Program-made: the position numbers and the translations under genes
Assembly: GCA_013138805.1 (NCBI GenBank)
Contig: WTCA01000084.1
Location: 1-38,996 of the forward strand
Direction: 5' to 3'
Origin: an archaeon
GTDB taxonomy: Archaea; EX4484-52; GLR71
Length of the DNA: 38,996 bases
In this document: piece after piece, positions 1 through 38,996 of the stretch
Numbering within the stretch: the stretch's first letter is position 1
How the letters are laid out: every line of letters begins with the position of its first letter
Notes under the pieces: model-generated
Told to the model about the DNA's origin: nothing
What the model saw: only the letters and a program-made list of their open reading frames with translations
Database searches by the model: none

Positions 1-5
1 AAAAA

Positions 6-1862
6 TCATTCCCATTCTGTCGTCGCCGGAGGCTTTGATGTCAAATCATAGACAACCCTTGATATACCGTCAATTTCAAGAATCTTAGACACCATCTTAT
101 CTAAAGCATCTTCAGGTATATCTTTTCCAGGTACAGCAGGAACACCGGTCATGAAATCATTTGTGATTATAGTCCTTATCCCTATCGATCTTTTCCCGTC
201 ATCGCCAAAGCTCACAGGAAACAGTATCACAGGCACCTGACTTATGCTCTTCACAAGATTATATTCATCTTGCAAAACATCATTGACTATCTTATCTGCA
301 TTTCGCAGCTGTTCTATAGCATCTTCTGTCAGGTGTGTCGTAGTTACCTGCTCAACCGGTTCATCAACATCATCACCAAAGACATACACGACCCTGTTGA
401 CAGAATGTATCTGTTTAGGTATATCCTTTGCAATCCTGAAAAGCTCAGGCCAGTCTTTTTTCCCGCTAAGGCCGCAAAGATATCCATAGCTCCTCCCGTC
501 ACCCTGGACACCGACTGTCCTTACAGGCAACAACATAGGATTAACAGCCGAAGTGCCAAACCTTTTCAAAGAGTCATTAACTGAAAAATAATCATCAGGC
601 ATATACGGCTTTTCAGCACATATTATCCTCACCGCAAGACCGGGACCTGGGAACGGCTGACGATATACAAGATCATCAGGCAGGCCAAGACTTTTGCCAA
701 GTTCCCGGACCTCATCTTTATGATAGTCTTTCAAAGGCTCAATCACTCTGCCTTTCTCTCTCAGTTCCCTTACAAGGCTTGTGTCATTATGATGCGTCTT
801 TATAATATCAGCCTTTCCGCTTGCAACCTCAGAAGCGCTCTCTATAAGATCCGGCCTCAATGTTCCCTGAACAAGATAGACATCTTCAGGATCCAGGCCT
901 AATTCTCTTATAGCATCTTCTGCAACAGTCATGAAAGTGTTCCCTATTATCTTTCTTTTCTCCTCAGGATCTGTCATCTCATTGAGAGGTCCGATGACCG
1001 ACCCGTCGATTGTGGTTGTAGCTTTGTAAAATGTCTCTGACGCATCTACAACCCTCAACAGGATACCGATATTATTAAGTGCTTCTTTGACCTTTTTGCT
1101 CTCATCCATTCTCATGAAACCATTGTCAATATGAAGCGCATGCACTTTCTCCAATCCTAAAGCCTTGTTCAGAAGAGCCACGCAGACAGAAGAATCCACA
1201 CCGCCGCTTACAAGTACAAGCACTTTCTTGTCTCCGACAGTATCACGTATATATTCAATCGCCTTTATCTCACGGTCTTCCATTGTATAATCACCGGAAA
1301 GCCCGGATATATTATATAAAAAATTCTTCAGCATCTGTTTCCCGTTATCTGTCAGGTCAACCTCTGGATGAAACTGAAGCCCATATAATTTCTTGCCGGG
1401 ATTCTCTATACCTGCCACAATTCCGTCTGAACTCGCAATCACCCTAAAACCGGAAGCCACAGAACTTATACTGTCACCATGAGTTAAAAGAACATCCTGA
1501 TCTCTGCCAAGACTGTCAAAAAGCGACGAATCTATCTCAACCGTAACTTCATGCTGCCCGTCTTCCCTCAATGCTTTCTTCTCAACAGTCCCGCCGAAAT
1601 CATAATTCATCTTCTGCATACCGTAGCATATACCAAGTACTGGTATGCCTAATGAAAATATACCTGAATCAATCTTCGGCGCATCTTTAGAATAGACACT
1701 CTCGGGTCCTCCAGAGATTATGATTGCATCATAGTTTCTAAGAACATCTAAAGTAGTATCACAAGGCAGTATATCAGACTCGATATTCAACTCGCGCACT
1801 CTTCTGTCTATAACTTTACCATACTGCGCACCGGCATCAACTATAGCCACTTTTTCAGCCAT
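6..1862 (-). CDS. guaA: GMP synthase (glutamine-hydrolysing), fused long type
   Basis: Converts XMP to GMP using glutamine and ATP, the last step of guanine nucleotide synthesis, in the cytoplasm. The 618-residue protein has an N-terminal class I glutamine amidotransferase domain (nucleophile C79 in GICYGMQ, H165/E167 in HPEV). An ATP pyrophosphatase domain follows (SGGVDSS, about 219-225), then a long C-terminal dimerisation region ending KPPATTEWE. It is about 90 residues longer than the E. coli type. The C-terminal half has motifs such as [23 protein letters not shown] and ITNDFMTG that I recognise from the eukaryotic-style long enzyme. Many archaea instead encode the two domains as separate proteins. 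The ATG at 1862 is chosen because the track's 33-residue N-terminal extension is hydrophobic and unlike the family, and the GATase fold begins directly at KVAIVDAG. The gene lies 80 bases downstream of a cupin gene on the same strand. The function is near certain. Confidence 0.96.
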
Positions 1863-1942
1863 ACAACAAGTAAGAATCCTGAAATTTATAATTGTTTTCT
1901 GTGTGATATACCAAAAAAATAAAATAAACATTACAAAAACAA

Positions 1943-2308
1943 TCACAAAAAGACAGAACATTCAGGTGTCCACGCCGGCGCACACACTGCAATAAATTCC
2001 AGGTCACAAGTGCCATATGCAAATATCTGATGCTTCTCCAAAGGCGATATAAATACAGTATCACCGGATTTAACAGGATAATCCTTACCGTTCACAACAA
2101 TCTTACCCTCACCCTTCAATATGCAATATGTCTCCTCAGCCTCAGGATGATAATGCAGGAGAGATGAACATCCCGAAGGAATCACAACATGGGCAACACT
2201 GTGCTTTAAAGCGTCGCCCTGATTCTTCTCACAGCCAATTAGCTCAAAAATAATCTCCCCTTCAGAAGTATCAACACGGTTTCCCTTATCTTTTGTAGTA
2301 ATATACAT
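1943..2308 (-). CDS. small single-domain cupin protein
   Basis: A 121-residue conserved beta-barrel (cupin_2-type) protein of unknown substrate. The first cupin motif gives probable metal ligands H52, H54 and E58 ([10 protein letters not shown]), followed by GEGKIVVNG. The second motif has SGDTVFISP and H93. Such stand-alone cupins include isomerases, dioxygenases and small-molecule binders, so no reaction is assigned. The ATG at 2308 is preferred over the track start at 2365, because the extra 19 residues are cysteine-rich and hydrophobic and a GGTG ribosome-site-like string lies 8 bases before 2308. It is divergent from rfcS and 80 bases upstream of guaA, possibly in one transcript. Confidence 0.85.
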
Positions 2309-2375
2309 GACAAGACACCAACATCCTATACAAAGATATGAACAACAAATAATATAAACAATCAAAAAAAATACC

Positions 2376-2415
2376 TTTTAATATTTATCCTAACAAAATA
2401 ATCTAAGACAGGTGA
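2376..2415 (+). promoter_or_regulatory. rfcS promoter TATA region and ribosome site
   Basis: The T/A-rich box TTTTAATATTTA (2376-2387) lies about 40 bases before the rfcS ATG, which predicts a leader of roughly 15 bases. AGGTGA at 2410-2415, spaced 7 bases from the ATG, fits the archaeal anti-Shine-Dalgarno sequence. The divergent cupin promoter probably shares this intergenic region. Confidence 0.55.
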
Positions 2416-2422
2416 AAGAAAA

Positions 2423-3367
2423 ATGGCGATAGGAATATGGACAGAAAAATACAGGCCCGAGACTCTTGACGATGTCGTTGGCCAAAAAAACATAGTAGAC
2501 AAGCTCAAAGCATTCATCAAAGAGAAATCCTTACCGCACTGCCTTTTTACAGGCTCGGCAGGCATAGGCAAAACAACATCCGCCATCGCCCTTGCAAAAG
2601 ATCTCTACGGCGCAAACTGGAAACAGAATTTCATGGAGACAAACGCATCTGACGAAAGAGGCATTGATGTAGTAAGAAACAAGATAAAAAACTTTGCAAG
2701 AGTAAAACCGTTAGGCTCAGAATTCAAGATAATATTCCTTGACGAATGCGACGCTCTCACACCCCCGGCTCAGCAGGCATTGAGAAGAACAATGGAAAAA
2801 TATACAGCGACAACCAGATTCATCCTGAGCTGCAACTATTCAAGCAAGATAATACCTCCTATACAGTCAAGATGCGCAATATTCAGGTTCGGCCCGATAC
2901 CGGACAAAGACATAATAAAAAGGCTTGAGCACATAGCAAAAGAAGAGAGCGTAAAGATAAAAGACGACGGCATGGACGCGCTTCTGACAGTATCTTCCGG
3001 CGACATGAGACAGGCAACAAACCTTCTCCAGTCAGTCTCTATAACCTCAAAAAGCATAGGCAAAGATGAAGTATACACAGTCGCAGCATCTATGAGGCCT
3101 GAAGAAGTAAAAAAGATTCTCGCCCTCGCACTTGAAAAAAAGTTCCTTGACGCAAGAAAAATCCTTGCAGAGCTCATGCTTGAGCGCGGACTGTCAGGAA
3201 TAGACGTCATAAAAGCATTCCATAAAGAGATACTAGATGCGCCGATAGAAGAAAAACAGAAAGCAGAGCTTATAGACAAGCTGGGCGAGTACGAGTTCAG
3301 GATTGTCGAGGGCGGCTCGGAAGACCTTCAAATAGAAGCATTTTTGGCGCAGATATCTGCTTTATAA
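2423..3367 (+). CDS. rfcS: replication factor C small subunit
   Basis: AAA+ clamp-loader ATPase that, with RfcL, loads the PCNA sliding clamp onto primed DNA. The 314-residue protein shows the RFC box TEKYRPETLDDVVGQ, Walker A GSAGIGKT (44-51), TNASDERGID (73-82), Walker B IIFLDECD (103-110) and the arginine-finger SRC motif (149-151), then the helical C-terminal RFC domain. The length is normal for the archaeal small subunit. The start is supported by AGGTGA 7 bases upstream. rfcL is separate, about 5.5 kb downstream on the same strand, rather than adjacent. The last codons form one arm of an inverted repeat and are partly duplicated downstream (see 3341-3435). Confidence 0.96.
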   Translation: MAIGIWTEKYRPETLDDVVGQKNIVDKLKAFIKEKSLPHCLFTGSAGIGKTTSAIALAKDLYGANWKQNFMETNASDERGIDVVRNKIKNFARVKPLGSEFKIIFLDECDALTPPAQQALRRTMEKYTATTRFILSCNYSSKIIPPIQSRCAIFRFGPIPDKDIIKRLEHIAKEESVKIKDDGMDALLTVSSGDMRQATNLLQSVSITSKSIGKDEVYTVAASMRPEEVKKILALALEKKFLDARKILAELMLERGLSGIDVIKAFHKEILDAPIEEKQKAELIDKLGEYEFRIVEGGSEDLQIEAFLAQISAL

Positions 3368-3377
3368 GCGCCAAAAA
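3341..3377 (+). terminator. perfect 10-bp inverted repeat at the rfcS stop codon
   Basis: TTTTTGGCGC (3341-3350) and GCGCCAAAAA (3368-3377) form a perfect 10-bp stem around a 17-base loop that contains the rfcS stop codon. It is placed like a transcription-end or RNA-stability hairpin, but no long T tract follows, so a terminator role is uncertain. Confidence 0.4.
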
Positions 3378-3384
3378 GGTTCGA

Positions 3385-3435
3385 ATGATAATGAGACTAT
3401 TTTTGGCGCAAGTATCAGCAATTGACAAGAAATAA
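3385..3435 (+). pseudogene. duplicated remnant of the rfcS 3' end
   Basis: A 16-codon reading frame whose middle reads LFLAQVSAI. It copies the FLAQISAL end of rfcS 60 bases upstream, with several base changes. The nucleotide string TTTTTGGCGCA is exact in both copies (3341-3351 and 3400-3410). The best reading is a scar of a tandem duplication or recombination at the rfcS 3' end. A translated micro-peptide is possible but unsupported, as there is no clear ribosome site. Confidence 0.5.
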
Positions 3436-3443
3436 AAAGTTTA

Positions 3444-4058
3444 ATGATTCGCATGTTTAAGAAACTTGCAGACAAGTGCATCCCTGACTATGAGATAGAA
3501 AGCTTTGATAATATCACAGATAATTTTCTCAATACTCTAAAAAACAAAGGCATTAAAGCTATATTTCTTGATGTGGACGGCACCATAACTACTCATTACG
3601 GCATTAAGATAACCGAAGAAGCAAAACAATTTCTTATACATGCAAAAAATAAAGGATTTACTTTGGCATATATCACAAACTGCGACTCTAACAGATCAGA
3701 GATTGTCTCTCAAAAATTTGGAGAATATGTTGACGATAACATATTCTGGCCAGGTAAATACAGCAACAGTATATGGACTGACTGGCTATTAAATATACAG
3801 AACAGAAAACCGTTCAGGCAGGCATACCTCAATGCTGCAGAAAAATTAGGTATAAATATAAAACACTGCGCAATAATCGGCGATCAGTATTCTACAGACA
3901 TCTTAGGAGCTAAAAGAGCAGGCATAAGATACACAATCAAAATAAACAACAACCTTTCATCAAACGAGCCGAAAAAGAAAAGATTTCAGAGAAAGTTTGA
4001 GAACGAAGTCTACAAAAATCTTTTAAAATATACAGACAAACGCCCGGAAAATATATGA
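3444..4058 (+). CDS. HAD-family phosphatase, YqeG-like (subfamily IIIA)
   Basis: Soluble 204-residue haloacid-dehalogenase-fold hydrolase, probably a phosphatase of unknown substrate. Motif I is FLDVDGTIT (D43 nucleophile, D45 acid/base). Motif II is YITNC (about 77-80). A lysine before the last motif (K122) and motif IV IGDQYSTDI (about 145-153, acidic Mg ligands) complete the active site. The absence of a large cap and the motif spacing fit the YqeG-like IIIA group. The lysine/arginine-rich tail (about 175-204) could bind nucleic acid or membrane. The first ATG is 9 bases after the rfcS-remnant stop, and ATG 3453 is an equally possible start. It is likely cotranscribed with rfcS. Confidence 0.85.
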   Translation: MIRMFKKLADKCIPDYEIESFDNITDNFLNTLKNKGIKAIFLDVDGTITTHYGIKITEEAKQFLIHAKNKGFTLAYITNCDSNRSEIVSQKFGEYVDDNIFWPGKYSNSIWTDWLLNIQNRKPFRQAYLNAAEKLGINIKHCAIIGDQYSTDILGAKRAGIRYTIKINNNLSSNEPKKKRFQRKFENEVYKNLLKYTDKRPENI

Positions 4059-4137
4059 ATTTCTCCTGAAACATACTATACTCTTATAAAATATAACTAA
4101 AAACTGAACCTATAAACAACACATAAAAAAACACAAC

Positions 4138-4147
4138 CTTTATAAAG
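4138..4147 (+). promoter_or_regulatory. TATA box of the helicase gene
   Basis: CTTTATAAAG lies 41-50 bases before the helicase ATG, which predicts a leader of about 20 bases. No strong ribosome site is visible in the leader (GGATTG only). The 129-base gap after the HAD gene supports an independent promoter. Confidence 0.55.
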
Positions 4148-4187
4148 AAACAAAGAAACCTATGTGTTGAAAAAGGATTGAACAAAC

Positions 4188-5603
4188 ATGAAATTTGAAG
4201 ATTTAGGACTTAATCCTCTCATTCTAAAACAAGTTAGGACGGAAGGATTCGAAGAAGCGACCGAGATACAGGCAAAAAGTATACCTGAAATCCAGAAAGG
4301 AAAGGATATTGTAGGCCAGTCAGTCACGGGATCCGGAAAGACAGTAGCATTCAGCATACCGATAATAGACAAGATCAGACAAGGAAAAGGTATTCAGACA
4401 CTGATACTTACACCGACAAGAGAACTTTGCATGCAGGTGAAAGATACTTTTGAGACTTTCGGAAAGCCTATGAAGCTGAAAGCAACAGCAATATACGGCG
4501 GAGCAGGGATGGAAGAACAGATAAGAGACCTGAGAAGAACAGAAATTGTTGTCGCAACACCTGGAAGACTTCTTGACCACATCGGAAGAAGGACAATAGA
4601 CCTGAGGAACATAAGATTTCTTATCCTTGATGAGGTTGACAAGATGTTTGAGATGGGATTCGTAGAGGATGTTGACAAGATAATCAATAATATCCCTAAA
4701 GAAAGGCAGACACTGTTATTCAGCGCTACCATGCCAAAAAAAGTGCACACAGTAATAAACAGATACCTGAAAAACCCGGTAATAATCAAAGGGCAGGTAA
4801 CTGTTGACAGAAGCAAGCTCAATCAGACATATTATGATATAGAACAGAACAGCAAGTTTTCCCTTCTTACTTCATTGATAAAGAAAAGAACAAGCGGCCT
4901 GTCACTGATATTCTGCGGAACAAGGCATCAGGTAGATTCCCTGACCAGCAACCTGAAAAAGAACGGCATAAAAGTTATGGCAATCCACGGCGGTCTCACA
5001 CAGAACAAGAGAATCCACGCGCTGGAATCCCTAAAAAACGAGAAGATAGATGTCCTTGTAGCAACAGATGTTGCGGCAAGAGGTCTTGACATAAAGAATG
5101 TCACCCATGTATACAACTATGATGTCCCAAAGACCTCAGAAGAATATATCCATAGGATAGGAAGAACAGCAAGGGCGGGAAAGAACGGCGATGCTGTAAC
5201 GCTCCTATGCGACAGAGACTACGACAATTTCAGGAGAGTGCTGTCTGACAAAAGCCTCAAGGTCGAAAAGCTGGATTTACCGCAATTTGAAAAAATCAGG
5301 TTTGACAGAGGTCTTGGAAAGCCAAGGACTTCAGGATTCGGTGGCGGCGGATACAGAGGCGGTAACGGACCGAAGAGAAACGGCAGCGGATCAAGAGGCA
5401 GCAGCTACGGACAGAGAAGCAGTAATGGACCAAGAAAAAGCAACGACGGACCTAGAAGTGGCGGCTACGGACAGAGAAGCAGTAACGGACCAAGAAAAAG
5501 CAACGATGAACCTAGAAGCGGTGGCTACGGACAGAGAAACAACAGCGGGCCAAAAAGACAAGGCGGATTCGGCAACAGAAGCAACAGAAAAGTTTCTTCC
5601 TAA
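4188..5603 (+). CDS. DEAD-box-type RNA helicase with repetitive RG-rich tail
   Basis: ATP-dependent RNA helicase, cytoplasmic, likely in RNA remodelling or ribosome assembly. The 471-residue protein shows the Q motif region (FEDLGLN to IQAKSIPEI), motif I VTGSGKT (46-52), PTREL (76-80), TPGRLLDH, motif II LDEVD (147-151, alanine replaced by valine), SAT (179-181), a motif IV-like LIFCGTR, TDVAARGLDI and HRIGRTARAG. From about residue 375 a low-complexity Gly/Arg/Ser/Asn tail contains about 20-residue repeats (GYGQRSSNGPRKSND). The tail resembles RNA-binding tails of cold-shock helicases and probably gives non-specific RNA binding. DEVD instead of DEAD is a conservative variation, and all other motifs are intact, so it should be active. 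Confidence 0.93.
   Translation: MKFEDLGLNPLILKQVRTEGFEEATEIQAKSIPEIQKGKDIVGQSVTGSGKTVAFSIPIIDKIRQGKGIQTLILTPTRELCMQVKDTFETFGKPMKLKATAIYGGAGMEEQIRDLRRTEIVVATPGRLLDHIGRRTIDLRNIRFLILDEVDKMFEMGFVEDVDKIINNIPKERQTLLFSATMPKKVHTVINRYLKNPVIIKGQVTVDRSKLNQTYYDIEQNSKFSLLTSLIKKRTSGLSLIFCGTRHQVDSLTSNLKKNGIKVMAIHGGLTQNKRIHALESLKNEKIDVLVATDVAARGLDIKNVTHVYNYDVPKTSEEYIHRIGRTARAGKNGDAVTLLCDRDYDNFRRVLSDKSLKVEKLDLPQFEKIRFDRGLGKPRTSGFGGGGYRGGNGPKRNGSGSRGSSYGQRSSNGPRKSNDGPRSGGYGQRSSNGPRKSNDEPRSGGYGQRNNSGPKRQGGFGNRSNRKVSS
5401..5560 (+). repeat. 60-base tandem repeat in the helicase tail
   Basis: Nearly identical 60-base units start at 5401 and 5461, with a degenerate third at 5521, all beginning GCNGCTACGGACAGAGAA or close variants. 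Each encodes about 20 residues of the RG-rich tail. The high identity at third codon positions implies recent expansion, so copy number may vary between strains. Confidence 0.85.
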
Positions 5604-5622
5604 AATTTTTAATATAAAAAAT

Positions 5623-5652
5623 GATTTTCAGGAATCAATATTTCCTGAAATC
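5623..5652. terminator. bidirectional hairpin terminator between convergent genes
   Basis: GATTTTCAGGAA-TCAATA-TTTCCTGAAATC forms a 9-bp perfect stem plus an outer GAT/ATC extension with one bulge. T-rich sequence lies on the plus-strand 3' side and A-rich (T-rich on minus) sequence on the other. It sits exactly between the stops of the helicase and the minus-strand gene at 5671. Confidence 0.65.
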
Positions 5653-5670
5653 AACCCTATTTTCTTTTAT

Positions 5671-6789
5671 TTATTCTAAAGATTTACTTTCTTTTATCTG
5701 GTCCCACTCATTGAACATGTAAGCTAAATGTTCAGGACGGGTGCCCGACAGATTTGTCATGATACAATTCACAGCGCCTTTAAAGAGTTCAGACACATCA
5801 TCTTTTGTAAAATATAAAAGAGGATAATATTTTTTTGCACCACTGTAAGGGGAGAATTCAACTGCCCCGGATGTCCCATAATCTGTATAAAAGACAAGCC
5901 TATCCTCAGTATCAATAGCCGGCAGATAAGAGATACCACGGCTTGCATATGGTTCCATCATACCAAAAAACGTTTTTTCAACTTTCTTTATATCTGTCTT
6001 ATCAGGCAATTGTGCAAGAATCATATTTTCATAATGAAATGCAAAGTCACGAAAAGCGACACTGTTTAAATCTGGATTTACAATATTACCATCCCAACCC
6101 TGGTTTCCCATAAATTCGCGCCAATTTATCGCTTCAGGAATTTCAATACTGACAGTATCAGCATACTTGAGAACTATAGCGGCAAGGACTGACCAATAAC
6201 AATCATCTGAAAGCAAATAATTGGTTTCAAGCTCTCCGAACAGCACAGCATCATCGCCATCCAATCTTCTCTGATCAGGTTTATAGCAGCTGGAATCTAT
6301 CAGAATCTGATCAATATGCAGATAATTATTATCATCTCCATAAATTCGTGTCTTAAAACCATCTGAACGCCATATATGCTTTGAACCCTGAAGAGCTGAA
6401 GAGTCATCATATTTTTCCTGGAAATAAGCAGCCACAAGACCGTCAAGCTCTGCTATGCTGGAAAAACCAAGTTTCTCAAAACCGTTAATCTCATTTCGGG
6501 TCAGAATACAATCAGTTGCAGCTCCGGATATCATAAAAAGGTCTCTTGACCTTTTACCTGAATCCCCTGATTTTTTCATCCATCTTTCTATAGCTTTCTT
6601 TCTTTCCGGAATTATATCTTCTTCATCAAGAATCTCCTCAATATCAGAAACATCAACAGAAGAGCCGACAGGTATAATAAATTTAGAACACCAATCCTCA
6701 TTGGAACACCAAAACTTATCAATCTTGCTTTTTAGTCCTATTTTCTCAAGAAGCTTATACCCAGCATCAGTTACACCCCAGGATTCCAT
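5671..6789 (-). CDS. hypothetical protein, 372 residues
   Basis: I do not recognise a family. It is a soluble acidic protein with no signal peptide or membrane segment. A basic/acidic helical stretch lies at about 50-90 (ILDEEDIIPERKKAIERWMKK). Aromatic-rich beta segments follow, with many D/N pairs (YGDDNNYLHIDQILID, FYTDYGTSGAVEFSPY). Two cysteines near residues 28 and 34 (FWCSNEDWCS) might form a redox or metal pair. It is the last gene of a four-gene minus-strand run (metallopeptidase-like, queD, pfkB, this), 31 bases after the kinase stop. Cotranscription is likely, but the function cannot be deduced from it. ATG start with the protein opening MESWGVTDAG. Confidence 0.75.
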   Translation of the reverse strand: MESWGVTDAGYKLLEKIGLKSKIDKFWCSNEDWCSKFIIPVGSSVDVSDIEEILDEEDIIPERKKAIERWMKKSGDSGKRSRDLFMISGAATDCILTRNEINGFEKLGFSSIAELDGLVAAYFQEKYDDSSALQGSKHIWRSDGFKTRIYGDDNNYLHIDQILIDSSCYKPDQRRLDGDDAVLFGELETNYLLSDDCYWSVLAAIVLKYADTVSIEIPEAINWREFMGNQGWDGNIVNPDLNSVAFRDFAFHYENMILAQLPDKTDIKKVEKTFFGMMEPYASRGISYLPAIDTEDRLVFYTDYGTSGAVEFSPYSGAKKYYPLLYFTKDDVSELFKGAVNCIMTNLSGTRPEHLAYMFNEWDQIKESKSLE

Positions 6790-6820
6790 ATAAAAGATAT
6801 AAGCATTAAAACTTAAAAAC

Positions 6821-7759
6821 TTATGTCATTTTACGACTGAAAGAAGAGGAATAATCTCCAGCAGGCAAAGGACCGCCATTCTCTATCTTCTTTGCAGTAA
6901 GATATGCTGCATAATTTCCTGCAAGCTTCACATCGTCGCCATAAATCATCATGCCGTGCAGAAAGCATGCGATATGAGTGTCACCTGCACCAGTAGTATC
7001 AACAATATCCTCAACATAAGATGGTTCTATATGATAAAATTTTCCTGCAGAATTGATAATAGAACCCCTATACCCCTGGGTGACAATCACTGTCTGAGGA
7101 CCACGCTCAGATAAAGATTCTGCCATATCGCAAATATCACCAGCATAAGCAATATTAAGATTATCTGCAATATCCGACAAATGCCTTCTGGACACCTGCA
7201 ATATATCAACATTCTCAATAATCCCGGAAAGGTCAGGATTAAGATAAGATTCTAAAGAACCGTCAACATTCTCAAAAAGAAGATGCTCCACATCAAGGCT
7301 TATCATAGAATTACTCAGATTATTTCTCAGGTACCTGACAGAGTCTAAAGGGATCTCATTGTTTTTTCCCAGAGCAAGATGTACATATTTACATTCTTTC
7401 AATTTAGCAATATGCTCTTCAAGAATATCAACAGAATACACAAAACTATCATTCACTGCCTTATACTCGCGCTCCTCAAGATCCCTGTCAAGAAAAACAT
7501 TCTCAAATTCCGGAGTCCTGTCAGATATGAAATTTACAAGCTCTATATTCTCATGTTTAAGGTTATCCAATAAATCAAAGTCATCCATACCCACCTTATT
7601 GAAGACTACTGCCTGCACTCCGAGATTAGCAAGCGCAAGACTGCAGTAATAGCTCTTGCCGCCCACCTTTTCTTCAACAGTACCGTAAAATTTCTTCTTG
7701 ATTATATCTTTAGTGATATACCCGATAACGCCAATCTTGTCTATCTCAATCACAGCCAT
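6821..7759 (-). CDS. PfkB-family (ribokinase-like) carbohydrate or nucleoside kinase
   Basis: ATP-dependent kinase of the ribokinase/PfkB superfamily, 312 residues, cytoplasmic. The N-terminal substrate-binding signature is present as VGGKSYYCSLALANLG (about 32-47), where the usual GGxxxN motif has changed to GGKSYY. The C-terminal signature DTTGAGDTHIACFL carries the anion hole and the catalytic aspartate (GAGD). The altered substrate motif means the acceptor (sugar, nucleoside or other) cannot be named. It starts 16 bases after queD in the same run; a link to the pterin or queuosine/archaeosine pathway is only suggested by proximity. Confidence 0.88.
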   Translation of the reverse strand: MAVIEIDKIGVIGYITKDIIKKKFYGTVEEKVGGKSYYCSLALANLGVQAVVFNKVGMDDFDLLDNLKHENIELVNFISDRTPEFENVFLDRDLEEREYKAVNDSFVYSVDILEEHIAKLKECKYVHLALGKNNEIPLDSVRYLRNNLSNSMISLDVEHLLFENVDGSLESYLNPDLSGIIENVDILQVSRRHLSDIADNLNIAYAGDICDMAESLSERGPQTVIVTQGYRGSIINSAGKFYHIEPSYVEDIVDTTGAGDTHIACFLHGMMIYGDDVKLAGNYAAYLTAKKIENGGPLPAGDYSSSFSRKMT

Positions 7760-7775
7760 CTATAAATTATAAATC

Positions 7776-8129
7776 TTATTCAGCCCTCGCCTCAGCCCAG
7801 GTAGTAGGAGACTCATAGACTCGCACAGTCGTATCAATCTTTGTCTTTAGCTTTACCCTTCTCGCAAATTCGGAAGCGATATTTTCAGCAGTAGGGTTTA
7901 TCTTATCAAAAGGTGCAATCTCATTCAAAAGCTTATGGTCGTAAGGAGTAAAGATTTCCTGCTCCATGATCTCTTTAAGGTCATAGAAATCCATGACAAA
8001 ACCGTCTTTCACTTCCCCGTCAAGCATGACCTCTATCTTATAGGTATGCCCATGTACATTTGCGCACTTGCCTTTATAACCTCTCAAAAAATGCGCACAA
8101 GACATCATGATGCTTTTTCCGATTCTCAT
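7776..8129 (-). CDS. queD: QueD/6-pyruvoyl-tetrahydropterin synthase homologue
   Basis: Member of the PTPS/QueD family that acts on dihydroneopterin triphosphate. In archaea these enzymes serve 7-deazaguanine (archaeosine) or pterin synthesis. With the ATG at 8129 it has 117 residues, the usual size. Zinc ligands are H13 (SCAHFL) and H26/H28 (HGHTY), the catalytic cysteine is C22, PYDHK supplies D64/H65, and YESPTTWAE supplies the conserved glutamate region. The track start (TTG 8225, with ATG at 8222) adds 32 basic residues not seen in the family. That longer form would close the gap to the upstream gene to about 10 bases, so it is not excluded. No other queuosine/archaeosine genes are in the window. 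Confidence 0.9.
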   Translation of the reverse strand: MRIGKSIMMSCAHFLRGYKGKCANVHGHTYKIEVMLDGEVKDGFVMDFYDLKEIMEQEIFTPYDHKLLNEIAPFDKINPTAENIASEFARRVKLKTKIDTTVRVYESPTTWAEARAE

Positions 8130-8234
8130 ATCTTCCACAGTCCTTATTTTTATCTTATGTTTTACTTTTTTCTTTAAAAAGCTTGCTGCACAGTACAAAT
8201 CAAAAGACAGATAAGTTTTCATCAAAAAACGGCC

Positions 8235-8717
8235 TTAATATACATCAGGTTCAACAGCCCGAAACAGGCACGAATTAAATATATATTTGGCAAGACCCGG
8301 CCTTTCGTTAAAGATTAACACAGCCTCATTTTCTATAAGTTCATCAGCAATCTTATCTGATTTTTCATCTAAAAAGTAGCTTGTAAATTTGTAAAATATA
8401 TGCAAAAACTCATGAACCCCTGTTATTGCATATTCATCCAGGCTACTTATTTCTTTAAAAGCAACATCATATACAAAATCATTATTTTTCAAATCATAAT
8501 ATCTACCACGTATAATTCCATCAGCGCCATTATCTTCAAATGTAACATACCTTATATTTCTCTCAAGTATCAGATCAACATCTTTTTTGCTTAAAGGCTT
8601 GGATTGCATTATCTGTTCTAATTCCTCGCGTGAATAGGCACGTTTCAGATTCAATAAAAAATCATGAAAATCTTTGGAATGCAAATTCAACTTAACATAT
8701 TGTCCCACAATAATCAC
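8235..8717 (-). CDS. small HExxH protein, putative zinc metallopeptidase-like
   Basis: A 160-residue soluble protein. Near residue 104 it has GVHEFLHIF, a classic HExxH zinc-binding motif in a predicted helix. A second acidic helix, ADELIENEA, lies about 20 residues later and could give the third ligand, as in gluzincins and ImmA/IrrE-like proteins. The rest matches no family I know. The start codon is GTG, with GGTA and a TATA-like TTATAAAAGG upstream. It is the first gene of the run that continues with queD. A real peptidase activity is inference from one motif in context. Confidence 0.7.
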   Translation of the reverse strand: MIIVGQYVKLNLHSKDFHDFLLNLKRAYSREELEQIMQSKPLSKKDVDLILERNIRYVTFEDNGADGIIRGRYYDLKNNDFVYDVAFKEISSLDEYAITGVHEFLHIFYKFTSYFLDEKSDKIADELIENEAVLIFNERPGLAKYIFNSCLFRAVEPDVY

Positions 8718-8825
8718 TTATTTTACCTTTTATAATTAAAAAAGCAAAGATATTAAATCAGATGAATTTTATAAATCCAATCATCACATCAAAAACTTAT
8801 AATCTTTCCCCACAAACTAATTCTC

Positions 8826-10001
8826 ATGTGGGCAATAGAACTCAAGCCAAAGACCTTCAAGGAATTCAGAGGCAACAGGAAAGCGATAGATCTGATGACA
8901 AGATGGGCGCATAATTTCAAAAACGAGAGATACAAAGCGCTAATCCTCATAGGTCCTACAGGCAGCGGTAAGACGACAGCTGCAGAAATCCTCGCAAAAG
9001 AGCTCAATTTCAACATTGTAGAGACAAACGCCTCAGACATGCGCAGCAAGAAAGAGCTGAAATCTTTCTTCGGCCATGCTCTCCAGCAGCAGTCGCTTTT
9101 CTTCAAAGGCAAGCTTGTCCTTTTAGACGAAATAGACGGCATCTCAGGACAGTATGACAGGGGAGCGCCCGGCGAGATTGCAGACATCATAAAGACATCA
9201 AAGCACCCTGTTGTGATGACGGCGACTGAGGAAAACACAAACGCAGTAAAAGCACTGAAGAAATCTGCAAAGATGATAAAGTTCGAGAAGCTCGATATTG
9301 ATGAGCTCTGTGACACACTAAAAAATGTCTGCGAAAAGAAAGGCATAAAGATAGAAGAAAAAGCGCTGAAAATAATATCAAGAAACGCAGACGGCGACCT
9401 GAGAGCTGCAATAAACGACCTGCAGTCCCTCAACAGCAAAGACAAGACAATAGGCACAGATGCTGCAAAAACTATAGGATTCCGAGATTTTGAGAGAAAG
9501 ACAAAAGATACATTGTCTATAATATTCAAGACATCAAACTGCAGGATAGCAAAAGAGTCAATTGACAATTCAGAGAAAGATCTTGACGAGATGTCAGAAT
9601 GGATAAGAGAGAACCTGCCGAGACAGTACGGAAAAAACGAAGACATCGCAGACGGATACAATATGCTTTCAAGAGCAGACATATTCAGGGGACGGATAAC
9701 AGGCCAGCAGTATTACAGATACATGGTCTATCAGTCAGCGGACATCTCATGCGGTGTGGCAACAGCCAAGACTGAAAAATACAATAAAGCACAGGATTTC
9801 CGTTTCCCCACAAAGATAGCAATACTGGGCAGGACAAAATTCACAAGAGGAAAAGAGAAAACCACTCTCAAAAACATTGGCGATGCCCTCCACTGCTCAA
9901 GAAAAGTGGCAAGGCAGTATCTTCCTATGCTCAGAATGATAAAGACAAAATCACCGGAAACCTACGCAAAGATTTCTGAAGAATTGAAGATTGATCTGTG
10001 A
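8826..10001 (+). CDS. rfcL: replication factor C large subunit
   Basis: AAA+ subunit of the clamp loader, partner of RfcS at 2423. The 391-residue protein has an N-terminal KPKTFKEFRGN, Walker A GPTGSGKT (43-50), NASDMRSK, Walker B LVLLDEID (98-104), a sensor region (VVMTATEEN) and GDLRAAINDL, then the helical large-subunit C-terminal region. It is shorter than many archaeal RfcL proteins, and the usual C-terminal PCNA-interacting peptide (QxxLxxFF-like) is not visible: it ends EELKIDL. PCNA contact may therefore rest on the small subunits or a divergent site. A TATA-like TTTTATAAAT lies about 50 bases upstream. Confidence 0.95.
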   Translation: MWAIELKPKTFKEFRGNRKAIDLMTRWAHNFKNERYKALILIGPTGSGKTTAAEILAKELNFNIVETNASDMRSKKELKSFFGHALQQQSLFFKGKLVLLDEIDGISGQYDRGAPGEIADIIKTSKHPVVMTATEENTNAVKALKKSAKMIKFEKLDIDELCDTLKNVCEKKGIKIEEKALKIISRNADGDLRAAINDLQSLNSKDKTIGTDAAKTIGFRDFERKTKDTLSIIFKTSNCRIAKESIDNSEKDLDEMSEWIRENLPRQYGKNEDIADGYNMLSRADIFRGRITGQQYYRYMVYQSADISCGVATAKTEKYNKAQDFRFPTKIAILGRTKFTRGKEKTTLKNIGDALHCSRKVARQYLPMLRMIKTKSPETYAKISEELKIDL

Positions 10002-10055
10002 TATCTGATATATATCCCAATAAAACTATATTAAAAAAACAGACCAAATACATCT

Positions 10056-10700
10056 ATGAATATAAAACTGGATGTACCTCTTTTCAAGCAGAAGACAAAA
10101 GACATGGCATGTGGATTTGTCTGCTTGCAGATGGTCCTTGCATATCACAATAAAGTGCTTTCTTATGATGAAATAACAAAAATAGCTAAGCTTGACCCTT
10201 ACATGGGCTGCTGGTGGGCACAAATGGCATGCGCAGCGCTTGACCTGGGATACAAGACAGAATATATAAACTACAATCTAGATAACACCTATGACGCAGA
10301 AATAGCCAGCCTGAAAGGAGAAAAGTTGATTGAAAGATTAAAAAAACAAAAAGAAAATATAGACCCGCAATATCATCCCGAAATAGATTATGATATCGAA
10401 ATGATACAGAAAGGCGGAAAATTCAACCTGTCAATACCTCAAAAAGAAGACCTTATCGGCTGGTTGAAACAAGGCATGCCGCCTATCCTTTCCGTCAAGG
10501 TCGGCCCTTTCTACGGCCATGCGATAAAAGAAAGAAAAACACTAGACCAGCACGGTATTGTCGTCTACGGATACGACGGCAAAGATTTCCTTGTACACGA
10601 CCCGAATCCAAGAAAGGACGCGGTTAAAAAGATATCAGAAGACCTTCTGGTGTATTCATGGCACAGAGGAAAAGCTTATACGCTCCTGATAGAAAGATGA
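10056..10700 (+). CDS. C39-like papain-fold cysteine peptidase domain protein
   Basis: A 214-residue protein with the pattern of peptidase_C39_2-like domains: Q12, then C19-G20 in ACGFVCLQMVL, H at about 166 in DQHGIVVYGYD, and D at about 182 in HDPNP. Together these make the Q/C/H/D papain-type catalytic set. In between, GCWWAQMACAALDLGY and PPILSVKVG are typical of the family. There is no signal peptide or transporter domain, so unlike bacteriocin-processing C39 proteins it appears cytoplasmic and stand-alone. It could be a peptidase, amidase or acyltransferase. It lies 54 bases after rfcL and may be cotranscribed or have its own promoter (ACTATATTAA, 10025-10034). Confidence 0.82.
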   Translation: MNIKLDVPLFKQKTKDMACGFVCLQMVLAYHNKVLSYDEITKIAKLDPYMGCWWAQMACAALDLGYKTEYINYNLDNTYDAEIASLKGEKLIERLKKQKENIDPQYHPEIDYDIEMIQKGGKFNLSIPQKEDLIGWLKQGMPPILSVKVGPFYGHAIKERKTLDQHGIVVYGYDGKDFLVHDPNPRKDAVKKISEDLLVYSWHRGKAYTLLIER

Positions 10701-10722
10701 ATCGCGATCAAAGTCCTAATCA

Positions 10723-11403
10723 CTAAAGGCGATATATTACTCCAATTGTACATTCTTTAGAGATATACTCTTTTAAATCACTTAAAGTTGTTCTTAATCC
10801 AAATTTACGAAAATATTCAAAAAGGCTGAGATACTCTTCAATTTCACCATCAGATGAAGAATCAAGAGCTTCAGAAATACTATTAGCTTCAATTATCTTT
10901 TTACCTTTATTAAAAGGGGAACCGATATCAGGTAATTCAAATTCGATTTTACAGGAACTTTGTTCGTTTCTGTTATTATCAGCCTCAAAGACTTTTAACC
11001 TTTTACTAGAAAAGATAGGATAACTACCTGAAGAGTCAGAAGATTCACTCCTAATAACAATGGAATCGCCGTATTTTGCTTTTCTATATACATATTGTTC
11101 CATTTCTTTAATTGATTCGTCTATAGACAAACCTTTAAAAAAATACTTGGAGGAATCTAAGAAAAAATTTTGATGCCCTTTTAAATGGACAATTTCCCAA
11201 CCCGTTGCTTTAAGCGTATCAGGAAAACATTCATCAGGATATAAGTCTACCATCTTATCAAGAATTTCAATATAACCCCTAACAATCTCAGGTCCTTTTC
11301 TCCTGACTTTCTTTTCACCAGTAACAGATATTATAGAACCTGATGTATCAAATCTATTGACAGACAGGATTATATCATTGCCATGACCCATAAAATCAAC
11401 CAT
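10723..11403 (-). CDS. hypothetical protein, 226 residues
   Basis: I do not recognise this protein. It is soluble and rich in serine and acidic residues, with serine clusters (SESSDSSGS, ALDSSSDGEIEEY). The N-terminal part opens MGHGNDIILSVNRF and the C-terminal part is probably helical (IEEYLSLFEYFRKFGL). It stands alone, convergent with the C39-like gene (22 bases between stops). GTTTATAAAG on the minus strand (11461-11470) gives a TATA box about 60 bases upstream of the ATG. Confidence 0.68.
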   Translation of the reverse strand: MVDFMGHGNDIILSVNRFDTSGSIISVTGEKKVRRKGPEIVRGYIEILDKMVDLYPDECFPDTLKATGWEIVHLKGHQNFFLDSSKYFFKGLSIDESIKEMEQYVYRKAKYGDSIVIRSESSDSSGSYPIFSSKRLKVFEADNNRNEQSSCKIEFELPDIGSPFNKGKKIIEANSISEALDSSSDGEIEEYLSLFEYFRKFGLRTTLSDLKEYISKECTIGVIYRL

Positions 11404-11824
11404 TTAAAGATATCGCAAAAAACAGTTCTACATTTAACAAAGAAAGTTAATCAAAAGAATCTTTATAAACTTTAACTAAAAAAAATTTATTAAACAGGGA
11501 AAAACGATTTATAAAAAAGTTCATAATAAAGTAATCTTATTTCAGATAGACCTTTGCACAACCAAAAAATAGTTCACAAATTCCTTTCTAAAACACCCCA
11601 TAATCCACCTTATACTCCTCAAAGATATGAATTGTCTCATAGTTTCTTATTATATCTGAAAATTTGTTCTAGCTGCAATAGCTTCATGAAACTCCTATAT
11701 CATTAAAAAACAGCTCAGGCCTGAAACACTTATTAATTTTTCATCAGAAATATATTAAACCTATTCATCATCTAAAAGTAAACACATTTCAAGAAACAGC
11801 AATATCAAAAACAAGGTAACGCTT
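11404..11824. other. 421-base intergenic region with promoters and decayed sequence
   Basis: No intact gene is seen. It holds a minus-strand TATA (11461-11470) for the gene at 11403. A plus-strand stretch, TAACTAAAAAAAATTTATTAAACAG (11473-11497), resembles the core of the leader repeats at 34938, 35579 and 37034. On the minus strand, 11587-11700 has broken coding-like frames (EFHEAIAARTNF in one frame, IIRNYETIHIFEEYKVDYGVF in the next) that could be one decayed gene. A plus-strand TATA, AAATATATTAA (11748-11758), and AAGGTA ahead of the ATG serve the gene at 11825. Confidence 0.45.
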
Positions 11825-12775
11825 ATGGCACAAAAAGATATAAAAAGGCGAAAGCCGACAACAGAAGAGACAATATCAGCTATAGAATATGCCACAGAAG
11901 AAAAGATAAGCGGCAATCTTGCAGAGATCTTAAGATGCAAGTCAAGCATACCGTCAATATACAGGAATACACATTTCAGGGAAAGTGATATAGGAAAGAC
12001 AGACATCCTATTCTGGCGCCTGATAAGATACATAAATTACAAATCAGACAAAAAAGAAAATATTCCAGAAGACACCACAAGGATATTGAGAACAATAGTA
12101 GACTCTTCAAAAGATATTTTTGCACAAGAATTATATGATAATATTAAGATCAAAAAACAGAGCGAGTGGGAGGAATGGACAGACAGCACCTGCGAATTCA
12201 ATCCTGAGAAAAGCTACATAGACTACAAAGAGTCAATAAGGCTCAGAGACATGCTAGAGCCTCTGCTGCAGGAAGAATTTGAAAAGAAAAGAAAAAATAT
12301 TATCAGAAAGAAGATTGAAAAAGGCCATCATTCAGGATACTGGATACTTTATACTAATTTTGAGCTGGAATTTGCCCAGTATATGTTCAACGAACTTCCA
12401 GACACCGTCTCAAAACTCTTTAAGATGATTGAAGATACTGAAAAAGATACTATAGAATATTATCTTGAATCATATCTTAAAGAGGCAGAAAAACAGGATT
12501 ACAAAGATCTCCAAAAGGTTCTTGAAAAATTATGGCCGGAAACAGAAGACGAATACGAAACACCAGCGATACACGAAAAGGCAAGAGACCTTATATTGAA
12601 CATGCTCAAAGACCTAAAGAATGAAAAAAAGATAAACAAAGAACGCATGCTAACACTTGTCTCAGATTCATTTAAACTGACTATACCGGAGACAGAACAA
12701 TACTTTTCTATGTTTGAAATTATAGAAAAAAACGAAAAACCGCAGGAAAAAAGATATATAAAAAGATACTTCTGA
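11825..12775 (+). CDS. hypothetical helical protein, 316 residues
   Basis: I do not recognise a family. The protein is strongly charged (Lys/Glu-rich), predicted largely alpha-helical, and has no signal peptide or membrane span. The N-terminus is basic (MAQKDIKRRKPTTEET) and the C-terminus ends KRYIKRYF, also basic. Central segments such as FEKKRKNIIRKKIEKG and YYLESYLKEAEKQDYKDLQKVLEKL could be coiled coil. A cytoplasmic scaffold or nucleic-acid-associated role is possible but unproven. A leader of about 45 bases with AAGGTA supports the chosen ATG. It stands alone, 178 bases before the winged-helix/surface-protein pair. Confidence 0.72.
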   Translation: MAQKDIKRRKPTTEETISAIEYATEEKISGNLAEILRCKSSIPSIYRNTHFRESDIGKTDILFWRLIRYINYKSDKKENIPEDTTRILRTIVDSSKDIFAQELYDNIKIKKQSEWEEWTDSTCEFNPEKSYIDYKESIRLRDMLEPLLQEEFEKKRKNIIRKKIEKGHHSGYWILYTNFELEFAQYMFNELPDTVSKLFKMIEDTEKDTIEYYLESYLKEAEKQDYKDLQKVLEKLWPETEDEYETPAIHEKARDLILNMLKDLKNEKKINKERMLTLVSDSFKLTIPETEQYFSMFEIIEKNEKPQEKRYIKRYF

Positions 12776-12880
12776 CAGTCTCAAGAATATAATTGATTTC
12801 TCTTTCTGACATCCAGACATCAAGAATATTCTATTGTCTACAATATAGCACTCAACATAACAAACAATAAAATAGATAAT

Positions 12881-12931
12881 ATAATATATATTATAGAATA
12901 TCACATAATAAACACCATCAACCTATATATA
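12881..12931 (+). promoter_or_regulatory. promoter and palindrome of the winged-helix/surface-protein operon
   Basis: CTATATATA (12923-12931) is a strong TATA box centred about 27 bases before the ATG at 12954, so the transcript should be leaderless or nearly so. ATAATATATATTAT (12881-12894), about 30 bases upstream of the TATA, is a perfect 14-base palindrome and a possible operator, perhaps for the winged-helix protein encoded just downstream. In such A+T-rich sequence the palindrome could arise by chance. Confidence 0.5.
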
Positions 12932-12953
12932 CTACTCAATATAATATACCATT

Positions 12954-13166
12954 ATGTCGACAATAGGTTCCAACACAGAGTCACGGATAATCAAAAAACT
13001 TAATGAAAAACCATATTCTGTATCCCAACTCGCAACGGATCTAAAAGTCAGAAGAGATTTCCTGGCAGGATTTCTTGAAGCTATGCGTATTGCAGGCAAG
13101 CTGGAAGTCATCGATGTAGGAAGAGCAAAAGTATACAGACCTATCAGAGAGGTGGAAGGAATATGA
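12954..13166 (+). CDS. small winged-helix DNA-binding protein
   Basis: A 70-residue protein that reads as one winged helix-turn-helix domain. Helix 1 is SRIIKKLNEKPYS, the helix-turn-helix is VSQLATDLKVRRDFLAGFLEAMRIAG, and a wing KLEVIDVGRAKVYRP follows. This resembles the MarR/ArsR-like or TrmB-like reader heads of archaeal regulators, without a ligand domain. Its last four bases (ATGA) overlap the start of the giant surface protein, which means tight translational coupling. Inference: it may be a dedicated autoregulator of that protein, or the adhesin may be produced at levels tied to it. The transcript appears leaderless. Confidence 0.85.
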   Translation: MSTIGSNTESRIIKKLNEKPYSVSQLATDLKVRRDFLAGFLEAMRIAGKLEVIDVGRAKVYRPIREVEGI

Positions 13167-16100
13167 AAAGATACATAACTGCAATCATCCTTTCAGCCAT
13201 AGCTCTCGCGATAATAGTCCCATACATATTCGCAGCACCGGATTACATCGAAGGCACAGTAAGAAGTCTGGATACAAACAGCCCGATAGGAGGCCTTACG
13301 ATAGACATAGTGAACTGCACAAACAATTCACAGGTATTCAACACCACAACAACCCCCGCAGACGGTACATTCTGGCTGGACTACAACAACACCTGGGGCA
13401 ACTATTCAATAAATGTAAGCGGAAATCCAAGCTACACAGACAAGCAGTTCAACAACGCCAGCCAGTGCTTCGGGAACGGAACTAATATCACGCTCCAGCT
13501 CTACCCTGTCGCGACAAGCAGCCTCAATGTCTCTCTGAAAGACATAGCAAACTCAAGGCCTATACCTAATGCCATAGTAACGCTATACAGGTCCAACCTG
13601 CCTAACGACCCACCGATAGACCAGTCAAACAACTACAGATGCACAGCAGGTATATGCAGGACTGGTGCAGATGGAACCATACTTCTTATAGTCCCCAACC
13701 CAGGAACATACAACATAACGATAGAAAGCGCATATTATAACAACTGGAATGAGACACTTGCCACATTCAATGTATTCAGCGAACTTGGAAAGAACAGGGA
13801 CTATGCAAAAAATCTCAAAGGAAGCGGCCTGATAGCAGGAAGTATTATAGATACATATAATGGAAAGCCTGTCGAGAGTGCTTTTGTAGAGCTATACAAA
13901 CATGATTCAGACCCATACTCTGGAGAAAACCTGAGCATCTCAGGAATATACAATTACAGCGCAGTCACAGGTACAGACGGCAAATACGAGATATATGTCC
14001 CACCAAACATCCTGTCATTAGGCAACTACGATATAAAGGCATCGCACAAAGACTGGACACCCAAGATAAATTACAATAACGATCCAAACCCTGACGGCGG
14101 CTGGGACAGCCTGAACACGAACATAACTGTATCTCTGGAAGGTAAGCTTCTTATAAACGGAAGCATCTACGACTGCAACAACAACGATACAGGACTGTCA
14201 CTGGACATATATGTAACAGACAAATCAGGAAGCGGTTTTGACTATCACATACATACAGACAACGGCAATTTCAGTTTCTTCGTAAAGAACACAAGCCTTG
14301 GATACAACGGATACAACATAACAATCAACGGCACAGAATACAGCGCGACCATACTTTCAAATGCGCAGCAGAACATATCAGAATGTGTATATGGCTCACA
14401 GAAGATAAACGGAACAATCAAAGATATGGAAAACATCCAGCCGATAAACAATGCCATAATAATCATAAGCCTTGGCGACGGGACAGAATACAATACAAAA
14501 ACTATTATCGACGGAACATTCGATATGGATGTAAAAGGAGAGACCTCATTCAGTATAGGTATTGACAAGACAGGGTATACAGCACAGTCAGGCCTTCAAG
14601 ACAGTGACGGCCTCTACGAAACAATATACCTTACAGGAGAAAATCACATATATGGATATATAGAAGACAATGAAGGCTCAAGAAGAGTAGCAGGGCCGAA
14701 GATAGAAAATGTAACAATAGAGATAAAGAACCAGACAACATCTGCTCAGATATACACCACCACCACTGACGCAGACGGATACTATTCTATATACATCTCT
14801 TCTGACATAAACTACACATTATCACTAAACAAAAACCTTTACAATTCAACAGAAGATAATATCTCAGCAGGCGAAAGCCCGAACAGCACAATATACCTGA
14901 AAGGGACAACACATATTGAAGGATCTGTACTTGACGATAGCCCATTCGCTGTAAACAAGAACATAACATCAGGAACAACGCTTGAATTCAAAAACGAAAA
15001 CGAGACAGTATACATACTCACAGCCTCAGGCGGAGAATACTCCATAGACATGGCAATAGACAGCTACAACATAACAGCATCCAAAACAGGATACACAACA
15101 AAGACAGAGACCGGATTCATATCAGGCAGCAATATATACAAAGACATCAACCTGGAAGGAGAGCTGAACATGACGCTGTACACGACTGATGACTTCAGCA
15201 GCCAGCCAGTAAATCTCATAAAGATACGCCTTTTCGACAAGGACACAGGGATAGTAAAGTATGACAGCATCATTACTCTGAACGGCAAAAAGAACATATA
15301 TGTCGACTCAGACAGGGAGTATTACATTGCAGTGTATGAGAACAATTACTTCCCTATTTATGAACTGATAGCTGCCAACGGAACGCAGTTCGAAAAAGAA
15401 TACAGGATGATAGCAAAATACGAGGCGATGATAACAGACAGCGAGAACGGAGCACCTGTGGAAAATGCAGACATATATGCATACCACTATTTCAATGAGA
15501 CATACTATCCTCAACAGCTCAATGAGACAACAGTCACAGTCACTGTCAACTGCTCAGGCATGTTCCTTGACAACATAAATGTCACAATAACAGGAGACTC
15601 ATACTATGACTCAGGAAACACTACAGCAGGTGTGATAACATTTTCAACAGTCCCGTTAAACAATTACACTGTAGAAGCAAACGGATCACTGGACGGATGC
15701 AGCACAAGAAATGTTACTGTAAATGTGACACAGGGCGGCATCGCATACAACACGACAATAGAGCTGAACACGACAATGATCATGGTCCATGTGACAAACA
15801 AGATATCAGAAACCATCTATCCTGCAAATGTCAGCTACGAAAACCTGACAGGCTATAACATAACTATGCAGGGCTTCAACAATACATATTACTACGACAG
15901 CTATGTCGTCCTTGGAAGCTATAACATATCAGCAAATGAAAGCGACCACTACAACAACACTGCTGCCTGCAATGTGACAATACCTGGAGAAGTGAACTGG
16001 TGCAACATAACGCTCCTGCCAAGACCAGGAAACCTGAGCATTTACATCTATAATTCAACAGACGACCCTATAACAGGTGCAACAGTAAACATCACAAATG

Positions 16101-19100
16101 GAACTGACTCATACGAGCTCAGCACGACAGACGGCTGGGCAAATTTTACAGATATAGAATCTGTCTGGAACATGACAATAGACGCGATAGATCTTGGATA
16201 CCAGAACCAGAGCCATACAGATATATACACTTATCCGAACAGTGATACATCATACAATTTCACGCTTAGTATCACAAAAATAACAATAAATGTTACTGAT
16301 GATATGGGCATACTTGAAAACGCAACTGTATCCCTTACAGAGCCGTCAACAGGTGTTATCCTTACAGATTATCTTGGAAACCCGCTGACAGGCCTTACAG
16401 ACAACAACGGAAGCATAACATTCACACAGTTCAACCTGTCATCATACAACCTGATAATAAACGAGACATCTCATGAATTCTACAACCAGACAATCATCAT
16501 ATCAACAGACACAGACAACAGCCTTGAGATAGACCTTGACACGACAAGGATGACAGTGAATGTAGACGACACTTATGGCGCACCTCTGGAAAACATCTAT
16601 GTAATGCTCAAAAAGACAGACGGCACAATGAACTTCACAGGATACACAAACATATCAGGCCAGATAATCTTTGAAAACCAGACATTCCCGCCGGGAATAT
16701 ATAACCTCACCGTAAACGGATCAGCAGAAGGCTACAATTACACAGTAAAGCAGATAAATATCTATGCAGGATCACAGAACATTGAAAATGCAGTTCTTGA
16801 AGAATTCAGGCTGACAGTGCAGGTCAACAGCAGCTATGACAGCACGCCTGCATACAATGTCACAGTTGATATAGGCACACTGCCAGAAAAGACAACAGAC
16901 TTAAACGGCATAGCAGAGTTCAGGAATCTTGAGAACAGGACATACAGCATAATGATAAACGGTAGTGAAGTGGGATATAACAATACCGCAATATCATTAA
17001 ATGTCACAGGAGATACAAAGATATACATATTTCTTAAAGAGAACACATTCAAGATTATTGTTGAAGACGAGGAAGGAAACCCGGTTGACGGCGGCGTTAC
17101 AGTCATATTATATGATCCATATGACTCAATTATATACGACGATGCATTTGGAGAAAATCTTATAAATTATACAACAATCACAACCAACAACATAACTTTC
17201 AGGAAGATGCAATACGAGCCCTCACCGGGAAACACAGTCACGATGGAAACAGACGGAAGCGGTCAGGGATATAGCATAAACCTTACAGATTACACTATAC
17301 TCAACGGCACCAACGGCCCTAACACAACAATACTAAACATCACACAAATACTAGTCAATGTCACAAACGCCACAGGAGGGCCGATAAACGCAGCATATGT
17401 AAAAATAAACACAACTACTGGAGACCCTGTCCAGAACGCACTCGGTCAGACAATGGACGGCATGACAGCATCAAACGGAACAATAACATTCAAAAGGCTT
17501 CTCCCAAACACATACAATGTATCTATTGAAAAGAATGTCAGCGGAACAATGATCTACAACTCAACCCTCATCACAATTTCAGCAGGAGAGCACGCATATG
17601 TCCATCTCGACCCTAATGACACAATAGTCCCGTCGCTCAAAGATACATACTACACAGACATATTCGGCAGCGAAACTTACGAACTCACAATAAATGCAAG
17701 CGGTCTGATAGGACCTGTAAATAACGCAACAGTAAAGATATACGCAACAGGCTACAACTACAGCGACTCATACTGGTACAACTATGAAGCTACAGACAAC
17801 AAGACAACAGATGCAAACGGCATCATAGTCATCTCTAACATGCCCTCTGGAGTATACGATGTACTCATAGATGGAGAAGCGCAGGGATATGGAATAATAA
17901 AGACACAGATACGGTTCGGAAAGCTTGTCTTCTCTAAAGGGACGACCGGAAGCGACGGTGTCATAGAAATACCTGTAGACGGACGCAGGATAGAAGACGC
18001 GGTAGACAATGGATATTTCATAAGAGTAACTGGAGCAGGATACGGAACTTATGACATATTAAACAATGGAGAATCAGGAATTGAAGGTACATATTATGAC
18101 CATGCCCAATATGACCAGGATATATATCCGGGTTATGAAATAAACAACAGGACAGATATATCATTGACAGGTATAATAAACATGACAGGAACAATAATAG
18201 ACAAGTTTGCATTGAACGCCCAACCAAGTTTCAGATATCTTGAAAGCGTATTTTTAGAGTTCATCCTCCACGGCACGCAGACTGTAAGATACACAACATA
18301 CACAGACATCAACGGGACATACCAGATAAATGTCAGCCCTGTAGTAGCAAGCGCAACAGACCTCTCAAGCCCGCTCACCTATGACATAAGATCATCAAGA
18401 ATAGGATACACAACAGACATAGTGGAAGAAGCGATGCCTGCAAATCCTGCATCAATAATATCAGACATAGAGCTTGAAGGGGCAGGAACAATGGACGGGA
18501 CATTGCTTACTTATAATGACAATGGACCAGTATCAGGAATAATCGTAAGATACATAGACAATGCAACAGTTTCAGAGATATACAAGACCACAAGTGACAA
18601 CGACGGAAAGTACAGCATGAAAGTAAACCCATACTATCAGCCATACAAACTGTCATTCTCGGACCCGACATCAAACACGAAGAACCACACGACACAGAGC
18701 TATACAGAGCCGCACACAGACGAGATATATTATCTGTTGGAACAGGATCAGGCAATAATAAACATATATGTTCTTGACGACTACAGCGCAGAAGTAGAAA
18801 ACGCAAAGGTTACAATAGACTCAATTATTGACGGAAATACGACAACATTTTACACAAACGAAAACGGGAAAGTTGACTTCTTCATAGACGGTGAAGACTG
18901 GAACCTTGGCCAGTACAACATAACAGCAGACGGAAAGACACTTGGATACGGCTCAGGCTACAAGACACAGAACATAAACTTAATAGGATACAACTCAGTC
19001 ACCATCACAATAAACACCACAAAGATAAACATAAGTGCATCGAGCAATTTAGGCAATCCCATATACAACACGACAGCAAATCTCACAGGAACTATGTCAG

Positions 19101-21100
19101 ATTCAAAAGAGATAGAAAACAATACGGCAACCTTCAGCAAGATTGTCTCTGGCAATTACACCGTGACATTAACAAGTTCATATTTTAGCTATTACACAAC
19201 ATCTATAGAAATAAACGACAGCAACGCAGGTACTACAATACAGAAGAATATTATGCTTAACGAAAGCATGATATCAATAAGAGTCATCAACCAAACAGGC
19301 GGCACGCTTGAAAACATAAGCATATCTGTCAACGGCCCGACACCATACTCAGAAAAGACAGACTCATCAGGCTGGCTGAACAAGACAGAGATACTCTCAG
19401 GAAACTACACGATAAGCTTCACAAACGCGACAGAATTCACAGGCAGCAACTATTTCATACCACAGAACATCTCAGTCACCCAGACAATAGGAAACACCAC
19501 ATACATAGAAGTGACAGCCATAGAGCGAATAATAAATGTCACAGTCCATGCCTACGACATAAAAGACATATACAATGCATCAAGAACAGAGATATCAGGT
19601 AACACGCTGAACATAAGCCTCACAAATGATACAGGCATCACCCAAAATAAGACAGGAGACGCAAACAGCATAATTACAGGCAACGGAATCGCCAACTTCA
19701 CAACGCTGTATGAAGGAGTATACAGGATAAACGCGAGCGGACTGAACTACACATCAGACAATGAGACCACATTCAACACGACCGAGCCCGGATTCTCAAA
19801 CACGCCGCAGGAAATATTTCTGAAAAAGATTGATATGGCCTACATCAACGAGACAGTGCTGTCAGGCGGGTCAGCTATAGGCGGGGCTCAGGTAAACTTA
19901 TACTGGAACTCTACCACGCTCATTGAAACAATGACAACAGACACTTACGGAAGAGCAATTATCCCTGTAAATGCCACACTCTACAACTCAACACTTCATC
20001 TTGAGATATCAAAGACAGGATACGTGACAAAGACAACGGCACAGTTCAACATAAATATCGGTGATATATATGACAACACGACAAGCATGACACTGGAAGA
20101 CTCTGGTTACAATCCCCCCGGGGGCAGCAGCAGCCCGGGCAGTTCATCACCACCATCATCCTATTTTCCGCCAAGCCCGCCACCCCAAGACAATGACACT
20201 ATAGAAGACACAGACTTAATACAGAAGATATACGAATATCCAGAGACACGGGAAGAGATAGAAACAGAGATAAGAGATAACACTGGTCTCAACAATATAC
20301 TAAGCGAATATTTCGGAGACCTGTCAGAAGAAGACATCTATGAAATTTCAATAGAGACAGAGACAGGAATCAAAGACTTTGAGATATCAAGAGACATATA
20401 CACAGATGAAGAAGGAAAGACAGTCATAGGCATAAACGCATACTACACAGGAGACAGCACAATAGAAAGCCTTGCCATCTATGATATCCTGCCGCAGGAA
20501 CTGATAGAGATAAGCAATATAGCATTCACAGAATCATCGGCAGAGATATTCACCGATATAGACAGAAATTCATATCTGTCAATAAATTCCGGCATAGAAC
20601 CTGGCACCTATCACAGGGTTGAATACATTACAGAAATAAAGATTGAAGCGTCAGACATAGACAGTTTCACAAAGCCGGTAATAATTCTCACAGGCATGGC
20701 AAAGAAAGAGGCTGTGACAGAACCGGACAGGACAGATATCATAGATGCACCTGAACCAAAAAAGAGTATCCTTGACTATTGGTGGATTTTCGCCCTTGCA
20801 GCCATAGCAGTAATAGCTGGCGTAATTGTTGCAAGAACGGCAGGGAAAAAGAGTACAGGAAATTATAGTTTCAGTCCAAATGAAACAAGAAAGCCATTGA
20901 ATCCCCCCACAACGCCTGATGCAGGCACACCTTATGGCTTTGGAATAAGCCAGAACAAGATTGCGACTTTGCCCGAAAAAGTTGCCAGCACAGTAGAGAA
21001 GATAGAAGAAGAGATATCGGAAGATATCAAAAAAGTAGCCCAAAAAGAGGTTGCATACCTCACAAAACAGCTGGAGAAAGGAAAGTTCATAGTTGACTGA
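13163..21100 (+). CDS. giant membrane-anchored surface protein with carboxypeptidase-regulatory-like repeats
   Basis: A 2645-residue secreted protein, probably an adhesin or cell-surface stalk. The signal peptide (MKRYITAIILSAIALAII) probably ends at A24/A25. Residues about 26-2315 are a long chain of beta-sandwich units of about 80-100 residues. They repeat the phrases EGTVRSLDTNSP, TDADGYY, YNITI.A.GY and IYLEG seen in carboxypeptidase-regulatory-like/CNA-B/SpaA-like domains. The sequence is very rich in Asn/Thr/Ser/Tyr with dozens of N-x-S/T sequons, so heavy N-glycosylation is likely. A Pro/Ser/Gly hinge (about 2316-2343) leads to a membrane-proximal domain (about 2346-2520), one transmembrane helix (about 2538-2562, WWIFALAAIAVIAGVIVA), and a charged, probably coiled-coil cytoplasmic tail. 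There are few Cys. It is translationally coupled to the winged-helix gene. Its stop overlaps the convergent truA end by 14 bases. Confidence 0.92.
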   Translation: MKRYITAIILSAIALAIIVPYIFAAPDYIEGTVRSLDTNSPIGGLTIDIVNCTNNSQVFNTTTTPADGTFWLDYNNTWGNYSINVSGNPSYTDKQFNNASQCFGNGTNITLQLYPVATSSLNVSLKDIANSRPIPNAIVTLYRSNLPNDPPIDQSNNYRCTAGICRTGADGTILLIVPNPGTYNITIESAYYNNWNETLATFNVFSELGKNRDYAKNLKGSGLIAGSIIDTYNGKPVESAFVELYKHDSDPYSGENLSISGIYNYSAVTGTDGKYEIYVPPNILSLGNYDIKASHKDWTPKINYNNDPNPDGGWDSLNTNITVSLEGKLLINGSIYDCNNNDTGLSLDIYVTDKSGSGFDYHIHTDNGNFSFFVKNTSLGYNGYNITINGTEYSATILSNAQQNISECVYGSQKINGTIKDMENIQPINNAIIIISLGDGTEYNTKTIIDGTFDMDVKGETSFSIGIDKTGYTAQSGLQDSDGLYETIYLTGENHIYGYIEDNEGSRRVAGPKIENVTIEIKNQTTSAQIYTTTTDADGYYSIYISSDINYTLSLNKNLYNSTEDNISAGESPNSTIYLKGTTHIEGSVLDDSPFAVNKNITSGTTLEFKNENETVYILTASGGEYSIDMAIDSYNITASKTGYTTKTETGFISGSNIYKDINLEGELNMTLYTTDDFSSQPVNLIKIRLFDKDTGIVKYDSIITLNGKKNIYVDSDREYYIAVYENNYFPIYELIAANGTQFEKEYRMIAKYEAMITDSENGAPVENADIYAYHYFNETYYPQQLNETTVTVTVNCSGMFLDNINVTITGDSYYDSGNTTAGVITFSTVPLNNYTVEANGSLDGCSTRNVTVNVTQGGIAYNTTIELNTTMIMVHVTNKISETIYPANVSYENLTGYNITMQGFNNTYYYDSYVVLGSYNISANESDHYNNTAACNVTIPGEVNWCNITLLPRPGNLSIYIYNSTDDPITGATVNITNGTDSYELSTTDGWANFTDIESVWNMTIDAIDLGYQNQSHTDIYTYPNSDTSYNFTLSITKITINVTDDMGILENATVSLTEPSTGVILTDYLGNPLTGLTDNNGSITFTQFNLSSYNLIINETSHEFYNQTIIISTDTDNSLEIDLDTTRMTVNVDDTYGAPLENIYVMLKKTDGTMNFTGYTNISGQIIFENQTFPPGIYNLTVNGSAEGYNYTVKQINIYAGSQNIENAVLEEFRLTVQVNSSYDSTPAYNVTVDIGTLPEKTTDLNGIAEFRNLENRTYSIMINGSEVGYNNTAISLNVTGDTKIYIFLKENTFKIIVEDEEGNPVDGGVTVILYDPYDSIIYDDAFGENLINYTTITTNNITFRKMQYEPSPGNTVTMETDGSGQGYSINLTDYTILNGTNGPNTTILNITQILVNVTNATGGPINAAYVKINTTTGDPVQNALGQTMDGMTASNGTITFKRLLPNTYNVSIEKNVSGTMIYNSTLITISAGEHAYVHLDPNDTIVPSLKDTYYTDIFGSETYELTINASGLIGPVNNATVKIYATGYNYSDSYWYNYEATDNKTTDANGIIVISNMPSGVYDVLIDGEAQGYGIIKTQIRFGKLVFSKGTTGSDGVIEIPVDGRRIEDAVDNGYFIRVTGAGYGTYDILNNGESGIEGTYYDHAQYDQDIYPGYEINNRTDISLTGIINMTGTIIDKFALNAQPSFRYLESVFLEFILHGTQTVRYTTYTDINGTYQINVSPVVASATDLSSPLTYDIRSSRIGYTTDIVEEAMPANPASIISDIELEGAGTMDGTLLTYNDNGPVSGIIVRYIDNATVSEIYKTTSDNDGKYSMKVNPYYQPYKLSFSDPTSNTKNHTTQSYTEPHTDEIYYLLEQDQAIINIYVLDDYSAEVENAKVTIDSIIDGNTTTFYTNENGKVDFFIDGEDWNLGQYNITADGKTLGYGSGYKTQNINLIGYNSVTITINTTKINISASSNLGNPIYNTTANLTGTMSDSKEIENNTATFSKIVSGNYTVTLTSSYFSYYTTSIEINDSNAGTTIQKNIMLNESMISIRVINQTGGTLENISISVNGPTPYSEKTDSSGWLNKTEILSGNYTISFTNATEFTGSNYFIPQNISVTQTIGNTTYIEVTAIERIINVTVHAYDIKDIYNASRTEISGNTLNISLTNDTGITQNKTGDANSIITGNGIANFTTLYEGVYRINASGLNYTSDNETTFNTTEPGFSNTPQEIFLKKIDMAYINETVLSGGSAIGGAQVNLYWNSTTLIETMTTDTYGRAIIPVNATLYNSTLHLEISKTGYVTKTTAQFNINIGDIYDNTTSMTLEDSGYNPPGGSSSPGSSSPPSSYFPPSPPPQDNDTIEDTDLIQKIYEYPETREEIETEIRDNTGLNNILSEYFGDLSEEDIYEISIETETGIKDFEISRDIYTDEEGKTVIGINAYYTGDSTIESLAIYDILPQELIEISNIAFTESSAEIFTDIDRNSYLSINSGIEPGTYHRVEYITEIKIEASDIDSFTKPVIILTGMAKKEAVTEPDRTDIIDAPEPKKSILDYWWIFALAAIAVIAGVIVARTAGKKSTGNYSFSPNETRKPLNPPTTPDAGTPYGFGISQNKIATLPEKVASTVEKIEEEISEDIKKVAQKEVAYLTKQLEKGKFIVD

Positions 21101-21848
21101 AAAAGAAGGATTCTTTCTCCAGCAAGCCCATTTTCTCATTTATCTCTTTTCTCGCTTTATTGTCAGCTTCAAACCTGATTCCTGCATCAATATCAATAAG
21201 TATCAGGTTTTCTGGTTTTGCTGCCTGATATTTTTTACTGATTCTTCTTTCGATAAGATCTAAGACATCATCCTCTGACAGCTTCCCGAAAGAATAGTCA
21301 GTCATGCACTTGACAATACGCCGTATCATCTGCCAGAGAAACCCGGTCCCGTAAAAATGAACAATCACAAACTTGCCTGCATCCTCAACAGAGACATCTA
21401 TTTTCCTTACAGGAGACTTTCCTTTGTCTTTCTCAATCCTTGCGAAGTTGGAAAAATCATGCTCTCCTGAGAAAAGTTTTGCCGAGCGGACAAGCCAATC
21501 TATATCAATCTTAGGAAGCTCATATTTCAATATAAGATAAGCATAATGCTTCTTAAGAGGATATCTTATCTTCCCATCAGATTTCCCGATCACAAATATG
21601 TCTTCCGGAAGCTCATGGTTAAGTCTTGATATGCTAAGATTCCCTTTAGGCTCAAACACGGCCAGGTTGCCGCAGGCAGACACACCTCTATCAGTCCTGC
21701 TCAATATCCGAAAACGAGAATTCGCATCAGGATTTATAAGTCCAAGCCTTTTAAGCGCAGAGTTGATCTCGCCTTCCACAGTCCTGCCTTTAGGCTGTAC
21801 CTGCGATCCGCAAAAGTTCCTGCCGATATAAGCGACTTTAAGTATCAT
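21087..21848 (-). CDS. truA: tRNA pseudouridine synthase A
   Basis: Makes pseudouridine in the anticodon stem-loop of tRNAs (positions 38-40 in the family). The 253-residue protein carries the catalytic aspartate D53 in SRTDRGVSA. It also has the family segments AYIGRNFCGSQVQP, RTVEGEI, HDFSNFARIEKDKGKSPVRKI and FYGTGFLWQMIRRIV. The length is normal. ATG start at the first in-frame Met, immediately before the fold. It overlaps the 3' end of the convergent surface-protein gene by 14 bases, so opposing transcripts are complementary there. Confidence 0.95.
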   Translation of the reverse strand: MILKVAYIGRNFCGSQVQPKGRTVEGEINSALKRLGLINPDANSRFRILSRTDRGVSACGNLAVFEPKGNLSISRLNHELPEDIFVIGKSDGKIRYPLKKHYAYLILKYELPKIDIDWLVRSAKLFSGEHDFSNFARIEKDKGKSPVRKIDVSVEDAGKFVIVHFYGTGFLWQMIRRIVKCMTDYSFGKLSEDDVLDLIERRISKKYQAAKPENLILIDIDAGIRFEADNKARKEINEKMGLLEKESFFFSQL

Positions 21849-21885
21849 AAAATAAAATGCACAAAAAGAAATAAAACCTTTTAGA

Positions 21886-21937
21886 GTGCCAGCACCTGCC
21901 CACTGAGCAGAGCTTCGGGGTATTAAACCCAGATAGA
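21886..21937. other. GC-rich element related to one at 35519
   Basis: A GC-rich patch in an A+T-rich gap, between the last pilus gene and truA. On the plus strand it reads CTGCCC, then 21 bases, then TTAAACCCAGATAGAAC. The element at 35519 has the same CTGCCC, a 23-base GC-rich middle, and TTAAACACAATTAAGAAC. A small hairpin (GGGT/ACCC) is possible. Small RNA, terminator or mobile remnant cannot be told apart. Confidence 0.35.
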
Positions 21938-21946
21938 ACTAAAAAT

Positions 21947-22453
21947 TCAGCAGCAAATGTTAAAATCGGAACAGCAGCTTACCTGCGTCACAATACCGTT
22001 TGTCGCAAGACCGACAAGATCACAAAAACCATTGTATTCATACCTTAAGCACCATGCATTTGTCCTTATCTCCTGCTGTATGTTAACTTTTGCGGATTTT
22101 ATAATATAATCGATAGATATATTGTTCGGATAAACACCTATATATGTCACATCTTTTTCAAAATATAGGGAATATCCAACCTTACTGAGAACATCCCGCT
22201 CATATATCAGGTATTCCTCAATATCATCTGGTATAGATTCATGATCAACCACAGAGATTATATTATCCAAATCAGATTCTATCTGCCTCATAAAAAAGAC
22301 AGTCATATCGCTCTGCATATATGATAGATCAAGTTCACGGTCCTGCGTAAGTATCTCATTCAGGACAGTAAGAGAGAACAGGATAATCACTATGCCTATC
22401 ACAAAGAACTGTCCTTTTCTTGCCTTTGCTTTCGCACAGCAGCATTCAGTCAT
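21947..22453 (-). CDS. class III prepilin-like protein (KGQ type), 168 residues
   Basis: Pilin-like secreted protein. A short basic leader ends KARKGQ (R12-Q15), followed directly by a hydrophobic helix (FFVIGIVIILFSLTVL). This fits an archaeal class III signal peptide cut by a prepilin peptidase next to the KGQ. The soluble part has about 130 residues and ends with several Cys (CCSDFNICC), possibly disulphide-bonded; another Cys run lies in the leader. It is the last gene of the pilus operon and overlaps the preceding gene by 8 bases, so it is translationally coupled. Role inferred: minor pilin. Confidence 0.75.
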   Translation of the reverse strand: MTECCCAKAKARKGQFFVIGIVIILFSLTVLNEILTQDRELDLSYMQSDMTVFFMRQIESDLDNIISVVDHESIPDDIEEYLIYERDVLSKVGYSLYFEKDVTYIGVYPNNISIDYIIKSAKVNIQQEIRTNAWCLRYEYNGFCDLVGLATNGIVTQVSCCSDFNICC

Positions 22454-24038
22454 AATACCACGTTTTCAATTTCATAATATATGGCTGCGACATATCCTTA
22501 TTCGCAAGCAGCACAAACTCTTCAGACATCACATTCATCGCATTGTCAGATACCTCAGATACCATATATGTTTTCGGAGACACCCAAAGCACAAGGCTGC
22601 GAAGGAAATGCCAATCATCCCTGGATACGATATTATCTGTAAACCAGGCAGTCCTGCCTGTAAACTTACCGTAATTGACAATAGACACAGGAAGATTCGC
22701 CCCATAGCTTGTCAAAAGTTCAGACTCCATAACAACAAATCGTGACCTGTTCTCAAGATTGCTGTCAAAACCATCGACATGATACACTTCATTATCCATA
22801 TTCAGAACAGAAAAATTATGCGGCATCTCAATACTGAATTTTATATAATTTCCTCTTGAATCAATCTCAACAATTGTATAATTGTTCCCATCCAAAAACA
22901 GCATATCTCCGGCAGAAAGACCTGAAAAATTTCCGTCATTGGTAAAATTACGGTCCTGGTTCTCATCAATATAGACAAGATCGTAATCAATGCCTGAAGA
23001 ATTGATAACAATCACCCCATAATCCTTATGTTTTAAAGACACTATATTAAAGCCATATATGCCGTTCGTTGAATTGATAACTTCTGAATAATTCAACGTA
23101 CCACTATTATCGCCGGAACAAGGTGATGGATTATTTACTGTGCATTTGGCCATACCTATTGTATGGTTAGTTTCACCCAGGTATACATCAACAGTCCCGG
23201 CAGTCATGTTCCACGAATTTTCAACTGAGAGATTGAATCTAACAGAACTCTCAGTACTAAGATAAAAAGGAAATGCATAAAAATACTTATGCAGGTTATA
23301 TATATCCTCAGAAGGGCGGGCATAAGATATATAAGATCCCTCTGCACCTGAAGGCAGCACTGTCGTGCTGTTCCACTTAAGGCCGAATATATCTTTTTGG
23401 ACATCAAGATTCACAAGCGACTCATTGCTAAGATTAGACACCTGTATTATTCCCTTACCAGACAGAAGAAAAGTTGAAAGTTTTTGATGATAAGCTGAAT
23501 TCATAAGCGTTATGTTCCCGAGCATATCAACATAAGGCCCTTCAAAAGGAATAAGCAGGACATCAAAATGTCTCCAGTCACCAGTCCAGGTAGTATTGCG
23601 CACCTCAAAACGTGTCTCTCTTCCGTTTATGATAACAGATTCATCCTGACCGAAAAAATTCTGGGATATGTTAGTGCTATAGCAAAGATATACATCATTA
23701 TCATATGTCAGGACTCCTACACGCAGAAGCGGATTTATAAGATTGTACGTAGATATGGCCACGCCCATATTCTGAAAATCGGACATATACATCGCAAGAG
23801 CCAAAAAAGAATCCTGGCTATCTGCAACAAGCATATCTGTATAGCCCAAACGGCTCATAACTTCCGCAATCTCACGCGACTCCTGGGAAAGTCTTGAGAT
23901 GCGCCAGTCATTCCCATCAGGTACAACATCAATCACCCTTGCCGAATAGCTCAGAAGAATCATGATAGCTATGACAGCCTCAAGACTATGTATGAACCCG
24001 TCACGTCGCCTGCGCGACGATACAGCATTCAAGCACAT
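22446..24038 (-). CDS. large pilin-like surface protein
   Basis: A secreted type IV pilin-like protein of about 530 residues. After a basic leader (SSRRRRDG) comes FIHSLEAVIAIMILL, like the start of bacterial-style pilins with a glutamate at +6 of the mature helix. The rest is a large extracellular beta-rich domain with many Asn/Asp and N-glycosylation sequons. The track begins at a TTG (24089). In-frame ATGs lie at 24077, 24065 and 24038. I prefer 24038 because it gives a 14-residue leader like the other pilins in this operon, but no start has a convincing ribosome site. Probably a minor pilin or tip adhesin. Confidence 0.75.
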   Translation of the reverse strand: MCLNAVSSRRRRDGFIHSLEAVIAIMILLSYSARVIDVVPDGNDWRISRLSQESREIAEVMSRLGYTDMLVADSQDSFLALAMYMSDFQNMGVAISTYNLINPLLRVGVLTYDNDVYLCYSTNISQNFFGQDESVIINGRETRFEVRNTTWTGDWRHFDVLLIPFEGPYVDMLGNITLMNSAYHQKLSTFLLSGKGIIQVSNLSNESLVNLDVQKDIFGLKWNSTTVLPSGAEGSYISYARPSEDIYNLHKYFYAFPFYLSTESSVRFNLSVENSWNMTAGTVDVYLGETNHTIGMAKCTVNNPSPCSGDNSGTLNYSEVINSTNGIYGFNIVSLKHKDYGVIVINSSGIDYDLVYIDENQDRNFTNDGNFSGLSAGDMLFLDGNNYTIVEIDSRGNYIKFSIEMPHNFSVLNMDNEVYHVDGFDSNLENRSRFVVMESELLTSYGANLPVSIVNYGKFTGRTAWFTDNIVSRDDWHFLRSLVLWVSPKTYMVSEVSDNAMNVMSEEFVLLANKDMSQPYIMKLKTWYYD

Positions 24039-24085
24039 TGCTTTTCCATAACCGCAAAATACCATAACAATCAACATGATTTCAT

Positions 24086-24778
24086 TCAAAAAAACATTAT
24101 TTTTATCCTTGCAATAAACCCGTCAAGAACAGAATACCTGTTCACAGTAACCATATTCCTTTCCACACTGCCCCAACCATATGACAGTATTGTCCTTTCA
24201 AAGATAACAAAATTTCCGTCAGGATCAATCCTTGATAGTGTATAATTCATGCCGGATATTAACAGTGTATCACTTTCATAGAGGCCCAAAGACAATGCAT
24301 CTGCTTCTACATCAACAGTGGTATAGGTTAAGGATGTCGTATTCTTAACTGTAAGATTTACAGTAAAAGGATTATACGTCTTGTTGAATACAGCGCTGCC
24401 AGTATGGTCATAGCCGTCCATATCTCTAGTGAGGATGACAGGGTACTGGTCAATCTCAATCTTCTGCCTGTACCTATAATTCTCATCTATGGAATCGCGG
24501 AGTTCAGTCTTGTTCTCAGCATAGCTATAAATCTGTACCTCATTTATGACATGATCTTCTGTCTCTATCATATTCATGAATCTTTCAGAAAATATCCATG
24601 CCTCAGCACGGAGATTGTTGCGGTCTATTGAACTGTAGAACGGGCCGATAGAATCTAATGCAGTAGTTGAAGCATAAACTATGGAAAGCGCAAGAAGAAA
24701 GAAAGCGAAGAGATAATCTATGTTTAGCTGGCCTTTACGCAAGGAAGTATTGTTTTCGCAAGAGGTGGAATAAAACAT
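24086..24778 (-). CDS. class III prepilin-like protein (KGQ type), 230 residues
   Basis: The leader ends SLRKGQ (about 13-17), followed by a hydrophobic helix LNIDYLFAFFLLALSIVYA with an acidic residue at about +5. This is an archaeal class III pilin pattern. The extracellular part is beta-rich with several N-x-T/S sequons (NKT, NLT, NTT, NYT). It follows the TadC-like gene with a 5-base gap and runs up to the start region of the next pilin-like gene. Probably a minor pilin or pilus-associated subunit. Confidence 0.76.
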   Translation of the reverse strand: MFYSTSCENNTSLRKGQLNIDYLFAFFLLALSIVYASTTALDSIGPFYSSIDRNNLRAEAWIFSERFMNMIETEDHVINEVQIYSYAENKTELRDSIDENYRYRQKIEIDQYPVILTRDMDGYDHTGSAVFNKTYNPFTVNLTVKNTTSLTYTTVDVEADALSLGLYESDTLLISGMNYTLSRIDPDGNFVIFERTILSYGWGSVERNMVTVNRYSVLDGFIARIKIMFF

Positions 24779-24783
24779 AGTAT

Positions 24784-25716
24784 CTACCCGAAGACCAAGA
24801 ACACCACAAATGCGACCACAGACAGGACAATTGCATGCTTTACGCCGGCAGCCGCAGAGCCCTCGCTGATTTCACCTGCCATAAGGCCGCTTGTTATCGC
24901 CTGCACCATAGCCATTATAAAGAACAGGGCTTCAAAATAGCACAGCTGACCTTCACCAAAACCGAAAGGCACACATATGGAGCACACAAAGGGAACCATA
25001 GTGCAGTAATCTACATCTCCTGATGATGAGCTGGATGACCCGAAAAGGTTAACTTCCACAAGCCCTGAAGATAGAAGAGGTATAAGAATATTATACATCA
25101 TAAGAGCAATCACAAGGAAAAGTACAGAGATAAAATACATCATGATGACCTGCTGCGACATATCTGATTTCCTTTCATCACCAAGCCCTTTTATTGTCTT
25201 TATATCTGTGGAAAGGTCATCCATCACTTCAGTGACATCACCTCCCGCATTGAACGCTTCAAGAATTATGGTGAATGAACGCTTCATTATAGTGCTGTAC
25301 TTAAGCCTGTCAGCAAGAGATGACATGACCTGCATAAAAGGCATACCCCATGAAAGCTGATGTACTGCTCTGGATATCTCCTGATTAAGTTCACCATAGT
25401 CTGTATTCTGACGGCTCTTCAACGCATCCTGAAAAGTCATGCCGCTCTTCTTGGCTTCAGCAAAATCCCTCAGGAATCTTGGAAAATGATCCTCCATCTT
25501 ACTATATTTAGAAAAGTTGAGATACGCATATAATGATGATGGAATAATAGACATTATTGCCCCAATAAACAGTACAATAATACCAACAGACTGCAGAAGA
25601 GGATCAAATGCAAGAGTGAATCCAAAGATGATGAATAAGATACCTAAGACAAGAGAGCCCAGCTTGATAAGTTTCTCATTCTCCGGCCTGAAAAATAATT
25701 TTATGTCAAAAGCCAT
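24784..25716 (-). CDS. TadC/FlaJ-like pilus membrane platform protein 1
   Basis: A 310-residue polytopic protein of the type II secretion F / TadC / archaellum FlaJ family, the inner platform on which the ATPase drives pilin polymerisation. Two N-terminal membrane helices (about 18-68) precede a cytoplasmic helical domain with family features (FPRFLRDFAEAKKSGMTF, EAFNAGGDVTEVMDDLS). Further helices at about 190-215 and at the C-terminus follow. Only 2 bases separate it from the second platform gene. Two separate platform genes in tandem are usual in Tad-like and many archaeal pilus loci. Confidence 0.88.
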   Translation of the reverse strand: MAFDIKLFFRPENEKLIKLGSLVLGILFIIFGFTLAFDPLLQSVGIIVLFIGAIMSIIPSSLYAYLNFSKYSKMEDHFPRFLRDFAEAKKSGMTFQDALKSRQNTDYGELNQEISRAVHQLSWGMPFMQVMSSLADRLKYSTIMKRSFTIILEAFNAGGDVTEVMDDLSTDIKTIKGLGDERKSDMSQQVIMMYFISVLFLVIALMMYNILIPLLSSGLVEVNLFGSSSSSSGDVDYCTMVPFVCSICVPFGFGEGQLCYFEALFFIMAMVQAITSGLMAGEISEGSAAAGVKHAIVLSVVAFVVFLVFG

Positions 25717-25718
25717 CT

Positions 25719-26645
25719 CTATTTCATCTCCGGTGTTATTCCTTTTATAAATATTATTATACCTGCAGACACGATTGGTATGATAAAAAATATCAAAGCC
25801 ATCTGAGAGCCTACAATCATCCCTGAAAGGTCAGTGCCTCCCATTGAACCCATTATAGCTGTTATGACCATGAACATGATAGAGCCGATCATCACGACTG
25901 TAAGATACATTTCAACAATCATTGAAAGCTTCTGCTGGAACGCCTTGAGTGTCATCTTATAACGCGCAAGAGCCGCTTTTGACTTTTCATGAAGATATAT
26001 CCTAAGATCACCCCCTGCCATTTCCACAGTCCTCATACCCCACAAAAGATCAACAAACTGGTTTGACGGTGTTCTCTCTGCCGCATTCTTAAGCGCACTC
26101 AGCATATCTATACCAAGAACATCCACTTCCTCAACAATCTTCCTCGCTTCTTTGGATATCTCACCATAATCATCAAACTTAGCAAGAGTCCTGAACATAG
26201 CTATAGGAGGCGTACCGCCACCGGATATAGTCGCAAGGTAAAGAGTAGCATAAGGCACAAGGCCGTCTATCTTTTTCTCTCTCTCGCCCATGCATATCCC
26301 GGGATATACGTAGAAAAAAGCAAATATAAGGACAGAAAAGAAAACTGCACCGAAAACTGAGAGGAACAGTGACATGAACAGGCTACCTGTTATCAGAAGT
26401 ACTAATATAGATAGTGGCAGTGCCATGAAAAAAAAAACAGCAGCAGATGTGACAGCAGCGACAGAGATATAGTCTTCTAAAGACATATTTATATCTGCTT
26501 TTTTCAGGGAAACCTTAAGGCTCTGGAAATAAATGAAATAAGGCTGAATATGAGGCACTGCAAGATTTGATGCAAACCTGGCATAATCAAATTTTTCATG
26601 TGTATCTTCAGTATTTTTTGGAGGTTCAGAAGTCTTCAACGTCAT
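25719..26645 (-). CDS. TadC/FlaJ-like pilus membrane platform protein 2
   Basis: A 308-residue polytopic platform protein, paralogous in design to the one at 24784. It has an N-terminal soluble segment, two membrane helices (about 60-115), a cytoplasmic domain with LVPYATLYLATISGGGTPP and LWGMRTVEMAGGDLRIYL, and two C-terminal helices (about 230-300). The start overlaps the ATPase gene by 20 bases. GGGGAGG before its ATG lies within the ATPase coding region, so ATPase and platform are translationally coupled, as expected for partners. Confidence 0.89.
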   Translation of the reverse strand: MTLKTSEPPKNTEDTHEKFDYARFASNLAVPHIQPYFIYFQSLKVSLKKADINMSLEDYISVAAVTSAAVFFFMALPLSILVLLITGSLFMSLFLSVFGAVFFSVLIFAFFYVYPGICMGEREKKIDGLVPYATLYLATISGGGTPPIAMFRTLAKFDDYGEISKEARKIVEEVDVLGIDMLSALKNAAERTPSNQFVDLLWGMRTVEMAGGDLRIYLHEKSKAALARYKMTLKAFQQKLSMIVEMYLTVVMIGSIMFMVITAIMGSMGGTDLSGMIVGSQMALIFFIIPIVSAGIIIFIKGITPEMK

Positions 26646-28761
26646 AATCCTCCCCTATAAGATCCATAAGTGTTCTGGTGTCATTGTAGTATGCCTTTAT
26701 GACTTCATTGACCCGCATAAAATTGGTGATATACTTATCAGACATCCACTCAAGCACCTTCATCCTTTGGCGTAGCTGGTCTTTGAGCTGATTTACGCTT
26801 ATGCCTGTCTCAGCAGATATCTTGCCTAAAAGATAGCTGTCAGAGATGACAGAGAATGTGTCATTAAAAGGGTTCCATTCAAATGGCTTGTTTGTTATGA
26901 TTTCATCTTTTTCTGAATCATATCCTTTTATCTCTTGTATCTGGGTTACCCGTCTCACATATCCGTTCTTGAGCTTGATTCTTTTCACAAAGACAAGCAT
27001 ATCCAGTGTCTCGATAAGGGATTTGGAGAGATTTATAGGCCTTGTGACCAGCCTGTCTATCACTTTTTCAAACGAGTCTGCATGGAAAGTAGAAAGTCCG
27101 GGATGCCCTGTCGCTATCTGCTGGAAAAGGACAGATGCCTCAACACCACGTATCTCGCCCACAACAATATAATCAGGTCTCTGACGCAGAGAGCTTTTCA
27201 GAAGGTCAAACATGCTGACCTCACCACGATGCTTACCTGTAGTATCTGCCTCCCCGAAACCAGATCTTGAGACTTCAGGCACCCAGTGCTCATGAGGCAG
27301 CTTAAGCTCAGGTGTGTCTTCTATTGACACTATTTTAGCTGTAGGCTTTATGAACATTGAAAGAGCGTTCAGGACAGAAGTTTTCCCTGAAGCTGTAGCA
27401 CCCACAATCAAGATAGATTTACCATGCTCGATATTAAGCCATAGATATGCAAGCATACGGGAATCAATACTTCCGAAATTCATCATATGCACAGGTGTCA
27501 AAGGTTCCTTAAGAAATCGCCTTATTGTTATGTTTGAGCCTCTTGAAGCGATATCTGTAGCAAGGGTGGCCTGGACTCTCGAACCGTCAGGCAGAGCGCC
27601 CTGAAGTATCGGTTCTGCCATAGATATCGCCCTTCCGGTCTTCTGCGATATCCTCATGACAAGCTTATCCAGCACCTCATGTGTCTCAAAAACGACATCT
27701 GTCTGCAGTGAGCCAAGCTTTGGATCCCTGTGATACACATAGACAGGTATGCCCATACCGTCACAGCTTATATCCTCAACCTGCGGATCATTCAGCAGCG
27801 GCTGCATACGGCCAAGACCTATAAAATCACGGAGTATATAATACTTATATATATCAAGCTTGCTTGCATCTATATTAAACTTAAAACGCTTCAGTATCTT
27901 GTCCATCATAGATACTATATACTCTTCAGAAGACTCCTTGCTGAAAGATTTGAAATCAACATCAATTTCATCTTCAATAACTGTCTTTATCTGTAATATA
28001 CGGCTCTTGTCCTGAGCAGACTGCACAGGCTCAACAACTTTGTATACCAGGCTGTTTGCCTTATTATCCCAGACAACATTTGCCCAGGCATACACTTTCT
28101 CACCACGTTTAGGAGATGGAGGTGTCAACGGATATTTTATATCAGTCTTCAGAAAATCATCAGCAGTAAGATCTTTTCGCACCCTGACTGTTTTTACTTC
28201 AAGATTTTTGAGATCAACACTTTTTATATCATCCTTAAGCTGATTTTCTTTATTCTTAGAATTATCTTCTGGTGCATCATTGTTAAAGTAAGACCCGCCG
28301 ACTGGTGTCGCGATGTAAGGAATAACTGCTCCTATACGGGCAGGAGCAAAGTTCACATTTCCTGAAGAGTCTATCTGTTCTGCCTTAACAGAAGATATAT
28401 TCTCTTGTTGAGATAAGGGCTGGACATTACCACCAGAACCGGATATCGAACCGGAACCGGATATCGAACCAGAACCGGATATCGAACCAGATTTAGGTAT
28501 TGAACCTGATTGCGGCTGCCCGGGATACATGCTAGGAAAATAGCCGGAAGATGGTGCATTCTCCTCAATTATAACAATAGGAGAAGACTTGCCTTCTGAA
28601 GATGAAGAAGAATGTAAACCAAGATTTTTAATTTTAGAGACTAATCTATCAGTATTTTCTGCGCGTGTCCTGTCAAGAGACCTGCGCCTTGCAGAATGTT
28701 TGTATTTTTTTGCAAATGTCCTTGTTACTTTTCTGAGATTGAACTTCTTAATACATCCCAC
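26626..28761 (-). CDS. type IV pilus/secretion assembly ATPase (TadA/VirB11/FlaI-like)
   Basis: Hexameric ATPase powering pilus assembly. The 711-residue protein carries a core with Walker A GATASGKT (about 451-458), SIEDTPEL, the Asp box/Walker B region RPDYIVVGEIRG, and TGHPGLSTFHAD (His box). The PILQGALPDGSRVQ and NITIRRF motifs lie before the core, as in archaeal FlaI/TadA. The first about 180 residues are an unusual extension: a basic, Arg/Lys-rich start (FAKKYKHSARRRS), serine/proline-rich disorder, and GSISGS hexapeptide repeats. The start codon is GTG at 28761, overlapping the previous gene by 14 bases; no better in-frame start exists until about residue 78. The family ATPase is usually about 500-550 residues, so the N-terminal tail is the odd part. 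Confidence 0.94.
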   Translation of the reverse strand: MGCIKKFNLRKVTRTFAKKYKHSARRRSLDRTRAENTDRLVSKIKNLGLHSSSSSEGKSSPIVIIEENAPSSGYFPSMYPGQPQSGSIPKSGSISGSGSISGSGSISGSGGNVQPLSQQENISSVKAEQIDSSGNVNFAPARIGAVIPYIATPVGGSYFNNDAPEDNSKNKENQLKDDIKSVDLKNLEVKTVRVRKDLTADDFLKTDIKYPLTPPSPKRGEKVYAWANVVWDNKANSLVYKVVEPVQSAQDKSRILQIKTVIEDEIDVDFKSFSKESSEEYIVSMMDKILKRFKFNIDASKLDIYKYYILRDFIGLGRMQPLLNDPQVEDISCDGMGIPVYVYHRDPKLGSLQTDVVFETHEVLDKLVMRISQKTGRAISMAEPILQGALPDGSRVQATLATDIASRGSNITIRRFLKEPLTPVHMMNFGSIDSRMLAYLWLNIEHGKSILIVGATASGKTSVLNALSMFIKPTAKIVSIEDTPELKLPHEHWVPEVSRSGFGEADTTGKHRGEVSMFDLLKSSLRQRPDYIVVGEIRGVEASVLFQQIATGHPGLSTFHADSFEKVIDRLVTRPINLSKSLIETLDMLVFVKRIKLKNGYVRRVTQIQEIKGYDSEKDEIITNKPFEWNPFNDTFSVISDSYLLGKISAETGISVNQLKDQLRQRMKVLEWMSDKYITNFMRVNEVIKAYYNDTRTLMDLIGEDYDVEDF
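28435..28506 (-). repeat. 18-base tandem repeats in the ATPase N-terminal linker
   Basis: Four head-to-tail 18-base units (AGAACCGGATATCGAACC on the plus strand). Three are nearly identical and the fourth is degenerate. They encode GSISGS repeats in the disordered N-terminal linker of the ATPase. The near-perfect DNA identity implies recent slippage; the copy number does not change the frame. Confidence 0.85.
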
Positions 28762-29185
28762 CTCTCAAAAATATTGAAGACCCATCATATTCTATCTTGA
28801 TTGACCTACCCGAGCTTGACACAATACCCGACACAAAAACAGGAGTATCTGTAATCATTCTGTTATCGCCCATCTTTATCATGAACTGCTTTCTGGGAGG
28901 ATTAAAGCCGGATATTATGTAATTGTCCCTGCTGACTTCACTTGGTATGTCAAGCACAACATAGCCTGACGTCACATTTGCGAACACGAGCCTGTCAATT
29001 GCAGACAATATGAAATTAGATATCTGTGCAACATTCTGGTCTTCAAAATCATCTGATACACGATTGTTTATGCTGTTGAACGTCGCTGACACACCAGTAA
29101 GCACAACAATGCTCAAAGCGACAAAGAGTATCTCTTCAAGCACAATATTCTGTCCTTTGCGCTTTTTCACAAAAAGTCGCATCAT
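28748..29185 (-). CDS. class III prepilin-like protein (KGQ type), 145 residues
   Basis: The leader KKRKGQ (7-12) is followed by NIVLEEILFVALSIVVLTGVS, a class III pilin N-terminus with acidic residues about five or six positions after the cut. The soluble domain is short and beta-rich. It lies directly upstream of the ATPase gene, which it overlaps by 14 bases, and 4 bases after the large pilin-like gene. Probably a minor pilin. No Cys residues are seen. Confidence 0.8.
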   Translation of the reverse strand: MMRLFVKKRKGQNIVLEEILFVALSIVVLTGVSATFNSINNRVSDDFEDQNVAQISNFILSAIDRLVFANVTSGYVVLDIPSEVSRDNYIISGFNPPRKQFMIKMGDNRMITDTPVFVSGIVSSSGRSIKIEYDGSSIFLRGGMY

Positions 29186-29189
29186 ATCA

Positions 29190-30137
29190 CTAACTGCCGA
29201 AAGACATTGTTACGGGAGTCACTGTAAGAGGCCCACCTGTCTTCTCTGCAGGTTGAGTACTTTCCACAAAACGGTCAAGCCCTGTTATTGTTATTGATGT
29301 CTTAGACTGGCCAAAATCAAGCGCCCCGGCGAGAGTATTTCCTTTTTTTGTAATCTGGACAAGATTCCCTTTACCTCTGCTGTCATCCAGATCATCAAGC
29401 TCTCTGTAGACAAGTTTGAATATGACTTTATACTTGTCACCGTGCGGCACTGTCCTCACCACGATGACACCTGCATTATTGACACCTGAGAAACCTGTGA
29501 CAGGCTTTTCAGGCCCGGCTATAGTGACATATTCGCTACCTGCCGTACAGTCTATATACTCTATCTTATATTCTGAATTAAGGATATATCCCTCACCAAC
29601 ACCACCCACAGTCGGTCCCTCTGTACAGGTTAAGTCAACTACACTTGAACCTGGACATAAATTTGAAATTGTGCAGGTATTTGAAGGAGGCAAAAGCACA
29701 TCATCCCCATTTCCTCCACTATACATCCCCTGCGAAATCGGGTTGAACCCGTCAAGCGGAATCCACAGTCCTGTAGCCGATGCGACACCGCTCGTAATAA
29801 TAGTATATGTTACTGAATTTTTCCTGTCAGGCGGAACATTCACTTTTATGCTCCCGTCTGCCTGTTTTTCCATAGATGCACCTTCAATGACCATTTCACC
29901 CCTTAGATTAATGTTCACCACTCTTGACCCGCCGGACATAGAGACCTCATCTGTTGCCTTTTTTATTTCCTGCATTATAGATACTGCCTGTGTTATCTCC
30001 GAATTGGATTTGCTCTTGTCCAGCATAGGAAGACCCCACCACAAAGCACCGGAGACCGCAGCGATTGTAATTCCTGTAAGCAGGATCATAGAGACTATCT
30101 GAACCTGCGCCTTTCTTCCATAGAAACATTTACCCAT
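29190..30137 (-). CDS. pilin-like secreted protein, 315 residues
   Basis: A basic leader GRKAQ (7-11), then VQIVSMILLTGITIAAVSGALWW: the pattern of an archaeal prepilin with A in place of G before the Q. The extracellular part is large, glycine/valine/serine-rich and beta-strand-rich, with four clustered Cys at about 154-171 and 195. These include NTCTISNLC and LTC, and are likely disulphides. It has its own upstream region (161 bases) with a TATA-like box and a GAGGTG ribosome site just before the ATG, so it begins the second transcriptional segment of the pilus locus. Confidence 0.77.
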   Translation of the reverse strand: MGKCFYGRKAQVQIVSMILLTGITIAAVSGALWWGLPMLDKSKSNSEITQAVSIMQEIKKATDEVSMSGGSRVVNINLRGEMVIEGASMEKQADGSIKVNVPPDRKNSVTYTIITSGVASATGLWIPLDGFNPISQGMYSGGNGDDVLLPPSNTCTISNLCPGSSVVDLTCTEGPTVGGVGEGYILNSEYKIEYIDCTAGSEYVTIAGPEKPVTGFSGVNNAGVIVVRTVPHGDKYKVIFKLVYRELDDLDDSRGKGNLVQITKKGNTLAGALDFGQSKTSITITGLDRFVESTQPAEKTGGPLTVTPVTMSFGS

Positions 30138-30202
30138 AAAAACACCTCTGAAACATCAATATATTATCAGACTATAGTTATTGATAATTTGTGTCTTTGT
30201 AG

Positions 30203-30212
30203 AATATATAGT
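30203..30212 (-). promoter_or_regulatory. internal pilus-operon promoter (TATA box)
   Basis: ACTATATATT on the minus strand, about 70 bases before the ATG at 30137. It lies just beyond the polypyrimidine run that follows the major pilin gene, so the assembly genes can be transcribed apart from the pilin. CTATATAT is shared with the TATA box at 31658-31668. Confidence 0.5.
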
Positions 30213-30224
30213 TTTTACGGAAAA

Positions 30225-30298
30225 GAAAGGAAATCAAGAGAATAAAATAGAAATAAAAAAGAGATAAGAAAAAAAGAAAGGGGGAAAAAGGAAAAAGC
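30225..30298 (-). terminator. polypyrimidine terminator after the major pilin gene
   Basis: On the minus strand the pilin stop is followed at once by a long T/C run containing CTTTCTTTTTTTCTT. Archaeal RNA polymerase commonly stops at such T-rich tracts. It should limit read-through from the pilin to the assembly genes and keep pilin mRNA more abundant. Confidence 0.6.
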
Positions 30299-30820
30299 CT
30301 AACAGAAAGTATCTGCCGCATTAGCCAGATTGCAGCCATAAGATACTGTAACACCTGAATCTAAAATTAATTCATAAGTTACAGTTGTTACTGAATCACC
30401 CGGAAGAGCTAAAGGATTTATAAGATCTGTGACTTCCAAAACACATACATCACCAACTTCAATCGTACCTACACTAGTACATGTTCCAGCAAAAGTTGCA
30501 TCAAATCTTAAATCCCCATCTTCTTTAACACTTAATTTAGTACCATCAAACTCTGGAATTTCAAGTGATCCTACATTTTTAATATAATAATCAACATCAC
30601 CAGCAGCAGCGGCAGCACCCTTCACCTGAATAATCCTAAACTCAGTCCGCATCTTATTAGATTGAGCATCTACCTGCTCACCGATAGCTTCTGTCTGCTT
30701 CTCACTCATGTTCATTATGAACTCATATGCAAGACCGGCTGCAGCGACAGTCATCATAAGCAATAGTACTATTGCAATTACAGGAGTAATACCTTTTCTC
30801 CTAACATTTGTTTTTACCAT
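30299..30820 (-). CDS. major archaeal type IV pilin
   Basis: A 173-residue pilin with the classic archaeal Pilin_N signature: leader VRRKG (6-10) cut before ITPVIAIVLLLMMTVAAAGLAYEF. After processing, the hydrophobic helix packs the filament core and the about 130-residue C-terminal domain is exposed. Cys residues at about 113, 125, 158 and 173 may form disulphides. There are few N-glycosylation sequons. GAGGTAA just upstream gives a strong ribosome site, and a pyrimidine terminator follows it. Together these mark it as the probable abundant subunit of the filament encoded by this operon. Confidence 0.88.
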   Translation of the reverse strand: MVKTNVRRKGITPVIAIVLLLMMTVAAAGLAYEFIMNMSEKQTEAIGEQVDAQSNKMRTEFRIIQVKGAAAAAGDVDYYIKNVGSLEIPEFDGTKLSVKEDGDLRFDATFAGTCTSVGTIEVGDVCVLEVTDLINPLALPGDSVTTVTYELILDSGVTVSYGCNLANAADTFC

Positions 30821-30825
30821 AATTA

Positions 30826-31044
30826 TTACCTCTTTTTATTACTTAATACCTTATAGACCCTCAACAATATTATCGCATTGAAATACAGCGCACCGACAAC
30901 AAGGAGAAGAAGCATATTTGTTATGCTCACTGCCAGAAGGCTTGAATTGAGCATACCTCCCCCAAGTATCAAAAATGCTGAGATTGTCATAAGCATAATA
31001 CATATTACCAAAAAATTTTCAAGCATTTCAGTCCCTAATCTCAT
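30826..31044 (-). CDS. small two-helix membrane protein
   Basis: A 72-residue hydrophobic protein with two predicted membrane helices, FLVICIMLMTISAFLILGGG and SITNMLLLLVVGALYFNAIILL, and a short basic tail (YKVLSNKKR) on the cytoplasmic side. It is not a pilin, because the leader lacks a KG/KGQ site. It lies 3 bases after the coiled-coil gene and 5 before the major pilin. GGAGGT for it lies inside the end of the coiled-coil gene. Possible pilus accessory or anchor; the family is not recognised. Confidence 0.75.
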   Translation of the reverse strand: MRLGTEMLENFLVICIMLMTISAFLILGGGMLNSSLLAVSITNMLLLLVVGALYFNAIILLRVYKVLSNKKR

Positions 31045-31047
31045 AAA

Positions 31048-31605
31048 TCACATACCTCCGTAATTCGGCTTCTGTTGCGGTGTTGCCTGCTGTGTTGGAA
31101 ATGGTGAAGATGTCTGCTGTGAAGATACGGCCATAGAAGATGCAGTTCCTGACCTCTTAAGCCTCTTATCGATTGTAGCCAGATTCTCTGCAATACTCTC
31201 ATTGCTTCTCAGCATCTTTTCATTAGAGTCTGTTATGCTCTTGACAAGAGGAGACACCATACCCTTCAGCGCAGTCACAGCTTCAGACTCATTCACATCT
31301 TCCTTGCCTGCCTCTTCAACAATATCAACAAAGCTTGTAAGCTTACTCTGAAGAGAATCCATTTTACCGATAAGTGTAGCAAGATCACCGCGAAGAGATG
31401 TATTTGCCTTGACCATCTCATCGACAATCCTCTGGTTAAGCTCAACCATGTCAAGTATCTTGTCCATCATCCGCTCAAGATTAGAGAAAGACTTGGATGA
31501 CTCCATCTGGCCCATCCGTTTCTCAAGACGCCTGATAGGTGTAAGAGGAACTACTTCATAATCCTCTTCTTCGCCTATCTGTTCATAATCATCTTTCTTT
31601 GACAT
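31048..31605 (-). CDS. coiled-coil cytoplasmic protein of the pilus operon
   Basis: A 185-residue protein. It has an acidic N-terminus (QIGEEEDYEVV), a conserved-looking TPIRRLEKRMGQMESS, then long amphipathic heptads (about 35-150), and a Ser/Gln/Pro-rich tail ending NYGGM. No membrane span is present. As the first gene of the pilus transcript it could be a scaffold analogous to archaellum accessory coiled-coil proteins (FlaC/D/E), but this is inference from shape and place. GGTGA precedes the ATG. Confidence 0.78.
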   Translation of the reverse strand: MSKKDDYEQIGEEEDYEVVPLTPIRRLEKRMGQMESSKSFSNLERMMDKILDMVELNQRIVDEMVKANTSLRGDLATLIGKMDSLQSKLTSFVDIVEEAGKEDVNESEAVTALKGMVSPLVKSITDSNEKMLRSNESIAENLATIDKRLKRSGTASSMAVSSQQTSSPFPTQQATPQQKPNYGGM

Positions 31606-31657
31606 GTTTTCACCGAACTATAGATAGTTGTTTCTGATTTAAAGTTTAGTAGAAGTT

Positions 31658-31668
31658 AGTATATATAG
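31658..31668 (-). promoter_or_regulatory. main pilus-operon promoter (TATA box)
   Basis: CTATATATACT on the minus strand, about 55-60 bases before the first pilus gene start at 31605. The leader of about 30 bases carries a GGTGA ribosome site next to the ATG. It lies downstream of the thermosome terminator run, so the pilus operon is probably independent of the chaperonin gene. Confidence 0.55.
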
Positions 31669-31707
31669 ATTATGGTTATCAAACAAAAAAATTGACAGCA
31701 GATAAGA

Positions 31708-31738
31708 GAAATAAGAAAGAAAAAAAGAAAAAAGGCTA
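31708..31738 (-). terminator. polypyrimidine terminator after the thermosome gene
   Basis: On the minus strand, 7 bases past the chaperonin stop, CCTTTTTTCTTTTTTTCTTTCTTATTTC runs on. It matches the style of the run after the major pilin (30225-30298). Probable transcription termination of a highly expressed gene. Confidence 0.6.
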
Positions 31739-31745
31739 TAATGCC

Positions 31746-33398
31746 TTACATCATAGGAGGCATTCCGCCGCCGCCCATTGGAGGCATCCCTTCAGGCATT
31801 CCGCCACCGCCACCAAGCTTTGAAGCAGATATGACATCATCAATCCTCAATATCATCTCAGCAGCCTCAGAAGCGGATTTTATAGCCTGCGTCTTAATCT
31901 TTATCGGCTCTACAACACCCTGCTTAAGCATATCCTGAACTTTATTCTTAAATACATCAATCCCTGCCCATTTTACGCCCTTGTCATGCTGTGACCTGAG
32001 TTCCACAAGGATATCTATAGGATCAATACCTGCATTCTCTGCAAGGGTCTTAGGGATGATATCCATAGCATTAGCAAAAGCAGATATGGCAAGCTGTTCT
32101 CTTCCACCGACAGACTCACTGTATTTTCTGAGATCTTTTGCAATCTCAGCTTCAGGAGCGCCGCCGCCGGCAACAATCTTTCCGACTTCAATAGATGCAG
32201 CAACACCGCCAAGAGCATCTTTCATAGCCCTCTCTATCTCATCGACTACATGTTCTGTGCCGCCACGGACAAGGATAGATACAGATTTTGGCTCTTTGCA
32301 TTTCCTGACAAATATCATCTCGCTGCCGGAAATCTTTTTCTCTTCAACAATGCCGGAACTGCCAAAATCTGATGCAGCCATCTCATCAAGATTAGATATC
32401 ACGCTTCCGCCCGTTGCCTTGGAAAGTGCATCCATATCTGATTTCTTGACCCTTCTTGTAACCATTATACCAGCCTTTGCAAGATAATGCTGCGCCATAT
32501 CATCAACGCCTTTCTGGCAGAAAACAACATTTGCCTTTGAAGCTATAATCTTATCCACCATACTTTTCAGCATCTTCTCTTCCTGCTCAATAAATGCATT
32601 CATCTGGGACGGGTCAGTAATCCTTATCTGCGCATCTCTCTCAAGCTCCTTGACCTCAATTGCGCTGTTCAGAAGCAATATATTCGCGTTCTCAACTTTA
32701 CGCGGCATACCTGAATGCACAATTTCCTTATCAATTATAAGCCCGCTGATAAGCGTTGTCTCATCAGTGGATCCGCCTGCCTTTTTCTCAAGCTTTACCT
32801 GGTCAAGGTCAATCACGATCTTGCCATCATCCTCTACTGCCACCTGACTTATCGCCTCAACAGCAATCTTTGCAAGGAAATCTTTAGCAGACTCGCTGGA
32901 TTTGCCTGTCATAGATGTAAGAGCAATCTTTATCAAAAGCTCCTTATCTTTTATACTGACATCAATGCCTATCTTATTGATTATCTCAAGCGCCTTCTCT
33001 TTCGCAAGCCTGTATCCCTGAGCTATGCTTGTAGGGTGTATCTTCTGTTCCAAAAGACCTTCTGCCTGCTTAAGGAGTTCACCCGTAAGAACTGCAGCAG
33101 TTGTCGTTCCGTCGCCCACTTCTTCATCCTGCGCCTTTGCGACCTCTACAACCATCTTTGCAGCCGGGTGCTGTATCTCCATCTCTTCAAGTATTGTAAC
33201 ACCGTCATTTGTAATGACAACTTCTCCAAGAGAATCAGTAAGCATCTTATCCATACCTTTAGGACCAAGAGTGGTCCTTACAGCATCAGCCACAACTCTT
33301 GCTGCCGCAATGTTTGACATCTGAGCGTTCCTTCCGCTCTCCCTGAAAGTGCCTTCAGGCACAACAATTATAGGCTGTCCGCCAATCTGTCCGTTCAT
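31746..33398 (-). CDS. ths: thermosome subunit (group II chaperonin)
   Basis: ATP-driven folding chaperone that forms a double ring with a built-in lid. About 550 residues. Family marks are [12 protein letters not shown], the ATP motif [26 protein letters not shown], and [16 protein letters not shown] near the C-terminus. The tail is Gly/Met-rich ([13 protein letters not shown]), typical of thermosomes. The track start is TTG 33422. I choose ATG 33398 (MNGQIGGQP) because GGAGG lies 9 bases before it; ATG 33407 is too close to that site. A single chaperonin gene appears in the window, so homo- or hetero-oligomer cannot be said. Its promoter block is repeated upstream of the gene at 33947. Confidence 0.97.
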
Positions 33399-33470
33399 AT
33401 CTTTCATCCTCCGTCTTTTCAAAGAAAATCGATTATTATATCTTTATCAAGAGTATCAATTCTTATGCTG

Positions 33471-33520
33471 CCAAGTTTTATAAACTTTATGTTTATGTAG
33501 GGATACGGATAAAAAACATC
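33471..33520 (-). promoter_or_regulatory. thermosome promoter block (copy 1 of a repeated promoter)
   Basis: CCAAGTTTTATAAACTTTATG and the following bases up to GATACGGATAAAAAAC match 33968-34013 closely, with about 40 of 48 aligned bases the same and two single-base gaps. On the minus strand it contains a TATA box (GTTTATAAAA) about 80 bases before the chosen start. The match extends well beyond the TATA, suggesting shared regulator sites. Confidence 0.6.
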
Positions 33521-33569
33521 AGACAGCTTAAGTCAGTTCCAGAAGCTTGCAAAAGTCTTTAGATCTCAA

Positions 33570-33947
33570 TCATTCAGGCAGATATTTACCTTCAATAAAT
33601 TCATCAATCTCAGGTGAAATACCGCTTAAAGTATTGATAATCAGTTCTTTATCCGCGATTTTTATGAAATAATCAAACCACTCGCCTTCATTTCTTCGCG
33701 AAGTAACCGTTAGATAACCAAAGTCATACAAATGAACAATATCATCCAGAAAATCAGGTAAATATAAACTATTACCAATTATACTTGGATAATACGGAAA
33801 AAGATCCTTATTCATCTTTTCAAGTATAACAACAGAATTTTCCACATGCCTGAGCGGAAGCTCCTGCTCATTTCCTGTAGAGAGCCTTGCTATAAGATAA
33901 ACAAGCTTATGATATCTACTATTATATTCAGCTCCCACAAGTATCAT
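33570..33947 (-). CDS. hypothetical protein, 125 residues
   Basis: Family not recognised with confidence. It is soluble. The segment YHKLVYLIARLS, then FPYYPSIIGNSLYLPDFLDDIVHLYDFGYLTV, loosely recalls the layout of SocA/Panacea-type antitoxin domains (a KLLYL helix, a PYxxG turn, then a DI-x2-L-x3-GxI helix), but this is weak. A TATA box about 30 bases before the ATG, in the promoter block shared with the thermosome, predicts a leaderless transcript. It sits alone, divergent from the methyltransferase gene at 34061. Confidence 0.65.
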   Translation of the reverse strand: MILVGAEYNSRYHKLVYLIARLSTGNEQELPLRHVENSVVILEKMNKDLFPYYPSIIGNSLYLPDFLDDIVHLYDFGYLTVTSRRNEGEWFDYFIKIADKELIINTLSGISPEIDEFIEGKYLPE

Positions 33948-33967
33948 TCCTTATCATATTTATCATA

Positions 33968-34013
33968 CCAAATTTTATAACTTTATGATTCTGTAAGTAT
34001 ACGATAAAAAAAC
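33968..34013 (-). promoter_or_regulatory. promoter block copy 2, upstream of the gene at 33947
   Basis: CCAAATTTTATAACTTTATGATTCTG... aligns with the thermosome block at 33471-33520 over its whole length. On the minus strand GTTATAAAATTTGG is centred about 30 bases from the ATG. It could also serve the divergent methyltransferase gene. Confidence 0.55.
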
Positions 34014-34060
34014 GCCAATATATCAAAAAACAAAGATTAATAAAAATATTCTCTTTTAGT

Positions 34061-34921
34061 ATGCGCATGAATACTGCAAAAATAGCTGATTTGCTCACAG
34101 ATGTAGAAAAGATTAGACCTCTTGAGAAGAAATTCAACATATTGCGTCAATTACTATATGATACTGGAGCAGACAGATATCAGGATCATGAACCGGAAAT
34201 CAGGCATAAGATAGAAAAAGTGAGCAGTGAGATAGAAAAAGAAGTAAAGAACTATTACGAACGACCAAAAATAGTAGAAGGATATCTCAAGATAGGTAAA
34301 AGAGTAAGAGACCCGTCCGGCTGGGAAATCAAAAATCTCAATAAATTGATACAGTTAGTCAAAGAAAATAATGTTACTGAAAGTATCCTTGATATCGGCT
34401 GCGGTTACGGGCACGATGTCATATGGTTTGAACAGCATGGTTTTGAAGCTTTTGGACTGGACATTTCAGAACCACTTATCGAGAGAGCAAGAACTCTTTA
34501 CGAACCCGACACAGGTATAACAGATAACGACATATCCAGATTTATCGTAGGCTCAATGACAGACATGCACCAGTTTGATGACGCAAGTCTCGGCTGTGTA
34601 AAGATGGACGCATCACTTTACCATCTGCCATATTATGGTAATGACAGCCCAGTGAACCTGACCATCCGGGAAACACACCGCATCCTGGAAGATGGAGGAG
34701 TAATCTATCTCAGGGTTCATAGTGTCGCAGACGGCGAAAACGGTTTCATGGAGCTGGAACAGCGCGGAGAAGATCTAAACAGCAGATACGGACAGAACCT
34801 AACAAGCGAAGAGGTAAGAGATATGCTTGAAAGCAACGGATTCGAAATCATAGAACTGTTAAACGAAAGACAAGGCAAAAGGCAAAGAGACTGGTGCAGC
34901 GCCTATGCCAGAAAGGTATGA
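34061..34921 (+). CDS. class I SAM-dependent methyltransferase
   Basis: A 286-residue protein with an N-terminal helical extension of about 100 residues, rich in Lys/Glu (VEKIRPLEKKF, IEKVSSEIEKEVKN). A Rossmann methyltransferase domain follows: motif I ILDIGCGYGHD (109-119), an acidic end of strand 2 (FGLDISEPLIERA), DDASLGCVKMDASLYHLPYY, and ILEDGGVIYLRVHS. The substrate is unknown: nothing indicates DNA (no DPPY/NPPY), and a small-molecule or protein target is possible. It is the first plus-strand gene of the accessory island, with a TATA-like CAATATATCAA about 40 bases upstream. Confidence 0.85.
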   Translation: MRMNTAKIADLLTDVEKIRPLEKKFNILRQLLYDTGADRYQDHEPEIRHKIEKVSSEIEKEVKNYYERPKIVEGYLKIGKRVRDPSGWEIKNLNKLIQLVKENNVTESILDIGCGYGHDVIWFEQHGFEAFGLDISEPLIERARTLYEPDTGITDNDISRFIVGSMTDMHQFDDASLGCVKMDASLYHLPYYGNDSPVNLTIRETHRILEDGGVIYLRVHSVADGENGFMELEQRGEDLNSRYGQNLTSEEVRDMLESNGFEIIELLNERQGKRQRDWCSAYARKV

Positions 34922-34937
34922 GCATCTAAAAGAAATA

Positions 34938-35099
34938 CTTGATTTACAACTTATTCTATAAATAACTAAAAACAATTTATTAAACAGTTTTTAATAAAGT
35001 TTTAAAAATTAACACACACCAGTGAATACAGGATTTAAGAGATTCCCTAAAAATCAAAGGAACTCTTGAGTACCTGAATTTTAAAGGAGATGAAAAAAT
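34938..35099 (+). repeat. leader repeat copy A: promoter plus structured 5' leader
   Basis: From CTTGATTTACAAC to the ATG at 35100. Aligns along about 160 bases with copy B (35579-35740) with only scattered differences. It contains a TATA-like TCTATAAATA (34955-34964), the core ACTAAAAACAATTTATTAAACAG, TTTTTAATAAAGTTTTA, and a hairpin at 35037-35067. The hairpin stem is AAGAG-(A)-TTCC paired with GGAA-CTCTT. GAGTACCTGAA and a GGAG ribosome site follow. The implied leader is over 70 bases, long for an archaeon. Confidence 0.8.
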
Positions 35100-35513
35100 A
35101 TGGGAGAAAAAATAGGAAAGGTCTATACATGCGACCCTGATAAAGGACAGGGTGAAGGATATCAAGTATTATTTGGAATAGATGTTTCAGAAGAATCAGT
35201 TAAAATCAGAGATAAAGGACTTAACCTGTACATAAAAGACGGCCGGGTTGTTGGAGTTGATACAGGAACCGTTTTCGGTGCACCGTGGCCGACAACAGGC
35301 ATGATGTATGCATTAACTGAACTGATAGAAGAAAATGGCCAGATTGACCCAGTGAAATCTACAGCAGTTATAGCTGAAAGAGATAGATATGATGGCGGAG
35401 AAAAAAGGGAAGTTAATCTAAAAGAAATATATGAAATCGGATGGAACATACCGGACTATACACTTGAAAATTTATTAGGTAAAAAAACCGACGAGATTGA
35501 TCTTCTGCAATAA
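35100..35513 (+). CDS. hypothetical protein with leader repeat, 137 residues
   Basis: Family not recognised. It is a small soluble protein with mixed alpha/beta character: YQVLFGIDVSEESVKIRDKGLNLYIKDGRVVGVDTG suggests a beta meander, followed by a Thr/Gly-rich FGAPWPTTGMMYALTELIEENG and an acidic C-terminus. The start is supported by GGAG 10 bases before the ATG and by alignment of its leader with copy B. It belongs to the accessory island. Confidence 0.75.
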   Translation: MGEKIGKVYTCDPDKGQGEGYQVLFGIDVSEESVKIRDKGLNLYIKDGRVVGVDTGTVFGAPWPTTGMMYALTELIEENGQIDPVKSTAVIAERDRYDGGEKREVNLKEIYEIGWNIPDYTLENLLGKKTDEIDLLQ

Positions 35514-35518
35514 ATGAA

Positions 35519-35561
35519 CTGCCCGAGGGGCCGCAAGCTCCCTGGCATTAAACACAATTAA
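35519..35561. other. GC-rich element related to one at 21886
   Basis: CTGCCCGAGGGGCCGCAAGCTCCCTGGCATTAAAC directly follows the gene at 35100. It shares its CTGCCC start and its TTAAAC end with the patch at 21886-21937. A weak stem is possible (TGCC/GGCA, then GGG/CCC). Its GC content contrasts sharply with the surroundings. Role unknown. Confidence 0.35.
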
Positions 35562-35578
35562 GAACATACCCCAACCCC

Positions 35579-35740
35579 CTTGATTTACAACTTTTTCTAT
35601 AAATAACTAAAAACGATTTACTAAACAGTTTTTAATAAAGTTTTATAAAGTTCACACGTATCAGTGAGTACAAAGTCTAAGAGATTCCCAAAAAATCAAG
35701 GGAATTTTTGAGTACCTGAAATTTAACGGATGTGAAAAAT
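35579..35740 (+). repeat. leader repeat copy B: promoter plus structured 5' leader
   Basis: Second copy of the about 160-base module. It has the same TATA-like TCTATAAATA and core. The hairpin is at 35679-35709: AAGAG-(A)-TTCCC paired with GGGAA-TTTTT, using G-T (G-U) pairs where copy A has G-C. GAGTACCTGAA and GGATGTG precede the ATG at 35741. The stem is preserved although its 3' arm has changed. Confidence 0.8.
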
Positions 35741-36118
35741 ATGACAAGTGATAATGCCGAAAGTCTCAAATTCAGAGATATTGAAGGATATAAAGATGGT
35801 GAAACGCATCTTGTGTCATTCATACAGGGAGAACATCATAAGCTCTATGAAGAAACAGAAAAACTAAACGATGCAATGACATACTCATGGAATCATGATG
35901 AACCAAACATAAGTTATTGGAATTCTGTATATGCCCCACAGATAGAGAAAAACGAAGAAAGGATGAAACTTCTCAAATATATTGCAAGAGAAAAAGGCTC
36001 TGTTCTTGTGAAAAGCGTTGAGAATTATATAAACACTCTAAGAGAAGAGTTCGAAACCAAAATGGGAGAATATGAAGATATTATCCAGCAGTTCAACGAA
36101 AACTCATTGGACCCTTAA
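35741..36118 (+). CDS. hypothetical helical protein with leader repeat, 125 residues
   Basis: Family not recognised. It is acidic, mostly helical and soluble. Segments such as HHKLYEETEKLNDAMTYSWN, IEKNEERMKLLKYIAREKG and VENYINTLREEFETKMGEYEDII could form coiled coil. The ATG at 35741 is preferred over the track's GTG 35732, because alignment of copy B with copy A places the start there and the GTG overlaps the ribosome site. It is not related in sequence to the protein at 35100 despite the shared leader. Confidence 0.72.
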   Translation: MTSDNAESLKFRDIEGYKDGETHLVSFIQGEHHKLYEETEKLNDAMTYSWNHDEPNISYWNSVYAPQIEKNEERMKLLKYIAREKGSVLVKSVENYINTLREEFETKMGEYEDIIQQFNENSLDP

Positions 36119-36156
36119 GGAACACAAAACTCTTCAAACCAGCAGAAAAACAGACA

Positions 36157-36190
36157 GTTCCCCTGTAAAAAGGGGAACCTTTAATCTTTT
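36157..36190 (+). terminator. stem-loop with T-rich 3' side
   Basis: GTTCCCCT-GTAAAA-AGGGGAAC is a perfect 8-bp stem followed by CTTTAATCTTTT, like an intrinsic terminator. It lies 38 bases after the stop of the gene at 35741 and 36 before the next start, so the next gene may depend on read-through or on processing at this hairpin. Confidence 0.6.
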
Positions 36191-36213
36191 CAAAAAGATA
36201 AGGTGAATTAAAA

Positions 36214-36930
36214 ATGGAAAAAACACATCATTTAGAAAATGGAAAAAACCTCAGTGTTTTCGCAAATTTTGATTTTTATACAAATAAAGAGTCAGATGAA
36301 GCGTATAATATACTAAATGATTTAAAACCGGACATGATAATAAGTTCAATATATGATAATTCTACAACACCACTATATTCAAAAATTATCAGCAGATTAA
36401 GCGGTTGCATGACTATACCTTATACAATTGCATATGCTATGGCGACAAAAAGATCAACTAAGCAATTCACAATATTTGATTATGATAGAACTATACCTCA
36501 AGAAAAAATTGAAATCAGGAAAAAAGAATCAATCCTTGAAAATATTATAACGCCTGCAGTATTTGGAATACACAATCTTGTGCTTTTTCCCGTTGCATAT
36601 CCTTTGCATAAATATGCGGGAGATCATCTAAGCAATGAATTTTATGAAAAAAAAGGGAGACCAGTAACAAAAAGAATTGCAAGAGGAATAGTATCTTTAC
36701 CATACGAATTCGAAAGGCTGCTTCGCAAAGACGAATTTCTTGAAGACATGTACAGGCCGCTTATAGAAAAGTCTGCAGAAGTCTTAAAAAATGATGACAA
36801 TAAAATACAAAACCTTCTGCTTGTAATTAATAACATAAGAGATTTTGGAGTAATTGAAAATCTGATTGAAGATGAATTTAGCAATTATCTAAAAATAGAT
36901 AACAGTATAGAAAAAAGTGATAAAAAATGA
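36214..36930 (+). CDS. hypothetical protein, possibly degenerate TraB/PrgY-like
   Basis: A 238-residue soluble protein. The order of segments recalls TraB/PrgY (Tiki-like) proteins: strand SVFANFDFYTNKESDEAYNILNDLKPDMII, then an IPYTIAYAMATKRSTKQFTIFDYDRTI segment at the place of the AAIEAAKEIGAKIVLIDRDI element, then RKDEFLEDMYRPLIEKSAEVL and LLLVINNIRDFGVIENLI, where active proteins have VVGAGHLPGI. The family's catalytic His/Gly residues are missing, so if related it is likely inactive. A hydrophobic stretch (about 110-130) is too short for a certain membrane helix. GGTGA is 7 bases before the ATG. It ends in an ATGA overlap with a 30-codon frame. Confidence 0.6.
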   Translation: MEKTHHLENGKNLSVFANFDFYTNKESDEAYNILNDLKPDMIISSIYDNSTTPLYSKIISRLSGCMTIPYTIAYAMATKRSTKQFTIFDYDRTIPQEKIEIRKKESILENIITPAVFGIHNLVLFPVAYPLHKYAGDHLSNEFYEKKGRPVTKRIARGIVSLPYEFERLLRKDEFLEDMYRPLIEKSAEVLKNDDNKIQNLLLVINNIRDFGVIENLIEDEFSNYLKIDNSIEKSDKK

Positions 36931-37019
36931 CAAAAGATAACAGCAATATCATTGAAAGCGAAGATAATAATGCGAAATTAACAGAAACAATGATTCCGAT
37001 TTCAAAAACTGGTTTGTAA
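36927..37019 (+). CDS. possible 30-residue small protein
   Basis: A short frame starting in an ATGA overlap with the preceding stop (TKDNSNIIESEDNN...). It is hydrophilic with no homologue I know. The overlap favours translational coupling, but it could equally be the eroded remains of a longer gene. It lies before leader copy C. Confidence 0.3.
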   Translation: MTKDNSNIIESEDNNAKLTETMIPISKTGL

Positions 37020-37033
37020 TCAAAAAACATCCA

Positions 37034-37105
37034 ATTTATAACTTTTTCTATAAATCACTAAAAACAATTTATTAAACTATTTTTAATAAAGTTTTAAAAA
37101 GATAA
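37034..37105 (+). repeat. leader repeat copy C (promoter half only)
   Basis: AATTTATAACTTTTTCTATAAATCACTAAAAACAATTTATTAAACTATTTTTAATAAAGTTTTAAAAAG matches the first about 70 bases of copies A and B nearly throughout. The downstream hairpin, GAGTACCTGAA and ribosome-site part are absent. It is followed by a different leader to the gene at 37174. Confidence 0.75.
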
Positions 37106-37173
37106 CAATAAACAATATATATGACTAAAATAGAGTTCAGACCAATTAAAAGTCAAACAATATGGTGATTATC

Positions 37174-38268
37174 ATGGAAAGAACAAACCCACTGGAAGAA
37201 TGTTTAGGTATTGAATACGGAAAAGGTACGATTTCAACAGGAGGCTACAGGTTCAGCACAGGTATCCCGAAACCAGATGTTTGCCTTCGTGGAAGAAGAC
37301 CGGACGAAGAGGCATATAAGTTGTTTTGTAATGCTTTCATTGGCGACAAAGATTCAGGAACTCAGGCTATAAAACCCGGTGATTTCAGGTATATACCTGA
37401 ACTTAAGACCTGGGCACATATACCAGACTCTTACAGATCAATTGAACAGAACATGAACACAATAGTCAGGGAATCTTATTCAACAGATCCTACAAAAGAA
37501 AAAGACAGCGGCAAAACAGTCAAAGACTTTTTCAGGATTGACTCAGGCGGCCATCCGGACCAGTTCGGAATGCTGGACCAGCACAACAGAAGAAAAGCCG
37601 GAAGAGCAATATTCAACACATCCTACGATGAAAACGGAAACCTTATCGAAGAAGAATCATTCACTCCAAGACAGATGAGAAAAGCAAGAATTCCAGAGAA
37701 AGGAGAGCATCTCACAATATTATACCCTGAAGCTTATGAGCGGGCTTTTGATGAATCCTCAAAGAAAAAAGCACTGAAAGAGATAACAGGCTATGAAACA
37801 ATAGATGAAGCAAGCTGGCTAGGGCTTAAAGAATACAATGGTCTCGAATGGTCTTTAGGAAAAATATCATCAAGCGGAAGTATTGATGAATATCCAGGAA
37901 CAGGAAAACCACTCTATACAAAACCATTCAACAGGGCAAACAGTACAGTGATTATAACAATACTCAAAGACGGAAAACGGACTGTCGGTGCAGGTGGCGG
38001 AGACACATCAGTTGGGAATCTTTATCAGCACTGGGATTTAGAAGCGCTTGAAAAAATACCTGGCGGTATAGAAACTGCTCAACAGATAGAAGATGAAGTA
38101 ATAGAGACACGCCCGGAAAACCTGGAAGGCCTGCAAATCGCATTAGGCACCGTAATCGGCAGAAAAGCAGGGATGACACCACCATACGGCCATGCGCTTA
38201 AGGTTACAGGAATTATTGAATATAACTATATAACAGATAATCCATACACTAAATGGGGTATTCAATAA
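37174..38268 (+). CDS. hypothetical protein downstream of leader copy C, 364 residues
   Basis: Family not recognised. It is soluble with mixed charge. Segments include GGYRFSTGIPKPDVCLRGR at the N-terminus, GGHPDQFGMLDQHNRRKAGRAIF (about 125-147), a Gly-rich TVGAGGGDTSVGNL (about 269-282) and GRKAGMTPPYGHALKVTG near the end. No signal peptide is present. ATG 37174 is preferred over the track's 37162, because GGTGAT lies 3 bases before it and GGTGA sites precede neighbouring starts. It is probably cotranscribed with the NodS-like methyltransferase 35 bases downstream, so a substrate or partner of that enzyme is conceivable. Confidence 0.72.
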   Translation: MERTNPLEECLGIEYGKGTISTGGYRFSTGIPKPDVCLRGRRPDEEAYKLFCNAFIGDKDSGTQAIKPGDFRYIPELKTWAHIPDSYRSIEQNMNTIVRESYSTDPTKEKDSGKTVKDFFRIDSGGHPDQFGMLDQHNRRKAGRAIFNTSYDENGNLIEEESFTPRQMRKARIPEKGEHLTILYPEAYERAFDESSKKKALKEITGYETIDEASWLGLKEYNGLEWSLGKISSSGSIDEYPGTGKPLYTKPFNRANSTVIITILKDGKRTVGAGGGDTSVGNLYQHWDLEALEKIPGGIETAQQIEDEVIETRPENLEGLQIALGTVIGRKAGMTPPYGHALKVTGIIEYNYITDNPYTKWGIQ

Positions 38269-38303
38269 ACTTCCCTCTTTTATTTTTAAAAAGGTGAAAA
38301 TAA

Positions 38304-38993
38304 ATGGCAGAAGACAGCAGTAATCCTTTTGAAAAAGGAATAGACCCTGATACATACCATGCTCTTTTCGAAGAGGATTTTAAAACAGAGGATCCCTGGA
38401 GCTTTGGAACTTCAAAATATGAACAGACAAAATACGGACGACAGATAAAGGTCTCAAAAAAATACATGCCAGACCCAAAGAAGGTATTAGAGATTAGCTG
38501 CGCTGAAGGCGTATATACAGAAATGCTTGCAGATGAATTCAAAAACGCGCATATAACAGGAATAGAGATATCTCATAGTGCTTTAGAAAGAGCAGAAAAA
38601 AGACTGGAAGCATACATAAAAGAAGGAAGAATAGAACTAACAGAAGGAGACATAACTGAAGAGATATACAGCCTACCTGAAAATTCTTCAGACCTGACAT
38701 TCTGGAGCGAATCTATACCCTACCTGAATGCATTGATCACTCCTGTAGACATATATAACTGTATCGAGCAGCTCCATAAAGTACAAAAACAAGGCAGCCA
38801 CCTTGTAATGGCCAACATAATAGACCAGGAAGGTTATCCGGAAGGCCCGATAACAAGAAAAGTGCTTATAGACAATATCAAAAGCATTATATCTGAATTC
38901 TTTGAGCCTGTATGTGAAAGAAGCTACAGGGAATTTAAAGTGGAAGAGAATCAGGAATTTGATTACGAAATCTGGGTTTTCAGAAAGGATTAA
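38304..38993 (+). CDS. NodS-like SAM-dependent methyltransferase
   Basis: A 229-residue class I methyltransferase. The DPWSFGTSKYEQTKYGRQI segment (30-48) has the DPW-x4-S-x-YE pattern that opens NodS-family N-methyltransferases. Motif I is VLEISCAEGVYTEML (61-75), followed by ITGIEISHSALERAEKRL and LTEGDITE, and strand 4 WSESIPYLN. The NodS relation is to the fold; the substrate here is not expected to be a Nod factor. GGTGA precedes the ATG. It ends 3 bases before the window edge and is likely the second gene of a unit with the one at 37174. Confidence 0.87.
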   Translation: MAEDSSNPFEKGIDPDTYHALFEEDFKTEDPWSFGTSKYEQTKYGRQIKVSKKYMPDPKKVLEISCAEGVYTEMLADEFKNAHITGIEISHSALERAEKRLEAYIKEGRIELTEGDITEEIYSLPENSSDLTFWSESIPYLNALITPVDIYNCIEQLHKVQKQGSHLVMANIIDQEGYPEGPITRKVLIDNIKSIISEFFEPVCERSYREFKVEENQEFDYEIWVFRKD

Positions 38994-38996
38994 ATC

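Follow-up and report, generated by a model that had tools for sequence, protein, structure and literature searches.

A predicted adhesive type IV pilus cluster of an aenigmatarchaeon and its correspondence to a euryarchaeal pilin set

The 38,996-nucleotide stretch of DNA analysed here (the window) comes from an uncultured, small-genome archaeon of the Aenigmatarchaeota and carries a gene cluster whose products most likely make up a single, complete archaeal type IV pilus with an adhesive role, built as a DPANN branch of the plan known from euryarchaea; we give this reading a probability of roughly 0.8. The cluster consists of 11 co-directed genes on the minus strand (31605–21947), i.e., six prepilins, one secretion ATPase, two TadC-type platform proteins and the proteins cc185 and tm72 (Table 1). 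All genes listed in an earlier note on this DNA were found at their given positions and on this strand. That note had counted five pilins in its title and six in its reasoning, and it is the latter number that is correct. Its description of the genes as a type IV pilus operon is borne out by the T2SSE ATPase, the two T2SSF proteins and the archaellin/pilin domains. The sequence-level elements by which an archaeal type IV pilus is recognised, a VirB11/T2SSE-family ATPase, a TadC platform, class III prepilin signals and a candidate peptidase in the genome, were all found.

Gene cluster and probable transcription units

Table 1. Features of the pilus gene cluster in the window
Feature	Description	Position	Strand	Basis
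TATA element	CTATATATACT, upstream of cc185, putative promoter of unit 1	31658..31668	-	sequence; inferred
cc185	cytoplasmic coiled-coil protein, conserved N-terminal motif YExxPxxPxxxL	31048..31605	-	
tm72	72-aa two-helix membrane protein, cc185 partner	30826..31044	-	
pilD	PilA/archaellin-type prepilin, predicted major pilin	30299..30820	-	profile matches
T/pyrimidine-rich tract	after pilD, probable archaeal oligo-T terminator	30240..30298	-	composition
TATA element	TATATATTCTA, conserved, putative promoter of unit 2 (pilE to pilK)	30200..30210	-	
pilE	large prepilin (KA|QVQ), DUF7289 homologue	29190..30137	-	Pfam and hhalign
pilF	KGQ prepilin, DUF7266 homologue	28748..29185	-	Pfam and hhalign
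ATPase	secretion ATPase (T2SSE and PilB3_C), N-terminus variable and of low complexity	26626..28761	-	
TadC1	TadC/T2SSF platform protein 1	25719..26645	-	E 6e-16
TadC2	TadC/T2SSF platform protein 2	24784..25716	-	E 7e-16
pilI	KGQ prepilin, DUF7287 homologue	24086..24778	-	Pfam and hhalign
pilJ	largest prepilin (DG|FIHSLEAVIA), probable DUF7288 homologue	22446..24089	-	Pfam and hhalign
pilK	KGQ prepilin, DUF7261 positional counterpart	21947..22453	-	position and N-terminus

The start listed for pilJ is a TTG codon, and the true start may be further in. The gap between pilD and pilE is 161 nt long and opens with a T tract; the first 60 nt after pilD are 68% T and 91% pyrimidine, and the tract is T-rich in most orthologous loci. 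Across nine such loci the gap measures 134–309 nt, while nearly all other gaps are shorter than 100 nt. The exact 11-mer TATATATTCTA is present in the pilD-pilE gap of the window, in that of three more genus members and in that of one member from another family. Shuffling each gap 5000 times produced it in 5–18 cases, and in the 169 kb examined of this genome it occurs a single time. With the T-rich terminator and the TATA element conserved in orthologous loci, the pilin unit and the machinery unit are probably transcribed separately, as the earlier note had proposed. The PilA-type pilin in its own transcription unit is a distinct feature of the cluster. A scan for bacterial promoters gave no excess over shuffles, as expected in an archaeon. 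In one orthologous locus (L059) an extra small open reading frame splits the pilD-pilE gap.

Pilins and their euryarchaeal counterparts

Five of the six prepilins, pilI, pilJ, pilK, pilF and pilE, correspond to the euryarchaeal families DUF7287, DUF7288, DUF7261, DUF7266 and DUF7289, respectively. These families are found together, in this order, in euryarchaeal type IV pilus loci, and the set was previously known in salt-loving and methane-making archaea; a literature search for the DUF names found no paper. Searched singly against Pfam and NCBIfam, five of the six window pilins gave nothing significant. Among orthologues, matches in Pfam to the corresponding family were obtained for pilE (11 of 18, best 2.9e-10), pilF (10 of 17, best 5.3e-5), pilI (10 of 18, best 1.5e-5) and pilJ (2 of 14, best 0.068). 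The matrix of hhalign comparisons was diagonal, in that pilE, pilF, pilI and pilJ each matched their own euryarchaeal counterpart and no other, which places four of the five in the quintet at probabilities of 87–97% (pilE 96.7%, pilF 96.2% over 134 columns, pilI 92.7% and pilJ 87.5%). pilK, for which DUF7261 is the top of its row at a non-significant 3.4%, is placed by position only. Nearly all of the signal for pilI and pilJ, and most of that for pilE, lies within the N-terminal 45 residues of the euryarchaeal sequences, and family-specific N-termini therefore carry much of the case for homology. At 547 aa, pilJ is far longer than its euryarchaeal counterparts of about 200 aa, and homology can extend over no more than part of it. 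Weak matches of pilJ to DUF4350, DJ-1 and LBP_M hint at a GATase-like fold, but this reading is unsupported. The pilE profile had no matches in the PDB. AlphaFold2 models, built from only three to four sequences, were too poor for assigning folds (pLDDT 37 for pilJ and 50 for pilE), and Foldseek with this poor pilE model returned nothing below E 1.

The mixture of pilin types had been taken in the earlier note as a possible sign of a distinct filament class. This does not hold as stated, because the five pilins correspond to the euryarchaeal quintet. The order in Haloarcula is ATPase-TadC-I-J-K-F-E and that in the window E-F-ATPase-TadC-TadC-I-J-K; the window operon is a rearrangement of the same set, and because of this its filament plan is one already known. 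Previously unrecognised DPANN pilins are thereby linked to named euryarchaeal families, and five families of unknown function are placed in one conserved pilus gene set.

For the remaining prepilin, pilD, scores exceed the cut-off with Arch_flagellin and with the archaellin/T4 pilin N-terminal domain and fall just short of it with Pilin_N; pilD also matches a flagellin structure (PDB 8fk7, E 3e-10). It is likely to be the major pilin, with the quintet as minor pilins. A class III prepilin start, defined as [KR][GA] with a stretch of some 20 hydrophobic residues behind it, is kept in most orthologues of all six.

Motor, peptidase and conserved neighbours

The ATPase matches T2SSE (E 1.5e-32), PilB3_C (E 2.6e-9) and AfGspE (375 bits). 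In a phylogenetic tree it falls into a DPANN clade of Aenigmatarchaeota and Nanobdellota (support 100/99), apart from archaellum FlaI and from euryarchaeal clade 2, and an AU test rejected a joint clade with L149, the sole clade 2 representative tested (p 1.6e-72). This separate clade is a distinct feature of the system. Scores against models of other systems stay below their cut-offs, i.e., BasE of the bindosome (Bas; 202 bits, cut-off 1000), the TadA family (Tad/CpaF; 165 bits, cut-off 373) and the platform protein UpsF (28 bits, cut-off 400), and in the tree CpaF groups with a paralogue from this genome (on contig C16) and not with the window ATPase. A tblastn search of plasmids returned haloarchaeal and bacterial homologues.

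The closest known systems are informative in different ways. The euryarchaeal clade 2 pili of the Haloferax PilB4 type (PMC4858521, Fig. 4B) share with the window an ATPase with TadC, the quintet, and I-J-K directly after the platform gene. They differ in that the window ATPase belongs to the DPANN clade, TadC is two genes and not fused, E-F has moved upstream of the ATPase, and a PilA-type pilin and the cc185-tm72 pair are included. As to whether the ATPase lies in a described clade with the same genes in the same order, on which the earlier note had made its distinct class depend, the outcome is divided: the pilin set and I-J-K after the platform gene are shared, the ATPase clade and the position of E and F are not. 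A combination of one lineage's motor with euryarchaeal-type pilins is also seen in Haloferax PilB1-C1, whose clade 4C motor, of presumed crenarchaeal origin, is believed to serve clade 2 pilins and is required for adhesion (PMC6491452). The window motor is DPANN-specific, and an adhesive function is predicted for its pilus as well. The type IV pilus islands of DPANN archaea (PMC6393860, Fig. 2A) and of Nanoarchaeota (PMC6142677) likewise combine ATPase, TadC and unrecognised pilins. Some of their components lack detectable similarity to other archaea, whereas the window pilins could be matched to euryarchaeal families.

No prepilin peptidase was found on the window contig (C52) in whole-genome searches, which gave matches on contigs C23, C60, C64 and C86. 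The enzyme is thus encoded elsewhere in the genome, as had been anticipated, and a good candidate is C60:6675-7565 (296 aa, WxDLKT...GEAD). It matches Peptidase_A24 at E 5e-5, below the Pfam cut-off, and is orthologous (38–41%) to a peptidase located about 5–6 kb from the cluster in another family (f2). It is preferred because C23 and C86, which are A24-like, sit in radical-SAM arrays. Against PF01478, C23 outscores C60.

The core of the cluster recurs, whole or in part, across the families of the class, and this recurrence is more than chance. The exception is one family (f4) in which the ATPase is retained without the remaining cluster genes. A partial cluster is present in Nanobdellota. Of 34 genomes examined in the phylum, 28 contain cc185, and in most of the loci that hold the two genes apart from the motor, tm72 is paired with cc185. 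The pair is an extra two-protein unit and a distinct feature, conserved in the phylum even away from motor loci. Searches of the Pfam/NCBIfam type assigned cc185 to no curated family and its profile matched only generic coiled coils in the PDB; identity with FlaC/FlaD was rejected for lack of any match, including to FlaC_arch.

Proposed function and alternative readings

In the proposed pilus the C60 peptidase would cut the six prepilins, and the ATPase, acting on a TadC1/TadC2 platform, would extrude a filament consisting mainly of pilD. Unit 1 (cc185, tm72 and pilD) would stop at the T-rich terminator and unit 2 (quintet and motor) would start from its own TATA box, and with separate units pilD could be produced in large excess. 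pilE, pilF, pilI, pilJ and pilK would be low-copy subunits which, by analogy to bacterial minor-pilin complexes, may prime the filament and form or carry a tip with an adhesin. Relatives of pilI and pilK carry binding domains, namely DUF2341, which has been linked to tip adhesins (PMC4858521), the lectin-like Laminin_G_3, and VWA. The pilus may serve in adhesion to host cells, and it is a candidate for the organelle by which DPANN archaea attach to hosts, with binding domains that can be exchanged. A shared minor-pilin complex becomes testable in Haloferax, where genetics exist. cc185 and tm72 probably act together in the cytoplasm, anchored to the membrane, either as a scaffold for the motor or as its regulator. 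It is tempting, if doubtful, to speculate further that the pair is a scaffold for DPANN pilus motors of a type not described before, in which a coiled coil is anchored to the membrane (comparable in principle to ArlX), and that the quintet is an ancient priming/tip complex, predating or shared across the DPANN-Euryarchaeota divide, with the motors being exchanged or diverging separately.

The suggestion made first, that the cluster stands for a filament class categorically apart from others and with a pilin set of its own, is improbable. It would agree with the separate DPANN clade of the ATPase, the single-sequence searches in which five of six pilins had no significant match, the rearranged operon and the DPANN-specific cc185-tm72 pair; it is largely refuted by the diagonal matrix, where four members of the quintet each pair with their own euryarchaeal counterpart alone, and the arrangement I-J-K behind the platform gene, common to the window and euryarchaea, also speaks against it. 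It is very unlikely that the genes serve a secretion (pseudopilus) system for the export of surface proteins and make no long adhesive pilus. Type II secretion and type IV pilus machineries are homologous, and the genome encodes very large surface proteins, e.g., the 2645-aa neighbour at 13163–21100, but a dedicated PilA/archaellin-like pilin in its own transcription unit argues against export, and in haloarchaea such pilins belong to adhesive pili. Least probable of all is an archaellum, intact or degenerate (ArlI/ArlJ/ArlF/ArlG; PDB 4ii7), which shares a homologous ATPase, a platform, an archaellin-type N-terminus and a coiled-coil gene, and whose models are the best in NCBIfam for the ATPase (FlaI, 413 bits) and TadC2 (FlaJ) and also match pilD (ArlG and ArlF), since all these scores lie below the curated cut-offs (550, 400 and 110, with 550 for FlaI), the FlaI clade stands apart with support of 100/100 and contains none of this genome's ATPases placed in the tree, there are two platform genes instead of one, and cc185 has no FlaC_arch match. 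FlaG, FlaI and FlaJ have been reported for Aenigmarchaeota (PMC8407114), and the present cluster suggests that these archaellum genes may partly belong to a pilus of the window type.

Pilin content of the cluster

All pilus genes claimed in the earlier note are present at the positions it gave, on the minus strand, but the five pilin-like genes counted there are six prepilins, pilD, pilE, pilF, pilI, pilJ and pilK. They have a [KR][GA]-type cleavage motif (in the window's pilJ it is DG) with ~20 hydrophobic residues, and most orthologues retain both. The ATPase was identified by T2SSE and PilB3_C, the two platform proteins by T2SSF, and pilD scored above cut-off for Arch_flagellin and for the archaellin/type IV pilin N-terminal model.

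Single window proteins of the quintet (pilE, F, I, J, K) gave no significant family match. Their orthologues matched euryarchaeal pilin families, pilE DUF7289 (11/18, best 2.9e-10), pilF DUF7266 (10/17, best 5.3e-5), pilI DUF7287 (10/18, best 1.5e-5) and, weakly, pilJ DUF7288 (2/14, best 0.068). Profile-profile comparison gave diagonal values of 96.7% for E, 96.2% for F (134 columns), 92.7% for I and 87.5% for J, with the N-terminal region contributing much of the signal for E, I and J, while pilK reached 3.4%, top of its own row and not significant; pilD matched none of the five euryarchaeal quintet families. Judged by profile for E, F, I and J and by position for K, the quintet pilins of the window are known ones. 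The set is found twice in Methanolobus profundi, and Haloarcula vallismortis has ATPase-TadC-DUF7287-DUF7288-DUF7261-DUF7266-DUF7289. Because of the quintet homology and this gene order, E-F-ATPase-TadC-TadC-I-J-K is taken as a rearranged ATPase-TadC-I-J-K-F-E, F-E following I-J-K in Haloarcula and E-F preceding the ATPase in the window. Such a multi-pilin set is known from the Haloferax PilB4 type, and arCOG02911 is a duplicated signature pilin of 250-550 aa (PMC4858521); DUF7289 proteins, duplicated and 244-504 aa long, fit that description and may be the same family.

Motor lineage and other pilus systems

The window is contig C52 of an archaeal genome (1.33 Mb, 92.7% complete). The nearest named loci by ATPase are Candidatus Aenigmatarchaeota MAGs (48-51% identity), which cluster with its class in the tree, and from both we infer that the organism belongs to Aenigmatarchaeota. 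FastTree (156 sequences) and IQ-TREE (66 sequences) topologies agreed. Clade A (window, Aenigmatarchaeota and Nanobdellota ATPases; 100/99) is sister to clade B (100/99), the two joined at 96/93; FlaI stands apart (100/100) and most euryarchaeal ATPases form another group (99/91). A single clade of clade A and the haloarchaeal long ATPase L149 was rejected (AU p 1.6e-72). The distinct class suggested earlier is supported for the motor lineage, in trees that lacked clade 1 and the majority of clade 4 references (Ups, Aap, Bas). It is also supported for the pair of coiled-coil and two-helix proteins, cc185-tm72, but not for the filament, since the quintet corresponds to the euryarchaeal set. NCBIfam BasE and TadA models scored the ATPase far below cut-off. 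Its variable N-terminus has a low-complexity SGSISGSGSISGSG stretch.

Clade B includes the ATPase of a second system of this genome, on contig C15 (L045), which combines two TadC genes with five KGVSPLIA-kind prepilins. The two systems parallel the multi-pilin and the PilA-like set of Euryarchaeota, yet their ATPases group as sisters in DPANN. A duplication of the motor within DPANN, after which each copy kept or gained its pilins, would explain this, or else rapid evolution in DPANN draws the two together in the tree. A 288-aa coiled-coil gene lies further upstream on C15, and again in L247. A third ATPase, deep-branching and 734 aa long, is encoded on contig C33 (L046). Two divergent TadC genes accompany it, but no prepilin is directly linked; a lone KGQSATEYLMTYGW prepilin lies ~3 kb further on.

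For components of DPANN pilus islands, no similarity to counterparts in other archaea could be detected (PMC6393860), and in Aenigmarchaeota FlaG, FlaI and FlaJ were reported, with pili in thermal MAGs only (PMC8407114). As the closest NCBIfam models for the window proteins are FlaI, FlaJ and ArlG/F, all below cut-off, some of the reports on Aenigmarchaeota may concern the window-type pilus.

Probable transcription units and locus layout

The pilD-pilE gap is 134-309 nt in nine loci, L059 being the exception in that an additional small ORF splits its gap, and most other gaps are <40 nt. A T-rich tract opens it in most of the nine. An exact TATATATTCTA lies in the gap of the window and of four further loci, three from congeners and one from a species in a different family; among 5000 shuffles, 5-18 contained it by chance, and the 169 kb examined of this genome have it once. 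Gap width, tract and conserved motif make it likely that the cluster is read as two transcripts, as the earlier note proposed. The modules can also come apart in evolution. In families f2 (genus g4), f5 and f6, cc185-tm72 is encoded away from the motor, whether pilD accompanies it or not; in f7, 62 kb separate cc-tm72-pilD-pilE-pilF from the ATPase. Motor-unlinked cc185-tm72 adjoins translation-factor genes, IF5A-like in g4 and IF2-like in f5 (L232-L234, L246, L240).

An ATPase relative is present in 34/34 genomes of the class, at 47-97% identity in 29. The order pilE-pilF-ATPase-TadC1-TadC2-pilI-pilJ(-pilK) recurs in f1, f2 and f6 and in parts in f3, f5 and f7; f4 mainly retains the ATPase. 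Outside the class, L073, L074 and L219 have thermosome-cc-pilE-pilF-ATPase-TadC-TadC-pilI-pilJ, and Nanobdellota Nst1, Nanopusillus and Nanobdella have thermosome-cc-pilE-like-small pilin-like-ATPase, TadC and I-J-K being absent at that place. The thermosome gene immediately preceding the cc gene is kept from Aenigmatarchaeota to Nanobdellota (window, L055, L056, L059, L073, L074, L114, L211, L212). Between pilK and truA, congeners have two extra genes with apparently secreted products, absent there in the window, where a surface protein gene convergent with truA adjoins the cluster.

Positions of features in the window and in related loci
Feature	Location	Coordinates	Strand
Pilus cluster, cc185 to pilK	window	31605-21947	minus
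ATPase SGSISGSGSISGSG stretch	window	~28430-28510	
Thermosome gene	window	31746-33422	
Secreted, repeat-rich surface protein, 2645 aa	window	13163-21100	
Candidate A24-type peptidase, 296 aa	C60	6675-7565	
Extra pilK-truA genes	L053	2626-4272	
Extra pilK-truA genes	L055	2854-4600	
Extra pilK-truA genes	L056	15094-16798	

Proposed assembly and prepilin processing

As established for these protein families, the motor is the ATPase working on the TadC pair, here TadC1 and TadC2. Given its PilA/archaellin type and own unit, pilD would be the filament subunit, and the quintet, by analogy with bacterial minor pilins, would supply low-copy initiation and tip subunits. A surface-binding role of the quintet is supported by DUF2341, tied to tip adhesins (PMC4858521), in pilI relatives and by Laminin_G_3 or VWA domains in pilK relatives. 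Haloferax pilB1-C1 is required for adhesion and thought to act with clade 2 pilins. The two hydrophobic helices and basic C-terminus of tm72 suggest that both its ends are probably cytoplasmic, and it is tempting to guess that tm72 and cc185 might together tether a ring encircling the motor.

Whole-genome searches found no prepilin peptidase in the window and A24-type candidates on C23, C60 and C86, so that it is encoded elsewhere, as expected earlier. The C60 candidate has a WxDLKT...GEAD pattern and a Pfam score below the curated cut-off. In two f2 genomes, proteins 38-41% identical to it are encoded ~5-6 kb away from the pilus cluster. Those on C23 and C86 (L049, L051) are A24-peptidase-like, 96% identical to each other, and lie at contig ends, each beside arrays of radical-SAM-like genes.
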